Positions 1 to 64,000 of a stretch of DNA of 64,000 nt are shown piece by piece. The DNA comes from Spinacia oleracea (taxonomy: Eukaryota > Streptophyta > Magnoliopsida > Caryophyllales > Amaranthaceae): contig NC_079491.1 of assembly GCF_020520425.1 (NCBI RefSeq), positions 5,071,143 through 5,135,142 on the forward strand, written 5' to 3'. The notes under the pieces are model-generated. The model was not told where the DNA came from. It made no database searches and saw only the letters and a program-made list of their open reading frames with translations. Position numbers and translations under genes: made by a program. Every line of letters starts with the position of its first letter. The first letter of the stretch is position 1.

Positions 1-221
1 AGTTGAGAATAATTTTACCAAAGTTGACAATCACCGCCTTCAAATTGAGATACAGCAATCCCAAGATCGTCTCCGACATCCCTCATATCCCCTCGATAAC
101 ATTTCGAGTAATGAATTGATCGAATCTACATAATTCAGACAAATGAAATTCAGACAAATCCAAAACTCGCCGACAATTTTTGGGCAAAATTAAAACAAAG
201 GGTCAACAAAGGAAGAGCTCA

Positions 222-362
222 CCACCGGGGATTGATTCGGAACGGTGCATAACCATGGTGGCTGATGATCGTCATTTTTACAAGCTCGTCGGAAGTCGAG
301 GACTTCATAAGGCGGTACGCGATGGATACCAAGAGAGCCGGTGAAATTCCCATCATTTTCTG
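222..362 (-). pseudogene. F-box first-exon relic, copy 1
   Basis: Minus-strand reading gives a decayed F-box (LLVSI..RL then DEVLDFRRACK). The two halves lie in different frames, so the domain is broken. It ends at a GGTGAGC-type donor near 222, followed by an intron-like stretch that is also found after copy 2. It aligns with copy 2 about 245 bp away and with the F-box of the broken gene at 44890. This is a duplicated exon-intron unit, not a working gene. The rest of the protein would lie to the left, outside the window. Confidence 0.55.
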
Positions 363-450
363 TTCATCGCGATTTCGGACAAATGAAATTGAGACAATCA
401 AAAAAATCGGGGAAAAATTAAACTAAAGGATTAACAGAGGAAGAGCTCAC

Positions 451-619
451 CGAGATTGAATTCCGCATTTCCACATCATATCGCTGCATTTCCGGCGAGG
501 AGAGAGATGATGAAGAGGTAGATGATCGCCATTTTTCAAAGACTCGCCGGAAATCCAGGATTTCATCCCGGATTTCAAGGCGTTCTGTGATGGATACTAA
601 GAGCTCCGGCGGGAGGATT
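451..619 (-). pseudogene. F-box first-exon relic, copy 2
   Basis: The minus strand encodes LPPELLVSITERLEIRDEI and then LDFRRVFEKWRSS, a clear F-box of the plant KIB1/DUF295 type. It runs to a GGTGAGCTC donor at about 451. The F-box frame has a stop just upstream (TAG before the ILPPEL segment), and the nearest ATGs (about 690-700) are in other frames, so the start is lost. A TATA-like TATAAATA on the minus strand at 747-754 sits where a promoter would. It is probably the first exon of a former F-box gene, tandemly duplicated to give copy 1. Confidence 0.55.
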
Positions 620-746
620 TTCTATTCGTTGTGATTTGTAATTGAAAGAGAATTGGGGATTTTTTTATGGATTTAGGGTTCATGATTCATGAACAGTAAG
701 GAAGATGGATTTTGGTCTGCTTTGAAATGGAGTGGAATGTTCGAGT

Positions 747-754
747 ATTTATAT
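747..754 (-). promoter_or_regulatory. TATA box of the F-box relic
   Basis: TATAAATA on the minus strand, about 130 bp before the F-box segment at 619. Position and sequence fit a plant core promoter. No other promoter element is visible. Confidence 0.3.
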
Positions 755-861
755 TTGAGTTGTTGAGAGTGACTACAGTGTTGTCTGCTTCTCTCCTGTT
801 CCGCCCTTGGCGGCTTGCCTCTATTTGGGCTTTATCTTAAAATAATAAAATATTTATGATC

Positions 862-947
862 TTAGGTTAGGGTAATATTTAGGGTTAATCTTAGGTTAGG
901 GTAATATTTAGAATTAATCTTAGGTTAGGTTAGGGTAATGCATTATA
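862..947 (+). repeat. Telomere-like minisatellite
   Basis: About three tandem copies of a 30-35 bp unit built around TTAGGTTAGGGTAATATTTA. TTAGGTTAGGG resembles the plant telomere repeat TTTAGGG in degenerate form. The flanks on either side (650-860 and 950-1545) contain no gene that I can support. Confidence 0.6.
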
Positions 948-1545
948 AAATTACGTAGTTATTAGTCAGTGTTAATAACTTAATAATATTCCATGCTTAA
1001 TATTTTAAATTGTTAACACGAACCTAATTGTATGAGTTGTGAACTTGTGATTGTACACTTATAATTTTACATAGTAGATACTGTACATACCAAAATCAAA
1101 TATTAGACACTTATGTAAACCAACTTGATCTAGTAGGTGTGGGAGATAAACGATGCAATAATGGTTTAGAATTAGAGAAGGAAGTGAGGAATCATCTTTT
1201 CGACTCTTACTCTTCCACTCCAGTTGTCGCTTCTCTTAATGTTACGGAGTAATTTGAAAGTAGGTGCATGCTTCAGCTTCACCAACTCGAATTTGCCGAG
1301 AGAGAATTGGATTCAAATAAACAATGTTTGATTAGTAATTTTTTTAGGTACAGGATGTATTGTTAGATATTCTATAAGATTTCAGAAGACCTACTTTTTG
1401 TTTTTCAAACCGCATATTGTAGCTACTTAAAGAATCTTTTAATTAATTAATCTAGGAGTGGTTCGAATTCTATTAAACTTACATTAGGGTAATGCAAGAT
1501 AAAATTGTGTAATTACAAGTCGGTGCTAATAATCTTTAATGCTTA

Positions 1546-2215
1546 GGCTCTGTTTGGCAAACACTTTCAGTCACCTTAAATGATTAGGTGCTAATAATTT
1601 AAGTCACCTTAAATGATTAGGAGTGTTTGGTAGGAAGCTAAAATAAAATTTAAGGTGGATAACTTGACTGAAATTCAAACGTTAATAAAAGTAACGTTTC
1701 ACAATCAGTGACTGAAATCTTTTGCTTCCAAAGCACACGTTGTTGAGTTGTTGACTCGTTGTTGGGCAAATAGAAGGATTATTTAAAAAAAAGAAAAATT
1801 GAAGAACACTGAATTTTTAACAGTGCTTTGAAGAGTTTATCTTCTACAGTAGTTCTGCTCATGTTTTTGTTTATTTTGTTATGTTACTTATTTTATTTTT
1901 CAGCTATATACACTTTTCCTATATTGTTTAAAATAAAATAAAATCATACGGAGTACTCATATTTTCATTTGAAACAAATACCTTCCCTAATTGTTTTTTT
2001 TTGGGTTGAAGTTGGGTACAAGAAAATCACAAAGGCCTTCATTTGAAATAAATCACACTTAATTTCAGGTACTTAAGAAATTAGTTGTACCAACCGGTTA
2101 ATGTAAATTATGGCCTTATCAGTTTCAGCACCTTATCAATTTCAGGTATTATCGTATCAGTTTCAGTTACCTTATCAGTTCAGCTCGATTTCAGATAGTG
2201 TTGCCAAACATAACC
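1546..2215. mobile_element. PIF/Harbinger-type non-autonomous element
   Basis: Ends are GGCTCTGTTTGGCAA at the left and, reverse-complemented, GGTTATGTTTGGCAA at the right. It is flanked by the 3-bp duplication TTA (1543-1545 and 2216-2218). Terminal sequence and TTA target site are typical of Tourist/PIF-Harbinger elements. The 670-bp interior is AT-rich, has repeated TTATCAGTTTCAG-like motifs near the right end, and encodes nothing recognisable. Confidence 0.75.
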
Positions 2216-2218
2216 TTA

Positions 2219-3385
2219 GTGTTTCCATTGTTTATCTCCTTTTACGGAGTACTGTATGAGTTATGATTGTACGTATGACGTATCATATACGAAGTACTTA
2301 CTTAAACTATGAATTAGTACTTGCGTAAACTAATTTAACACATTAATCAATACAATATATATTGAACAACAAAAGAAAGATTATATTTAACAATTAAAAG
2401 AAAGATTTATTGTTGTAGTTCCTTTAATTTCTTTATTTTCAAAATCTTACCGTCAAAAACTCTTTCCTAAAAATTATGTGGTTTTAAGAATCATACGAAT
2501 AAAGTCATTCTATAAAGAGTTCAGTTAATAAGATCGGAGACAATTCCACCTTAAAATCATACGGCAATTAGGAGAATACATAACCACTTGACATTATTTA
2601 GTGATTAACTCTAACTTCTTTTATCATTATAGAACTTTTTAATGGGCCAAATCTTAATAATCTTTCTCAATTCTCATACATTTACCTACCACATCATCGG
2701 CCATATCGTACGGATCAAATTCTTTTACCCAGCTATAAGGAAGGTACGACCCATGGGGCATGGTGGTAATTCGGCCTGCATCAAACTACTGTTTTACTGG
2801 CTTCTGTTTTTCGAAATCATACGCGGAAAATTTTGATATACGGAGTACGACTGTACGAGTACTTCATTAATTCCTCCGCTATTTTTTAAGTTGACACAAT
2901 TTTTTTATCACGTTTATCAATATAATATTTTAATCATTAGCATTTCTTATTATCAATGTGTAACATTTATAAGAAAATTGATAATATAAATCTATATAAT
3001 AAGACGATTATAAAAAGGTAAGTTATATTCGACTTATTTCACATAAAATAAGTTCAGATAAGTTCAGAAAAAAAACAAAAAAGTATTTTTTTCAAATATT
3101 TTAGCACATACATAAGTTTATTTCAGACATTTCCACATATAAGTTTATTTCAGGCAAAATAAGTTTTATTTCAGATAAGTTCAGACAAAATAAGTCAAAT
3201 AGAACGAAACCATAGTATATTATATGAATAGTGTCCAAAGCGAAATTGTGGTCATCTAAAAAAGAACGGAGGAAGTAACATGTACCGTACTCTACAAGGA
3301 AGTACTTTTGCACAACCGTTATGCAATAGCAAATATATAACATGGTAATTCTGTAAATATGTTGAACTTTATGACCTGCTTTTTT
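2219..3385. other. Intergenic, no gene seen
   Basis: AT-rich DNA without a supportable gene. It holds two TACGGAGTA 9-mers (2243, 2839) and, at about 3010-3210, scattered repeats of AAGTTCAGA/AATAAGTT type that look like transposon remains. Confidence 0.5.
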
Positions 3386-3664
3386 TACTACAAGAATTTG
3401 TATCTTTAACGACAACCTAATTACGACGGGTCAAAAATCCCGTCGCAAAAGCCTTTTGCGACGGGGCTAACAACGAAACAATGACGGGAATAGCCGTCGC
3501 AAATGTCTTTTACGACGGGTTTACGACGGATTTACGACGGGATTTTCATTAACGACGGCCCCCTTTTATGACGGGTTCGCGACAGGAAATTCCGTCGTTA
3601 ATCAACGATTAGTGGCCTTTCGCGACGGGATTTCCCGTCGTTAATAGTACAATTTCTTATAGTG
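3386..3664. mobile_element. CACTA-type MITE
   Basis: The right end, reverse-complemented, begins CACTATAAGAAATTGTA. The left end reads TACTACAAGAATTTGTA, the same terminus with C changed to T. The interior is packed with subterminal CGACGGG/CCCGTCG repeats in both orientations, the hallmark of CACTA (En/Spm) elements. A 3-bp duplication TTT (3383-3385, 3665-3667) fits but is weak because the flanks are T-rich. It is 279 bp with no coding capacity. Confidence 0.8.
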
Positions 3665-3826
3665 TTTTTTTAATACTACTTTTATGATATATTTTTATAC
3701 TGATTATGGATGCCAAAAAAATAACCAATGTTACAAAAAAAAATGAAACAATGTTTTAAATAAACGAACAATGGTATAAAAATAATGAAATAATGGTATA
3801 AAAAAATAAAACAATGGTACTCCGTA

Positions 3827-4373
3827 GAACTGTAAAAAATCGACCCGACCCGAAAACCGACCCGAACCCGACCCGAAAATAATGGGTCCTGAACAAGATT
3901 TTGTGACCCGTAACCCGATTTTATCCGAACCCGAGCAACCCGAAATGTAATGGGTCAAAACCCGACCGAACCCGTTTTGGACCCGACCGATTGAAAATCA
4001 TTGTATTTATACTAAAAAATGAGATTATGAGAAAATTTAAGCATAATAAACACGTTGTTTTTACTATTGTTGTGTGTAATATAATTTTAATTTGAATTAT
4101 ACGCCATTTTATGGTTGAATTTGACTAAATATAAACTTGTGTAGGAAAATTTGTTAATTTTTGCTCATATTTTGTATATTTATCACCTAAATTAATGAAA
4201 ATATAATGTGCGTTTTAAAATCTCTCAACCCGTTGGGTCGACCCGAACCCGAATGTTCTGGGTCTTGAACAAGCATTTGCAAACCCGAACCCGAAAGTGA
4301 CCGACCCGATTCAACCCGAACCCGGAAATAATTTTTTACAACCCGACCCGACCGACCCGTTTGACAGGTCTAA
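3827..4373. mobile_element. hAT-like element rich in GACCCG repeats
   Basis: Both ends hold many ACCCGAACCCG/GACCCGACCCG motifs. The outer ends are GAACTGTAAAA and, reverse-complemented, TTAGACCTGTCAAACGGG, a well-known plant hAT-like terminus. The 9-mer TACTCCGTA lies immediately outside both ends (3818-3826, 4374-4382), fitting an 8-bp hAT target duplication whose exact edge is ambiguous by one base. The interior is AT-rich and non-coding. Confidence 0.7.
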
Positions 4374-4382
4374 TACTCCGTA

Positions 4383-4776
4383 TTAAATTGTTTTCATAAT
4401 GTGGTTTTCAATTTCTCCCTATTGTTTTAATCTTTTTCATTTGTTTTTTTTTTTTTTTTTTTTTGTAGTTGTCTTGTGGACCACACATGAATACACATAA
4501 CAGGCTGTCGTTTGTCGGTAATTTTGCCAAAAATGACCTTTTATAACCCAATTTTTTCCAGAAATGACCTTATGTAACTTTTTTGTGAAATCACACCTTA
4601 TTATAAACCTTTTTTGCGAAAGACAATCTAAGGAAAGTTTTCGGCATTGACTGAATGTTTCCAGCCATTGTCTTGTATGTGACTAATAAAGTATTTATAT
4701 TGTGGCCAAGATCGATGACATGTGTACAATAGTCCTTATAAAAATTAAAAATATATATGGTTGACCAAATTACTTA
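4383..4776. other. Intergenic, no gene seen
   Basis: AT-rich, with a T run at 4441-4465 and two similar phrases on 'aaaaatgacctt' near 4530-4570 that may be a transposon-end remnant. No coding region is supported. Confidence 0.4.
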
Positions 4777-5130
4777 GAGCAAGATCAAGAGGGTCTTGTC
4801 TTAAGATTTTCTTCATTTTCCATGTCAGCATTTTATTAATATTAAATAATTAAATTATTGTTAAAACTCTTTAAGATTCAATCAAATTTAGTTCTTCACC
4901 CATTAAATCATTTAAGACTTGTAAATTTATGTAAAATATCATTGTATTATTTAATTTAACTCACCTATCAAGTCTTAAGTTGATTCTTAATTTTTCAAGA
5001 CTCACTTTAAGACTTTGATAAGATTTGTCTACTTCAATGCTACAATTTCTATATGTCTGATCTTAAGACTGATTAATCATATGCCATGTCAGCACAACTC
5101 ATGTCTTAAGACTTGAGGCTGATCATGCTC
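4777..5130. mobile_element. PIF/Harbinger-type MITE
   Basis: Left end GAGCAAGATCA and right end (reverse-complemented) GAGCATGATCA are inverted repeats. Both subtermini carry GTCTTAAGA motifs. The flanks carry TTA (4774-4776, 5131-5133), the PIF/Harbinger target. 354 bp, non-coding. Confidence 0.7.
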
Positions 5131-5368
5131 TTAGTCCGTGTCAAAAACTACATAAGACTATCCGCAACTCCGCAAGTAGATTAAAACCTACCGTCAAATA
5201 ATTAATCTGGTGCTAAGTCCTAATTTGTGTAGGGAATGTAATAGGAAATTAGGAAACAAATTAACATTATTAATTATTTATTTAACGTCTAAATAACGCT
5301 AATACGGAAAGTATATAATTTTACTCAAAAAAACAAGAATCAACAACAACAAAAAAACAATTTCAGAT

Positions 5369-5391
5369 AGAAAGAAAGAAAGAAAGAAAGA
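5369..5391 (+). repeat. GAAA microsatellite in 5' leader
   Basis: Five or more GAAA units just before the phosphatase gene's ATG, probably in its 5' UTR. Variable in length by nature. Confidence 0.7.
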
Positions 5392-5418
5392 TATATCAGA
5401 GAGGAAGATCGAAAGGCA

Positions 5419-6558
5419 ATGGAGTGTAGTCATCCATCATTCAAGGAAAACAAGTGTACACGTTGCAACCTACCCATCGCCGACTGTGGCAATCCGGCCA
5501 CCATACCATTCCGGTACATCGACGATAACTTATCCATCACCGTCGACGAAGTTAAGCGTGTTCGAGATGTTAACATGAAGTTTTTGACAGAAAACAAGAA
5601 ACTTCACTTAGTTCTTGACTTGGATCATACTCTTATCCATTCTATGAAGATCAAGAAACTCAAGTCTACGGATAAAGAAACTATCAAAAATATCAAGTAC
5701 GATGACGTGTTCGAGATCAAGCTTTCTAACAGTGAATATGTTTTGAAGTTAAGGCCAGGTGCTCGTGAATTTCTTGATATGGTTAGTTCGATGTTTGAAT
5801 TATCAATCTTTACAATTGGTAAACGTGAGTATGCTCATCAAGTTGTTGAACAACTCGGTGGTTTATCGAGGTTTTCGTGTGTAATCGCAAGGGAAGATTG
5901 TTTGAAGACGAGGCAAAAGACGTTGGATTTGGTGTTATCACATAAACAAACTGTTTTGATAGTTGATGATACGGAACAAGTTTGGGAGAAATCTTGTAAG
6001 GAAAATCTGATAACAATAAAACGTTACGACTTCTTTCCCATAAAGGAAGAAGGAATAGTAGTGGAGATGGATAAGGAACTTGATAGGGTTTTCGAAATGT
6101 TAAGGGAAGTTCATAGTTTGTTTTATGATGGTAATAATGAAGATTATGGTATGAAAAAAGATGCAAGGGAAGTTCTCAAAAGGGTTTTGATTGGTCGAGG
6201 ATTAAGTTGTTTGAGTCAAGAACAACACCAAGAAGAGGATCAAAAGAAGCTTGGCAAATGTATTGAAAAAGGTGTTGAAGTGTGTAGGGTGAAGAGGTTA
6301 AAAATCAAATTTAATGGTGCGTGGCTAGAAAATCCTTGTGTTCCAACAAAAAGATTAGATTGTTTGGGTGAAGAACGAGTTAACAACGAAGATCAAAAGA
6401 AGATAAGCGAATCTAAAGAAGGATCAAGTGTAGCAATGAGCAGGCCAAAGAGGTTAAGAATTACATTTAATGGTGTGGTTCAGAAAACTTATTGCGTCCC
6501 CAACCGTAAAAGATACAAGAAGACACATGAAGTGTTCAATTCTTCATGTTTAGTATAG
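5419..6558 (+). CDS. FCP1-like RNA Pol II CTD phosphatase
   Basis: An intronless 379-aa protein. A CxxC-rich N-terminus (residues 3-23) precedes a FCP1/SCP-type HAD phosphatase domain (about 55-205). The catalytic DLDHT motif is at D67-T71 (D67 nucleophile, D69 acid/base) and the second acidic pair VDD at 183-184. The domain is closest to plant CPL4/FCP1-like proteins, which remove phosphate from serines of the RNA polymerase II C-terminal repeat in the nucleus. No BRCT domain follows, unlike full FCP1/CPL4. Instead there is a basic tail with an internal duplication: residues 273-309 and 324-361 both run EDQKK ... KRLKIKFNG/KRLRITFNG ... CVP. The start is the first ATG after a GAAA-rich leader. 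The family call is firm; substrate and activity are inferred. A short piece of this gene recurs at 22200. Confidence 0.85.
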   Translation: MECSHPSFKENKCTRCNLPIADCGNPATIPFRYIDDNLSITVDEVKRVRDVNMKFLTENKKLHLVLDLDHTLIHSMKIKKLKSTDKETIKNIKYDDVFEIKLSNSEYVLKLRPGAREFLDMVSSMFELSIFTIGKREYAHQVVEQLGGLSRFSCVIAREDCLKTRQKTLDLVLSHKQTVLIVDDTEQVWEKSCKENLITIKRYDFFPIKEEGIVVEMDKELDRVFEMLREVHSLFYDGNNEDYGMKKDAREVLKRVLIGRGLSCLSQEQHQEEDQKKLGKCIEKGVEVCRVKRLKIKFNGAWLENPCVPTKRLDCLGEERVNNEDQKKISESKEGSSVAMSRPKRLRITFNGVVQKTYCVPNRKRYKKTHEVFNSSCLV

Positions 6559-7960
6559 CTAATTAAGCTAGCTTAGTAATGTAATAATGTAATGGTTCAA
6601 TGTTATTAGTCCCTTTGGGGTTGGGAAGGCCCTTCCTAGAAGGTAAGTCCCTCCCTAAAGGATTGTTATTTTTGCCGTGGAGCATTAATGAAGTATATTT
6701 TTTTTCAAGCTTAATTATATTCTTGGTTACGTACAATTAATAATTTTTATAAATTCAGTTTGTAGATGTGTTAATGTACTTTTATGATGAAAATTTTAAG
6801 CATGGTGATGTTGAATACTTGGATGGTCATTCAATTTGGATGCTCGTTCAATCTTCTGCTGTTCTATTAAGTTTATCTGATTGATGGCTCTTCATCAGGT
6901 CAGACAGTGTTCCGTGTTAAACACCTAATAGATTTGTGGTATGATTTCCTATATAAATCAATGATGTAACCAAGTTATGATTAAGCTATTCGGTTATATT
7001 ATCACCCATCAATTTAATTCCCTATAGTTTAACAGCTTGTTCATGATGACAATGCTGTTCTATGTCAAATCTCAACTCAAAAGAATTACTAAGACATCTT
7101 GATAAATAGATTTAGTAGAACATAACATAATGGCGTAGAACCTTTAACGCGTCCTAACTAATCACCACTAACACAATATACTTGGTAGTATAGTAGTATA
7201 CTAATGATATTAAGAGTTGTCGTGAATAATTGGAAACTTGGAAGGCAAAGTTAACAGAGGCTAATTGATTCCTTTAGATTATGACTTTTAAAAGATCATA
7301 CTTATAAAAGCTACCAAACGGAGCCTTAGTCAACTGAATGTTTTTCGTACGTAGCAAAGGATGGCCGGTCTTACAATTTGCATCTGTTAGGGTGATAATG
7401 ATCGAGCCTATTCAAGTTTAGCGTCAGAAGTTGGAGCCACAGTACGTTTATCTTGGCTGGTTTGATTAACTTTGGTGGATTCATAATTAATCCTCCTCGA
7501 TCCTCTAATTTGCAGTGGAGGGGTTTCCTCTTGTGTAATTGATGGTTATCGATCGTTTTAGCAAAATCTCTAGAAATTGTTCTAACATTATAATGTCCAT
7601 ATAATAATACCTCTATCTCTAACCTGTTTTTTTTCGTAAATTTCTAAGAAATGGTCTCAACTTATTTGGGAAAGTACGCGATTTTTACGCACAATTTTGT
7701 ATGTAGAGAAACCTGTTATGTACAATGTGATCTAATCCAACAGTGACGTGGTGTACTACATACGGAGTACAAGATATAACTAGATCGAGTAGCTTAGTTT
7801 TCTATGTTTGGCGTAAATAGTCAAGCACATTTAGGCAATCACTTCAAATCAATTGATCACAATACTATCTTCAGTAGATCGAGTAGCACTTCAAATCAAT
7901 CAGTTTCATTACCTCTAACGAGGCATAGTCAAGCACTTCAAGATTACTCAGCTCCAAGTT
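6559..7960. other. Intergenic, no gene seen
   Basis: No supportable gene. At 7310-7327 there is a lone PIF-type end (ACCAAACGGAGCC followed by TTA) without a partner. From about 7803 the sequence matches the downstream flank of copy C (30134 on), so this is where the A/C duplication begins. Confidence 0.5.
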
Positions 7961-8028
7961 AAGCTACAAAGACCAGTACGTACTCTGTCTCGTTATTCAC
8001 AAAGTTTTCTACAATTATTACAAACTCA

Positions 8029-8256
8029 CAGCATAGCCAAAACAAATCCGATAAGTGGAACACAATTTCTGAAACCAACACACGAGTGGAGCTTATGATC
8101 AAGTAGAGTCAAATGCACGTCTTTCAGCGACATTATTCACAAAGTTCTCTACAGCATAGCCAAAACAAATCCGATAAGTGGAACATAATTTCTGAAACCA
8201 ACACGCGAGTACAGCTTATGATCAACTAGTCAAATGCACGTCTTTCAGCGACTTTA
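8029..8256 (-). repeat. Tandem duplication of the 3' end of gene A
   Basis: About 105 bp starting at CAGCATAGCC are repeated 123 bp apart (8029 and 8152). The repeat includes the last codons and stop of gene A. Copies B and C have the segment once. The outer copy lies in the 3' UTR. Confidence 0.75.
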
Positions 8257-11200
8257 TCTTCTCAGGGCTCACTCTGGGGCAACCAGCAACCATCTCATCA
8301 AACCCCTGCAATTAAATAAACAAGATTATTAATGTAATCATAAACAATATTTGGACTCATTACGAACAAGAATATATAGGACTTCACTATAGGGGCTAAG
8401 CGATTTACATGTATTTTCTGTATTCCGTCCTCAGTATTCAGATAACGCAAGAGTTTCAGAACTGCATTACGACTGTTCAAGCCTCCAGCATCATCGAGAG
8501 CAAAATCTCCAGCAAGAAACATCAAGACCTGAATTGAATCAAATACATGTCACTATAACCTTCAAACAGGGCCAAGTTTTTCCAATCGATTGTCTAAAAA
8601 TATTGAATCATAGTGTTAAAATACTAATCTACTATTATTATGTTTGTACCAAGTTGCTCTGTCAAGTTTTACAGTTGTATTTATACCCCCCAAAATAAAA
8701 ATCCATGTCATTATATTACTATGTAGCTATATTGAATCATAGTCTGGAAAATATTAATGTATTCCTATGGTTATTAGTTGATGAAGAGTCTAACTTCAAG
8801 ATGACCAGAAATACCCCTCTTTGTATCCAAGCAATTAAAATAGAAACTCCAAATTGACAACATCCTTTTTCATAAGTTTCACAGCTATTTGATAACCTAC
8901 TAGACTACGGGGTGTGATATATAATACTAGGTCCTACGAAAAAATGATGCACCCCAAAAGCAACAACAATTTAAATAGAAGTATACAATTAATTAAGATA
9001 ATCCTACAACAGGGCATAAACAACAAACATGACAATGAATATTTAACCGCGCCAAGTTGAAAGAGGAAGCAGTGACGATCTGAATGAGAAATATTTAAGC
9101 GAAAAAGCAATGCTCTAAAAGTGAAGTCACTGATGATACAACACGTACATCCTGTAAGAATACCGTGATATTTATTTTTCCTCTAAAAAAGCATCAAGAA
9201 AAAGTGTAGACAAACCACAAAACATCAATCAATACTCAATAGGGTGGACAAGTCTGTGGCTTGTAGTTTTGCATTTCAGGAAACAAATCATTTTCAAAGA
9301 ACAATGGAAGTTAAAACAGAACAGAACCTTGAGGTACATGTAGCTTAATTTACCCCAGAACAACAAATGTATTAATGGGCAACACTCAACACAGCACAAC
9401 CCTTTTCTAGAACAATGCATAACAACTGCAGTCAAAGAAACTATTAACTTCAGACTCTAGTACTATCAAAATATCATTCTAGATCATAAGCATTTCACCT
9501 ACTTATTAATCCTATTGACTGCAGGAACTAATCTTATTAATCCTTCAACAAAAAATGAGTTTAAACTACCAATAGAAACATCATAATCTCAATAGTACCT
9601 CAGTACAATGAATTCCAAGTGGCATGGGTGTATCTTTGTACTCCTTCACTGGATTTTTCATCAAGTCATACAACTGTTTATCAACCTTCATAAGAAACCA
9701 CAACATCATTTTTAAATATTAGCCTTATGAAGAAAGGTAACAATAAGACTTGGCTTGTTAAATGGGATGTCAAACAGACATAAGAAACTCAACAGTACCT
9801 CAGAGTCAGGAGTACCGAATGGGACATCAAATGCTATGTCTTTAAGGCCACCAACAGGGTCATGGGAGAGGAGCTTCAGAAGTGTGTCATCGAGCAAGGC
9901 CCTGTTATACTCTTTGATCACCTTCAAAGGAAGTTATAACTTCATCATAAGAGACTAAAGTTGATTAAGATAACAAAAAACAGGCTATTTAGTTTTTTTT
10001 TACTTTTCATGGAGGTGGAATTTCCAACAATAAAAAAGCATTATGTACAGAAAGTAAAAGTATTCTCAAATATGTAATATAACTCACCAAGGAGCGAGAG
10101 TACACCCAGCGTTTAGAATCTTGGAGGCATTGCAGCAAATGCGGAATGTGAGCTGCAATGTGCATAAGAAACATTAATTTCAAACTAGACTACAAGTATG
10201 AGTGCTAAAACAAAATAGTACTCTCATTATAAAAACCTTTAAACAAGTTTCTAGAACATTCAGCAACATTTGGATCCTCTGGATTCTGTTTGGAAACGTC
10301 ATGATACAGCTTCATTTGCAGGTTTCTACCTTCATCAACCAAGACAAGCTAAAAAGAAGAGAATTAGTAAGAAATGACAAGAAAAATTGAGGATATAACA
10401 TCTAGCTAGGAGAGTCAGACAGGAGTTCCTACCTCAAATCAAATATTATCTCATTGGAATACAAGACTTAGCAGCATATCAAAACTGAATCCAACAAACT
10501 TCATTGAAGCCTACATAATCCTAGACTGATTTATTGAATAGGTTAATGCCTCAATGGATCAAAGAATCGTCAGATAATTAATGTTCCAACATAATTATAG
10601 ACACTCTGACACTTGATTTTGTAGCGTTCTAAAATATATCCCTTCAGCGTCAAAAGAAGCATGTCACTGAGAATCGGATAATGTACCAGAAAGTAAGATG
10701 TTCCCTTGTGTACTGGTTAGCGTATAGGTACTTCAAGATTTTAGCAGCATATCAAAACTGAATCCAACAAATTTCCTACATAATCCTAGACTGATTTATT
10801 GATCAAAGAATCGGTACTTCAAGATTTTATTTCGGTCCAAATCATCTAGTACTAGATCTGTATCACTTTTCTTTTAAGTCCAAACAGCTAAAATTGTAGA
10901 ATGAATTTACTGTAACTAGATCTGTAAGACATTCTCATCCACACTCAAATACATCATCGATCTTTGTCGCTATCAATTTGAAGCATAAATTTCATATCCG
11001 CAAGACCACAACAAAGACGATAGACAAGTTTATTGTACCCAAACTTAATTAGAATACCAAACAGAAATCATAAAATCAACAAAATCAATAAATCATCAAG
11101 AAAAAACACAATTCCATAAAATCAATAAATCATCAAGAAAAAACACAATAAATCAACAAATTAAAAAGCTAGAGCACAATTCCAAATGAGCCATAAAATC

Positions 11201-11627
11201 AATAAATCGTCAAGAAAAACACAATTCCATAAAAAAATTAAACACCGGATTCGAACTAATTACAAAACCAAAACACATTTCGACAACAAATACACAGCAC
11301 AATCAAATCAAAATATGTAAATTATACCTGAAAAACGACCAAATTCTTGCCAAGAAGACCTTCCAAACCCCCAAACTTCTGGATTTGGTTCCAGTAGAAA
11401 TGTCTCATCTGGTTCCTCAACAAGCAGTCGTACGACCTGGAGTTTGTTAGGTCGGGAACAAACGTGCTTTTCTCTTTCAGTTGCTTGAAAGTTGTGATGC
11501 CGCCGCTGCCGCTGCCGCCGCCTCCGCTGTTTCCGCCTCCGACTATCATCCCCGGCACGTATAACATATCGGCGCCGAGAGCCGCGAGGTCCTCCATCGT
11601 CATCGTCAGGTCTCTCTCTTTTTCCAT
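8222..11627 (-). CDS. Unknown plant protein, family copy A
   Basis: Seven exons read from GT/AG sites, agreeing in all three copies: 11328-11627, 10237-10348, 10088-10152, 9799-9921, 9599-9685, 8409-8528, 8222-8305. They join in frame to 296 aa. Exon 1 (100 aa) has a Gly/Ser-rich run (GGGNSGGGGSGSGG, about 31-44), then an FKQLKEK...NQMRHFYWNQIQKFGGLEGLLGK-type region (my gap). Later exons are helical and leucine-rich (HIPHLLQCLQ, EYNRALLDDTLLKLL, NAVLKLLRYLNTEDG). There is no signal peptide or membrane segment; a soluble protein is likely. I do not recognise the family. The repeated helices could suggest an ARM/HEAT-like fold, but that is weak inference. A short 3' duplication follows the stop. 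It looks intact: no stop or frameshift in any exon. Confidence 0.75.
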
Positions 11628-11639
11628 TTTAAGTGGGAG

Positions 11640-11945
11640 TGTATAATTGTGTAATTCTGTAATTGTGTAATTGTGTAAATGTGTAATGTTGCCGCCGTTC
11701 GCTTTTATTAGGACAACACGCAAGCTTCTCTTATAAAAAGAATTTACTGGAGATTTTTTATTTTTATTTTTATTTTTTATTATTACTTCGTATTTTTTAA
11801 TGCAAAGGAACTAAGAAGATTATAATTGGAAATTAGTCAATGACTTATTTTCCCTTAAAGTTACAAATACATAAAAGTTAGAGGTCGTGCCGTATTAGCA
11901 GTATAAAGATAAATTGTTTTTCTTACGACCTATTACTAGAGCATA
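11640..11945. other. Upstream flank shared by genes A and B
   Basis: From the leader to about 11945 this matches 25672-26000 upstream of copy B, including the stretch 'ggaactaagaagatta'. It marks one edge of the duplicated block. No gene is seen. Confidence 0.6.
11731..11738 (-). promoter_or_regulatory. TATA box of gene A
   Basis: TTTTATAA on the minus strand about 105 bp before the ATG at 11627. The same block (aagcttctcttataaa on the plus strand) is kept in copies B and C, which supports function. Confidence 0.6.
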
Positions 11946-12001
11946 ACATTTATTCGCTATAGATGTTTAGGTCTGATGTTTAAAACTGAAGACACGTAAA
12001 T

Positions 12002-12893
12002 CAGGGACGGATCCACGAATTTAGAAATGGGGGTTCAAAAAAATTTATGATTTATTTTCTAATTTCTCATGTTTGCTCCTTTCGGGGGTTAAAGTTGAGA
12101 GGTGAGTAGTCGAAATATTAAAACATCATAATAAAATATATGTAGGAGGAATATTTTTTTTTGGGTTTTTATAACAATAAAACTCAACACCTAGTCCAAA
12201 TTTCAATATGAATTTAAAATGGAAAAATCGAGTTTTTCATCTTTGAAGGAGATTTACTTTATTATAATAATTGCAACTGAACAAATAGCACACAAAGACA
12301 CTAATAAAAAAAAGGAACATCATTCTTAACGATCATGGGTCATTATGCTATTGTATACGTATGAGGGGATTAATTAAGCCTCTAAGTTTAAGAAGCATGC
12401 AACTATAAGTCTATAAAAGTAGGGTATAAAAATACATTGCTATAGCTAGAAGTAATATTTCTTATGAAAAGTACAAAATCTTTTTGAAGAAAAAATAACA
12501 TTACTATTTTTTTTTAAAAAAAATTTATGTAAAAGCAAAATCATGAACTATAGGAAAAAAAAAAAGAAAAAGAGATGAAGGAAAAAGGAAAAAAAATAAA
12601 CATGAATAATATAGATGATCAACGAAGGACAAGTAAAAGACAAAAAGGAAAAAAAAAAAAAAAATCATATTTAACTTCCTTCTAGGAGGATTCGAACCCA
12701 CACAAAATGTGTAACATAGTAATCAAGCAACCATAATGCTACAAGTATATTTCTTGTACTTAATGTAAGTTAATTAGACATAAATTAACTATTTCAGGTG
12801 CAATTAATTACCCAAATATCAATTTTACAGTTTTTTTCCAAAAATAATGGGGGTCCCTTTGGACCCCACCGGGTCTACATGGGTCCGCCCATG
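12002..12893. mobile_element. hAT element, non-autonomous
   Basis: Termini CAGGGACGGATCCACG and (reverse-complemented) CATGGGCGGACCCATG, with a perfect 8-bp target duplication ACGTAAAT (11994-12001, 12894-12901). The 892-bp interior encodes no transposase. It contains a tRNA-like module on the minus strand (about 12680-12745) with a GGTTCGAATCC box B. Confidence 0.85.
12680..12745 (-). other. tRNA-like module inside hAT element
   Basis: On the minus strand, TAGCATTATGG (box A-like, imperfect) is followed about 40 bp later by GGTTCGAATCC, a perfect Pol III box B. No cloverleaf can be drawn with confidence, so this is a tRNA-derived or SINE-derived fragment rather than a tRNA gene. Confidence 0.45.
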
Positions 12894-13330
12894 ACGTAAA
12901 TTAAGTATTTTAGTGAGCACCCTCTCGCCGCTCCTCTCTCTCCCTCTCCTTTTTCTCTCTTCTCTCTCATATTTTAGGGTTTTAATTTTCTTGGCCGTTT
13001 AGGTCGGAAGTAGTCTAATTTCTTCGGAAATTAGACTATTTCCGACCCTTCTTCTTGTTTTTCATTGTTTTTTCTTGTTTTGGTTTCTTTTCTGTTGATT
13101 TGTTCCCAATTTATTTGAGTTTTTCCTAGATTTTTCTAGGTTCTTGATTCTCATGGATGAGAATTTTTTTAGAGTTTCAATAATTGGGAAGAAGATTTTG
13201 GTTCATACAGGTTTATGATTTATCATCAACTCGTTGATCAGAACAATTCGTTCGCAGATTGCGGAAGACTCTACTTGGAAATATGTGAAATCACCGAAAA
13301 TCACTGCTCGCGTCAAGCTAGAACCGGTGG

Positions 13331-15802
13331 TGTAACGCCCCGACTTCTAAACACCATTAATTAGGTTAATTATCTTTAATTTGCAGCGGAAACCCTAATT
13401 TAGTCGGAGCGTCACTTGCCGTATTTCCCTCGTGGAAAATACAAGGCGACATAACCTTTTTCAATTACTAAATAAACTTTAATAATAAATACTTTTAGCA
13501 TCTGGTTAATATTAGTATTAAAATCTAACTCAAATCATGAGATCAAACTTAGAGTTTAATTAATACATCCCTTTATTACTAATGACATAATTGTCTCTAC
13601 TAAACATCGATCGTGAATTTGATGGTTGCATCCTCACTCTAAGGCATCCCATGATCTTCTTCGTACCTAAAACAAAAGCAACATCGTGAGCCGAGGCCCA
13701 GTAACATACTACCCTAACAGCGTAAACTCATTTCAATTCATTTTATTTACTTTGCAATCAGGGAGAATAGAACATAGTAAAACATTTTCATAAATACAAT
13801 AAAACATCATTTATAACTTGAAACTTTGATAGTTCCCATTATCTTTCTTAAAACCTTCTTTTTACTTGGTAACTGACAAGTTAGCCTTGCGGGACGTCTC
13901 CCACCTTGCGATAGTCCTCAAGGAGCACTCTCCCTTGTTGGACATACGCCCGTACCTAAATAGTTTCTCTTTTAGCTTGCGGTAACCCTCAAGGAGCACT
14001 CTCCCTTGTTGGGTGTCCCGCGGTACGGCGGTACGGCGGTACGTGCACGACCTAGAAATAGTAACCCCACTAACTGCCAGAACCGGTTACACTTTTATTT
14101 ATCATGTTTCGTATCTTATTCGTAACTCATAAACATCATTCTTATAAAATCATTCACAAACACATTTAAATATCATCATTCATAAAACACACTTATAAAC
14201 ATATTTCATATCCCACAATCCTATAAAAACATATCATTATAAACATATTTCATAATCTCATAAAACACATTTCATAAGGGGATTGTGGGTGTTAGCAATA
14301 GATGTTACCTCAACCGTAGTTTATACTTCCTGTTCGATGGATCGTTATTCCTGAGCTCCGAGTTCGATTTCTTTCACAATATTAAATCATTCAATTAGTT
14401 ATTAAACGATTAATATTTTAAAATTAATACTTTATAATAAGTTTATAAATAATTGAATTTACGAATTATAATTTCATAGTTTTAACGAAAATGTTATTAT
14501 TAATCAAAATTTCAATCTAAATTCATATTTCATAAATCGATTTTATACGAATATTATTTAAACCAAAACTCTGCCGAAATATATTTATAATATTATCATT
14601 AAGAATTTATTTAATTGAAATGTTTAAGTAACCGTTTATTTTTACAAAATAATTAGATTGGTAAATAATTGGGCAAAATAACAAAACTCACTTTGGGAAT
14701 TTGGGCCAAGGGAATGTGGGCTTAACTTGAGCAACAAAACAAAGTTCCAATTACTGGAACTCGTTTCCTTTGAGGGAAACAGAACACGAAGGAACAGGGG
14801 ATGGACGAAGAGGAAGGGCGGAGAGAAGGGAGGTGGCGGCTGGATGGCTGATGCTTGGGCGATACGGAGGCGCGAAAGTGCGCCGGTGATGGTGGTTGTG
14901 GGTGCTGCGACAGCGAGAGAAAGGAAGGGGGAGCACGAACAGGGCGAGACAGGGGAGAGAAACAGGGGAGGGGTGTTTCCCGGTCGATTCTGGGCGGCGC
15001 AGCAGCAGCTGCCGGGTCTTGTGAGGCGGAGGTGGGTATAGAAAGTGGTGCGGTGGCCTGGGTGTGGTGGTTTCGTGGCTGGGTGGTGCGGCAGCGGCGA
15101 AGAAAGAGGGAGGCAGAGGTGTGCGTGAGAGGGAAGAGCAGGGGAGTGAGCAAAGAGGGACAGGGGAGAGCGAAGAGGGCGGAGGGGATGGTGGTTGGTG
15201 CGTGGTTGAGATGGTGGTGCTGGGCAGCAGATAATGGTGGTGGTGGACGGTGGTTGTCACGGTGGTTTCAGTGATGGTGGTGATTGATTGCTTGAATCAG
15301 AGAAGAGAGAAAAAGAAGTGGAATTGGTCTCTTGTTTTTGCAAATGGAAATTCTGAAATTGTTGAATTTGTAAAGGATTGAAGTGGAAGAAGCAAACTTG
15401 ATTTTTGTTTTGAATGGAGACTGAAATGAAGGAAGAAGGAAGGAAGGAAATTTCCTCCTTACTTTGTACGTGGGGAGCAAGGAAGAGAAGAAAGGGAAAT
15501 GGAATCTTGGTGCTCCAAGGGCATTTTCGTAATTTCACATGGTTGGCTAAAATTCAGAAATTCTGTTTCTATTTTTGGAAATTACTAAAAATAGAAATGT
15601 TAAATTAAAACAAAGTCTCGTAAAATATATCGTTAACGAAAAATAAATAAATTTTCGTTTATAAATTTATCGTTTAAAATAAATCGTAAAATCGTTTAAA
15701 ATAACGAAATTTTTAAATTATTTCTAATAATTAAAACGAAATTACGTTAATACAATATTATTAATTTTAATAAATCGAGTTTAAAAATTTCGGGGTATTA
15801 CA
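13331..15802 (-). repeat. 3' LTR of the gag-only retroelement
   Basis: 2,472 bp, the same length as its partner. A G-rich, purine-biased block (about 14770-15260) makes long open frames in several phases, but these read as low-complexity Pro/Ser/His or Gly/Arg strings and are not genes. Confidence 0.9.
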
Positions 15803-16604
15803 TTCTTACCCCCTTAGAAAAAGTTTCGTCCTCGAAACTTGAATTGATTGTTGAAAGTCGAATATATTTGAATAAAAGTACGAGATTTTATTTTAAAACC
15901 AAGATCTCACGATTTCATTCCAGTTCCGACAATGTCTAGCTTACATTCCGCCATCTTCTTTAATGACTCCGCTTCAACTCAAGACCTAGAATCGAAGAGT
16001 AAAGAATACAAAAGGGGCAAAATTATATATCGACCCTTAATCGTCATTAAGGTCAATTACATTCTGCCAGCATCTTTCGTACCTCCACTTTACTTCATAA
16101 AATAGGATCGAGGAGCAAAGAACATAAAAGGGGCAAACTTGTTAGCTTAGACTAGGCTCCCATTTTACTTTGTGATATCTTGTTTGAAAATATTTTTCTT
16201 ACCAAAAATAGTAATATTTAATGCAAAATTTATGACTTTGAAAATGAGAATAAATATTTATCTAACAATTGCAATACTCAAATAATTTGTAAAAGTCATT
16301 TATTATAACAATCTCATACTCTGAGCTCAGGAGAACCTCCATCGAAGACGACTTTCATACGTAACGATTTGTTATTACCAATACAATCATGTCAGCATAA
16401 ACATAATTCATAAAGCATATCTTAAACACATAATTCTTTAATTGAAAATTTCATACATAAGCATAACATTCATATAACTAATGATGGTAATACATCTTAG
16501 TTTGATACTTGATTAACGCATATTACTTTCAAAATTTCCATCATTTAGTTTAGACTATTTCTTCTAGATGTTCGATCACGCGTTTTCAAAAGATCATTCA
16601 TTCT

Positions 16605-17783
16605 TTACTCCATAGTAGCGAAGTCGTCATTGTCATTTGCGTCATCGCCTTTTCCTTGCATTAAAAACACTCTTCCATTCGAAGTTGCTCCACGTGGGGG
16701 ATTACGGTTGAAATTTGTAGTGCCACCATTTCCTTTGTTTTCATCGTTTCTCCTATCACCTTGCTCTCGATGTATTTGAGGACAATCTCTGATTTGGTGA
16801 TCTTTGCTACCACATTTGAAGCAATCTCGCGTACCAATTCGACATTCTTTCTCAGTATGGTTCCATCTTCCACACTTGGCGCATCCACGATTCTTGTTGA
16901 AGCTTTGGTTTCCGTTATTCCCTCCTTGATAGCTGACATTGACATTTTGTTTCTTATTGTTCGGTTGATTTTCTTCGAAGCTCCCTTTTCGTTTTCCATA
17001 TGTTTCTTCTCGAAGCTTGATAATTCTTTCGACGTTAATTGCTCGATCGTACAACTCTTGGAAAGTGGAAATTCTAGAACTTGAAAGACGATCACGGATC
17101 TCAATGCTTAATCCTCCTTCAAATCGATTCATCCTTTGCCTATCAGTAGTCACCAGGTCAGGGGCAAATCGAGCAAGCTCATTGAATTTCACTGCATATT
17201 CTAGAACATTTTTCTTTCCTTGACTCAATTTGATAAATTCCGATTCCATTTGCATTTGTAGAGAATAGGGATAAAATTGTTCCCGCATAGCTTCCGTCAG
17301 TTTTTCCCAACCAAAACCAGGCTCATTTTGGATTCCTTTAACACTTTTCCACCACAGGTTGGCTTGTCCTTTCAAGTAAAAGACAGCATAGTTGACCTTC
17401 CATTTCTCGGGGCATTGAGTTGCATCAAATAACTTCTCCATATCGCTAATCCATTCCTCAAATTCAGTAGGGTCTGGCTTGCCATCATAGGTAGGGGGTT
17501 TATGAGAAGCGAACTTCTTGAACATGTTGGAGCATTCTTCTTGCTCTGACCTTGGCTTTTGACGATTTCCTTGCAGAAGTTCCGACATTATCAATCTCAT
17601 TAAATCCATTCGATTATCGCTTGTTTCTCCTGGAGTGTCCCCGAAAATGGGATCCTTGCGCAATTCTTCAATTCTTTCTTGCATTCCTCCCAGCGCTAAT
17701 ACAGATTTGTGATTACCATTGCCATCGTTAACATCGTTATCGTTTCTAGTGCCGTCAATAGGAATATTTCCGCTTGAAGTCAT
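16605..17783 (-). CDS. Retrotransposon Gag
   Basis: 392 aa with the plant retrotransposon Gag domain in the middle (a KPDPTEFEEWI...LKGQANLWWKSV pattern, about residues 100-215) and two CCHC zinc knuckles near the C-terminus (CAKCGRWNHTEKEC and CFKCGSKDHQIRDC). It packages element RNA into virus-like particles in related elements. It is the only element gene I recognise between the LTRs. Confidence 0.85.
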   Translation of the reverse strand: MTSSGNIPIDGTRNDNDVNDGNGNHKSVLALGGMQERIEELRKDPIFGDTPGETSDNRMDLMRLIMSELLQGNRQKPRSEQEECSNMFKKFASHKPPTYDGKPDPTEFEEWISDMEKLFDATQCPEKWKVNYAVFYLKGQANLWWKSVKGIQNEPGFGWEKLTEAMREQFYPYSLQMQMESEFIKLSQGKKNVLEYAVKFNELARFAPDLVTTDRQRMNRFEGGLSIEIRDRLSSSRISTFQELYDRAINVERIIKLREETYGKRKGSFEENQPNNKKQNVNVSYQGGNNGNQSFNKNRGCAKCGRWNHTEKECRIGTRDCFKCGSKDHQIRDCPQIHREQGDRRNDENKGNGGTTNFNRNPPRGATSNGRVFLMQGKGDDANDNDDFATME

Positions 17784-18057
17784 CGCCGATCTGATCGCAA
17801 GGATACAACACTTCAGATAATCTTTTCTTCTTGAAATTAGACTAAGAAATTCTGCAAATCATAATAAAGAAAACATTCCCGTTGCGTTCCCCGTCCTATC
17901 ACTCACACTCATTTCATTTTAACTTAGCATGATTTTAACTTATTCTTTTTACTCATTCCTTAAAATTCTTGCTTAAAACCTAGTAAATTTTTATTTCGTG
18001 CAAAACCCGTAAAGTTTAGCACTTATGGTCGCAGAACCTTGGCTCTGAATACCAAAC

Positions 18058-20529
18058 TGTAACGCCCCGACTTCTAAACACCATTAATTAGGTTAATTAT
18101 CTTTAATTTGCAGCGGAAACCCTAATTTAGTCGGAGCGTCACTTGCCGTATTTCCCTCGTGGAAAATACAAGGCGACATAACCTTTTTCAATTACTAAAT
18201 AAACTTTAATAATAAATACTTTTAGCATCTGGTTAATATTAGTATTAAAATCTAACTCAAATCATGAGATCAAACTTAGAGTTTAATTAATACATCCCTT
18301 TATTACTAATGACATAATTGTCTCTACTAAACATCGATCGTGAATTTGATGGTTGCATCCTCACTCTAAGGCATCCCATGATCTTCTTCGTACCTAAAAC
18401 AAAAGCAACATCGTGAGCCGAGGCCCAGTAACATACTACCCTAACAGCGTAAACTCATTTCAATTCATTTTATTTACTTTGCAATCAGGGAGAATAGAAC
18501 ATAGTAAAACATTTTCATAAATACAATAAAACATCATTTATAACTTGAAACTTTGATAGTTCCCATTATCTTTCTTAAAACCTTCTTTTTACTTGGTAAC
18601 TGACAAGTTAGCCTTGCGGGACGTCTCCCACCTTGCGATAGTCCTCAAGGAGCACTCTCCCTTGTTGGACATACGCCCGTACCTAAATAGTTTCTCTTTT
18701 AGCTTGCGGTAACCCTCAAGGAGCACTCTCCCTTGTTGGGTGTCCCGCGGTACGGCGGTACGGCGGTACGTGCACGACCTAGAAATAGTAACCCCACTAA
18801 CTGCCAGAACCGGTTACACTTTTATTTATCATGTTTCGTATCTTATTCGTAACTCATAAACATCATTCTTATAAAATCATTCACAAACACATTTAAATAT
18901 CATCATTCATAAAACACACTTATAAACATATTTCATATCCCACAATCCTATAAAAACATATCATTATAAACATATTTCATAATCTCATAAAACACATTTC
19001 ATAAGGGGATTGTGGGTGTTAGCAATAGATGTTACCTCAACCGTAGTTTATACTTCCTGTTCGATGGATCGTTATTCCTGAGCTCCGAGTTCGATTTCTT
19101 TCACAATATTAAATCATTCAATTAGTTATTAAACGATTAATATTTTAAAATTAATACTTTATAATAAGTTTATAAATAATTGAATTTACGAATTATAATT
19201 TCATAGTTTTAACGAAAATGTTATTATTAATCAAAATTTCAATCTAAATTCATATTTCATAAATCGATTTTATACGAATATTATTTAAACCAAAACTCTG
19301 CCGAAATATATTTATAATATTATCATTAAGAATTTATTTAATTGAAATGTTTAAGTAACCGTTTATTTTTACAAAATAATTAGATTGGTAAATAATTGGG
19401 CAAAATAACAAAACTCACTTTGGGAATTTGGGCCAAGGGAATGTGGGCTTAACTTGAGCAACAAAACAAAGTTCCAATTACTGGAACTCGTTTCCTTTGA
19501 GGGAAACAGAACACAAAGGAACAGGGGACGGACGAAGAGGAAGGGCGGAGAGAAGGGAGGTGGCGGCTGGATGGCTGATGCCTGGGCGATACGGAGGCGC
19601 GAAAGTGCGCCGGTGATGGTGGTTGTGGGTGATGCGACAGCGAGAGAAAGGAAGGGGGAGCACGAACAGGGCGAGACAGGGGAGAGAAACAGGGGAGGGG
19701 TGTTTCCCGGTCGATTCTGGGCGGCGCAGCAGCAGCTGCCGGGTCTTGTGAGGCGGAGGTGGGTATAGAAAGTGGTGTGGTGGCCTAGGTGTGGTGGTTT
19801 CGTGGCTGGGTGGTGCGGCAGCGGCGAAGAAAGAGGGAGGCAGAGGTGTGCGTGAGAGGGAAGAGCAGGGGAGTGAGCAAAGAGGGACAGGGGAGAGCGA
19901 AGAGGGCGGAGGGGATGGTGGTTGGTGCGTGGTTGAGATGGTGGTGCTGGGCAGCAGATAATGGTGGTGGTGGACGGTGGTTGTCACGGTGGTTTCAGTG
20001 ATGGTGGTGATTGATTGCTTGAATCAGAGAAGAGAGAAAAAGAAGTGGAATTGGTCTCTTGTTTTTGCAAATGGAAATTCTGAAATTGTTGAATTTGTAA
20101 AGGATTGAAGTGGAAGAAGCAAACTTGATTTTTGTTTTGAATGGAGACTGAAATGAAGGAAGAAGGAAGGAAGGAAATTTCCTCCTTACTTTGTACGTGG
20201 GGAGCAAGGAAGAGAAGAAAGGGAAATGGAATCTTGGTGCTCCAAGGGCATTTTCGTAATTTCACATGGTTGGCTAAAATTCAGAAATTCTGTTTCTATT
20301 TTTGGAAATTACTAAAAATAGAAATGTTTAATTAAAACAAAGTCTCGTAAAATATATCGTTAACGAAAAATAAATAAATTTTCGTTTATAAATTTATCGT
20401 TTAAAATAAATCGTAAAATCGTTTAAAATAACGAAATTTTTAAATTATTTCTAATAATTAAAACGAAATTACGTTAATACAATATTATTAATTTTAATAA
20501 ATCGAGTTTAAAAATTTCGGGGTATTACA
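18058..20529 (-). repeat. 5' LTR of the gag-only retroelement
   Basis: 2,472 bp and nearly identical to 13331-15802. It ends at the GGTGG target duplication, beyond which the interrupted poly-A retroelement resumes. Confidence 0.9.
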
Positions 20530-20693
20530 GGTGGAGTACGAGATGTGATTTAGAATGCAGAATAGTAATTGTTTTGATTGTAACAGTTATGTATTTTCTT
20601 TGAATCTGTATCATTGTATATGCCGTATAACTTATTATTAATGGATATTGTTATTCCCCGTCAAAAAAAAAAAAAAAATGTTTACAACTAAAG

Positions 20694-21840
20694 CCATGGA
20701 TAAGATATGTCGGTATGCCATTATGTCACGAGCTATGAATCTCACGTCACACATTTGTAATCAATTAAAGGTGTTGAGGAATTAGTTTCTCTAATTAATT
20801 TTGTTTTAAAGAGGCCCAAAGTCAAAGTTTAAAGTTTACCCGGCCCTTTGTTAAATTATATGATTGAGTGGTAAGCCCAACACCCATTATCCGACCCATT
20901 AGCCTTTTTAATGAACGGACAATTATATACGGAGTAGTGATTATTAAATCGTCTTTTTAAAGTCCTCATTTTATTCAAAACTTGTGATTTTAGTGAGAAT
21001 ATATATGATGTATATAGAGGTGGCAGTTGAAAGTTGAAAAAATATATAAATTATATAGTGAATTAATATTCAATAAGAAGGATATGAAGTTGTAAATAAT
21101 TCATATTTCAACCAACGAAAGGAAAATTTGAAAAAATAATTTATTGATGAAAGATTGGGTGACACATGTCAACTAATCATCTATGATTTTACTTTTTAAA
21201 TAACATGTATAAATGTGTGGTCGTGTGGGATAGGTTATAAATCTCACCTAAGGATGTCAGTGGGGCGGGTTTTACGGGAGACCCGCCCCGCATTGACCCC
21301 AAGTAGGTGGGGATGGAGGTAGGTTTGGCAGGTAAAGGGACGGGGATGGGTCCAAATTAAATCAAGTCAGTTATCTTCTTAATTAACATATACTAACCAG
21401 AAACTCAAAAATAAACAACCCCTTAAAACAAGAGCCAGGCAAACAAGAAAAATCCCATTTTGAGTACTCAATACTCTCTAGTCTGTACAAGAAGTAACTG
21501 TGAATATAGGCACAAGTATCTGTTAGTCTGTTACAGACACTGATGAATGTATTCTTGACAGTCCAAAGAGGCAAGAGGAAGCAAAGTGACATATAAGTAA
21601 TAAAGTCAAGAGTTGACAATATGGCATCATCACTCTACTTTCAACAACCCTTCAGCTGCATAGGTGCACTACTTATCAACATACAGAACACTTCCTACTC
21701 CAAAAATGAAAATAGCAGGAAGATAAATTCTGGAACATGATTACGAACCATAGCTGACAGGATATAACTTTAGCAGAAAAAAGAGTCGAACAATCATAAT
21801 TTGAACAAATAAAGGTCTCTGTATTTTCGACATATTCAAA
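20694..21840. other. Intergenic, with a GC-rich transposon scrap
   Basis: No gene supported. At 21257-21355 a GC-rich stretch (gtggggcgggttt..., gacccgccccg) resembles a hAT-like terminus of the GGGTCGGG type but has no partner. One TACGGAGTA lies at 20928. Confidence 0.4.
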
Positions 21841-22065
21841 TCACTGTACTAAAGACGCACCATTGAACTGTTGATAAACATCAATTGCCATTTTCCCTAC
21901 TATCGAAAGCGGTAACTCAACCTGTAATTCATTCAAATGCTTCTCTTTACACTTTATGGCCTGTTCACACAAATAGCAAAAGGTATACAAACACAAGAAT
22001 CTGAGTACTAAACAGTAAACAACATGCCCAAGAACAGTAAACAACTTCCTCAAAACCCCAATCAC
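21841..22065 (-). other. Possible exon pair of an unknown gene fragment
   Basis: On the minus strand, an acceptor-like TTTGTGTGAACAG precedes AIKCKEKHLNELQ, followed in frame by VELPLSIVGKMAIDVYQQF and a stop at 21841. The block looks codon-like and could be the 3' end of a gene whose 5' part is lost at about 22200, where a piece of the phosphatase gene begins. I do not recognise it. Confidence 0.25.
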
Positions 22066-22199
22066 TCTATTTTAATCATCACGCACTCAATCAGGAAACA
22101 CCCAAATAAAAAGGGGGAAACCCCTTAAAATCAACAAATTATAAACCCTAATTTAACAACAACAACAACAACAACAACAACAAAAGAAATCAGAAAACA

Positions 22200-22246
22200 A
22201 GATGTTAACATGAAGATGTTGACAGAAAACAAGAAGCTTCACTTAG
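22200..22246 (+). pseudogene. Fragment of the CTD phosphatase gene
   Basis: About 45 bp (gatgttaacatgaag...aagcttcacttagtt) match the phosphatase coding sequence at 5566-5612 with only a few differences, corresponding to residues about 50-65. The match ends abruptly on both sides. It lies just beyond the 3' end of gene B, as the full gene lies beyond gene A, so it is probably a remnant of the same block duplication. Confidence 0.65.
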
Positions 22247-22548
22247 TTAAGGAAAGCAATAGATGTCTGAAATCGTGATTTACAAGCACGTATAATGTCA
22301 GTTACAGTACTTGAGAATCTGTATATCCAGTTAAAACCGGCCACATGTACTAGAAGCTTAGAGTTACATTACTTGCATCCCTAAGGTCTAAGCTACATTA
22401 CTCAGCTCCAAGTTAAGCTACAAAGACCAGTACTCTTTCTCGTTATTCACAAAGTTTCCTACAATTATTACAAACTCACAGCATAGCCAAAACAAATCCG
22501 ATAAGTGGAACATAATTTCTGAAACCAACACGCGAGTACAGCTTATGA

Positions 22549-25500
22549 TCAACTAGTCAAATGCACGTCTTTCAGCGACATTATCTTCTCAGGGCTCACT
22601 TTGGGGCAACCAGCAGCCATCTCATCAAACCCCTGCAATTATTATTTTGTTTAAAAAAAAATAAACAAGATTATTAATGTAATCATAAACAATATTTGGA
22701 CTCATAACGAACAAGAATATATAAGAACTTCACTACAGAGGCTAAGCGATTTACATGTATTTTCTGTATTCCGTCTTCAGTATTCAGATAACGCAAGAGT
22801 TTCACAACTGCATTACGACTGTTCAACCCTCCAGCATTATCGAGAGCAAAATCTCCAGCAAGAAACATCAAGACCTGAATTGAATCAAATACATGTCACA
22901 CCTTCAAACAGGGCCAAGTTTTTCCAATCGATTATCTAAAAATATTGAATAATACTCCTTAGTGTTAAAATACTAATCTACTATTGTTATGTTTGTACCA
23001 AGTTGCTCTATCAAGTTTTACAGCTGTATTTGTACCCCCCCAAAATAAAAATCCATGTCATTATATTACTACATAGCTATATTGAATCATAGTCTGGAAA
23101 ATATTAATGTCTTCCCATGGTTATTAGTTGATGACAGTCTAACTTCAAGATGACCAGAAATACCCCTCTTTGTATCCAAGCAATTAAAACAGAAACTCCA
23201 AATTGACAATCTGAATGAGAAATATTAGGTCCTACGAAAAAATGATGCACCCCAAAAGCAACAACTTAAATAGAAGTATACAATTAAGGTAATCCTACAA
23301 CAGGGCATAAACAACAAACATGACAATGAACATTTAAGCAGTGACAATCTGAATGAGAAATATTTAAGCGACAAAGCAATGCTCTAAAAGTCAAGTCACT
23401 GATGATACAACACGTACGTCCTGTAATAATACCGTGATATTTATCTTTCCTCTAAAAAAGCATCAAGAAAAAGTGTAGACAACCCCCAAAACATCATTCA
23501 ATATCATTCTAGATCATAAGCATTTCACCTACTTATTAATCCTATTGACTGCAGGAACTAATCTTGTTAATCCTTCAACAACAAATGAGTTTAAACTACC
23601 AATAGAAACATCATAATCTCAATAGTACCTCAGTACAATGAATTCCAAGTGGCATGGGTGTATCTTTGTACTCCTTCACTGGATTTTTCATCAAGTCGTA
23701 CAACTGTTTATCAACCTTCATAAGAAACCACAACATCATTTTTAAATATTAGCCATATGAAGAAAGGGGAGTAACAATAAGACTTGGCTTGTTAAATGGG
23801 ATGTCAAAGAGACATAATAAACTCAACAGTACCTCTGAGTCAGGAGTACCGAATGGGATATCAAATGCTATGTCTCTAAGGCCACCAACAGGGTCATTGG
23901 AGAGGAGTGACAGAAGTGTATCATCGAGCAAGGCCCTGTTATACTCTTTGATCACCTTCAAAGGAAGTTATAACTTCATCATAAGAGACTAAAGTTGATT
24001 AAGATAACAAAAAGCAGGCTATTTAGTTTTTTTTACTTTTCATGGAGGTGGAATTTCCAACAATAAAAAAGCATTATGCAGAGAAAGTAAAAGTATTCTC
24101 AAATATGTAATATAACTCACCAAGGAGCGAGAGTACACCCAGCGTTTGGAATCTTGGAGGCATTGCAGCAAATGCGGAATATGAGCTGCAATGTGCATAA
24201 GAAACATTAATTTCAAACTAGACAAGTATGGGTGCTAAAACAAAACATTACTCTCGTTATAAAACCTTTAAACAAGTTTCTGGAACATTCAGCAACATTT
24301 GGATCCTCTGGATTCTGTTTGGAAACTTCATGATACAGCTTCATTTGCAGGTCTCTACCTTTATCAACCAAAACAAGCTAAAAACAAGAGAATTAGTAAG
24401 AAACGACAAGAAAAATTGAGGACATAACATCTAGCTAGGAGAGTCAGACAGGAGTTCCTACCTCAAATCAAATATTATATCATTGGAATACAAGACTTAG
24501 CAGCATATCAAAACTGAATCCAACAAATTTCATTGGAGCCTCTATCACCTACATAATCCTAGACTGATTTATTGAATAGGTTAATGCCTCAATGGATCAA
24601 AGATCGTCAGATAATTTATGTTCCAACATAATTATAGACACTCTGAGACAAGAAGTAATATATTGTAGCGTTCTTAAATATATTCCTTCAGTGTCACAAG
24701 AAGCATGTCACTGAGAATCGGATAATGTACCAGAAAGTAAGATGTTCCCTTGTGTACTGGTTAGTGTATAGGTACTTCAAGATTTTAGCAGCATATCAAA
24801 ACTGAATCCAACAAATTTCCTTTTTCCTCCTAATCTGGATGGGGAAGATGATAATCCAACAAATTTCCTACATAATCCTAGACTGATTTATTGATCAAAG
24901 AATTGGTACTTCAAGATTTAATTCGGTCCAAATCATCTAGTACTCCACTACTCCGTATGATTTTCTTTTAAGTCCAAACAGCAAAAATGGTAGCATGAAT
25001 TTACTGTAATTAGATCTGTAAGACATTCTCATCAACACTCCAATACATCATCATCGATCTTTGTCGCTATCAATTTGAAGCATACATTTCATATCCGCAA
25101 GAAAACAAAGACGCTAGACAAGTTCATCGAAATAATGTACTCAAACTTGATTAGAATACCAAACAGAAATCATATTAATATTGACCTAACAACAATAAAT
25201 CAACAAATTAAAAGCTAGAACACAATTCCAAATGAGCCATAAAATCAATAAATCATCAAGAAAAACACAATTCCATAAAAAAATTATGCAAAACGAAACA
25301 CGGAATTCGAACCAATTACAAAACCAAAACACATTTCGACAACAAATACACAGCACAATCAAATCAAAATATGTAAATTATACCTGAAAAACGACCAACT
25401 TCTTGCCAAGAAGACCTTCCAAACCCCCAAACTTCTGGATTTGGTTCCAGTAGAAATGTCTCATCTGGTTCCTCAACAAGCAGTCGTACGACCTGGAGTT

Positions 25501-25671
25501 TGTTAGGTCGGGAACAAACGTACTTTTCTCTTTCATTTGCTTGAAAGTTGTGATGCCGCCGCCGCCGCCGCTGTTTCCGCCTCCGTCTATCATCCCCGGC
25601 ATGTATAACATATCGTCGCCGAGAGCCGCGAGGTCATCCATCGTCATCGTCAGGTCTCTCTCTTTTTCCAT
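22549..25671 (-). CDS. Unknown plant protein, family copy B
   Basis: Seven exons with the same borders as copy A: 25384-25671, 24266-24377, 24121-24185, 23833-23955, 23629-23715, 22755-22874, 22549-22632. All join in frame to 292 aa. It differs from A mainly by a shorter Gly run in exon 1 (GGGNSGGGGG) and scattered replacements (for example VDKGRDLQ for VDEGRNLQ, NDPVGGLRDIAFDIP for HDPVGGLKDIAFDVP). Intron 5 is shorter than in A; intron homology shows a DNA-level duplication, not a retrocopy. No frame damage is seen, so it is probably functional. The family is unrecognised. Confidence 0.75.
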
Positions 25672-25781
25672 TTTAAGTGGGACTGTGTAATTGTGTTATT
25701 GTGTAATTCAGTAATTGTGTTTGTGTGATTGTGTAAATGTGTAATGTTGCCGCCGTTCGCTTTTCTTAGGACAAGCTTCTC

Positions 25782-25789
25782 TTATAAAA
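25782..25789 (-). promoter_or_regulatory. TATA box of gene B
   Basis: Same TTTTATAA block as in gene A, about 110 bp upstream of the ATG. Confidence 0.55.
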
Positions 25790-26139
25790 AGAATTTACTG
25801 AGCTTTATTTATTTTTTTATTTTTTTTATTTTTTTTATTTTTATGCAAAGGAACTAAGAAGATTAAAATTGGAAATTAGTCAATGACTTATTTTCCCTTA
25901 AACTTATAGATACATAATAGTTAGAGATCGTGGCCGTATTAGCAGTACCCGAAATAGACAAATTAAAATCTTCTAATAAAGGTTTAGTACAAAGATAAAT
26001 TTGTTTTTACGATCTATAAAAATCGGAAAATTATTTTTTACCGCCTAAAAAACTAAAATTCATATTTTACCACTTTAAAAAAGATAAGACTTGTATTTTT
26101 ACCATCTGAAAACGGAAAAATAGATGAAATCGTTATGTA

Positions 26140-26388
26140 CCACTCACTCCGTCTCTTTTTGTTCTTTACGTTTGGTATTTTATACATGTTTTATATGATG
26201 AAATTTAATGTTCTAATGGAAAATGTGAGAGATTAAATGCTCCAGTGAATTTAATTGGTTAAAATAATAATTAGACACAAATTTTGATAGAATATTAAAA
26301 TATTTATGTGATAATATAAAAAGAAATTAAAAAAAAATTGAGACACCCAAAAAGAAAAACATAAAGAACAAAAAAGAGACGGAGAGAG
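26140..26388. mobile_element. Stowaway-like MITE
   Basis: Inverted ends around CTCCGTCTCTTTTTGTTCTTTA, with TA at both flanks (26138-26139, 26389-26390). A second copy of the family lies at 61058-61420. About 250 bp, non-coding. Confidence 0.7.
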
Positions 26389-26409
26389 TACAACCTAGGG
26401 GAGGGAAAT

Positions 26410-26755
26410 GGAAAATACGGCTTTTTTGCATTTTTTGCCAACCAATCAACCATTTTGTTGGTGAGTCTGTCTTCAAAGATCAAAGTAACGCCTTGGAGAC
26501 CTTCATTTTTTCCCCGAATTCATCAAGCAACTAAGTAATACCCGGAGTTACACACAGCAGGGCCATAGACATCATTCACAACTTGAAGGCAGTCAGTAAA
26601 AATAATGCAACTAGACCACAGATGATCTTATATCCACGAGAGCGCTTCTTTGATGCCCAAAAGTTTTGCCTAGAACGCATCATGGGCATAAGCATGCCCA
26701 GCTTTGCCCACGACCCAAACACCATATTGGTTTCTAGCCACAAAAGCAAAACCTG
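26410..26755 (-). pseudogene. LINE RNase H domain fragment
   Basis: The minus strand reads GFAFVARNQYGVWVVGKAG, then HAYAHDAF*AKLLGIKEALSW, TDCLQVVNDVYGPAV and DRLTNKMVDWLAKNA. This is the RNase H domain found at the end of plant LINE ORF2. Stops and at least one frame change break it. Only this tail of the LINE is present. Confidence 0.7.
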
Positions 26756-26827
26756 AAGGAGAAAGAGGGGGAAGGAACGAAGGAGTTGTATTCTGGATTT
26801 GGCCTAATTCACTTGTTTGAAAATATT

Positions 26828-26874
26828 TGGAATTTGGATTTGGATTTGGATTTGAATTTGGATTTGGATTTGGA
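26828..26874 (+). repeat. TTTGGA hexamer microsatellite
   Basis: About seven units of ATTTGG/TTTGGA with one interruption. On the other strand it would read as Asn-Pro repeats; no gene is implied. Confidence 0.75.
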
Positions 26875-27149
26875 CTAAATCCAACCCTTAAAGAAATAAA
26901 GCCATTTTTGAGAATTTGAAATACCATTTGAAAGGTTCTCCTCTTTGCCCAATTTCCTAACTTTTTTTCTCTCTCCTCTCCCAAACCCATCGTCGCCTGA
27001 CTCGCCTCAACCGTCACTCCACCACCTCTCTTGCAATCAACCACCGCTTCATCACAACCACCATCACCTTCCTGATGACCACCTCCATGGGCCGCCTCCT
27101 CCCTACGGTCGCTTCCATATACTATGCCATATCCTTCTAGAAATTTCTC

Positions 27150-28490
27150 CATATTTCTCTCTCCTGTTCATCACATAACTAATCATTCTACTCAAATTAA
27201 TCACCTAATTCTGCTTCAATTAACACCTAATTAAGCACAAAAATTTCAAATTCACAATCTTCATTGGAAATTATCAGTGATCAACCTTGGAATTAAGAGT
27301 TGTAAATTTTCACCTGACAATTAAGAAGATAAAAAACAACAGAGCTTGATTAGGGATTGAAATCGCGCATAATAATCAGAGCAGCAACAAAGTTGAAGAA
27401 AACTTCTTGGAGGAAACGATAGGGAGGAGAAAGAAAGCAAGTGACCTGAGAAGATTGAGGTTTCTCCGGCATTGAGAAGAATTGGGGGAGGAGAGAGAAT
27501 GACATGATATTAATGTTTGCAAGAGAATCATATTGCAATTGATAGATGTGTTTGTTTGGAAGAGAATAGTATTGCGGGAAGAAAATCATGTGTTTGTGGA
27601 TACAAAGGAAATCAAACTGTTGATTATTACTTGATTATTTTTGCTTGTTTGTTTTTTTTGACAAGAATTTTTGTTGCTGTTGTTGAATTATATAAGAAAT
27701 AAATGGTTCATGTATTCAATTATGAAATTAGAATTCCATAGTTTTCCAAACACCAAGTGAATTTGAAATGATCATTTAAAATTCTTAGTTTTTCCCAAAC
27801 ATAGTATTTGGAATTGAATTTCAGTATTTGAAATACATATTTGAAATGACTCATTTCAAATGAAATGATAGTATCCAAGTACTATCTTAATTTGCTGGCT
27901 AACCTATCCTACCATAACTACTAGAAGAAAAACCTCATTTTGGATGACCCACGGCACCCATATCTAACCCCAACAATCCCCATTAATTCCGACTTTTGCT
28001 CATTTAGGAACTATCTAGTCAATCTAGAATTAAACTTGCCTTTTGTTTTCCAATCTAGAAAAAATACGATCCAGTTTTAGGACAACCTGACAGAAAGAAT
28101 TATGTCACAAGTCTCAGTTGGAAAAAAGGAAGAAACCAGAAGCTGAATTTGAGTGATAGGTATAGAAAGAATGTCCATGTCGATTTCAACTCCCCTCGTC
28201 TAGGTAGTGGCCCCAGCCATAATTAATCGACCTAAAAGACACATTAATCATTTGCCAAACACACACTATTAATCTCGACATTAGTAGAAAACTCCAAGCC
28301 TCCCTTATCCCTCGGACGACACATTTTCTCACGGGAAATCTAAGCCATTGTTCTATTACTAAATTCCTAATTAAGGTTACTCCAAGTAATACTAAACACA
28401 GTTTTTTATTGTGGCGTAAATTACGAAGTGGTCATATTTTTCTATTGTTTTTATTGCAACTCATTTTTTAATTGAAAATCATTATTATAA
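27150..28490. other. Intergenic, no gene seen
   Basis: AT-rich. 27710-27880 is rich in direct and inverted 'atttgaaat/atttcaaat' phrases, probably the end of a MITE-like element. No reliable coding region. Confidence 0.4.
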
Positions 28491-28499
28491 ATTAACTGA

Positions 28500-29855
28500 A
28501 TGCTCAAAAAAATTATTGAAGTTGTGTGTTGTATCTCCCATGGCTCCTTTTTGAGTCGAAATAGTTGAAGAGCATTAGTTTGCCCATATCTCAAACTCGA
28601 TGTGAGATCCATGGCTGAATGCTTGTTTAAAGCACCCAACTCGATCATCATTGGGGAACTCGTAGGTTCGATTCCTCTCTCGGGCTTCACTAGATCCTCG
28701 TAAAAATTCTTCTTGAGAAACAATAGGGGCAGTTCGTTCCTCTTCCGGCCAGATAAGAATTCGACCTATTTCCAGAAGTCTCTGTTTTCAAAGGTTGTTT
28801 CCGCTAAGCCAGAGGTTGGTCTAGGGGGTGTATAGTCCGATCGTCCAAAGAAACCTGAGACACTAAGAGATCCAACCGCCATTGGTGAACTAAAATGACA
28901 CTGGGGCTGATCCCTTTCCTGTTGATGCAAGTAACTAAACTGCCTTAAGATACGAATGATAGCCCGCAACCTTTCCAAAATCTTCGCTTTAGAGACTTCA
29001 TATCCTAGCCTTGCGCCCTTAGGAAAGTCATCAGTCCTCTTGAACAACCTATGATGATTCATATCCTCTTTGATTAACCGCCTTTTCAAATTTCATTCCC
29101 CTTAATAAAGAATTCAATAACATTTGACTAACTCGGGTTTAGTTAAACAGTATTGATCCCCGGAGATTCCTTCCAAGGAAATGGGAATGGATATAATGGC
29201 ACAGGCTCTTTCTGAATATTGATGCACTCACCCCCTTTATTGACTAGTGGGATATTAAAGCAGAGGACCCTCTCGCCGGCCGATCTTAGTCTCCTCCTTT
29301 TGTCCAATAATTCTTTCTAACAGTCGTGAACAAGCCCTGCTAACAACTCTTTGTCCAATTCTATTCCTATCTCCTGCTCCATAAGGGTCAGAACTCGATC
29401 CTTTCATTAGACCTCGAATGCGCTCTGACTCTTGGAGGAAGATCTGCTTGCGAGCATTGAATCGTTGCAGCTTTTGCTATTGGTCGACAAATCGCTGCAA
29501 CCAATGTCCCGAAAGTAGCCTCCATCCTCTTTTGAGTAGAATGACGGGCTCTTAGCAATAGAAGTGGGCATTAATGGAGCTTCTAGGACTGTGTTGAATA
29601 AAGCTCTCTTTGTCCATATAATCTTGATTTTGTTGTAAAAAAACGTATGAAGTCGCTAGAGCGCAGTTTTTGGATAGTGTCAATTGGCTTATTCGATGCT
29701 CACTACCTGAATTCAGGAGTTAACCTGGTCGAGATCAGATGATGCAAGGATCAGATTTGAGAAACTTTCTGGAAATTCGCCTCTTTCGGGATCTTCTATG
29801 ACTCTATTAGCTTCTTTCTTCCAACGTCCAATGAAGGTCACTTCACTCGCCTAAG
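28500..29855. other. Probable organelle-derived insertion
   Basis: Base composition rises to near 45% GC against about a third in the flanks. The style (unique, repeat-poor) is like plant mitochondrial intergenic DNA. It contains a relic of a trnI-CAU-like tRNA. I recognise no mitochondrial protein gene. The origin is inferred; the exact edges are uncertain, and the right edge abuts a LINE fragment. Confidence 0.45.
28607..28682 (+). pseudogene. trnI-CAU-like tRNA relic
   Basis: ATCCATGGCTGAATG, TAAAGCACCCAACTC, ATTGG.GAACTCGTAGG and TTCGATTCCT follow the plastid trnI-CAU sequence in order. Extra bases in the D-loop and anticodon loop, and a 3' acceptor arm that no longer pairs, make it a decayed copy. 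Confidence 0.55.
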
Positions 29856-29866
29856 AAGGAGTTACG

Positions 29867-30130
29867 TTGTGGGACTTTTTGGATCAATTGCTGAGGAGCA
29901 GACGATCTTGGCTTAGAGAGATGCACCTTTTAGCTTGTTATCGCCTTTTAGGTTCTTGCTCTGGTTTCAGGGAATCCTTCGCTAAAGCTCATAATGACCC
30001 TGCTCTTAGGGTGGATTTATGGAATGCACTGAAGAGAATAAGTGAGAGTATTGAGAATAATGCTTGGATCGTTGGGGGTGACTTTCATTATGTTCTTAAT
30101 CTTGATGACAGAATTGGTTCTCCTGTCACT
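29867..30130 (+). pseudogene. LINE endonuclease domain fragment
   Basis: An open frame reads LWNALKRISES and then WIVGGDFHYVLNLDDRIGSP, which matches the plant LINE ORF2 endonuclease (usual form GDFN, here GDFH). It starts abruptly after the organelle-like block and stops at 30133, where the flank shared with gene A begins. Only this domain is present. Confidence 0.7.
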
Positions 30131-30409
30131 TTGCTTATGTTTGGCGTAAATAGTCAAGCACAGGTAGGCGTACAGTTGATCACAATACCATCTTCAGTAG
30201 ATCGATCGAGTAGCTTAGTTTCATTACCTCTAACGAGGCTTAGTCAAGCACTTCAAGGTTACTCAGCTCCAAGTTAAGCTACAAAGACCAGTACTCTTTC
30301 TCGTTATTCACAAAGTTTTCTACAATTATTACAAACTCACAGCATAGCCAAAACAAATCCGATAAGTGGAACACAATTTCTGAAACCAACACACGAGTAC
30401 AGCTTATGA

Positions 30410-33400
30410 TCAACTAGTCAAATGCACGTCTTTCAGCGACTTTATCTTCTCAGGGCTCACTTTGGGGCAACCAGCAGCCATCTCATCAAACCCCTGCATT
30501 TATTTTATTTTATTTTAAAATAAGATTATTAATGTAATCATAAACAGTATTTGAACTTATTACGAACAACCATATATAGGACTTGACTATAGGGGCTAAG
30601 CGATTTACATGTATTTTCTGTATTCCGTCTTCAGTATTCAGATAACGCAAGAGTTTATGAACTGCATTACGGCTGTTCAAGCCTCCACCATTGTCGAGAG
30701 CAAAATCTCCAGCAAGAAACATGAACACCTGAATCAAATACCACATGAATAAATTAAAAAAATAAAAATAGAATCAAATCCATGTCAATATAAATTTGAA
30801 AGATACAAAACCTACATCCTGCAAGAATACCATGAAGTTTATCTTTCCTCGTCAAAACATTAATCAATTCAATAGGGTGGGGAACTTTGTGGCTTGTAGT
30901 TTGGCACTTCGGGAAACTAATCATTTTCAAAGAACAATGGAGGTGAAAACAGATCAATCTGACTCATAACAACTGAAGTCAAAGAAACTATTAACTTCAG
31001 ACTCTTACTATCAATATTATTCTAGATTATAATTCAAAAGCATTTCACCAACTTACTAATACTATTGACTGCAGGGACAAATACTATTAATCCTTCAACA
31101 ACAAATGAGTTTAAATTACCTAGCTGATATTGCTATTTTTAAAGCAATAGTTCCATTAGAAACATCATAATCTTAATAGTACCTCAGTACAATGAATTCC
31201 AAGTGGCATGGGTGTATCTTTGTACTCCTTCACTGCATTTTTCATCAAGTCGGACATCTGTTTAGATACCTTCATAAGAAACCACAACATTATTTTTTAT
31301 GAAGGTAACAATAAAACTTGGTTAGTTGATGTTTCAAAGAAACATAATAAACTCAACAGTACCTCACGGTCAGGAGTACCAAATGGGATGTCAAATGCTA
31401 TGTCTCTAAGGCCACCAACAGGGTCATTGGAGAGGAGCTTCAGAAGTGTATCATTGAGCAAGGCCCTGTTATACTCTTTGATAACCTTCAAAGGAAGTTA
31501 TAACTTCATAAGAGGCTATTTAGTTTTTCATTTTTCATGGAGGTGGAATAGCCAAAATTAATAGTAAGACCTTTAAACAAGTTTCTAGAACATTCAGCAA
31601 CATTTGGATCCTCTGGATTCAGTCTGGAAATGCCCTGAAACAGCTTCTCTTGCAGGTCCCTATGTTCATCAACCAAGACAAGCTAAAAGGAACAGGATTA
31701 GTAAGAATTAAACGGAAAGAAAAATTGAGGACATGAACATCTAGGAGAGTCGTACAGGAGTTTCTACATACTCAAATCAAATATTATCACATTGGTATAC
31801 AAGACTTGGCAGCATATCAAAACTGAATCCAACAAATTTAGGGATTATAATTTTACAGCAAAAAAAGTTAAATTGCTTGAAACCAAAAAAAACATCACCA
31901 AACTGTGAAAAAAAATCTAACCATCAGATCCTCGGGGCAAAGCCACATTCGAGTAAGGTTCTTCACCTAGGCCCTAGGAAGGCGACTAGAATCACACAAA
32001 CCTCCGAAAAAATCCCTTTTGCAATGTCAAGATAATTAGCGGTTTACACTGACCAACTTGCAGCTAGATAGATAAGGGAATAGCCAGAAATTTAAAGGAT
32101 AACACCCCTTTTGCTATGCCAGGCATTTCTACTAGATCATTGTGAACAAGTCTCAGCAACACTACAAATATAAAATTCACTTTTGTCTAGATTTGATAGC
32201 AATCCAGAGTAAATAATATTTAGTTAAGTATTGCCCACTTCTCCTACTGGAACTGTAACTATCAGCAATGAGTCAATGACCAGTGGATTGATAGTATGAT
32301 CATGCTGCCTTGTTGATTGATTCACTGCAGATCCTTTAACAATGCATATTATGCCAAAGTTGGAGGTATAAGCACTTCAGAAATGAACAGATTGGAGATG
32401 AAGTTACAGGTATAAGCACATTAGGCTTCAAGTAAACGTATATACATTTAGGAGATATTGTTTGCTGTTGGAAAAAGAAGGTGGAGGATGTCAAATTGAT
32501 TGGCCAATGAAGACATGTTGGGTTAAAGAGAATTGGTCAAGAAATGACGAATACCCACACACGACTCCAGTTCTTCGACACTTTATTTCGGTCCAAATCA
32601 TCTAGTACTCCGTATCATTTTTTCTTTTTAGTACAAACAACAACATTGGTAGCATGAATTTAAGGCGTCAACAGTCCAATACATTATCTTTCTCGCTATC
32701 AATTTGAAGCATACATTTCATAACAGTGACCCATATCCGCATCAAAGAGAGGTAGACAATTCATGGATATATTGATATTGACATAAGAACAATAAAATAA
32801 GACCTCAGCAAAAGGCGGGCCAGGCTGGGATCGGGCGGGGCGAGGATATAAAATCTGTCCATTATGTCGGACCGGGCCAAACTTGGGCCAATTTTATGCC
32901 CAAACCCGTTATATCAGGCCAAAATAGCGGGCTTTTCAAACCATTTATGGGCTTATAACTAAAATTATAGTTTTACGTTATCCGAAGCCCGCAAATTCAA
33001 AAAAATCGGCCCGGCCCGAAAACGGGCCGAAATATGCTGCCCAAAACGCGGTAGTCTTCGGGCCGGGCCGGGCCATGTTGATCAGCTATAGCACAATTAC
33101 AAATGTACCATAAAATCAATAAATCATCAACAAAAAAACACAATTTCATCAAAAATTATGCAAAATAAAACACGAGATTCGTTCCGCTTACAAAAACAAA
33201 ACACATTTCCACAACAAAAACACAACACAATCAAACAATTATTCAAAAATATGTAAATTATACCTGAAAAAAGACCAATTTCTTGCCAACAAGTTCTTCC
33301 AAACCCCCAAACTTCTGGATTTGGTTCCAGTAGGAATTTCTTATCTGGTTCCTCATCTGGCAGTCGTACGGGTTTCTCAGCTCGGGAACATTAAAAAATT

Positions 33401-33575
33401 TCTCTTTCAGTTGCTTGAAAGTTGTGATGCCGCCGCCGCTTCCTCCTCCGCTGTTTCCGCCTCCGTCATGAAACACAAACCGTATCGGAATCCTCTCCGG
33501 CACCAATATCATTTTGTCGCCGAATTCCGCGATGTTATCCTCCGTAATCATCACGAACTTTCCCTCATTTTCCAT
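30410..33575 (-). pseudogene. Unknown plant protein, family copy C, exon 3 lost
   Basis: Exons homologous to A and B lie at 33264-33575, 31571-31682, 31363-31485, 31183-31269, 30609-30728 and 30410-30493. Exon 3 (65 bp, HIPHLLQCLQ...) is missing: a deletion joins intron 3 directly to the 3' side of exon 2. Splicing exon 2 (phase 1) to exon 4 (phase 0) would shift the frame. Exon 1 is more diverged than between A and B (NIAEFGDKMILVPERIP for DLAALGADMLYVPG) and encodes 104 aa. All remaining exons are open. Its promoter is also split by a MULE. It is probably a pseudogene, though a novel splice cannot be excluded. Confidence 0.65.
32810..33085. mobile_element. hAT-like scrap in intron 1 of copy C
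   Basis: GC-rich ends (ggcgggccaggctggg ... cgggccgggccgggcc) around an AT-rich middle, absent from copies A and B at the same place. The style matches plant hAT-like elements of the GGGCCGGGCC type. No clear target duplication was found. Confidence 0.45.
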
Positions 33576-34444
33576 TTTAAGTGGAGTGGGTAAATGTGTA
33601 ATAATCTTATGGCCGCCGTTCGCTTTTCTTACAACAACACGCAAGTTTCTCGAGTAAATAGATCTGCAGGTCCCTAAACTTTGCCAAAATGAGCAGTTAG
33701 GTCCCTCAAGTTTCAAAAGGAGCATTTAGGTCCCTCAAAATGGATGGAAACCGCTGCTTTTTGACTTCTGTTACTAACGGCCGTTAAAATTCAATTAAAT
33801 TAAAAGGAAACTAAATAAAAGGCACTAAACGACAAAAAAACAGTTACATTTACCATTTACCAATAATTAAATAAAGGGAAATTCATTTCAGTTAGTTTTT
33901 TACAAAAATATAGCCGTTGAGGCTCTCAAAAAACAGAGTATTTAACATTCCATGGCAAATAAAACACTTAAAAATTTTGTAGAACGTGAATTATGAATTT
34001 TGTTACAATTTACAATTAGACGTTGCACTTACCGATATGTCCAATATTTCATGCTCCTGAATCTAATTTATTTATCAAGTTTAGATGTGTGTTCAAGCCC
34101 GTCTAATTAATTAAATAAATGAACATAAACGAGCTTGTTCACGAGCTTGTAACATGAACGAGCATGTTTGTGTTCAGATCATGTCCAAACTGATTTGTTT
34201 AATGAGCCTCATTTTGTGTTCTATCTCGTCTCAAAGCTAAGCTCGCTCATCAGAGTATTATTTAACGAAATTCAATTAATGGTCATACTCGTTAGATAAG
34301 AGGACGTAAAAGAGCTTCGTCCGAGTAAGGTAATGAACCTTAATACGGAGTATGTGTTCAAACTAGACACATATACGGAGTATGTATCCACTGTTCTGGA
34401 AATTTAAACATTTGTATTAGATACAAGTTGTATTTCAGACGCAC

Positions 34445-34882
34445 TATATTTAATTTGGTCTTCCTTGGTCTACTAACTACTCCTAAGTATTTAATGAGGA
34501 GCATTGAGATGGGAGAAACAGCTTATCTTCCATTGGTCTTCCTTGACTATATAAACAGAAGGGGGTTGGCTTAAAGCATTACAACAAGACTATATTTAAT
34601 TTGGTCTTCCTTGGTCTACTAACTACTCCTAAGTATTTAATGAGGAGCATTGAGATGTGAGAAACAGCTTATCTTCCATTGGTCTTCCTTGACTATATAA
34701 ACACAAGGGGGTTGGCTTAAAGCATTACAACAAGACTATATTTAATTTGGTCTTCCTTGGTCTACTAACTACTCCTAAGTATTTAATGAGGAGCATTGAG
34801 ATGTGAGAAACAGCTTATCTTCCATTGGTCTTCCTTGACTATATAAACACAAGGGGGTTGGCTTAAAGCATTACAACAATAT
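34445..34882 (+). promoter_or_regulatory. Three tandem 146-bp promoter-like units
   Basis: Units at 34445-34590, 34591-34736 and 34737-34882 differ at only a few bases. Each contains TATATAAA (34548, 34694, 34840) followed about 30 bp later by a CATTACAACAA start-site-like sequence, the spacing of a plant Pol II core promoter. They precede an A/C-rich leader and the small open frame at 34981. Unit structure is seen directly; promoter function is inferred. Confidence 0.6.
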
Positions 34883-34980
34883 TCATCTCTTATATCTTGG
34901 TTTGTATTCAATACTCCATATATAATTTCTTCTTCTACTCAACAACCCAGTTTTTTTTCCTTTCAATTCATCACAACACA

Positions 34981-35091
34981 ATGAATATCTTCTTAACCAT
35001 AGAAGATTTCGTATACAAATATCACCCCCCATATCAGAAAATAAAAATTAGTCATAAAAAAAACACGACCGTAGTTTCTCTGTCTAAGTAG
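34981..35091 (+). CDS. 36-aa open frame inside MULE 1
   Basis: MNIFLTIEDFVYKYHPPYQ and then KIKISHKKNTTVVSLSK. It is the first ATG downstream of the third promoter-like unit, after an A/C-rich leader typical of plant mRNAs (...catcacaacacaATG). No match is recognised. It could be the captured start of a host gene or simply an open frame by chance. The following 400 bp (35092-35520) are GC-richer and may be further captured sequence. Confidence 0.3.
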   Translation: MNIFLTIEDFVYKYHPPYQKIKISHKKNTTVVSLSK

Positions 35092-36214
35092 CCTTCCAAT
35101 GTCATGCTTCCATGACCCCTTGTTGAGTCATTCTCAAAGGGGTTGTGAATGTTGGAGAATCCTGAAAAGCAGATCATCGAATGGTGAGGAAATCATTTTT
35201 CGATGAAGTGAAGCTTGGGTTCGACAAAGGCGTGTTGTGAAGGGATCCACCTCGTGGGGCCTCACCTCGAGAGTTCTAGATGATGGCCATCAAACCAAGG
35301 CTTCAAGCAGTACATGAAACGAATGGATGGCATGTGAACAGAAGGTACGCGAGGCAGTTGGTCTGTATCCCAGAATGTCTGTATCCCGGGCCGAACAAAC
35401 GTGAGTCGGATCAAATTGTGCATAAATGGTATCCGTTACTCGGTTGGTCTTATGTTATGGTTCAAGTGTATACCCTTTTGAGGATTGGGTTGGCAACGGG
35501 TATTTACTAGCCTTGTACAGTGGGGAAGGACCATTGTCATGTAACTAGATTATCCTTTATTAATATATGTTGTGATTTTGTGTTTAATAAGTTAAGTGTA
35601 AGAACTATTTGTAATCACATCGACACTTGATTTTTAACTACTTAGATATCTCATAGGATTTTGCCTTGGGATATTTGATGTATATTAGACTTCTAGTCAT
35701 ATTAATGAATTAGGACTCGATCATATTGTAATCCCTATATCATTGTTCAATGGAATACACTGCCATCTTCCACCAAATGATCAATCTATTTGTTTGGGGG
35801 GATTAGATCTCAGTTTTTTCTTTCTCGGAATTAATCAAGATCAAATATTTTAGCATCTCTTTTAATATATTTTGTCAATTTTTATTGTAGATGTATAGGG
35901 TTAAATTGCTCTGTTATGATGAAATGTGTAGGGTGAAAAAGCAAATGAAAAGGCTAAGGAACTTGAAAAAGCTAAGTCAAAATCAAAAGAAGCTATTTTA
36001 AATCATTTATACACATGTAAATTGATTTCCCTTTATTTAAAATCAGTTTTATTATTATTTAATTGAACTTAACGGAAAATGTAACGGTGTTAATAAAAAT
36101 AGCTTATTCCATCCATTTTGAGGGACCTAAATGCTCCTTTTGAAACTTGAGGGACTTAACTGCTCCTTTTGGCAAAGTTAAGGGACCTCCAGACCTATTT
36201 ACTCCAAGTTTCTC

Positions 36215-36221
36215 TTATAAA
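36215..36221 (-). promoter_or_regulatory. Displaced TATA box of copy C
   Basis: The plus-strand text ctcttataaa is the counterpart of the TATA blocks of genes A and B. It is now separated from the copy-C ATG (33575) by MULE 1, about 2,640 bp instead of about 105 bp. Confidence 0.6.
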
Positions 36222-37850
36222 CATTTAGTTTTTATAACCTTCCAAAAAGGAGTTAAGTACAAGATTGGGACCTCAGTTTTCACATAAATCACCAATCAGG
36301 ACCTCAATCTTATTTACTCACCAATTGAGACCTAAGGTTAACAATCCGGCAAGTTAACCCAAGTTTAACTCACCGGAGCAAAAAATAAGAAACTTAGGTC
36401 CTTAATTCAATAACATCAATAACATAGGTCCTTGTTGCTTACTTATGAGTTTTCTAACATTTCAACTCTAAAATTAAAAATAAAAGCAATATGTTCTTGC
36501 TTCCTACAAAATATATCTGTTGGAGATCTTCAAAACAATGCATCACCTGTTATAAAATTACAACTAGTGCTGATAGTTCACAAAATTACAACTATTACTG
36601 CTAGTTCACAAAACCAAATTCTTGCAATCTACAGAAATGTTCCTGCGCGCTCATCCAGTAGTTCCTGCACTGCTTCCATTCTTCTCCAACCCTATGATCA
36701 ACTTCCAAAAACCAACCCAAACCTTGAAAAAAAAACCACAAAAAATCAAAGTATGACCATGTTGTATAAATGTCATCAAAGAGTTATGAAAAGGGTTTCA
36801 AGAACAACAAAAAAATCAGCAAAATACATGATTGAAGATATTACATGAATAATATATGAAGATTAAGACAACACGCACTTGTTTAGTTTCATATTAAATC
36901 AAGCTTTCCTTCTGTTAATTAGGGTCTTGGTTACTTTCACACACCTGTTTAAGTGTTTTAGTTTAAGAACATGATATTGGTGGCAATTTTGTCATCCATG
37001 TGCCTGATTTTTACTTCGACTTCTGAGACCCTAACCACTAAATTATTCTAATCAACCACAGTACATCTTAAGTACTCCTACATTTTGATAAAACTAGTTT
37101 AGATAAAGATAGTGCTAACTTTCACTAAGAGATAAAGTAGTAGTATTAAGTAACGGTACAATATGTCGTTAGCTTTTAGGTGAATGTCGTATGAGAATGG
37201 CTAATTAATTAACTCTACCTGACATATCTAGATGCATTTCCATGGAGTAAGATTGAGATTTTCTCTGTCTCTTATATCTCATTAAGTACAGTAGGATATA
37301 AACTACTCAATACTCATATAATCTGTATTTATGTGTTAATTAGTTTGGAGGTGGGCGGTATGTTGTTCATCCATACGAACTCCTGACAAGTTAATTGGTG
37401 TATATATTTTTACATAGTGAACAAAGGTTGTTGCTGCTGTAATGTGTGTGGTATCACTCAAGGCTGATAATTTGTTTAGGTTACCTGTGTTGATTGAGTG
37501 AGATACATTTGGAAGTTTACAACAGACTGACAAATTATATGAGTATCTCCAAGGACAGGCTGCCAAAATGAAAGTTGATCAATTTATTTTACATTGTATA
37601 TCTAGCATTGTGTTAAAAATATACAACCTGATTCCTGTTCAATTAGATTAATGTAGTACGCAGATTTAGCGTGAAAAAAGATCAGTTTTAGGCTCTGGAA
37701 TCTCATTAACAAACACAAATCACCTTACCTCCTAGCAACTCGATCTATTCAAATATTCAAGCTCATTAATCAAGCAACGCAATCTAATGCAATAAGTTGT
37801 GTGTAATTCATGTAAACATAAGAAGAAATGCAGAAAAGAGATGCACCTGT

Positions 37851-40700
37851 TTATGATTTTGTTAATGTTGAAGTGTTTGATGATATGCTTGTTTGCGATT
37901 GACTTCGGTTTAAATTTTGCAATGTGACAAAGAAATCATTAGTGAAGACACAAGCACCATAAATAATTAAAGAAATAGTTAGTGAGCTTACCACTGCTTG
38001 CCTTTGATATCCATTAGGATAAGTATAAACACCAATACCTCTTGTGTGCATAGGAGCAGCTGTATGAGTTTGCTGAGAAGACGGAACCACTGGCTTGGGT
38101 TTAGGTGGTTGTTTCTGCTTCTGTTTAGGTGTTGCAAGCGTCTGTGATGCTTGGCTTGGTACAACTAAGGGTGTCTCTCTCAATGGAATATGGCATTTTC
38201 TTTTGTTATGTCCTTCCCCTCCACAGTTACTGCACTTGTGCACTTGACCCTTCTTGGTTAACTTAAACCCTTCAACCTCACCAACTGATGGCTTCCTCTT
38301 AACGGTAGGTCTATTGTTTAATTTCTTCACCACTGGTGCTACAATTGGAGCATAAGGAGATTCTGGCCATTGTTGTGGACCATTTAAAGGCTCTAAAGGA
38401 TACTGATAAGCCTTTAAATATGTGTCCTTGGCGAAGCAGCTTGCTACGTAGTGTTCAGGATGCTCAACTGCTTTCCAAATAGCCGCAATAGCATGGTTAC
38501 ACGGCACACCACTAAGTTGCCAAGCATTGCAACTACAAGTTCTTTCCAGTAAACTTACAACATATCTAACCAGTGTAGCACCCTCTCTCACACCATAAGA
38601 GAAATGTCCATCCCAAAATGCTGACCATCCCCGTGCATCAATTTTAGATTTCTCTAATCTTTGTTGAATCCGAGGACAAATCAGAATCTCCTTCTTAGCA
38701 ATAAAGTCCCTCTTTTTGTGTAATCTCTCCATTAACCCCTCCTTTATATCCTCAAGCATTGTTATGATTGGCTTATGCCTTGATGACAGTATGTATGCAT
38801 TGAATACCTCATTCATATTGTTGTCGATGCTGTCACACTGAGATTGAGGAGTAAAGTATGCCCTAACCCACTTTTTGTAATTCCTTTTCTTCAAGTCCTC
38901 TGCAGCAATTTCTGAAATTGAAGAAAACAGTTGCATATTTGTCTTGTAATCATTTTCTGTTGTACTCTTTGCAATTTTCCAAAACCCTCTCCTGTACAGC
39001 AGACCGCCTCCGTATACTTGCCTGAAATTACAGTAAACATGCCTAGCACAGACCCTTGTATCTGCCCTTGGCCATATGTCAGACACGACTTTTAATAACC
39101 CCTTCTGTTGGTCAGACATTATTGTATAACCACTCCCATCTGTAGTGTCCAGATCATCAGCTAGAAGTTGAAGAAACCAACTCCAAGTTTCAGTGCTTTC
39201 AGTTTCTACACATGCCCAAGCTATCGGGAACATTTGATTGTTTCCATCCCTGCCAACAGCAACAAGAAGTTGGCCACCATATGGACCCTTTAAAAAACAC
39301 CCATCAATTCCAAAGAAAGCTCTACACCCAGCCAAGAAACCTTTTTTAATAGCAGCAAAGCAAATATAGATTCTCTCAAACACATTGTTGTCAAGTTTGA
39401 ACTTGACTGTGTTCTCCGGGTTCGACCTTAGGATCTCCTGTGCATATCTATGCAACAATGAGTACTGCTCTTTATACTCACCTAATATCACATTTTGAGC
39501 CATTTTTCTTGCCTTCACAGCGAGCCACAATGAGATCTTTATACCCCATTCAGACCAAACCGTCTCAACTATCTCTTTGCACCTTATATATGGATTTACT
39601 TTGAATTTTACATGGTAATTCTTAGCAATCCATGCACATGAATTTTTTTAACCCTAGGCAATCTGCCACAATTGTGGTGTGGGATGTGTGTCTTGACTAC
39701 GAGTGTTTCTTTCCCCCGCTCAAGTAATGCCCATATGTACCATGGACAACCCTGCTCTTTAGCTTTGCATCTAGCCCCCATCCTTCTCTTATCATTTTTT
39801 GTGTAAACCACATCCCTACCTACGCTCACACAGTAGCTAGTCACAGCCTCTCTAAACTCAATAGCATCTTGAAACTCTTGACCTAAGAAAAACGGAGATT
39901 GTGATTCTGATGTCCCAAATAGAAGGTGATTGGACGTAGACGATAACTTAGGTCTTTTCTTAACCCTAGATGGTTGTGGTAGAAGGTAACCACAATCTTC
40001 TTCCTGGTCATCATCTGAGTTAGCAGGAGAATGAAACTCCTCATCATCATCCTTGTAATCACTATCAACCTCTAAATTCTTATCACCTAACCTCCCTGCA
40101 ACTCTATTCAAAGACTCCAGCTCTTTTAGTTATCCATTTTCAGTTTTGGCAGCCTCTTTGATCTTTTTTTCTAGCATCCTTAACTTCTACATCCTCATTA
40201 TCACTCCCTTCTTCGTCATAATCTATGTCATCACCTAGATGATCATGCTCAGTTGTATGGCCAGTCACACCAGGATTAACAACATGATCCTGCTCAGCAA
40301 ACACATTACCATGCTCCGTAAACTCAACCGGATCAACTTGAACAGACTCAAAGTATGACTTAAATGGTTGCCCCTGTCCCCCAACAACAACTTCATCATC
40401 ATGCTCAGTAAACACATCGATAATTCTGAACTCTTCTAGAAGGCTAATGAACATACTGAAGATGGTATCATCATAAGACAAGAACCTAACACCAGTTTGT
40501 AAGTTCTTAAGGGGATCACAATAATGAAGCTTAATCACATTATCATACCCTAATGAGTTGATCAAGTTTTTGAAGTATTGTGCACTGACATTATTAGGCA
40601 AGTCATTGACAATCTTAACTTGACCCCCAAGATAAGAAAAATTAGGATCACACACCCACTTTCCACCATGATGCAATATAATACAAGGTGGGATATCCAT
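37851..40700 (-). pseudogene. MULE transposase (MuDR family), broken
   Basis: Three segments in order. 40700-40140 starts MDIPPCIILHHGGKW, a PB1-like N-terminal domain with an acidic linker. 40111-39608 is the plant MuDR DNA-binding domain (FREAVTSYCVSVGRD...CKAKEQGCPWYIWA). 39640-37851 is the MULE DDE transposase: GIDGCFLKGPYGG (first D), MSDQQKG (second D), CARHVYCNF, NNMNEVFN (candidate E), a SWIM zinc finger (CNAWQLSGVPCNHAIA) and a CCHC knuckle (CSNCGGEGHNKRKC). A frame change plus a stop near 40115-40150 and a second frame change near 39640 break the frame. The C-terminal tail may continue in another exon, since GTAAGC follows at about 37990. A leader intron (donor 42101, acceptor 40703) matches plant MULE gene structure. 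Confidence 0.8.
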
Positions 40701-40978
40701 ATCTACATAAAAAAAAACGACCATATATCAAGCACCGTTATAATTAATCGTACATTGATTTGAAGAATATAAATAAATATCAAAGAAACAACCAATCATA
40801 TATCAAGTACTTCAATTTTGAATTATTAAGCTAGGCTTTAGCTCATCAGTGCTCAATACTTAAGGAATTGATATTTATTTGGCTCTAAGATAAACTACTA
40901 CATTCTTTTTTATTCCATGTCCAGAGTCTTGACTTTAATTGTGTCAAAAGATCTGATTTAGGGGGCAGCGGCACATCC

Positions 40979-41208
40979 TAAGACTTGAACTAATATGTTA
41001 TAAACAATGTCAACTGTTTTTTTCTTTTGACAGCCACAATGTCAACTGTAAAGACTGTCAACTGTCAAGTAGGCATTAAAACAAGAAATGTGTTAAGACT
41101 TGAACTAATATGTTATAAACAATGTCAACTGTTTTTTTCTTTTGACAGCCACAATGTCAACTGCAAAGACTGTCAACTGTCAAGTAGGCATTAAAACAAG
41201 AAATGTGT
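40979..41208. repeat. 115-bp tandem duplication in MULE 2 leader intron
   Basis: Units 40979-41093 and 41094-41208, beginning TAAGACTTGAACTAATA, are nearly identical. They are rich in CAACTGT motifs. Further right (about 42018-42033) the leader holds AAACCCTAAACCCTAA, a telo-box-like motif common in plant 5' leaders. Confidence 0.7.
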
Positions 41209-42474
41209 TAAGACTATCAATTCTCAAGTAGACTCAAAACAAATTCATTTCAAAGTACTTTTTCCTAGTTTAGTAGAAAAATACACTTTGGCTTTGGACA
41301 ATTGTGACTGAAATAGAGAAGAGGGAATGAAGTTGCTTTGCTTCAGGTTCTGTAAAGCTTAATTACATTTACTCGAGTGATCCATCTTAAACCTCATTTT
41401 GTATCTAATTACCCATAACCATGGTCGGTTTCTTGATTACCAATCCATGGCCCATTCAGAACAGAAGCTTAATTAAAGTCTATTTCCAATAAATAGTTGT
41501 AGCCTGTAGGTACACTCAGTTTACAACCTTGTCATATTTCTTGTTTACGCATACTCTCTGAGGGTCCTTGTCACATTTCTTTGACGCTTTAGATGGAGAA
41601 TATGATCATGGGAATAGGCCTAAACTTTCCTTACATTGCTAGCCATTGTGTGCCATATGATTCTTGCACACTGTTAGCTGCATTTTAATCTCTGTTCATT
41701 ATTTTTGAAAAATTTCTCATTATTTGTTTTCCTGTTCTTTTGAAACACTATACTGAAATAAAGATGGCTACTATTTCGAACCCAGACATGATTCCCTTTC
41801 AAAAGGATAATAAAAGTTAGTGATGCTCAATTTACTAATCTCTAAACAATTTCCCCTGTTTTACTAATTCAAACCCTAATAAGTTTATCAATTAGCCCAA
41901 TTCATAAACACTTTTGCCTAAATTTTTTGTCTTTTTAGATTAATATACCAACCCCTGTAAAAACAAATCTTAAACAACATAAAATCGCACAAAAAAAGAA
42001 AATTGAACTTGCATCTACAAACCCTAAACCCTAACATATCCAGTAAAAATCAACTCAATTTCGAGGGAAAAAAATTGCTAGCACACAAATAAACTACATA
42101 CCTTTCACAGTTGGTGTGAATTTTCTGCGATTTTCTCGTTTGGGTAGCTGTTGCAGACGGCTTCAATACTTGACAATGGGATTTTTCGAGTTACAGAGAC
42201 AAGGAGGACGACGAATTGAGCGGGAAGAAGAATTAGAAACAGCGTTTCCTTGTGAACGTTTGAAGGGTAGGTATTTTTTCATATTCCCCATGCTTCTACG
42301 TGTCAAAGAATAATGAAGTATTGTAGTCCAGGCCCATATTTAACTCACCTTTGGTTAACATTGATCAGAATTCTTTTTATAGGTTCTAAACGGTGACTAA
42401 ATAAAAGATAGGTCCTGATTGGTGATTAAAATCAAAAGATAAGTCCTTATTTTGGGCTTAACTCTTCCAAAAAG

Positions 42475-42932
42475 TAGTGTCACCTTTAGGGTTTTCGAAC
42501 GGATAAAATGTTTTATTTATTTATGAGTGGTTTGATATAAGGAGGTTATTGATTTTCACTCTTTCAATTAAATATGATAATGTGATAATGTATCATGATT
42601 TGATTTGGTTGGAGAAAAAATAGAGTCTTAAGCGGAAGCTTAGATTTTCAAAGCCACCTTTAAAACTTACTAAAGTTTCTTAACCCGTTATCTCAAGAGT
42701 ATGGTTAAAGACTCCACTCCAGACTATGAATTATTTCGAAAGGGTTTACAATGGATCTTTAAGTTTATGTTAGGTTCAACTTATTTTGACTTATCTCAGA
42801 TAAAATAAATTAAGATAAGAAGATTAAGTGATTTAAAGTTTATTCTTTTCCTTTGTGTGTAAGGATTAATTCATAGAGACCAAACGCTCGGATTATTTCA
42901 TAGACAATATGTGGTTATAAATGAAACTTATG

Positions 42933-42938
<6 letters not shown>
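42475..42938. other. Intergenic, no gene seen
   Basis: AT-rich DNA following the MULE 2 target duplication; no coding region supported. Confidence 0.4.
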
Positions 42939-42970
<32 letters not shown>

Positions 42971-42995
42971 TAAATAATAATAATAATAATAATAA

Positions 42996-43384
42996 CTAGT
43001 GTGTGGCCCGGGCGATGCTCCGGTCTCTACATTGAATAGTTAAAATTTTAGATTTTTCTTGAGCTCAATATTTGACGAAATGCATGTATACCACTTATTT
43101 CATAGAAAATAAAAAATCAAAGAAAAATTTAGTTGGTTTAGACTTCATGTTAACATTTATTTATAAATTAATGTGAAGAAACAAACCACAATTGGTGGTT
43201 GGTTAAGATGGTAATGAGAAATATCATTCAGACATGAGGTCTAGAGTTCGAACCTCATTGTATTGATTTTTGGTTATTCATGACATGGCATACCACTTGG
43301 TGAGTGAATGATGTGGCGCAAAGGGAAGAGTACTACGTGACACATAGACGTTTTCCACAATGCTTTTTAATATATTAGTATAGA
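42996..43384 (-). mobile_element. Small non-autonomous Helitron
   Basis: Minus reading: 5' end TCTATACTAATATATTAAAA, 3' end a hairpin CCGGAGC-atc-GCCCGG a few bases before CTAG, inserted between A and T with no target duplication. These are the three Helitron hallmarks. 389 bp, no Rep/helicase. A tRNA-like module lies inside (plus strand, about 43193-43262). Confidence 0.8.
43193..43262 (+). other. tRNA-like module inside Helitron
   Basis: TGGTGGTTGGTTAAGATGG (box A-like) and GAGTTCGAACCTC (box B-like) lie about 45 bp apart. Probably tRNA- or SINE-derived; not a functional tRNA. Confidence 0.4.
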
Positions 43385-43405
43385 TAATAATAATAATAAT
43401 AATAA

Positions 43406-44429
43406 TACTCCAGGGCTCAAGACATTGGGGCACGGGCAGCTGCCCACATTTTCAGCAGGATCGGGTTCGCCATAGCTAGAGGAGTGGGGGCCCAGATTGT
43501 ATCTCGGCTCCCCTCCAACTTCTTGTAGTTTACTTGATCTTTGTAGCTTGTTAAGCTTGTAACGTTTTGGTGGTTTCCCATAATAATAATAATAATAATA
43601 ATAATAAAAGTGAAAAAAAACTTGTGTTATTTACGGAGTAGTTTGAACTATTGATAAATTTGAGTTGTTATTCGATACGAATTGATTTTTGGATTTCGAT
43701 TCATATCAGTTTCGAGTTGTTTCATATTTTGCAGTTACTTTTTATTCGGGTATATTCTAGTATCGGGTCATTTCGTGTCGTTGTTTCGGATCAAAATTAG
43801 ATTAAGAATCGAGTCAATCAAATCTTTCTTTTGGGTTCAGGGTAGTTTCCCCAGGTCTAGTTGCAACCTATTAAAATGAAATAAAAATATTAATGAGGTC
43901 ATTTTGGATTTTGAACGAGATTTTTTTTCCTTATAAAGCTAACATGTGGACAATAGTGAGGTAAGTGGCTATTACTTTAGTAATACTACCCGTTTTAAAA
44001 TGTTCGATCTTTACATTTTATGTTTTAGTCTGTTTCATAATGTTTTTTATATTGTGCTTTATTATATTTGAATACGAAATTTAACATTCTAACCCCTCTT
44101 ACCCCACAACATTTATCACTTTCCACTCACTCTCTCTTATTTAATTTATTTATTTTACATTCACCCACCTTTTTACACTTTCTTACTTTATCCATATTTT
44201 ATTACATTCATCCACCTTTTTACACACTTTTTTTTGTCTTAATATTTGTGCGGATAGTAATCGTAAATAACATTATGAAACAGATGTATTATTATTTATA
44301 AATAGATTTCTATTAGATTGGAAAAAGCACAAAATTAAAACTGGAATTGGTTAGTTGTCTTCTAATAACAAAAAACGGAAAAATAAAAGTGATACAAAAC
44401 AATCTCTTATGCTGGTTGACCTAATCCAA
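43406..44429. other. Intergenic, no gene seen
   Basis: 43409-43560 is a GC-richer piece (actccagggctcaag...ggtggtttccc) ending in a TAA run, perhaps the 3' end of a LINE with a TAA-type tail, but too short to assign. The rest is AT-rich. Confidence 0.35.
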
Positions 44430-44439
44430 TTAGTTATAT

Positions 44440-44620
44440 GGGTTAGACGAGTTTTCCGATAAACGGTTCACCCTTAGGGCTAATCCGGATTCGGGGCGAG
44501 TTCTGAGTGGATAGGTTCCATTTCCCTCCCAATTGTTGTTGCGGGGGATCGAACACGGGTTCTCCCTACCAAGTTCAGTCTCAATCACCACTGAACCAAC
44601 AGTCAATTGCCTCAATCCTT
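44440..44620 (-). mobile_element. tRNA-derived SINE, long copy
   Basis: On the minus strand, box A TGGTTCAGTGG and box B GTTCGATCCCC lie about 40 bp apart, followed by a tRNA-unrelated body (CAACAACAATTGGGAGGG, GAACTCGCCCCGAATCCG). A second copy at 54940-55091 shares the body, proving a dispersed SINE family. Confidence 0.8.
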
Positions 44621-44889
44621 TATTATTGGGTTCAACTTAACCACGTTATAGTATATACTCCACTCCAGATCCCGTTTCAGTTGAGGGTCTTCGGATTCGT
44701 CTCCATCCACATGAGAAATAATAATACTCCTAACTCCAACGCTCTTTCATTGGATGATCACTTATATCTAATGGGCCAGGTTGATCGGCCCAAGTTAAGT
44801 TAGGTTCTTAACAATTCCCTAACTCCAACGCTCTGCCTATATATGCATGGTGCGGATTCCATGATTTACTAATAAACCCTAAATATATC

Positions 44890-46064
44890 ATGGAATCTAT
44901 AAACCCTAAATACCACCGGAAAAATTATCACCGGAAAGTATCATGGTCGGAATTACCACCGGACCTCTTAATATCCATCATAGAACGCCTTGATCCCCAA
45001 TATGATATCTTCAACCTCCGGCGAGTTTGTAAGACATGGAGGACAACAGTTTCTCTTACCCTCCTCTCGAAAAACATCTTATCCCCTCTTATCCCACAAT
45101 TTCTCCCGTTCAATGATGCAACCAGAACCGAATTTAAAGTGGTTATGGGTTCGTTTATCCGAATTCAATCACTTGTCAACCCGAATCTCCCACCGTGTTT
45201 ATTAACCTGTATTGAAATTAACTCGGGTAAGTTCTCCATCAGATCTCCCCTTTCCCACCATGCTGCAACCAGATAACATTTTGATAATCATCCTCACATT
45301 CTTCCCGAAGATTTCCCACATGCTTTGGATCTTTCACGTTTTCGTGTATCGGAATTGGGTCGGTTCCATACCAAAACATGTAAAATCAAGAACAAATTAG
45401 TTAGGTCTAAGGTGATACTAATTAAGGATCCGAATTGTGAAAATCATGCTACGGTTAATAACTACACTCTTGTGGAGATGTCTCGAACACAACCCTTATC
45501 AGCAACAAGGGTTACAAGTAATGTCGTAGAAAAACATGATGTTATTTTCGAGACAAAAGAAAGGATAAAGATTTGTGACTTTGTCGAATTCAAGGGGAAG
45601 ATTTATGCAGTTAATAGCGTTGGTAAGTTGTTTTCGATGGATTATCATACTTTAAAAATGTCGATGATTACAAAAGTTGACACCTTTAAAAGTATGAAAT
45701 ATTTAGTTGTATCATCATCATCAAGTGAATTATATTTAGTTTTTCGGTGTTTAAGCTGAACGAGAAGAAGAAGAAATGGAAAAAGATAAAGAGTATAGGT
45801 GATGATAAGATATTGTTTATAACTTTTGATGGTTGTTTCTTCGCCTCGGCCAATGATTTTCCAGGATGGAAAGGGAATTGTATTGTATTCCATTATCACA
45901 GATTTGACGAATTTGAATATGCTTTTATTAAATTTGTGGTTGGTGTTTTTCATCTCGACGGTGGTGATAGTGGTCCGCTAACATCTTTTCCGGGCTATTA
46001 TAACATGTTATGGCCACCACCATCATGGCTCTGGACCGATACAGGTTTATTAAACATAGGGTGA
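44890..46064 (+). pseudogene. F-box/DUF295 (KIB1-like) gene, broken
   Basis: Starts MESINPKYH; the F-box is WSELPPDLLISIIERLDPQYD (about residues 19-60). The C-terminal DUF295/KIB1-type part includes CDFVEFKGKIYAVNSVGKLF, DGCFFASANDFPGWKGNCIVF and WPPPSWLW. The frame has one in-frame stop (TAA at 45274, immediately followed by homologous sequence in the same frame) and one frame change near 45745. Otherwise it keeps the family order over about 390 codons without introns. Working members are substrate adaptors of SCF ubiquitin ligases and bind SKP1 through the F-box. It is a recent pseudogene unless the sequence has errors. Related exon relics lie at 222-619. Confidence 0.75.
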
Positions 46065-46293
46065 GATTAGCTTTAACCATTATACATACTTAATATACTT
46101 TGTTTTTGTTTTTCCTCGATTAAAAAATTGTTAATTTTGAGACTACGGTGGTTTAATTGGTTTTTGAAGTGAAAGTGATATGGAAGGAGAAAGAGAAGTA
46201 CCCAACTCTGTGCAAGCTTCCAAAAGACGACGACATTCTTTAAGAAGAAGGTAATCCATCTTACTCTCAATCTTTCACATTTCCCCTATTTTA

Positions 46294-46516
46294 GGCTCCG
46301 TTTGGTAAGGCGTAAAACATTTTCATTGTAAAACGATTTTCCATGGAAAATAGATTTCAAGGGAAAACACAATTCCAAACTAGTTTTCCTTTGTTTTGTA
46401 ACTTAGGCTCCGTTTGGTAAGGCGTAAAATATTTTCATTGTAAAACGATTTTCCATGGAAAATAGATTTCAAGGGAAAACACAATTCCAAAGGGAGGTAA
46501 GGAACCAAACGGAGCC
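46294..46516. mobile_element. Tandem PIF/Harbinger-type MITEs
   Basis: Two left ends GGCTCCGTTTGGTAAGGCG (46294, 46406) spaced 112 bp apart, but one right end CCAAACGGAGCC (to 46516), with TTA at 46291, 46403 and 46517. The copies are nearly identical over about 95 bp. The second is complete (111 bp); the first lacks its right end. Confidence 0.75.
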
Positions 46517-46984
46517 TTATTGTTTAGGATGAATATTTTTTTTTGGAGATAGATGAAATTTCTCATTATTTTAAGTAATTAATTTGTTGATTAGGGAAAT
46601 GATATTCTGGAGATTAACTACTCCTTGGGTCCTTTCGATACGAAGGTAAGTTTTTCTTCATCAACTTCGCCCTTTTTTTTTTTGCATTGGTCGATTATAC
46701 TTTTAAGATTAAAATATTTATAGTCAATTTTTAATGTGATTGTCAAATGTGAAATTGTTTGAGGATTGTATAGTGTATACATTGTTGATTTTGTCATAGT
46801 TAGGATTCTGTTTGAAGTTTGGTTATTCTTTTAGTTTTGTAATTTGACAATATTAGAGTAATGTCAATCCTTCATAGGGACTCTTCATTTTACCGTGACG
46901 AGTAATGAATCCTTGACATTTAGATTTGGATATGGACAGGTGACACATTGTTTTGGATTCTTGACATTTAGATATGGGTATGGA

Positions 46985-47175
46985 CAGTGGCGGAACCAGA
47001 AATTATAAAATTGACGGAGCTAAGAATCGAACTTTGTACCTCCTTGTACCTCCACTTTTTAAGGAAAATAACCACTTGAGCTATACTAGACATGTACTTT
47101 TATAGTGCATATTTAATATTTGAACATATCATGGGGGGCAATGGCCCCCGCCAGCCCCCCCTAATTCCGCCCCTG
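46985..47175. mobile_element. hAT MITE with tRNA-like core
   Basis: Termini CAGTGGCGGAACCAG and (reverse-complemented) CAGGGGCGGAATTAG, with a perfect 8-bp duplication GGTATGGA (46977-46984, 47176-47183). On the minus strand inside is a perfect box A TAGCTCAAGTGG and a box B-like GTTCGATTC. It is 191 bp and related at its ends to the 892-bp hAT element at 12002. Confidence 0.85.
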
Positions 47176-47469
47176 GGTATGGACATTTGACAAAAAATAT
47201 ATGTCAAATACTTGTACAAAAACCTGTGTTCAGGAGGAGGTAGCCATGTAATATGTTTCGGACACCATTATTGATGTGGATTAACTTGATGATATAGTTT
47301 CTGCTGATTGAAATAGATAATAAGAAATTACTCTGTATATATTACTGTTTCGTACGTTGTGTGGTTCAGCATCTGTCTCAGATTTTTGACATTGTTTTTT
47401 TTTTGTAGAAGAATGAAAAGGAAGCATCACAGGAGAAGAAGATTAGGTTGTTCCTGAGATGAAAGCGAT

Positions 47470-48037
47470 ATGCTTAGCTGAGAATTTATCAGACTGAGTG
47501 TTCTGCCATCTGTAATAGTTAACTGTTTGATAAATAGGATGCTTCATCCTGTTATATTAAGTGATATATATTTTGTATGATAAATTGCTTATGTCTCTAA
47601 TATTTGGTTGAAGGAAAGCAAAAAGTTGCAGTGTCGAAACAAATCTCCTGTTTACACATTTTTACGGACAAAAAACACATCCGCCTTAAAAGAATATAAG
47701 GTTAAGTACAACAAATCACATCCGCTTTAAAAGAACATAAGGTTAAGTACAACAGATCGAATCACTTAAATAAAAAGAATTATTCTGAAAAAAAGGTATT
47801 GTTTTTAAAATGTAAAATCGTGCTTTTAAATTGTAAAATTATGCTTTTAAATTGGAAAAATGTGCTTTTAAATGTAAAATTGTGTTTTTAAATTGGAAAA
47901 ATATGCTTTTAATCCTGTTACATGTAGAGATACATACAAACGGGTTCACCTTCTACTTGAAGTTATGGATTTAGAATGGCCCGAAGCCTGATACGAGCTT
48001 CGCTTGATATTTGGGCCTATTAAACCGCAATTTAGAA
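47470..48037. other. Intergenic, no gene seen
   Basis: Contains short direct repeats: 'acaaatcacatccgctttaaaag' type at 47680-47760 and four 'tgcttttaaattg' phrases at 47820-47910. Non-coding. Confidence 0.4.
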
Positions 48038-48309
48038 GGTGGACCATGGTGCACATAGAGCATGGTGCACCTTAAGAACACTAGTATATAATTGAAAGAA
48101 CATCTGGTTACGAGAAAAGAACATGAGTGTTTTTTTTATTTAGGTTTTTAATAAATATAAAATAATATATTATTTTTATAACAAAAGAGTGAAATATTAT
48201 ATCGCATGTTCTTTTACCGTTAGTGTCATGTTCTTTTGCTTATGCACATATGTTCTTTTGGTGCACCATGGTGCACCATGCTCTATGTGCACCACGGTCC
48301 ATAGTCCAC
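48038..48309. mobile_element. Inverted-repeat MITE, copy 1
   Basis: Ends GTGGACCATGGTGCACATAG and, reverse-complemented, GTGGACTATGGACCGTGGTG lead into the shared block CACATAGAGCATGGTGCACC, and both lead into an AGAACAT/ATGTTCT inner repeat. It would fold into a long hairpin. Non-coding; superfamily not determined. Confidence 0.65.
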
Positions 48310-48333
48310 GGATTGTTCCTCGCAATTTAGAAG

Positions 48334-48606
48334 GTGGACCATGGTGCACATAGAGCATGGTGCACCTTAAGAACATTAGTATATAATTAAAAGAACATCT
48401 GGTTAAGTAAAAAGAACATCGACATATATTTTTTTATATTTTTAATAAATTGTGATTTTTTATCACAAAAAAGTAAAACATTATATTGCATGTTCTTTTG
48501 TCATAGTGTCATGTTCTTTTGTTTATGCACATGTGTTCTCTTGGTGCACATGGTGCACCATTGTGCACCATGCTCTATGTGCACCATGGTCCATAGTCCA
48601 CGGATT
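48334..48606. mobile_element. Inverted-repeat MITE, copy 2
   Basis: Same element as copy 1, in direct tandem; both are preceded by CGCAATTTAGAAGGTGG and followed by CCACGGATTG, so the segment duplicated together with its flank. Confidence 0.65.
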
Positions 48607-49263
48607 GAATATTTCTTGTTGGTAGAATATCTCATATATTTTTGGACAAAATCAGTGATGATTTCTTGTAATTATCTTTGATCATCCTTTCTATTTTCCT
48701 TGATTTGCTCTCTCTAATTTATTGTATTATTAATCAACTTCCAACTTTTTTTTTTCACAAATTGATTACCTTCCATTTTTTTTTCTCATTGACTTAAAAA
48801 AATATTCTTTCTTCAAAAAAAAAAAAAAAAAAAACAAACTTAAAACACTATGTTCTTAGTAGTTCATGGGCATTTGTCAATTCGGTTCTCATTCTACATC
48901 TTTGCTACACCAACAAGGTATATAGCTAGACGTCATGTAACCCTAAATGTTGAATGTCAGTAGGACGTGTATAACTGTATATATGACGAGAAAAATTCAG
49001 CTTTAAAACAGTGATACTTTATCAACCACGACATACTCGGATAAGCCGTTCTAATTTCATCTACTATTACTCATATTTCCTACAATTAGGATGGATATGA
49101 AGTGCTATTTTTAGAATAAGTAAATCCCTATTCCCATTCCCATTTCCTAACAAAATGATGACAATTTACCCATATCTCTAAACCTTATTTAGTTATTTAT
49201 AATACTATAACCATACTATTCCCCCATTTACATAGCTTCAAACCACAATCTAATCGAAAAAAA
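48607..49263. other. Intergenic and promoter of the carboxylesterase
   Basis: T- and A-rich. 49190-49262 reads as a 5' leader with an A-rich end before the ATG at 49264. TTATAATACTATA near 49199 could serve as a TATA region. No other gene. Confidence 0.4.
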
Positions 49264-50325
49264 ATGAAAGTTATGAAATACCCAATTAAACTACTACTCT
49301 TGTTCTTCCAATTTACATTTCTAGCAATACATAGCCAAGCGAATGATCAAAATTCCACCACCGATGATCCTTACAAAATGCTCCATATTATCCCAAACCC
49401 GGATGGATCCATAACCCGAATGAAACGATACTACCCGACCGTACCACCAAATGGTTCGACTTCCCTTGCTTTCTCTAAAGATGTCCCTCTCAACACCGGT
49501 AAAAATACTTGGGTCCGACTTTACTTACCCATTAATATATCTCAACCCGTATCTCGACCCGTGACGAAGAACCTCCCAATTGTAGTTTTCTCACACGGTG
49601 GCGGGTTCATTATCATGAGCACAGCCTCCCCTACCTTCGACTCATTCTTATCCAACACGGCGAGTAAACTCCACGCGTTAGTCGTCTCGATTGAGTACCG
49701 CCTTGCACCGGAGCACCGCCTTCCAGCCGCATACGACGACGTTTTGGAGGGTTTACATTGGGTAAAGGAGAAAAAAGATGATTGGGTCAAGAATTATGCG
49801 AATGTTTCCAATTGCATTGTAATGGGGGAAAGTGCGGGGGGTAACATTGCCTACCATGTAGGGTTACGTGCTTCTGTATTAGTTCACGAATTAAACCCGT
49901 TGGTTATTAAGGGTTTGGTTTTAATCCAACCGTTTTTTGGCGGGTTAAATCGTACTAGATCCGAGTTAAGGAAACCCGCATCGTTTGGTTTACCCGTGGT
50001 GATTACGGATCTAATGTGGAACTTATCTTTACCAATTGGAGCTAATAGGAACCACCCGTATTGTGACCCAATTATTGAGGGCGGGTCTAATAAAATGTTG
50101 GATAAAATTAAAGAGTTGGGTTGGCGTGTTGCCATAGCGGGTTATGATAGAGACCGGCTTTTTGACAAGCAATTGGAGGTGTTTGAGTTTTTGAAACAAC
50201 GAGGAGTGGATGTGGTTGGTAATTTTAGTAAAGGAGGTTACCATGGTGTTTTTGTTAAAGAAGCGAATATATCTGAAAAATTATTTGAATTTATGCGACG
50301 TGTATTTTCTTCAAACCTTGCTTAA
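49264..50325 (+). CDS. Carboxylesterase (CXE), secreted type
   Basis: 353 aa, intronless, an alpha/beta-hydrolase of the plant CXE/GID1-like family (alpha/beta hydrolase fold 3). Oxyanion motif HGGGF at 111-115, nucleophile S190 in GESAGG, acid probably D297 in GYDRDRLFD, base H327 in GYHGVF. All catalytic residues are present, so an active esterase is expected; the substrate is unknown. The N-terminus (MKVMKYPIKLLLLFFQFTF, cleavage possible after about residue 26) looks like a signal peptide, unusual for this mostly cytosolic family, so entry to the secretory pathway is inferred. YRLAPEHRLPAA and the C-terminal FLK region follow the family. A Stowaway MITE begins directly after the stop codon, so the 3' UTR must lie in transposon sequence. 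Confidence 0.9.
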   Translation: MKVMKYPIKLLLLFFQFTFLAIHSQANDQNSTTDDPYKMLHIIPNPDGSITRMKRYYPTVPPNGSTSLAFSKDVPLNTGKNTWVRLYLPINISQPVSRPVTKNLPIVVFSHGGGFIIMSTASPTFDSFLSNTASKLHALVVSIEYRLAPEHRLPAAYDDVLEGLHWVKEKKDDWVKNYANVSNCIVMGESAGGNIAYHVGLRASVLVHELNPLVIKGLVLIQPFFGGLNRTRSELRKPASFGLPVVITDLMWNLSLPIGANRNHPYCDPIIEGGSNKMLDKIKELGWRVAIAGYDRDRLFDKQLEVFEFLKQRGVDVVGNFSKGGYHGVFVKEANISEKLFEFMRRVFSSNLA

Positions 50326-50327
50326 TA

Positions 50328-50583
50328 CTGCCTCCGTTTCAAAAAAATATTTACACTTATTATTTGTACAGATTTCGGTGCAATGTTTGATCGTTAATAT
50401 ATATTTAATTTCGTATGGCAAAAAATTATAAAAGGTAGATATTTATAAAATACATTTCGATATGAATCTAACAAGATATCTCATGATAATTTTTTATAGA
50501 TATAATAGTGAGAATTTATGGTCAAAGTTTTTATTTTTGGACACATTTTTCAAAGCGTAAAGATTTTTTTAAAACGGATGTAG
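50328..50583. mobile_element. Stowaway-like MITE abutting a stop codon
   Basis: Ends CTGCCTCCGTTTCAAAAAAA and (reverse-complemented) CTACATCCGTTTTAAAAAAA, with TA on both flanks (50326-50327, 50584-50585). 256 bp. The left TA touches the TAA stop of the carboxylesterase gene. Confidence 0.8.
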
Positions 50584-50585
50584 TA

Positions 50586-52957
50586 AATGCTATTATGGTC
50601 AAAAATTATTTATCTCGTTTATCTATAACCCATTCGCAATCACAATTAATTATCCCTTGAATTCGTTCTTCATCATATAAGGAGTACTCCATAATCGATA
50701 ATTATCTGTTCCTTACGACATGAAGTGATTTATCACGTGTGCAATTTATAGTTGTAATTAGTTTCATAAAGATTGTAATTATAAATATGTATCACGTGTA
50801 TAAAATAGCTAGTAATAGTATGTGCAAATTATAGCGAGTGGTACATATAAATATATGTATGGTTATGAGGAAGTCATAGTGGAATCTGACTGTCAATTCT
50901 TGATCAACGGCTTGTCGAAATATGCAACTTATTTTTCCAATCTAGACTAATTTTAGAAATATTCTTTCTTTAAGTTGTCATTTTAAGTCTAGAAATGATC
51001 TCAGGTTAAAAATGAAGATACTGTTTGAATCCATCACCTTGTTAGGCGAATTCCTTTTGATATTAAACCAGTATGAGAGAACCATTGTCTTACAAAGATC
51101 TCTCCATGTATATACTTATTGACTCTTTCTCTATCATGAAAAAATTGACACCATCAAACATCTAACCAAGAAAGTGTAAAAGAAGGAGCAAACCTTAAAA
51201 AAAATGACGACCAACTTTTACAAAGTAATAGAAATGTGTAAAAAGTAATAATTATGACCACTTAGAAGATATGTGGTCAAGAATACATAATCAATTCTTC
51301 ATTTAAAACATAATAAGTCACCTTAACATTGATTAATACATTGGCGGGTATGGTGAATCAAGAATGAGAAACGTTTCAAATGGTTATAATTCTCTAGTTA
51401 ATGAATTTGACTATTTATTAAACCTACATGTTTATAATTTTTTATTTTGAAGAATTTTATTATTTTTCTATAGGTGGGTGGAAGTTAAAATTATGTTATA
51501 AACTTCTAATTCATATCCACCCCATTGTTTTTTGGAAAAATATTTCTTCTAATGATGTGGTATTAGTTAAAGCTATCATTATATTCATTTTTTTAGCCCA
51601 TTTAAATCAACGGTGCATCTTCTTTGCGTCCCGTTGCCTGACTTGCCTCAAGCGTCATCATATTTCAAGTTCTTTTACAAACGACTTAAAACCCGACAAA
51701 CATGGATGCATTTTTGTTTTGAAATCTGTATGACATCTACTACTACCACACCCCCCAACTCTATAAGCATAATTTCGAGTTTTAAAAAAATGGTTTAGTC
51801 TTTGATATTTTTCAGAATTTTGACATATCACGTGTCGTTCTTGATCACAACTCCTAATTCTTAGGTCATTTTCCTTTTGGGTATTTTTCTTAATTGTGAT
51901 GCAAAGGATGGGGTGCAAAATTTCATGTATATTTGGCAACTGAAACATAGTTTTTAATCCAACAAACAACAATTAACAATGGTGAATTTCTTAGCATATT
52001 GAAGATTTGTTGATTCTTTGGTTTAATTCAAAGAATACATATGCTTAACTTAGTTACTCCGTACTAGCATATTTATTTTATTCTCATTTTTTTTAAAATC
52101 CATTGGATAAAAAGACATTCCGTATACTCCTAAACTAAGAATGTATATATTTGTGGTCTTGCGGAGCTCATAATATATTCCATAAAAGTAATGCTTCCAC
52201 CCAATATATCTTGAATCTTAGCATATTGAATTTTAGTATGTCTATGTACTATCAAAATTATTAGTGAAAGTTTTTAGTGAAGTATTATACATTTATACCT
52301 TTATCATTTTGGTATGTCAATTTACCATTTTTTTAATTGAGTTCCCTAAAATATAGCCCGTGCGTAGAACAGGCCAAAAGCTTGTTAACTTAATTTATAA
52401 AAAAAAAGGTATGGTTAATAATCACATTTTTCGATCATCTACCAAAAATTCAAAAGTATAACATGTTTAATATATGGAGTACATTTCTCTAATACTCCCT
52501 CCGTTCTTACTCCGTATATATTAGTCATGGTTTTTTAGAGGGATTGCACAATAATGCTCCATTAGGAATTTGGAGGCCTCACATAAGCCACTGAAATTTT
52601 CATTATTATATAGGATATGATGTATAGGATATGATAGGATAGGATTATATAGGATAGGATAGTTTGTTGTTTTGGTTTATTTGTGGATGGGATAATGAAT
52701 GAGACTTTGGAATTTATGTATGGAGGACTATGGAGTATTGGGTTTTTTCTTCAGTTTTAGTTTCCTAATCAACATCAAATACTTATACGATAAAAGTTGT
52801 TATGTTAGTTTCCTAATCAACATCAAATACACGATTAAAGAATATTTTAACCTAAGATGTTAGTTTCCAAATACCTAATCAAAATACAATTAGAACTTGG
52901 TAACCCTATAAATATTGGTCCATAGGATCAAACAATTTCACACTTTTTCTCTTTCCA
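50586..52957. other. Intergenic, no gene seen
   Basis: AT-rich. A lone Stowaway left end (TACTCCCTCCGTTCTTACTCC) lies at 52495, and a degenerate 'tataggatatgatagga' repeat at 52605-52662. 52740-52860 repeats 'agtttcctaatcaacatcaaata' twice. No coding region. Confidence 0.4.
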
Positions 52958-52958
52958 T

Positions 52959-52988
52959 CTGCTCTGCTCTGCTCTGCTCTGCTCTGCT
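52959..52988 (+). repeat. CTCTG microsatellite in 5' leader of SKP1
   Basis: About six TCTGC/CTCTG units, 60 bp before the SKP1 start codon, probably in the 5' UTR. A TATA-like CCTATAAATA lies at about 52904-52913. Confidence 0.7.
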
Positions 52989-53046
52989 AGGGTTTTATTT
53001 TTAGCTTTCCTTCACTTTTCTTCTTTGTCGTCAGAAAGACACATCA

Positions 53047-53580
53047 ATGGCATCCTCATCATCCGCATCCGCATCATCGAAAAAGGTGATCCTGAAATCG
53101 TCCGACAACGAGGAATTCAGCATCGACGAGGAAGTCGCGCTGGAATTAGAGACAGTGAAGCACATGATCGAAGACGACTGCGCCGACAATGCGATTCCTC
53201 TGCCGAACGTCACAAGCAAGATTCTGGCGAAGGTGATCGAGTACTGTAAAAAACATGTTGAATCTGCTGCTGCTGCTGCTGCTGCTGCTGCTTCCCAATC
53301 GGATCAGTCTAGTAGTAGTAGAACTGTTGCTGTTGATGGCGAACTCAAGAAGTGGGATGCGGATTTTGTTAATGTTGATCAGAACACACTCTTCGATCTA
53401 ATCTTGGCTGCTAATTACCTCAACATCAAGAGTCTGCTTGACTTGACTTGTCAAACAGTCGCTGATATGATAAAAGGAAAGACTCCGGAGGAGATTAGGA
53501 AGATATTCAACATTAGGAACGACTTTACACCGGAGGAGGAAGAGGCGATTAAGAAGGAGAACCAATGGGCTTTTGAATGA
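53047..53580 (+). CDS. SKP1-like protein (SCF ubiquitin ligase subunit)
   Basis: 177 aa, intronless. SKP1 links CUL1 to F-box proteins in SCF E3 ubiquitin ligases in nucleus and cytosol. The N-terminal POZ-like domain ([52 protein letters not shown]) and the C-terminal F-box-binding domain ([39 protein letters not shown], ending KKENQWAFE) are complete, so it should be functional. An alanine run of about ten (GCT repeat) followed by Ser-rich sequence lies in the variable linker after the POZ domain (about residues 74-95), where such length changes are tolerated. The ATG at 53047 fits the family N-terminus after a short Ser/Ala run. Confidence 0.92.
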
Positions 53581-54039
53581 TTTCGTGTCATTACAATTAA
53601 CCTTCTCAAATCTCAACAATATGCGTCTCTTTTGTTTTTGTCTTCTTACATTGGTATTAAAGATTAAATATTTTGGTTTTTGTTACTAATGCTATTGTTA
53701 TCTTAATTTACTTTAATTTGCACTATTTTATTTTATTTTACATATTATGTATGCACAATTTACTTTGTCTCTGTCCTGATTCTAATAACCTATAATCGAA
53801 TCGTAAAATTGTAAGATTCTACGAACAAGTATAATCAAAATTTTATTCTTAAATTTTAAGTCCTTAAATTACATTATAGAAAAAAAACTTAATAATTGAA
53901 ATATATAGTTGTTTACTCAAATATACGAAGTTTTCGCTAGTATACTAATTAGAGTATTAAGGAACAGAGGTAGTATGTAACTCCATGATGAATAGGTAAC
54001 TACAGGAGAAAATGACATAAATCAAATCAGATGTCATAC
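53581..54039. other. Intergenic, no gene seen
   Basis: 3' flank of SKP1, AT-rich, with an 'aaggaacagaggtagta' Stowaway-type right end near 53960. No gene. Confidence 0.4.
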
Positions 54040-54640
54040 TTGTTTGACTGATCAGCTAGAGATTCCTCTTATGTTCTCCCTGACAAATTTCCATGCTCCA
54101 AAGTCCAAACCTTCAAACTCAAAATACTCCACCTTGTTACCCAGCTTGGTTATCCTGTTCCTGTCTGCATAATCTTTGACTCGGTCCCTCAAAAGATCTT
54201 TTCCACCCTCCAGGATCAGCATAGGACGAGGCTAAGCAATATACTATACCGGATTAACCTCGCTCACTTCTTCACTCCCCTCTGTTCCTTCAACCTTTGC
54301 GACTTTTTAACAATATACTATACCGGATTAACACTGCCAAATTCCAATGCAACGATTCAAATCCATTAACCAATTGAGGTTATCACATGAGGTATTCATA
54401 CAAACTTTCGCGTGAGATTAGTCCACTCGTCAAAGGCGTGGGAACTCCTCGTAGTAGAACAAAAAAAAAACCACTTTCCTACTCCTGTCTTTATCACATT
54501 TTCACAGGTTGAAAAATGTAAAGTATGCCCCTAAATTTTGGAGTAATTTATTTATTTTCTTACCCCTAAAAAAGAAATAATCGGTCATTCTTGAAATTTA
54601 ACTTATCCGAATATATTGAAATAACTACAAAAATAAAAAC
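54040..54640 (-). pseudogene. Collapsed duplicate of the carboxylesterase gene at 57251
   Basis: The minus strand encodes GGKDLLRDRVKDYADR, then VEYFEFEGLDF and KFVRENIRG, matching the last exon at 57251, but the block with the catalytic histidine (GLEHGF...) is gone. Upstream sequence matches intron/flank (acactgccaaattccaatgc vs 59690) and then the promoter region (60870-60950). Nearly all coding exons are therefore deleted, and only 3' end, intron and 5' flank pieces remain. Confidence 0.7.
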
Positions 54641-54939
54641 AAAAAACTTATTGAAATAGATTGACTCCTGTAGTCCTGTACTCATTATAAAGTAAGTTTA
54701 TTTGAAGCTTATTACTCCTTCAATCTCTTTTTAATCTTTATATATATTTGGTGATATATTCATGATTTAACGCCTAATTAAACGTGGCTAAATATTAATT
54801 CTTTTATTATTTAAATAATTAAAATTGCTTTCATTAGTGATGGTTCAACTTTTATAAAAAAAAATGGAACTTATTTAAAGCTATTTTGCCCAAATGTTAA
54901 TGCTAATACGAAGTACCTGGGGATGTGTTATCATATTGT

Positions 54940-55091
54940 TTTTTTTTTTGTTAGCACCCGATTCACCCTCAGGGGCAAATTCGGATTCGGGGCGAGTTCT
55001 GGGTGGTTAGGTTCCAATCCCCTCCCAATTGTTGTTGCGGGGGATCGAACACGAGTTTTCCCTACCAAGTTCAGCCCAACAAGCAATTGGT
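54940..55091 (-). mobile_element. tRNA-derived SINE, 5'-truncated copy
   Basis: Same body as the SINE at 44440, with an A-tail (a T run on the plus strand, 54940-54949) and a perfect 17-bp target duplication ATGTGTTATCATATTGT (54923-54939, 55092-55108). Box B is present; the box A region is missing. Confidence 0.85.
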
Positions 55092-55108
55092 ATGTGTTAT
55101 CATATTGT

Positions 55109-56053
55109 ACTCCATAGTATTTAGTAATTTACATCTGATGTGTGCAAATTTTGGAACAATACGTAAAGAACTAAGAGTACAAAACTAAGAATACTTTAGA
55201 TGGCAATTACTTTCACCCTTCATTCCATTTTGGTAGTTTTCATCAAATTCTAGTATTCTACACTCCAATCGTTGATGAGAAAGTAGGCTTTTTAAAACTT
55301 ATTTCTCGTTATGCATCTGAATGAAATTTATTTACCGGATTATTGGTCACGTAAGATCGGTTAAATGTTCTATTCAATTTTTTTTTAATTATGTTTAGAG
55401 CATAATCGCTATTCCCACTCTCAAAAGCTATTTTTCTATATCCTCTCACATTTAATTAAAAAAAAAAAAATCTCCCACTATCTTCCACCAAACCTATTTT
55501 TCTATTAAACGATATGAGACAATAGATAAGGTCACAATAACGAACTCCTATCGCATAAGACTTCGTAAAAGTCTATTATAAACGATTAAATTGAGACGCT
55601 ATTAAAGAGTACATAGAATATTAGAATAACATCACCAGTTTTTAAATAAAAGAGAAAAAAACAATGCAAGACATGAGATGAGAAACTAATTTTACTCCAT
55701 GACTAGACTAGTGGGGGTACATTTGTAACTTTACTCAATGTGACTGCAAAATGAGAACGTCCACTTCATCCTGAATTTTTTTCATGAAGCCTGAATGCAC
55801 TGAAGCCTTGAGCCCAAAAAGAACTGACATAGTGACATGTAGTATATCAAAAAGTTTCTGAAACTCTAAAAAAGCCTTTTTCTTTTTGGTTATTTTTACT
55901 CCGTATCAGTGATAATTGGCCTTGTTTCTCCCAAAAATCTCCCTACACAAAAGAAAAAGTTTACTCATTCATTTCCTAGTATCTCCCTACACAAAAGAAA
56001 AAGTTTACTCATTCATTTCCTAGTATTTTTTTAGGAGTGATACTTAATATGTA
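55109..56053. other. Intergenic, no gene seen
   Basis: AT-rich. A 50-bp segment (tctccctacacaaaagaaaaag...) is tandemly repeated at about 55930-56028. No coding region. Confidence 0.4.
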
Positions 56054-56286
56054 CTCCCTCCGTCCCTTAATATTCGCACCGTTTTGACTGGACACGCTTG
56101 CCAATGCACTACTTTGACCACCAATATCTTTAACTATATATTATAAAAAGTTATAAAAATATTTAATATTTTAAAAATATATATTAGATCGAAGCCAACA
56201 ATATATTATATACTAACATTTGTTTTCATATACTAGAAATAAAATAGGGTCGAGGTGAATTATGTAGTATTAAGGGACAGAGGGAG
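56054..56286. mobile_element. Stowaway MITE
   Basis: Ends CTCCCTCCGTCCCTTAATA and (reverse-complemented) CTCCCTCTGTCCCTTAATA, with TA at 56052-56053 and 56287-56288. Classic Tc1/mariner-derived MITE, 233 bp, well preserved. Confidence 0.9.
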
Positions 56287-57250
56287 TACGTATTTTTAGG
56301 AGTCGCATTTTAATTTTTGATAACTTTTACACTCATTCTTCAATTGTTTATTATTTTTCACTTTTCTATGACCCACTTAAATCTGTAACTTTTATACTAT
56401 CTCGTTTATTTATATTTCTTTATTGTCAATTATCCCACTTACATCATTATTATATCAAATTCAACTATCCTTTCTTAGTATTTGTGCATGCCGATCAACA
56501 TGTAACCTTCTACAAAAATACGGAGGGAGACTATATAAATGTTCATTTTAAGTTTCAATCATTTTGGATCCGTTTAGTTTGGCGGAAAATGTTTCAGTGA
56601 AAACCGATTTTATAAATGGCTGAAACTTGAAATGAGTATTTACAAATCACTTTCTACAAATAGAGTTTTGACAGCCGAGACTCTAATACAAGGCTAATTT
56701 TTAGAACTTATCATCAACATCATTTCAAAATTTTGAAACATCTGGAATTGATCGAAAAAGTTCTATCCTAAATGTTGTAATTTTCCACGGGAATTCTAAC
56801 TTTCTATTCTCAACCAAACAAGAATGCTCCATTCCTAAAAAGTAAATAAAACACATGGAAATTGCAAATATCAGGGAAATATACCTTCCTAACTGCAACC
56901 AAACATCATCATATACAAAATTCTGTTATTCATAGTAGTATAATGCTAAGAAGTAGTGTAGGATGCAGTTTATATGTATGATGAATATATCAACATTCAA
57001 CACAAACTCTCTTGTCAGAATTATGTGATATTGACACCCCCCCAGTCCTATGAATTACTTGTGTTTTTGTACTGCCATAGCCATATGACTAACTAGTAAG
57101 TAGTAATTAACTACTACTGTAAACTGTAATTAACACAGCATATGACAAACTTCAAGCTAAAATGACATAAACCCAACACCTTCATCACATATGTACGAAG
57201 TGAGTATATACTACGTACCATACCTCAATGACTCTGATGTCATACTTGTT

Positions 57251-57736
57251 TCACTGAGGTGGACATCCTCTTATCTTCTCCCTGACGAACTTCTTGATCA
57301 AGCTTAGAAGCAGATTTTCTGGTTTAGGGTCAGAAATGTTAGCCAAGAAGCCATGCTCCAGACCTTCAAACTCAAAATAGTCGACCTTGATCCCCAACTG
57401 GCTCATCCTGTCTGCATAATCTTTGACTCTGTCTCTCAGAAGATCTTTTCCACCCACCATGACCAGCATAGGACCCAGCTCAACCTTCTTCTCTGCTTCA
57501 TCTTTCTTCCTTGGCTTTCTTAAGGTATTGCCTCTCCTCTTTTTTGTTTGTTCAGGGGGGTACAAAACAGGATTTGCAAACAGAACTTGAAGGTCCTGCT
57601 TCATCTTTTTTGTTTGTTCAGAGGGGTACAAATCAAGACTTGAACTGGGTGCCTCTGTAGAAATCGTTTAGGAAACCAAGCATGTTATTCAATACATAAG
57701 AGAGGACTTGAATATATATAAACCAAGCATGTTATT

Positions 57737-57799
<63 letters not shown>

Positions 57800-60698
57800 T
57801 AAAGCATTCACCTGTTGAGCAACCCAGAATTGCCTCTAGATTGGGGCTTCTTGGTCCAAATGGGTTCATCAAGGGATAATCAAATGTTTCTCCAACCGGT
57901 ATGGCTAGTCTCCAGCACCTTCATTGCAAATGTACAATTCACAAGGGAACAATAGTTTGTCAAAGAATTCTCCATAATATATGATGCTCAATTTGACCAC
58001 ATTCTTTTTGCCAAATCTTTATTTGCTTTCTTAATTAAATTCTTTTCTGAAGTTCTGTCAATCAACACAAGTCCTTTAGCAATAAATTAAAAACAGATGT
58101 ATATCCAAACGACTATACCTCTTCCCCCATTGCGAACATTACACTGCTGTTTTGCATCTTGCATGAAAAAAAGGGTAAAAAATCTAGTATATATGATAGG
58201 GTCTGATGTTATTATGCAACTTACTGTGAGATAGATGATAATTTTCTGGAAGGTGAATTCTAGTGCACAACTTAGAATTGCCTACAAAAAAATTTCCTCT
58301 GTCCACAAACCACAAAAGGCAAATACGAGTTCAAAAAATAATTCAAGTAATTCCCCACTATGCTAAGTTGATGGACATGGAAAATCTGACACATTCGATT
58401 ACATGAAGCGAATTAGCAACTGTATTACTCAGTATTCCATTGATAATTTGATACTAATGCATCGTGCCATTAGTGCGTGTTATGGCATTCCATAACTCGT
58501 ATGTCTTCACAGTCCTGACTTCATAACAATTAGTGATAACAATGACCTCTTTCCGATCAAGATTCAGTTCAAACTCAAGGTATTCAATGGCACCTAAGGG
58601 TCTCTTACGCCTCCCAAAAGCGAGCAGGATTCTAATTTATACAAGAAATATATACTCCTGTAACTTCTTGGGGATGAACAGATGTAGTTTGCATGAAGGT
58701 TTTCAAGTTTCAAGAAAAAAGTAGCTTGTAAGCAGGTAATGGGAATGGATTTAGTATTTTACAGGATTGCTTGGTACTTAACAGGGTATGCCTTTACACA
58801 ATCAAGTGAATGCCACAAATCCATTTTCATTGGTGCAACTGTGCATTTGTGCAAGGCCCTAATAAGTTTTTGTTCTAGCTTGCAGTGATCCACATACAAG
58901 TTTATTGCTACATTAATTAGGTCCATAGCCATCCATCTGAACAATAATATTACCATATGATCGACATATGAGCCCAAGTACAAAGTGTTTCTCCGAACCA
59001 AATACAATCCTAGGTTTAAGTTGGAGGTTCTACTACTTTTGTTAATGGGTAATAAGAAGTCAAGCTAGTCCATCATCATGGACACTTCTAATTTTGACTA
59101 ACATATGGAGGAGAGTATAGAGACTTGCTAAGTACTACAATGACCCCAATTCAAGCTTAGTGTTGCCTTAATTTACACCAAACTGACTTTGAATAACTTC
59201 AAGAGCATGTTTAACTTGGATAGGGGAATCGGGAGGGAAACTTGGGATTCATTTTTTCTTGTTTTGAAATGACACAAGGGAAGTAAAATGGAATTGAAAT
59301 TAAAGGAACATAATCCTTCCAATTTTAGAAAAAAATGGAAGGGGAAATGCAATCTCACTTCTTCTCTCCCCTTCAATTCCTTTCCTTCTCCTAAACCCCT
59401 TTCCCTCTCCTTCCCTCTCCTCCCTTTTCCCCCATGATAGCTACCCAAAGTGTTACACTTACCGTTCGTCATAATTCCTATACAACATAATTCCACACTG
59501 GTTTTAAGTTCAAATCACCTGATTCTAGAATGAGTTGATGTTAAACAACTTAATTAAACACTTGTTCAATTATCCCTCTTGTTCCTTCCTCAATCCTCAT
59601 GCATATATCAATATATGAACATTTCCAATTAAATAGAGCCTAAGTTTCAATGGTCTGCAACTTTAACAATATATACGGAGTAACACTTAACACTTCCAAA
59701 GTTCCAATGCACCAATTGTAAACCAAAACATACTATTGTAGCATTTCAATAAGGGCTAATTCGAAACAACCTTTGGCCATCAACAATGTCAATAACACAA
59801 TAAGTATTACATGAACCAAAATTCTAACAACAAGTCGATCCGACTCCATTCACATAACTATGAACATTAACTAGAACAATCACAATATTTAAAACAAAAA
59901 TAAAAAAAAATTAGGGTACGAGATATCTAACCTGTCAATGGCATCCAAATTGAAAAAACTATGAGTAGAACCTTCTAACTCCGACTTGGTCCTTTCACCA
60001 CCACCAAACATAGGAGCCAATAGCACAAACCCAACAACCTGGACCGGGCCCAATTCTCTCCAGCCGCCACTCGCATAACGAACTGCCAGATTATGGGCTA
60101 TATTCCCCCCGGCTGAGTCACCGAAGATGACCACCCGCCCATACCCTACCGGATTCGGACCATCGCAAAAAGTCTCCCGGATCCACTTGAGAGCATTCCA
60201 TACGTCATCAATAGCAGCCGGAAGCCGGTGTTCTGGAGCAAGGCGGTAGTCGACCGAGACGACACAGTCAGCTAGCTCGTAGCTGAGTCGAAGGCAGAAA
60301 TTGTCAGTTAGAGTTAGAGTACGAGAGCTGAGGCAGAAGCCGCCGCCGAAGCCGCCGTGAATGTAGAGGATGATGATAGGGTACCTTAGGGGTCCTTCGA
60401 GGTAGGGTTGGTAGAGGCGAAGATCATCTCGGTAAACCCGGGCACGGAGGTTGTGGATCGGGTCGTAATCGAAGTTATACCGGGAGATTGCATGATACAT
60501 ATCGACATCTAACCGGGGGACCGGGTTGATCAAGATTGGGTGGCGGATTATGGAGCCGTCGCTGAGGAGCTTGAGCATTCCATTGAAGTCTTCTACTACG
60601 TGAGGGTTTTCATTTTCTGTAGGAGTGGGAGCGGTAGTGGTAGTGGTAGTTGTGGTGGTGGTGGTTGTGGTGGTGGTGGCGGGTTTGAGGGTTGACAT
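57251..60698 (-). CDS. Carboxylesterase (CXE15-like) with unusual insertions
   Basis: Three exons (59932-60698, 57812-57918, 57251-57654), phases matching, 425 aa against a usual 320-340. The N-terminus has a 15-Thr run from an ACC microsatellite, then VVEDFNGMLKLLSDGSIIR, the CXE15-type start. Nucleophile S195 (GDSAGG), acid D362 (GGKDLLRD) and base H392 (GLEHGF) are all present. The oxyanion loop reads HGGFGGGF (from H114) instead of HGGGF, three residues longer. Exon 3 adds about 60 residues before the D strand: a K/R-rich insert with a doubled LYPSEQTKK/LYPPEQTKK phrase. Relatives hydrolyse ester-type metabolites in the cytosol (AtCXE15 acts on strigolactones); the substrate here is unknown, and activity is uncertain because of the loop change. 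Intron 2 carries a long AT microsatellite. Confidence 0.8.
57739..57797. repeat. AT microsatellite in intron 2
   Basis: About 29 AT units inside intron 2 of the carboxylesterase, ending about 13 bp before exon 2. Confidence 0.9.
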
Positions 60699-60699
60699 C

Positions 60700-61055
60700 T
60701 CTTTTCTATCTCACCTGATTTTGTGGGTTCAGACAGGAAATTCTCTACTGGTTTTGGCGGCTGGAAGAAGAAATGAGGGTTTCGCTTTTAACAATCTTAA
60801 CAATTCAAATCCTTACCCAATTCTCTACTACGGACTATTGACTATTGTGTCCTTATTCGGTTAAGCCAAACTTATTCAATTAATTTATTTTCTTGCCTCT
60901 ACGAAAAGGAACAATCTGTCATTCTTGGAACTTATCCGAAATTATGGATTACACATTCTTATGAAATTATTAAAGGGTGCATAATATATATAATAAATTT
61001 AATGTACATCAAAATAATTTTTAACTTTTTTAAAAAAAACTTTAACCTGTCTTTT
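60700..61055 (-). promoter_or_regulatory. Upstream region of the carboxylesterase
   Basis: 5' flank of the minus-strand gene. The stretch at 60860-60950 is also found in the collapsed duplicate (about 54550-54615), so it belonged to the duplicated unit. No clear TATA box was picked out. Confidence 0.35.
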
Positions 61056-61057
61056 TA

Positions 61058-61420
61058 CATCCTCCGTCTCTTTTTGTTCTTTACGTTTGGTATTTTGCAC
61101 GCGTTATAACGGCTAATTAATGTGCATTGAGATTTCTCTATTTTTTCAATTTAAACAAGACAAATTACGTTTATTTATAATGTTTTCACTTTTATCAAAA
61201 TTTTGATATTGGAAAAATGAGAAAATTTTAATGTCCTAATGAAAAGGTGTGAGTGATTAAATGACCCAATGAATTTAATTGGTTAAAATAATTATTGAAC
61301 ACAAATTTTGATAGAATATTAAAATACTACGGAGTATGTGATAATATAAAATAAAATGTAAAGAACATTTTGGGACACCCAAAAAGGAAAACGTAAAGAG
61401 CAAAAAAGAGACATAGGGAG
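61058..61420. mobile_element. Stowaway-like MITE
   Basis: Same family as 26140-26388: CCTCCGTCTCTTTTTGTTCTTT at the left and GAGCAAAAAAGAGACATAGG at the right, with TA at 61056-61057 and 61421-61422. It is longer in the middle than the other copy. Confidence 0.7.
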
Positions 61421-61422
61421 TA

Positions 61423-62430
61423 ACTTATAATATGCTTTGATTAACTTTTATAATATCAAAATAAAAGCTGATAGATTAAAAGTTAATGATAATTTTTATA
61501 CACGATTAGTGATTTTGAAGAAGTAATTTGTATTAAATGTAAACTTTTATCACTAAAAATATAAATAAAATTTTGATTTAATTGTACTCTGGTGTACAAT
61601 ATTTATCGTACACCACTTGTATACAAGAACTAGTTATCTAAATGATAAATCCGAGTTTCGAAACAAAACGTTAAAAACTACGAGTAAAAACTAAGAATGT
61701 TTTAGATGGAAATTACTTTCCCTAGGCTATATTAAGTTAGTTAAGTTCAACAAAAATAAGTTAAGGGTGTACAAAACTTTTCTTTGTCCCTTACGACTTC
61801 TTAAATTATCTTCATTTATTTATTTATTAAGGGTGTAGCATAGGGTCGAATATACGAAACGCATATAGGAGTAATGCATATAGGAGTATTTATATACATA
61901 ATACTTCAAATAATAAATATATTCACAATCATTTGCTATAATAATTACACAAGACAAAGTAATGCATCATCCACCATATCGACCTTTACAAAAAAAAATG
62001 CGTCATCCTAGCGAAAGGATGAGGGACGACCTCAAGTTGATCCTTCCAAAGAGAAGCTAAATGTCAACAATCATTGTTTTTACTATCTATACACTAGTAC
62101 ACTCCACAATGCTATTTTCTTGTGTGCAAAAATCATTCACAGAAAGCAATCAGATCATATTATACCACATCAGAAAATAAATAAATCAGACCAGATCAAC
62201 TGAAAAGAACAAGCCTTTATAGTATGTACGAAGTAGTACATTATAGCCAGCGATAATAACCCGAATAAATCCTTTTTAAGGGTGAATAAGTGTAACATTA
62301 TAGCCAACAATAACAACCCCAGAAGTCACATTAAAATCGTACGTTTGGGCCATTATTTACACTGATATAAACCTGGTCCATGCTAACTTAGCATGGATCA
62401 GGGCAACGGAGTAATTTGTATGAGAAACAT
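61423..62430. other. Intergenic, no gene seen
   Basis: AT-rich; no supportable gene or element. Confidence 0.4.
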
Positions 62431-62433
62431 GTG

Positions 62434-62453
62434 TAACTGTCACGTGACAGTTA
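62434..62453. repeat. Perfect 20-bp palindrome with CACGTG core
   Basis: TAACTGTCACGTGACAGTTA reads the same on both strands. The centre is a G-box (CACGTG), a bHLH/bZIP site in plants. Function is not shown. Confidence 0.8.
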
Positions 62454-62457
62454 TTTT

Positions 62458-63640
62458 GTGATTTTAAATAGTAACTATATACGTATTACAGTAACTATGT
62501 GTTTTAAAGAGTTACTATGTGTTTTGTAGAGTTTCAATGCGATTTTTGTTTATCCCACTTTATATACGTTTTAAACTTTTTATTTTTCAAAATTTCAGAT
62601 CTACATTCTGTTCATTTCTCTTTCATTTCTCTTTCATTTCTCTCTCTTCATTTTCTCTCTCTTCATTTTCTCTCTATGCTTTTCAAAATTTAGCCCAAAT
62701 TTCTAGGTTTTGTTCGATTTTCTTCGTAATTATCTTATAATTCTTATAATTGGATCTATTAGATGAGGAAAAATTGGAGGAAGTAGTAGATCAAGAAGGA
62801 GGTTCGTCGTTGCCGAAACCGAATCGAAGAATTTGCGCTCGTCTACAAATTTTCGCAAGAATTTTTAGAGATCACATCTCGGTTTGTTGTTTTTTAAAAG
62901 AATTTTAAGTCTATTTTTATTTAAAATTGAAATATTTGTTGTTTTGGAGAAATTAATGTTTGTGTTTTACCGAAATATCGTTTTCACTTCGCAAATTGAA
63001 TTCGATCAGTGACTTCACGATTTCAAATAGTAACTATATGAGTAATACAGTAACTATATGGTTTAAAGAGGTACGTAGTTCTATGTAATTTTAATGGTTA
63101 CTATATGTATACAATAGTTACTATATTATTTTAATGGTTACTATATGTGTACAATAGTTATTATTTTTTTGAGTGATTTGAAATGTTTGTTGTTTTGTTG
63201 AAATTAGGGTTAGTGTTTCATATAGTTAGTATATAAATGATATAGTTACCTTTAATTTATGTTGTCAAATAGTGTTTTTAATAGTCATTGAAGTGTTCAT
63301 TGTGTTTATGTTAGTAGTAGTTTTTAGAGTAACTATATTTTTTTAAAAGTTACTATAACTTTAAATCAGTAACTATGTGTTTAAAATAGTTACTATATTT
63401 TTTAGAAAGTTATTATAAGTTTAAAACAGTAACTATGTGTTTAAGATAGTTATTATGTTATGAACAGTTTATAGTGACTTTTTGATAAATAATAGTTACT
63501 ATACGATTACGTTATGTACTATGTTATTTAGAGTATGTTTTTGTCCGCTTCTTAGATAGTGACTATATGATTATAATGGTTACTATATGTGTACAATAGT
63601 TAATATATTATAATAATAGTCACTATATGTGACACGAGCT
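62458..63640. repeat. Field of degenerate AGTAACTATATG repeats
   Basis: Short motifs of the form AGT(A/T)ACTATATG/GTGTTT recur dozens of times, in places at 20-bp spacing (62467-62530) and as 'GGTTACTATATGTGTACAATAGTTACTATAT' type units split over longer spacings (63100-63640). A block at 62458-62512 recurs at 63018-63070 in the same orientation. Between them is a less repetitive segment (62540-62990) with a CT-rich leader and an open stretch (LDLLDEEKLEEVVDQEGG, PKPNRRICARLQIFARIF) ending at a GT donor, but with no in-frame ATG. It may be a transposon with a captured exon; not recognised. Confidence 0.5.
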
Positions 63641-64000
63641 GAGCGGCACAATCAGATCATACTTGATCCTTATCAAGACCAAAGTCTTGACAATTCGTGA
63701 GAACGCATGATTGCAGACTATTATCAAATACATATATGATATTTATGGTAACACATATCAGATCAAAGGACAAAATAGTATAAAGACAAAAAAAAATAGA
63801 ATTGGTCCCAAATGAATTACAAGATGGTGATAAGCAAGATGTGCTTGGATCTCAAGATCATAGTCTTCGTGTTAATGCAGAAAGCGTGCTCAGAACTCAA
63901 GAACATACAACCATCGAACGAGTTTGATCACTTCCTATCTCTAGAAGAAAAGAATTACACACTTGATTTTAATCTACAAACTCAAGGAGAATCATGGAAA
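63641..64000. other. Window end, nothing recognised
   Basis: Composition changes at about 63633 (gtgacacgagctgagcggcac), more balanced than the repeats before it. It could be the edge of another element continuing beyond the window. No coding region is supported. Confidence 0.3.

Follow-up and report, generated by a model that had tools for sequence, protein, structure and literature searches.

A putative core promoter present in three tandem units within a non-autonomous Mutator-like element

The Pack-MULEs, Mutator-like elements (MULEs) within which fragments of over 1000 rice genes have been found to be carried (PMC13317346), are the closest known kind to the element described here. Tandem promoter units are known from a very different mobile element, the mouse L1Md retrotransposon, where the 5'UTR is built of monomers, promoter activity is higher with a second monomer and copies differ in their number of units (PMC9022269, PMC6454616). 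Amongst plants, OsMULE-JSS, a 2.7-kb MULE with 80-bp TIRs and a 9-bp target-site duplication, is situated 0.4 kb upstream of rice OsPsbS1, and the R6 minisatellite in the promoter of apple MYB10 consists of a repeated upstream motif with a dose-dependent effect (PMC5671642). A limited literature search, covering few subscription papers, brought up no MULE with a core promoter in multiple tandem copies, which is not proof of absence.

The DNA analysed here is a 64-kb stretch (the window) with a GC content of 35%, in which plant gene families are recognised by Pfam. It contains a non-autonomous MULE, MULE1, carrying three tandem copies of a 146-bp unit. On balance we favour the reading that MULE1 holds the captured 5' end of a gene, which would later have been triplicated over its core promoter, with promoter activity inferred from the sequence. 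Our confidence in the MULE and the array themselves is much higher.

MULE1 and its insertion site

The first-pass annotation had placed the array inside a MULE, and this is borne out by the TIRs together with a 10-bp target-site duplication free of mismatches. The features of the element are as follows.

33652-36204, no strand assigned: MULE1, a non-autonomous Mutator-like element of 2,553 bp with TIRs, a 10-bp target-site duplication and no ORF of at least 150 aa
33652-33812, plus strand: left TIR of MULE1, 83% identical to the right TIR over 162 columns
36045-36204, minus strand: right TIR of MULE1, matching the left TIR
33642-33651, no strand assigned: left target-site duplication, CAAGTTTCTC, abutting the left TIR and identical to 36205-36214
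36205-36214, no strand assigned: right target-site duplication, CAAGTTTCTC, abutting the right TIR

Long TIRs and a target-site duplication of 8-11 bp are features by which a MULE is recognised, and in MULE1 the TIRs are about 160 bp long, their identity rising to 91% across the outer 110 nt. Neither a transposase nor any other Pfam family scored above the cutoff in the 10 of 21 interior frames of at least 40 aa that were scanned and, as far as the ORFs and these frames go, MULE1 shares with the Pack-MULEs the absence of a transposase inside the element. Weak matches to Spermine_synt_N in interior frames (E 0.073 and 0.042) were treated as noise, with scores of 13.4 and 14.2 bits where the cutoff is 22.1. 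A BLAST search with MULE1 within the window matched only the element itself, and no known RNA families were matched in the window. Each TIR contains two 25-bp direct repeats at a spacing of 29 bp, which include AGGTCCCT (33685-33738 and 36118-36171); these are possibly transposase-binding sites.

MULE1 is inserted in the 5' region of a minus-strand gene (exon 1 at 33258-33600) that belongs to a small tandem family, with other copies at 11322-11810 and at about 25378-25700. If MULE1 and one copy of the target site are removed, the flanks thus joined align with the gene copy at 11322-11737 through the junction and for 7 bp beyond it, the match past the junction being this short because a second MULE starts at 36250. 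The copy at about 25.7 kb matches the joined flanks less cleanly, a gap of 7 bases lying next to the insertion site. Stronger evidence for the insertion than the match to the empty site is provided by the perfect target-site duplication. Tandem blocks at 7803-11903, 22397-25947 and 30136-33662, about 74-93% alike, each contain a small gene of no Pfam family, and exon 1 of this gene is conserved in the three copies.

The second MULE, MULE2, is the larger of the two.

36250-42464, no strand assigned: MULE2, with a TIR match of 75% over 73 columns
36240-36249 and 42465-42474, no strand assigned: 10-bp target-site duplication of MULE2, TTCCAAAAAG, a direct repeat
37851-39647, 39608-40129 and 40140-40727, minus strand: open reading frames of MULE2

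The frame at 37851-39647, the only one of the three that was scanned, contains the Pfam MULE and SWIM domains. A gap of just 35 bp lies between MULE2 and the end of MULE1, which places two MULEs in one 5' region. BLAST detects no similarity between the TIRs of the two elements and MULE2 is therefore not shown to mobilise MULE1; by eye, GGACCT repeats in the MULE2 TIR resemble the 25-bp TIR repeats of MULE1. Like MULE1, MULE2 contains a recent tandem duplication, with a unit of 115 bp present in 2.1 copies at 99% (40979-41215). Elsewhere in the window, two direct repeats of 2,472 bp (13331-15802 and 18058-20529), which are 99.7% identical, enclose 2.25 kb with a gag frame at 16605-17858 (Pfam Retrotrans_gag) and no other ORF of at least 150 aa. 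The region 13331-20529 looks like a young LTR retrotransposon carrying gag only.

The array and the architecture of its last unit

Three head-to-tail units of 146 bp had been reported at this site. Both TRF, which gives a period of 146 with 3.0 copies, 99% matches and a score of 860, and the repeat spacing of 146 and 146 show them to be real, in a span of 34443-34879/34880 that is slightly offset from the 34445-34882 first given.

34443-34588, plus strand: unit 1, set apart from the other two units by its bases at positions 70 and 116
34589-34734, plus strand: unit 2, the same as unit 3 apart from the last base
34735-34880, plus strand: unit 3, which runs into the leader

The only differences between the units are at position 70 (G, T and T in units 1, 2 and 3 respectively), position 116 (G, C and C) and the last base (G, G and T). 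The repeat is continued neither by the last three bases 5' of unit 1 nor by the bases 3' of unit 3. A chance repeat is ruled out by the TRF score and the three near-identical copies, a triplication far beyond chance. The differences fit one duplication followed by a second duplication of the downstream unit; gene conversion may be an alternative origin of the identity between units 2 and 3. No further copies of the unit were found by BLAST elsewhere in the 64-kb window.

Within each unit the 13-mer TTGGTCTTCCTTG is present twice, in exact form, at positions 13 and 91, giving six copies in the array. A repeat of any 13-mer was seen in 14 of 20000 random units, and we know of no factor for this one. 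The 438-bp array contains no CpG, against 22 (observed/expected 1.0) in the part of MULE1 to its left and 24 (0.57) in the part to its right; this absence might matter for CG methylation.

A TATA sequence followed by a start-site-like one had been described in every unit, and this description is accurate, CTATATAAA being present in each and a CA lying 30 nt further downstream. TATATAAA starts at unit position 106; counted from its first T, the A belonging to the first CA of CATTACAACAA is 30 nt downstream. A spacing of around 30 nt from the TATA to the start is usual in plant TATA promoters. Beyond unit 3 the array runs, as had also been proposed, into a leader and a frame of 36 aa.

34840-34847, plus strand: TATATAAA of unit 3, with copies at 34548 and 34694
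34870, plus strand: putative start of transcription in unit 3, an A located 30 nt past the first T of its TATA
34870-34980, plus strand: ATG-free, pyrimidine-rich leader of 111 nt
34981-35091, plus strand: ATG open frame of 36 aa, with no Pfam family above the cutoff

Taken alone, the TATA match is weak evidence for a promoter: CTATATAAA occurs five times in the window against 1.64 expected from shuffling, and three of the five are within the array. The last 100 bases of the leader are 69% pyrimidine, a level reached by 1.8% of the 100-base stretches of the window when both strands are considered. To define a promoter-like site we combined a CA at +28 to +36, a leader with a pyrimidine fraction of 0.64 or more and the lack of an ATG for at least 90 nt, criteria and thresholds that were chosen post hoc, after the ranking of the sites was seen. 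With these post hoc thresholds the combination is present at two of the 220 TATAWAW sites in the window, namely the TATA of a SKP1 gene (52907; identified by Pfam Skp1) and that of unit 3 (34840). Forty random windows from a first-order Markov model gave 0.05 such sites each on average and at most 1; they average 123 TATA sites against the 220 of the real window, and scaling to 220 gives about 0.09. Amongst the valid gene controls one of two, SKP1, has the combination and the TATA-type site of a carboxylesterase at 48978 does not, while the overlapping sites at 60985/60987 have everything except the CA. A sigma-70 scan, which is not a test for plant promoters, returned 3 sites against 3.4 in shuffles. 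That unit 3 and its leader are built like a gene promoter is supported by the post hoc combination, which they share with the SKP1 site alone.

The same cannot be said of the other two units, and the notion of three stacked, equivalent promoters does not hold, an ATG-free leader being predicted from unit 3 only. Predicted transcripts contain four upstream ATGs if they start in unit 1, two if they start in unit 2 and none if they start in unit 3. By the post hoc thresholds unit 3 is the only one in the array with the TATA, the CA about 30 nt downstream and the ATG-free leader, and units 1 and 2, which lack the combination, rank 44th and 45th of the 220 sites by leader pyrimidine. The ATGs of units 2 and 3 open a frame of six codons ending in TGA, a stop that is made by the T at unit position 70, where unit 1 has a G. 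The ATGs of unit 1 itself sit upstream of its putative start.

It had also been suggested that the array might drive the cargo of the element, here the 36-aa frame, or the neighbouring gene. The array faces the plus strand and the gene next to MULE1 is on the minus strand, with its ATG at about 33575, so that a role as the core promoter of this gene was rejected on orientation. Across MULE1 there are four plus-strand TATAWAW sites, three in the units and one at 34919, and the minus strand lacks any such site in 33601-34900; transcripts from the array would therefore head away from the gene at 33258-33600. If transcription were unterminated it would run antisense to the transposase frames of MULE2.

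Possible origin and role of the array

We propose that MULE1 holds a segment made up of a promoter and its leader, which would probably have been captured from the 5' end of a host gene. Within this segment a stretch of 146 bp, reaching from about -135 to +11 relative to the putative start, would have been tandemly duplicated twice. Transcription, if active, would start mainly from around 30 nt past the unit 3 TATA, and the transcript would comprise the 111-nt leader and continue into the 36-aa frame. The chief contribution of units 1 and 2 would be extra upstream elements, including the six array copies of TTGGTCTTCCTTG; alternatively they may act as weak alternative starts, giving transcripts with short upstream ORFs. 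An active array would amount to a mobile promoter in which simple duplication could alter the number of units. The movement of gene fragments by Pack-MULEs is known; a captured core promoter amplified in place inside such an element would offer a route for the spread of strong or graded promoters by DNA transposons. An inactive array would be an ordinary tandem duplication inside a MULE.

The main rival, which we consider rather unlikely, is a neutral tandem duplication of a non-functional, non-coding MULE interior, with the TATA and leader arising by chance in AT-rich DNA and having no promoter activity. TATAWAW is indeed common in the window, CTATATAAA is near chance level outside the array, the 115-bp unit of MULE2 is likewise tandem without any promoter reading, and no protein family was recognised in the interior frames scanned. 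Such an origin is, however, harder to reconcile with the TATA, CA and ATG-free pyrimidine-rich leader, which unit 3 has in common only with the SKP1 gene and which are rare in random sequence.

A more far-reaching version of the captured promoter, improbable on present indications, would make the array a promoter built of stacked units and able to expand itself inside a DNA transposon, with a unit number that varies between copies and tunes output. Only the last unit would give a clean leader and the transcripts of the upstream units would be throttled by their short upstream ORFs; by analogy, this would be a plant counterpart of the mouse L1 monomers.

It would seem very unlikely that the promoter derives from another mobile element nested in MULE1, an LTR U3 or an endogenous pararetrovirus, instead of from a host gene. 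U3 regions often contain tandem repeats, and a TATA with repeated upstream elements would fit such a region, but MULE1 has no second LTR, nested terminal repeats or other element ends beyond its own TIRs and short matches, and the exact unit and TIR patterns gave zero matches in IMG/VR, itself a weak test.

We also give little credence to an effect of MULE1 on the minus-strand gene, through an outward-reading TIR promoter, as reportedly found in maize Mu1, or through the array as an orientation-independent enhancer: one end of MULE1 lies 77 bp 5' of the putative ATG (33575), beside a TTTATAAGAG stretch kept by the paralogues, and exon 1 of this copy (33258-33600) is still open, but the putative core promoter of the array points away, with no minus-strand TATAWAW in 33601-34900, and the gene, for which Pfam gives no hit, is itself only presumed to be expressed.

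Comparison with Pack-MULEs and repeated promoters

MULE1 comes nearest to the Pack-MULEs, which it resembles in its MULE TIRs, a target-site duplication in the range of 9-11 bp, the lack of a transposase and an interior resembling the 5' end of a gene. It differs in that the promoter-like segment is tandemly triplicated; assignment to the Pack-MULE class would need a donor gene. OsMULE-JSS is a MULE of similar kind, bearing TIRs and a target-site duplication upstream of a gene. It differs from MULE1, however, in having an ORF with a MULE domain, and the accessible part of its description mentions no tandem promoter array, with 0 occurrences each of 'tandem' and 'TATA'. The apple MYB10 R6 minisatellite shares with the array a repeated upstream motif in a plant promoter but it is a short binding site repeated in a host promoter and not a core promoter in a transposon. 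The mouse L1Md is a retrotransposon, its monomers belong to an autonomous element and their activity has been measured, so that the comparison with the MULE1 array is by analogy only; it is nevertheless with the tandem promoter units of this mobile element that the best functional analogy is found.
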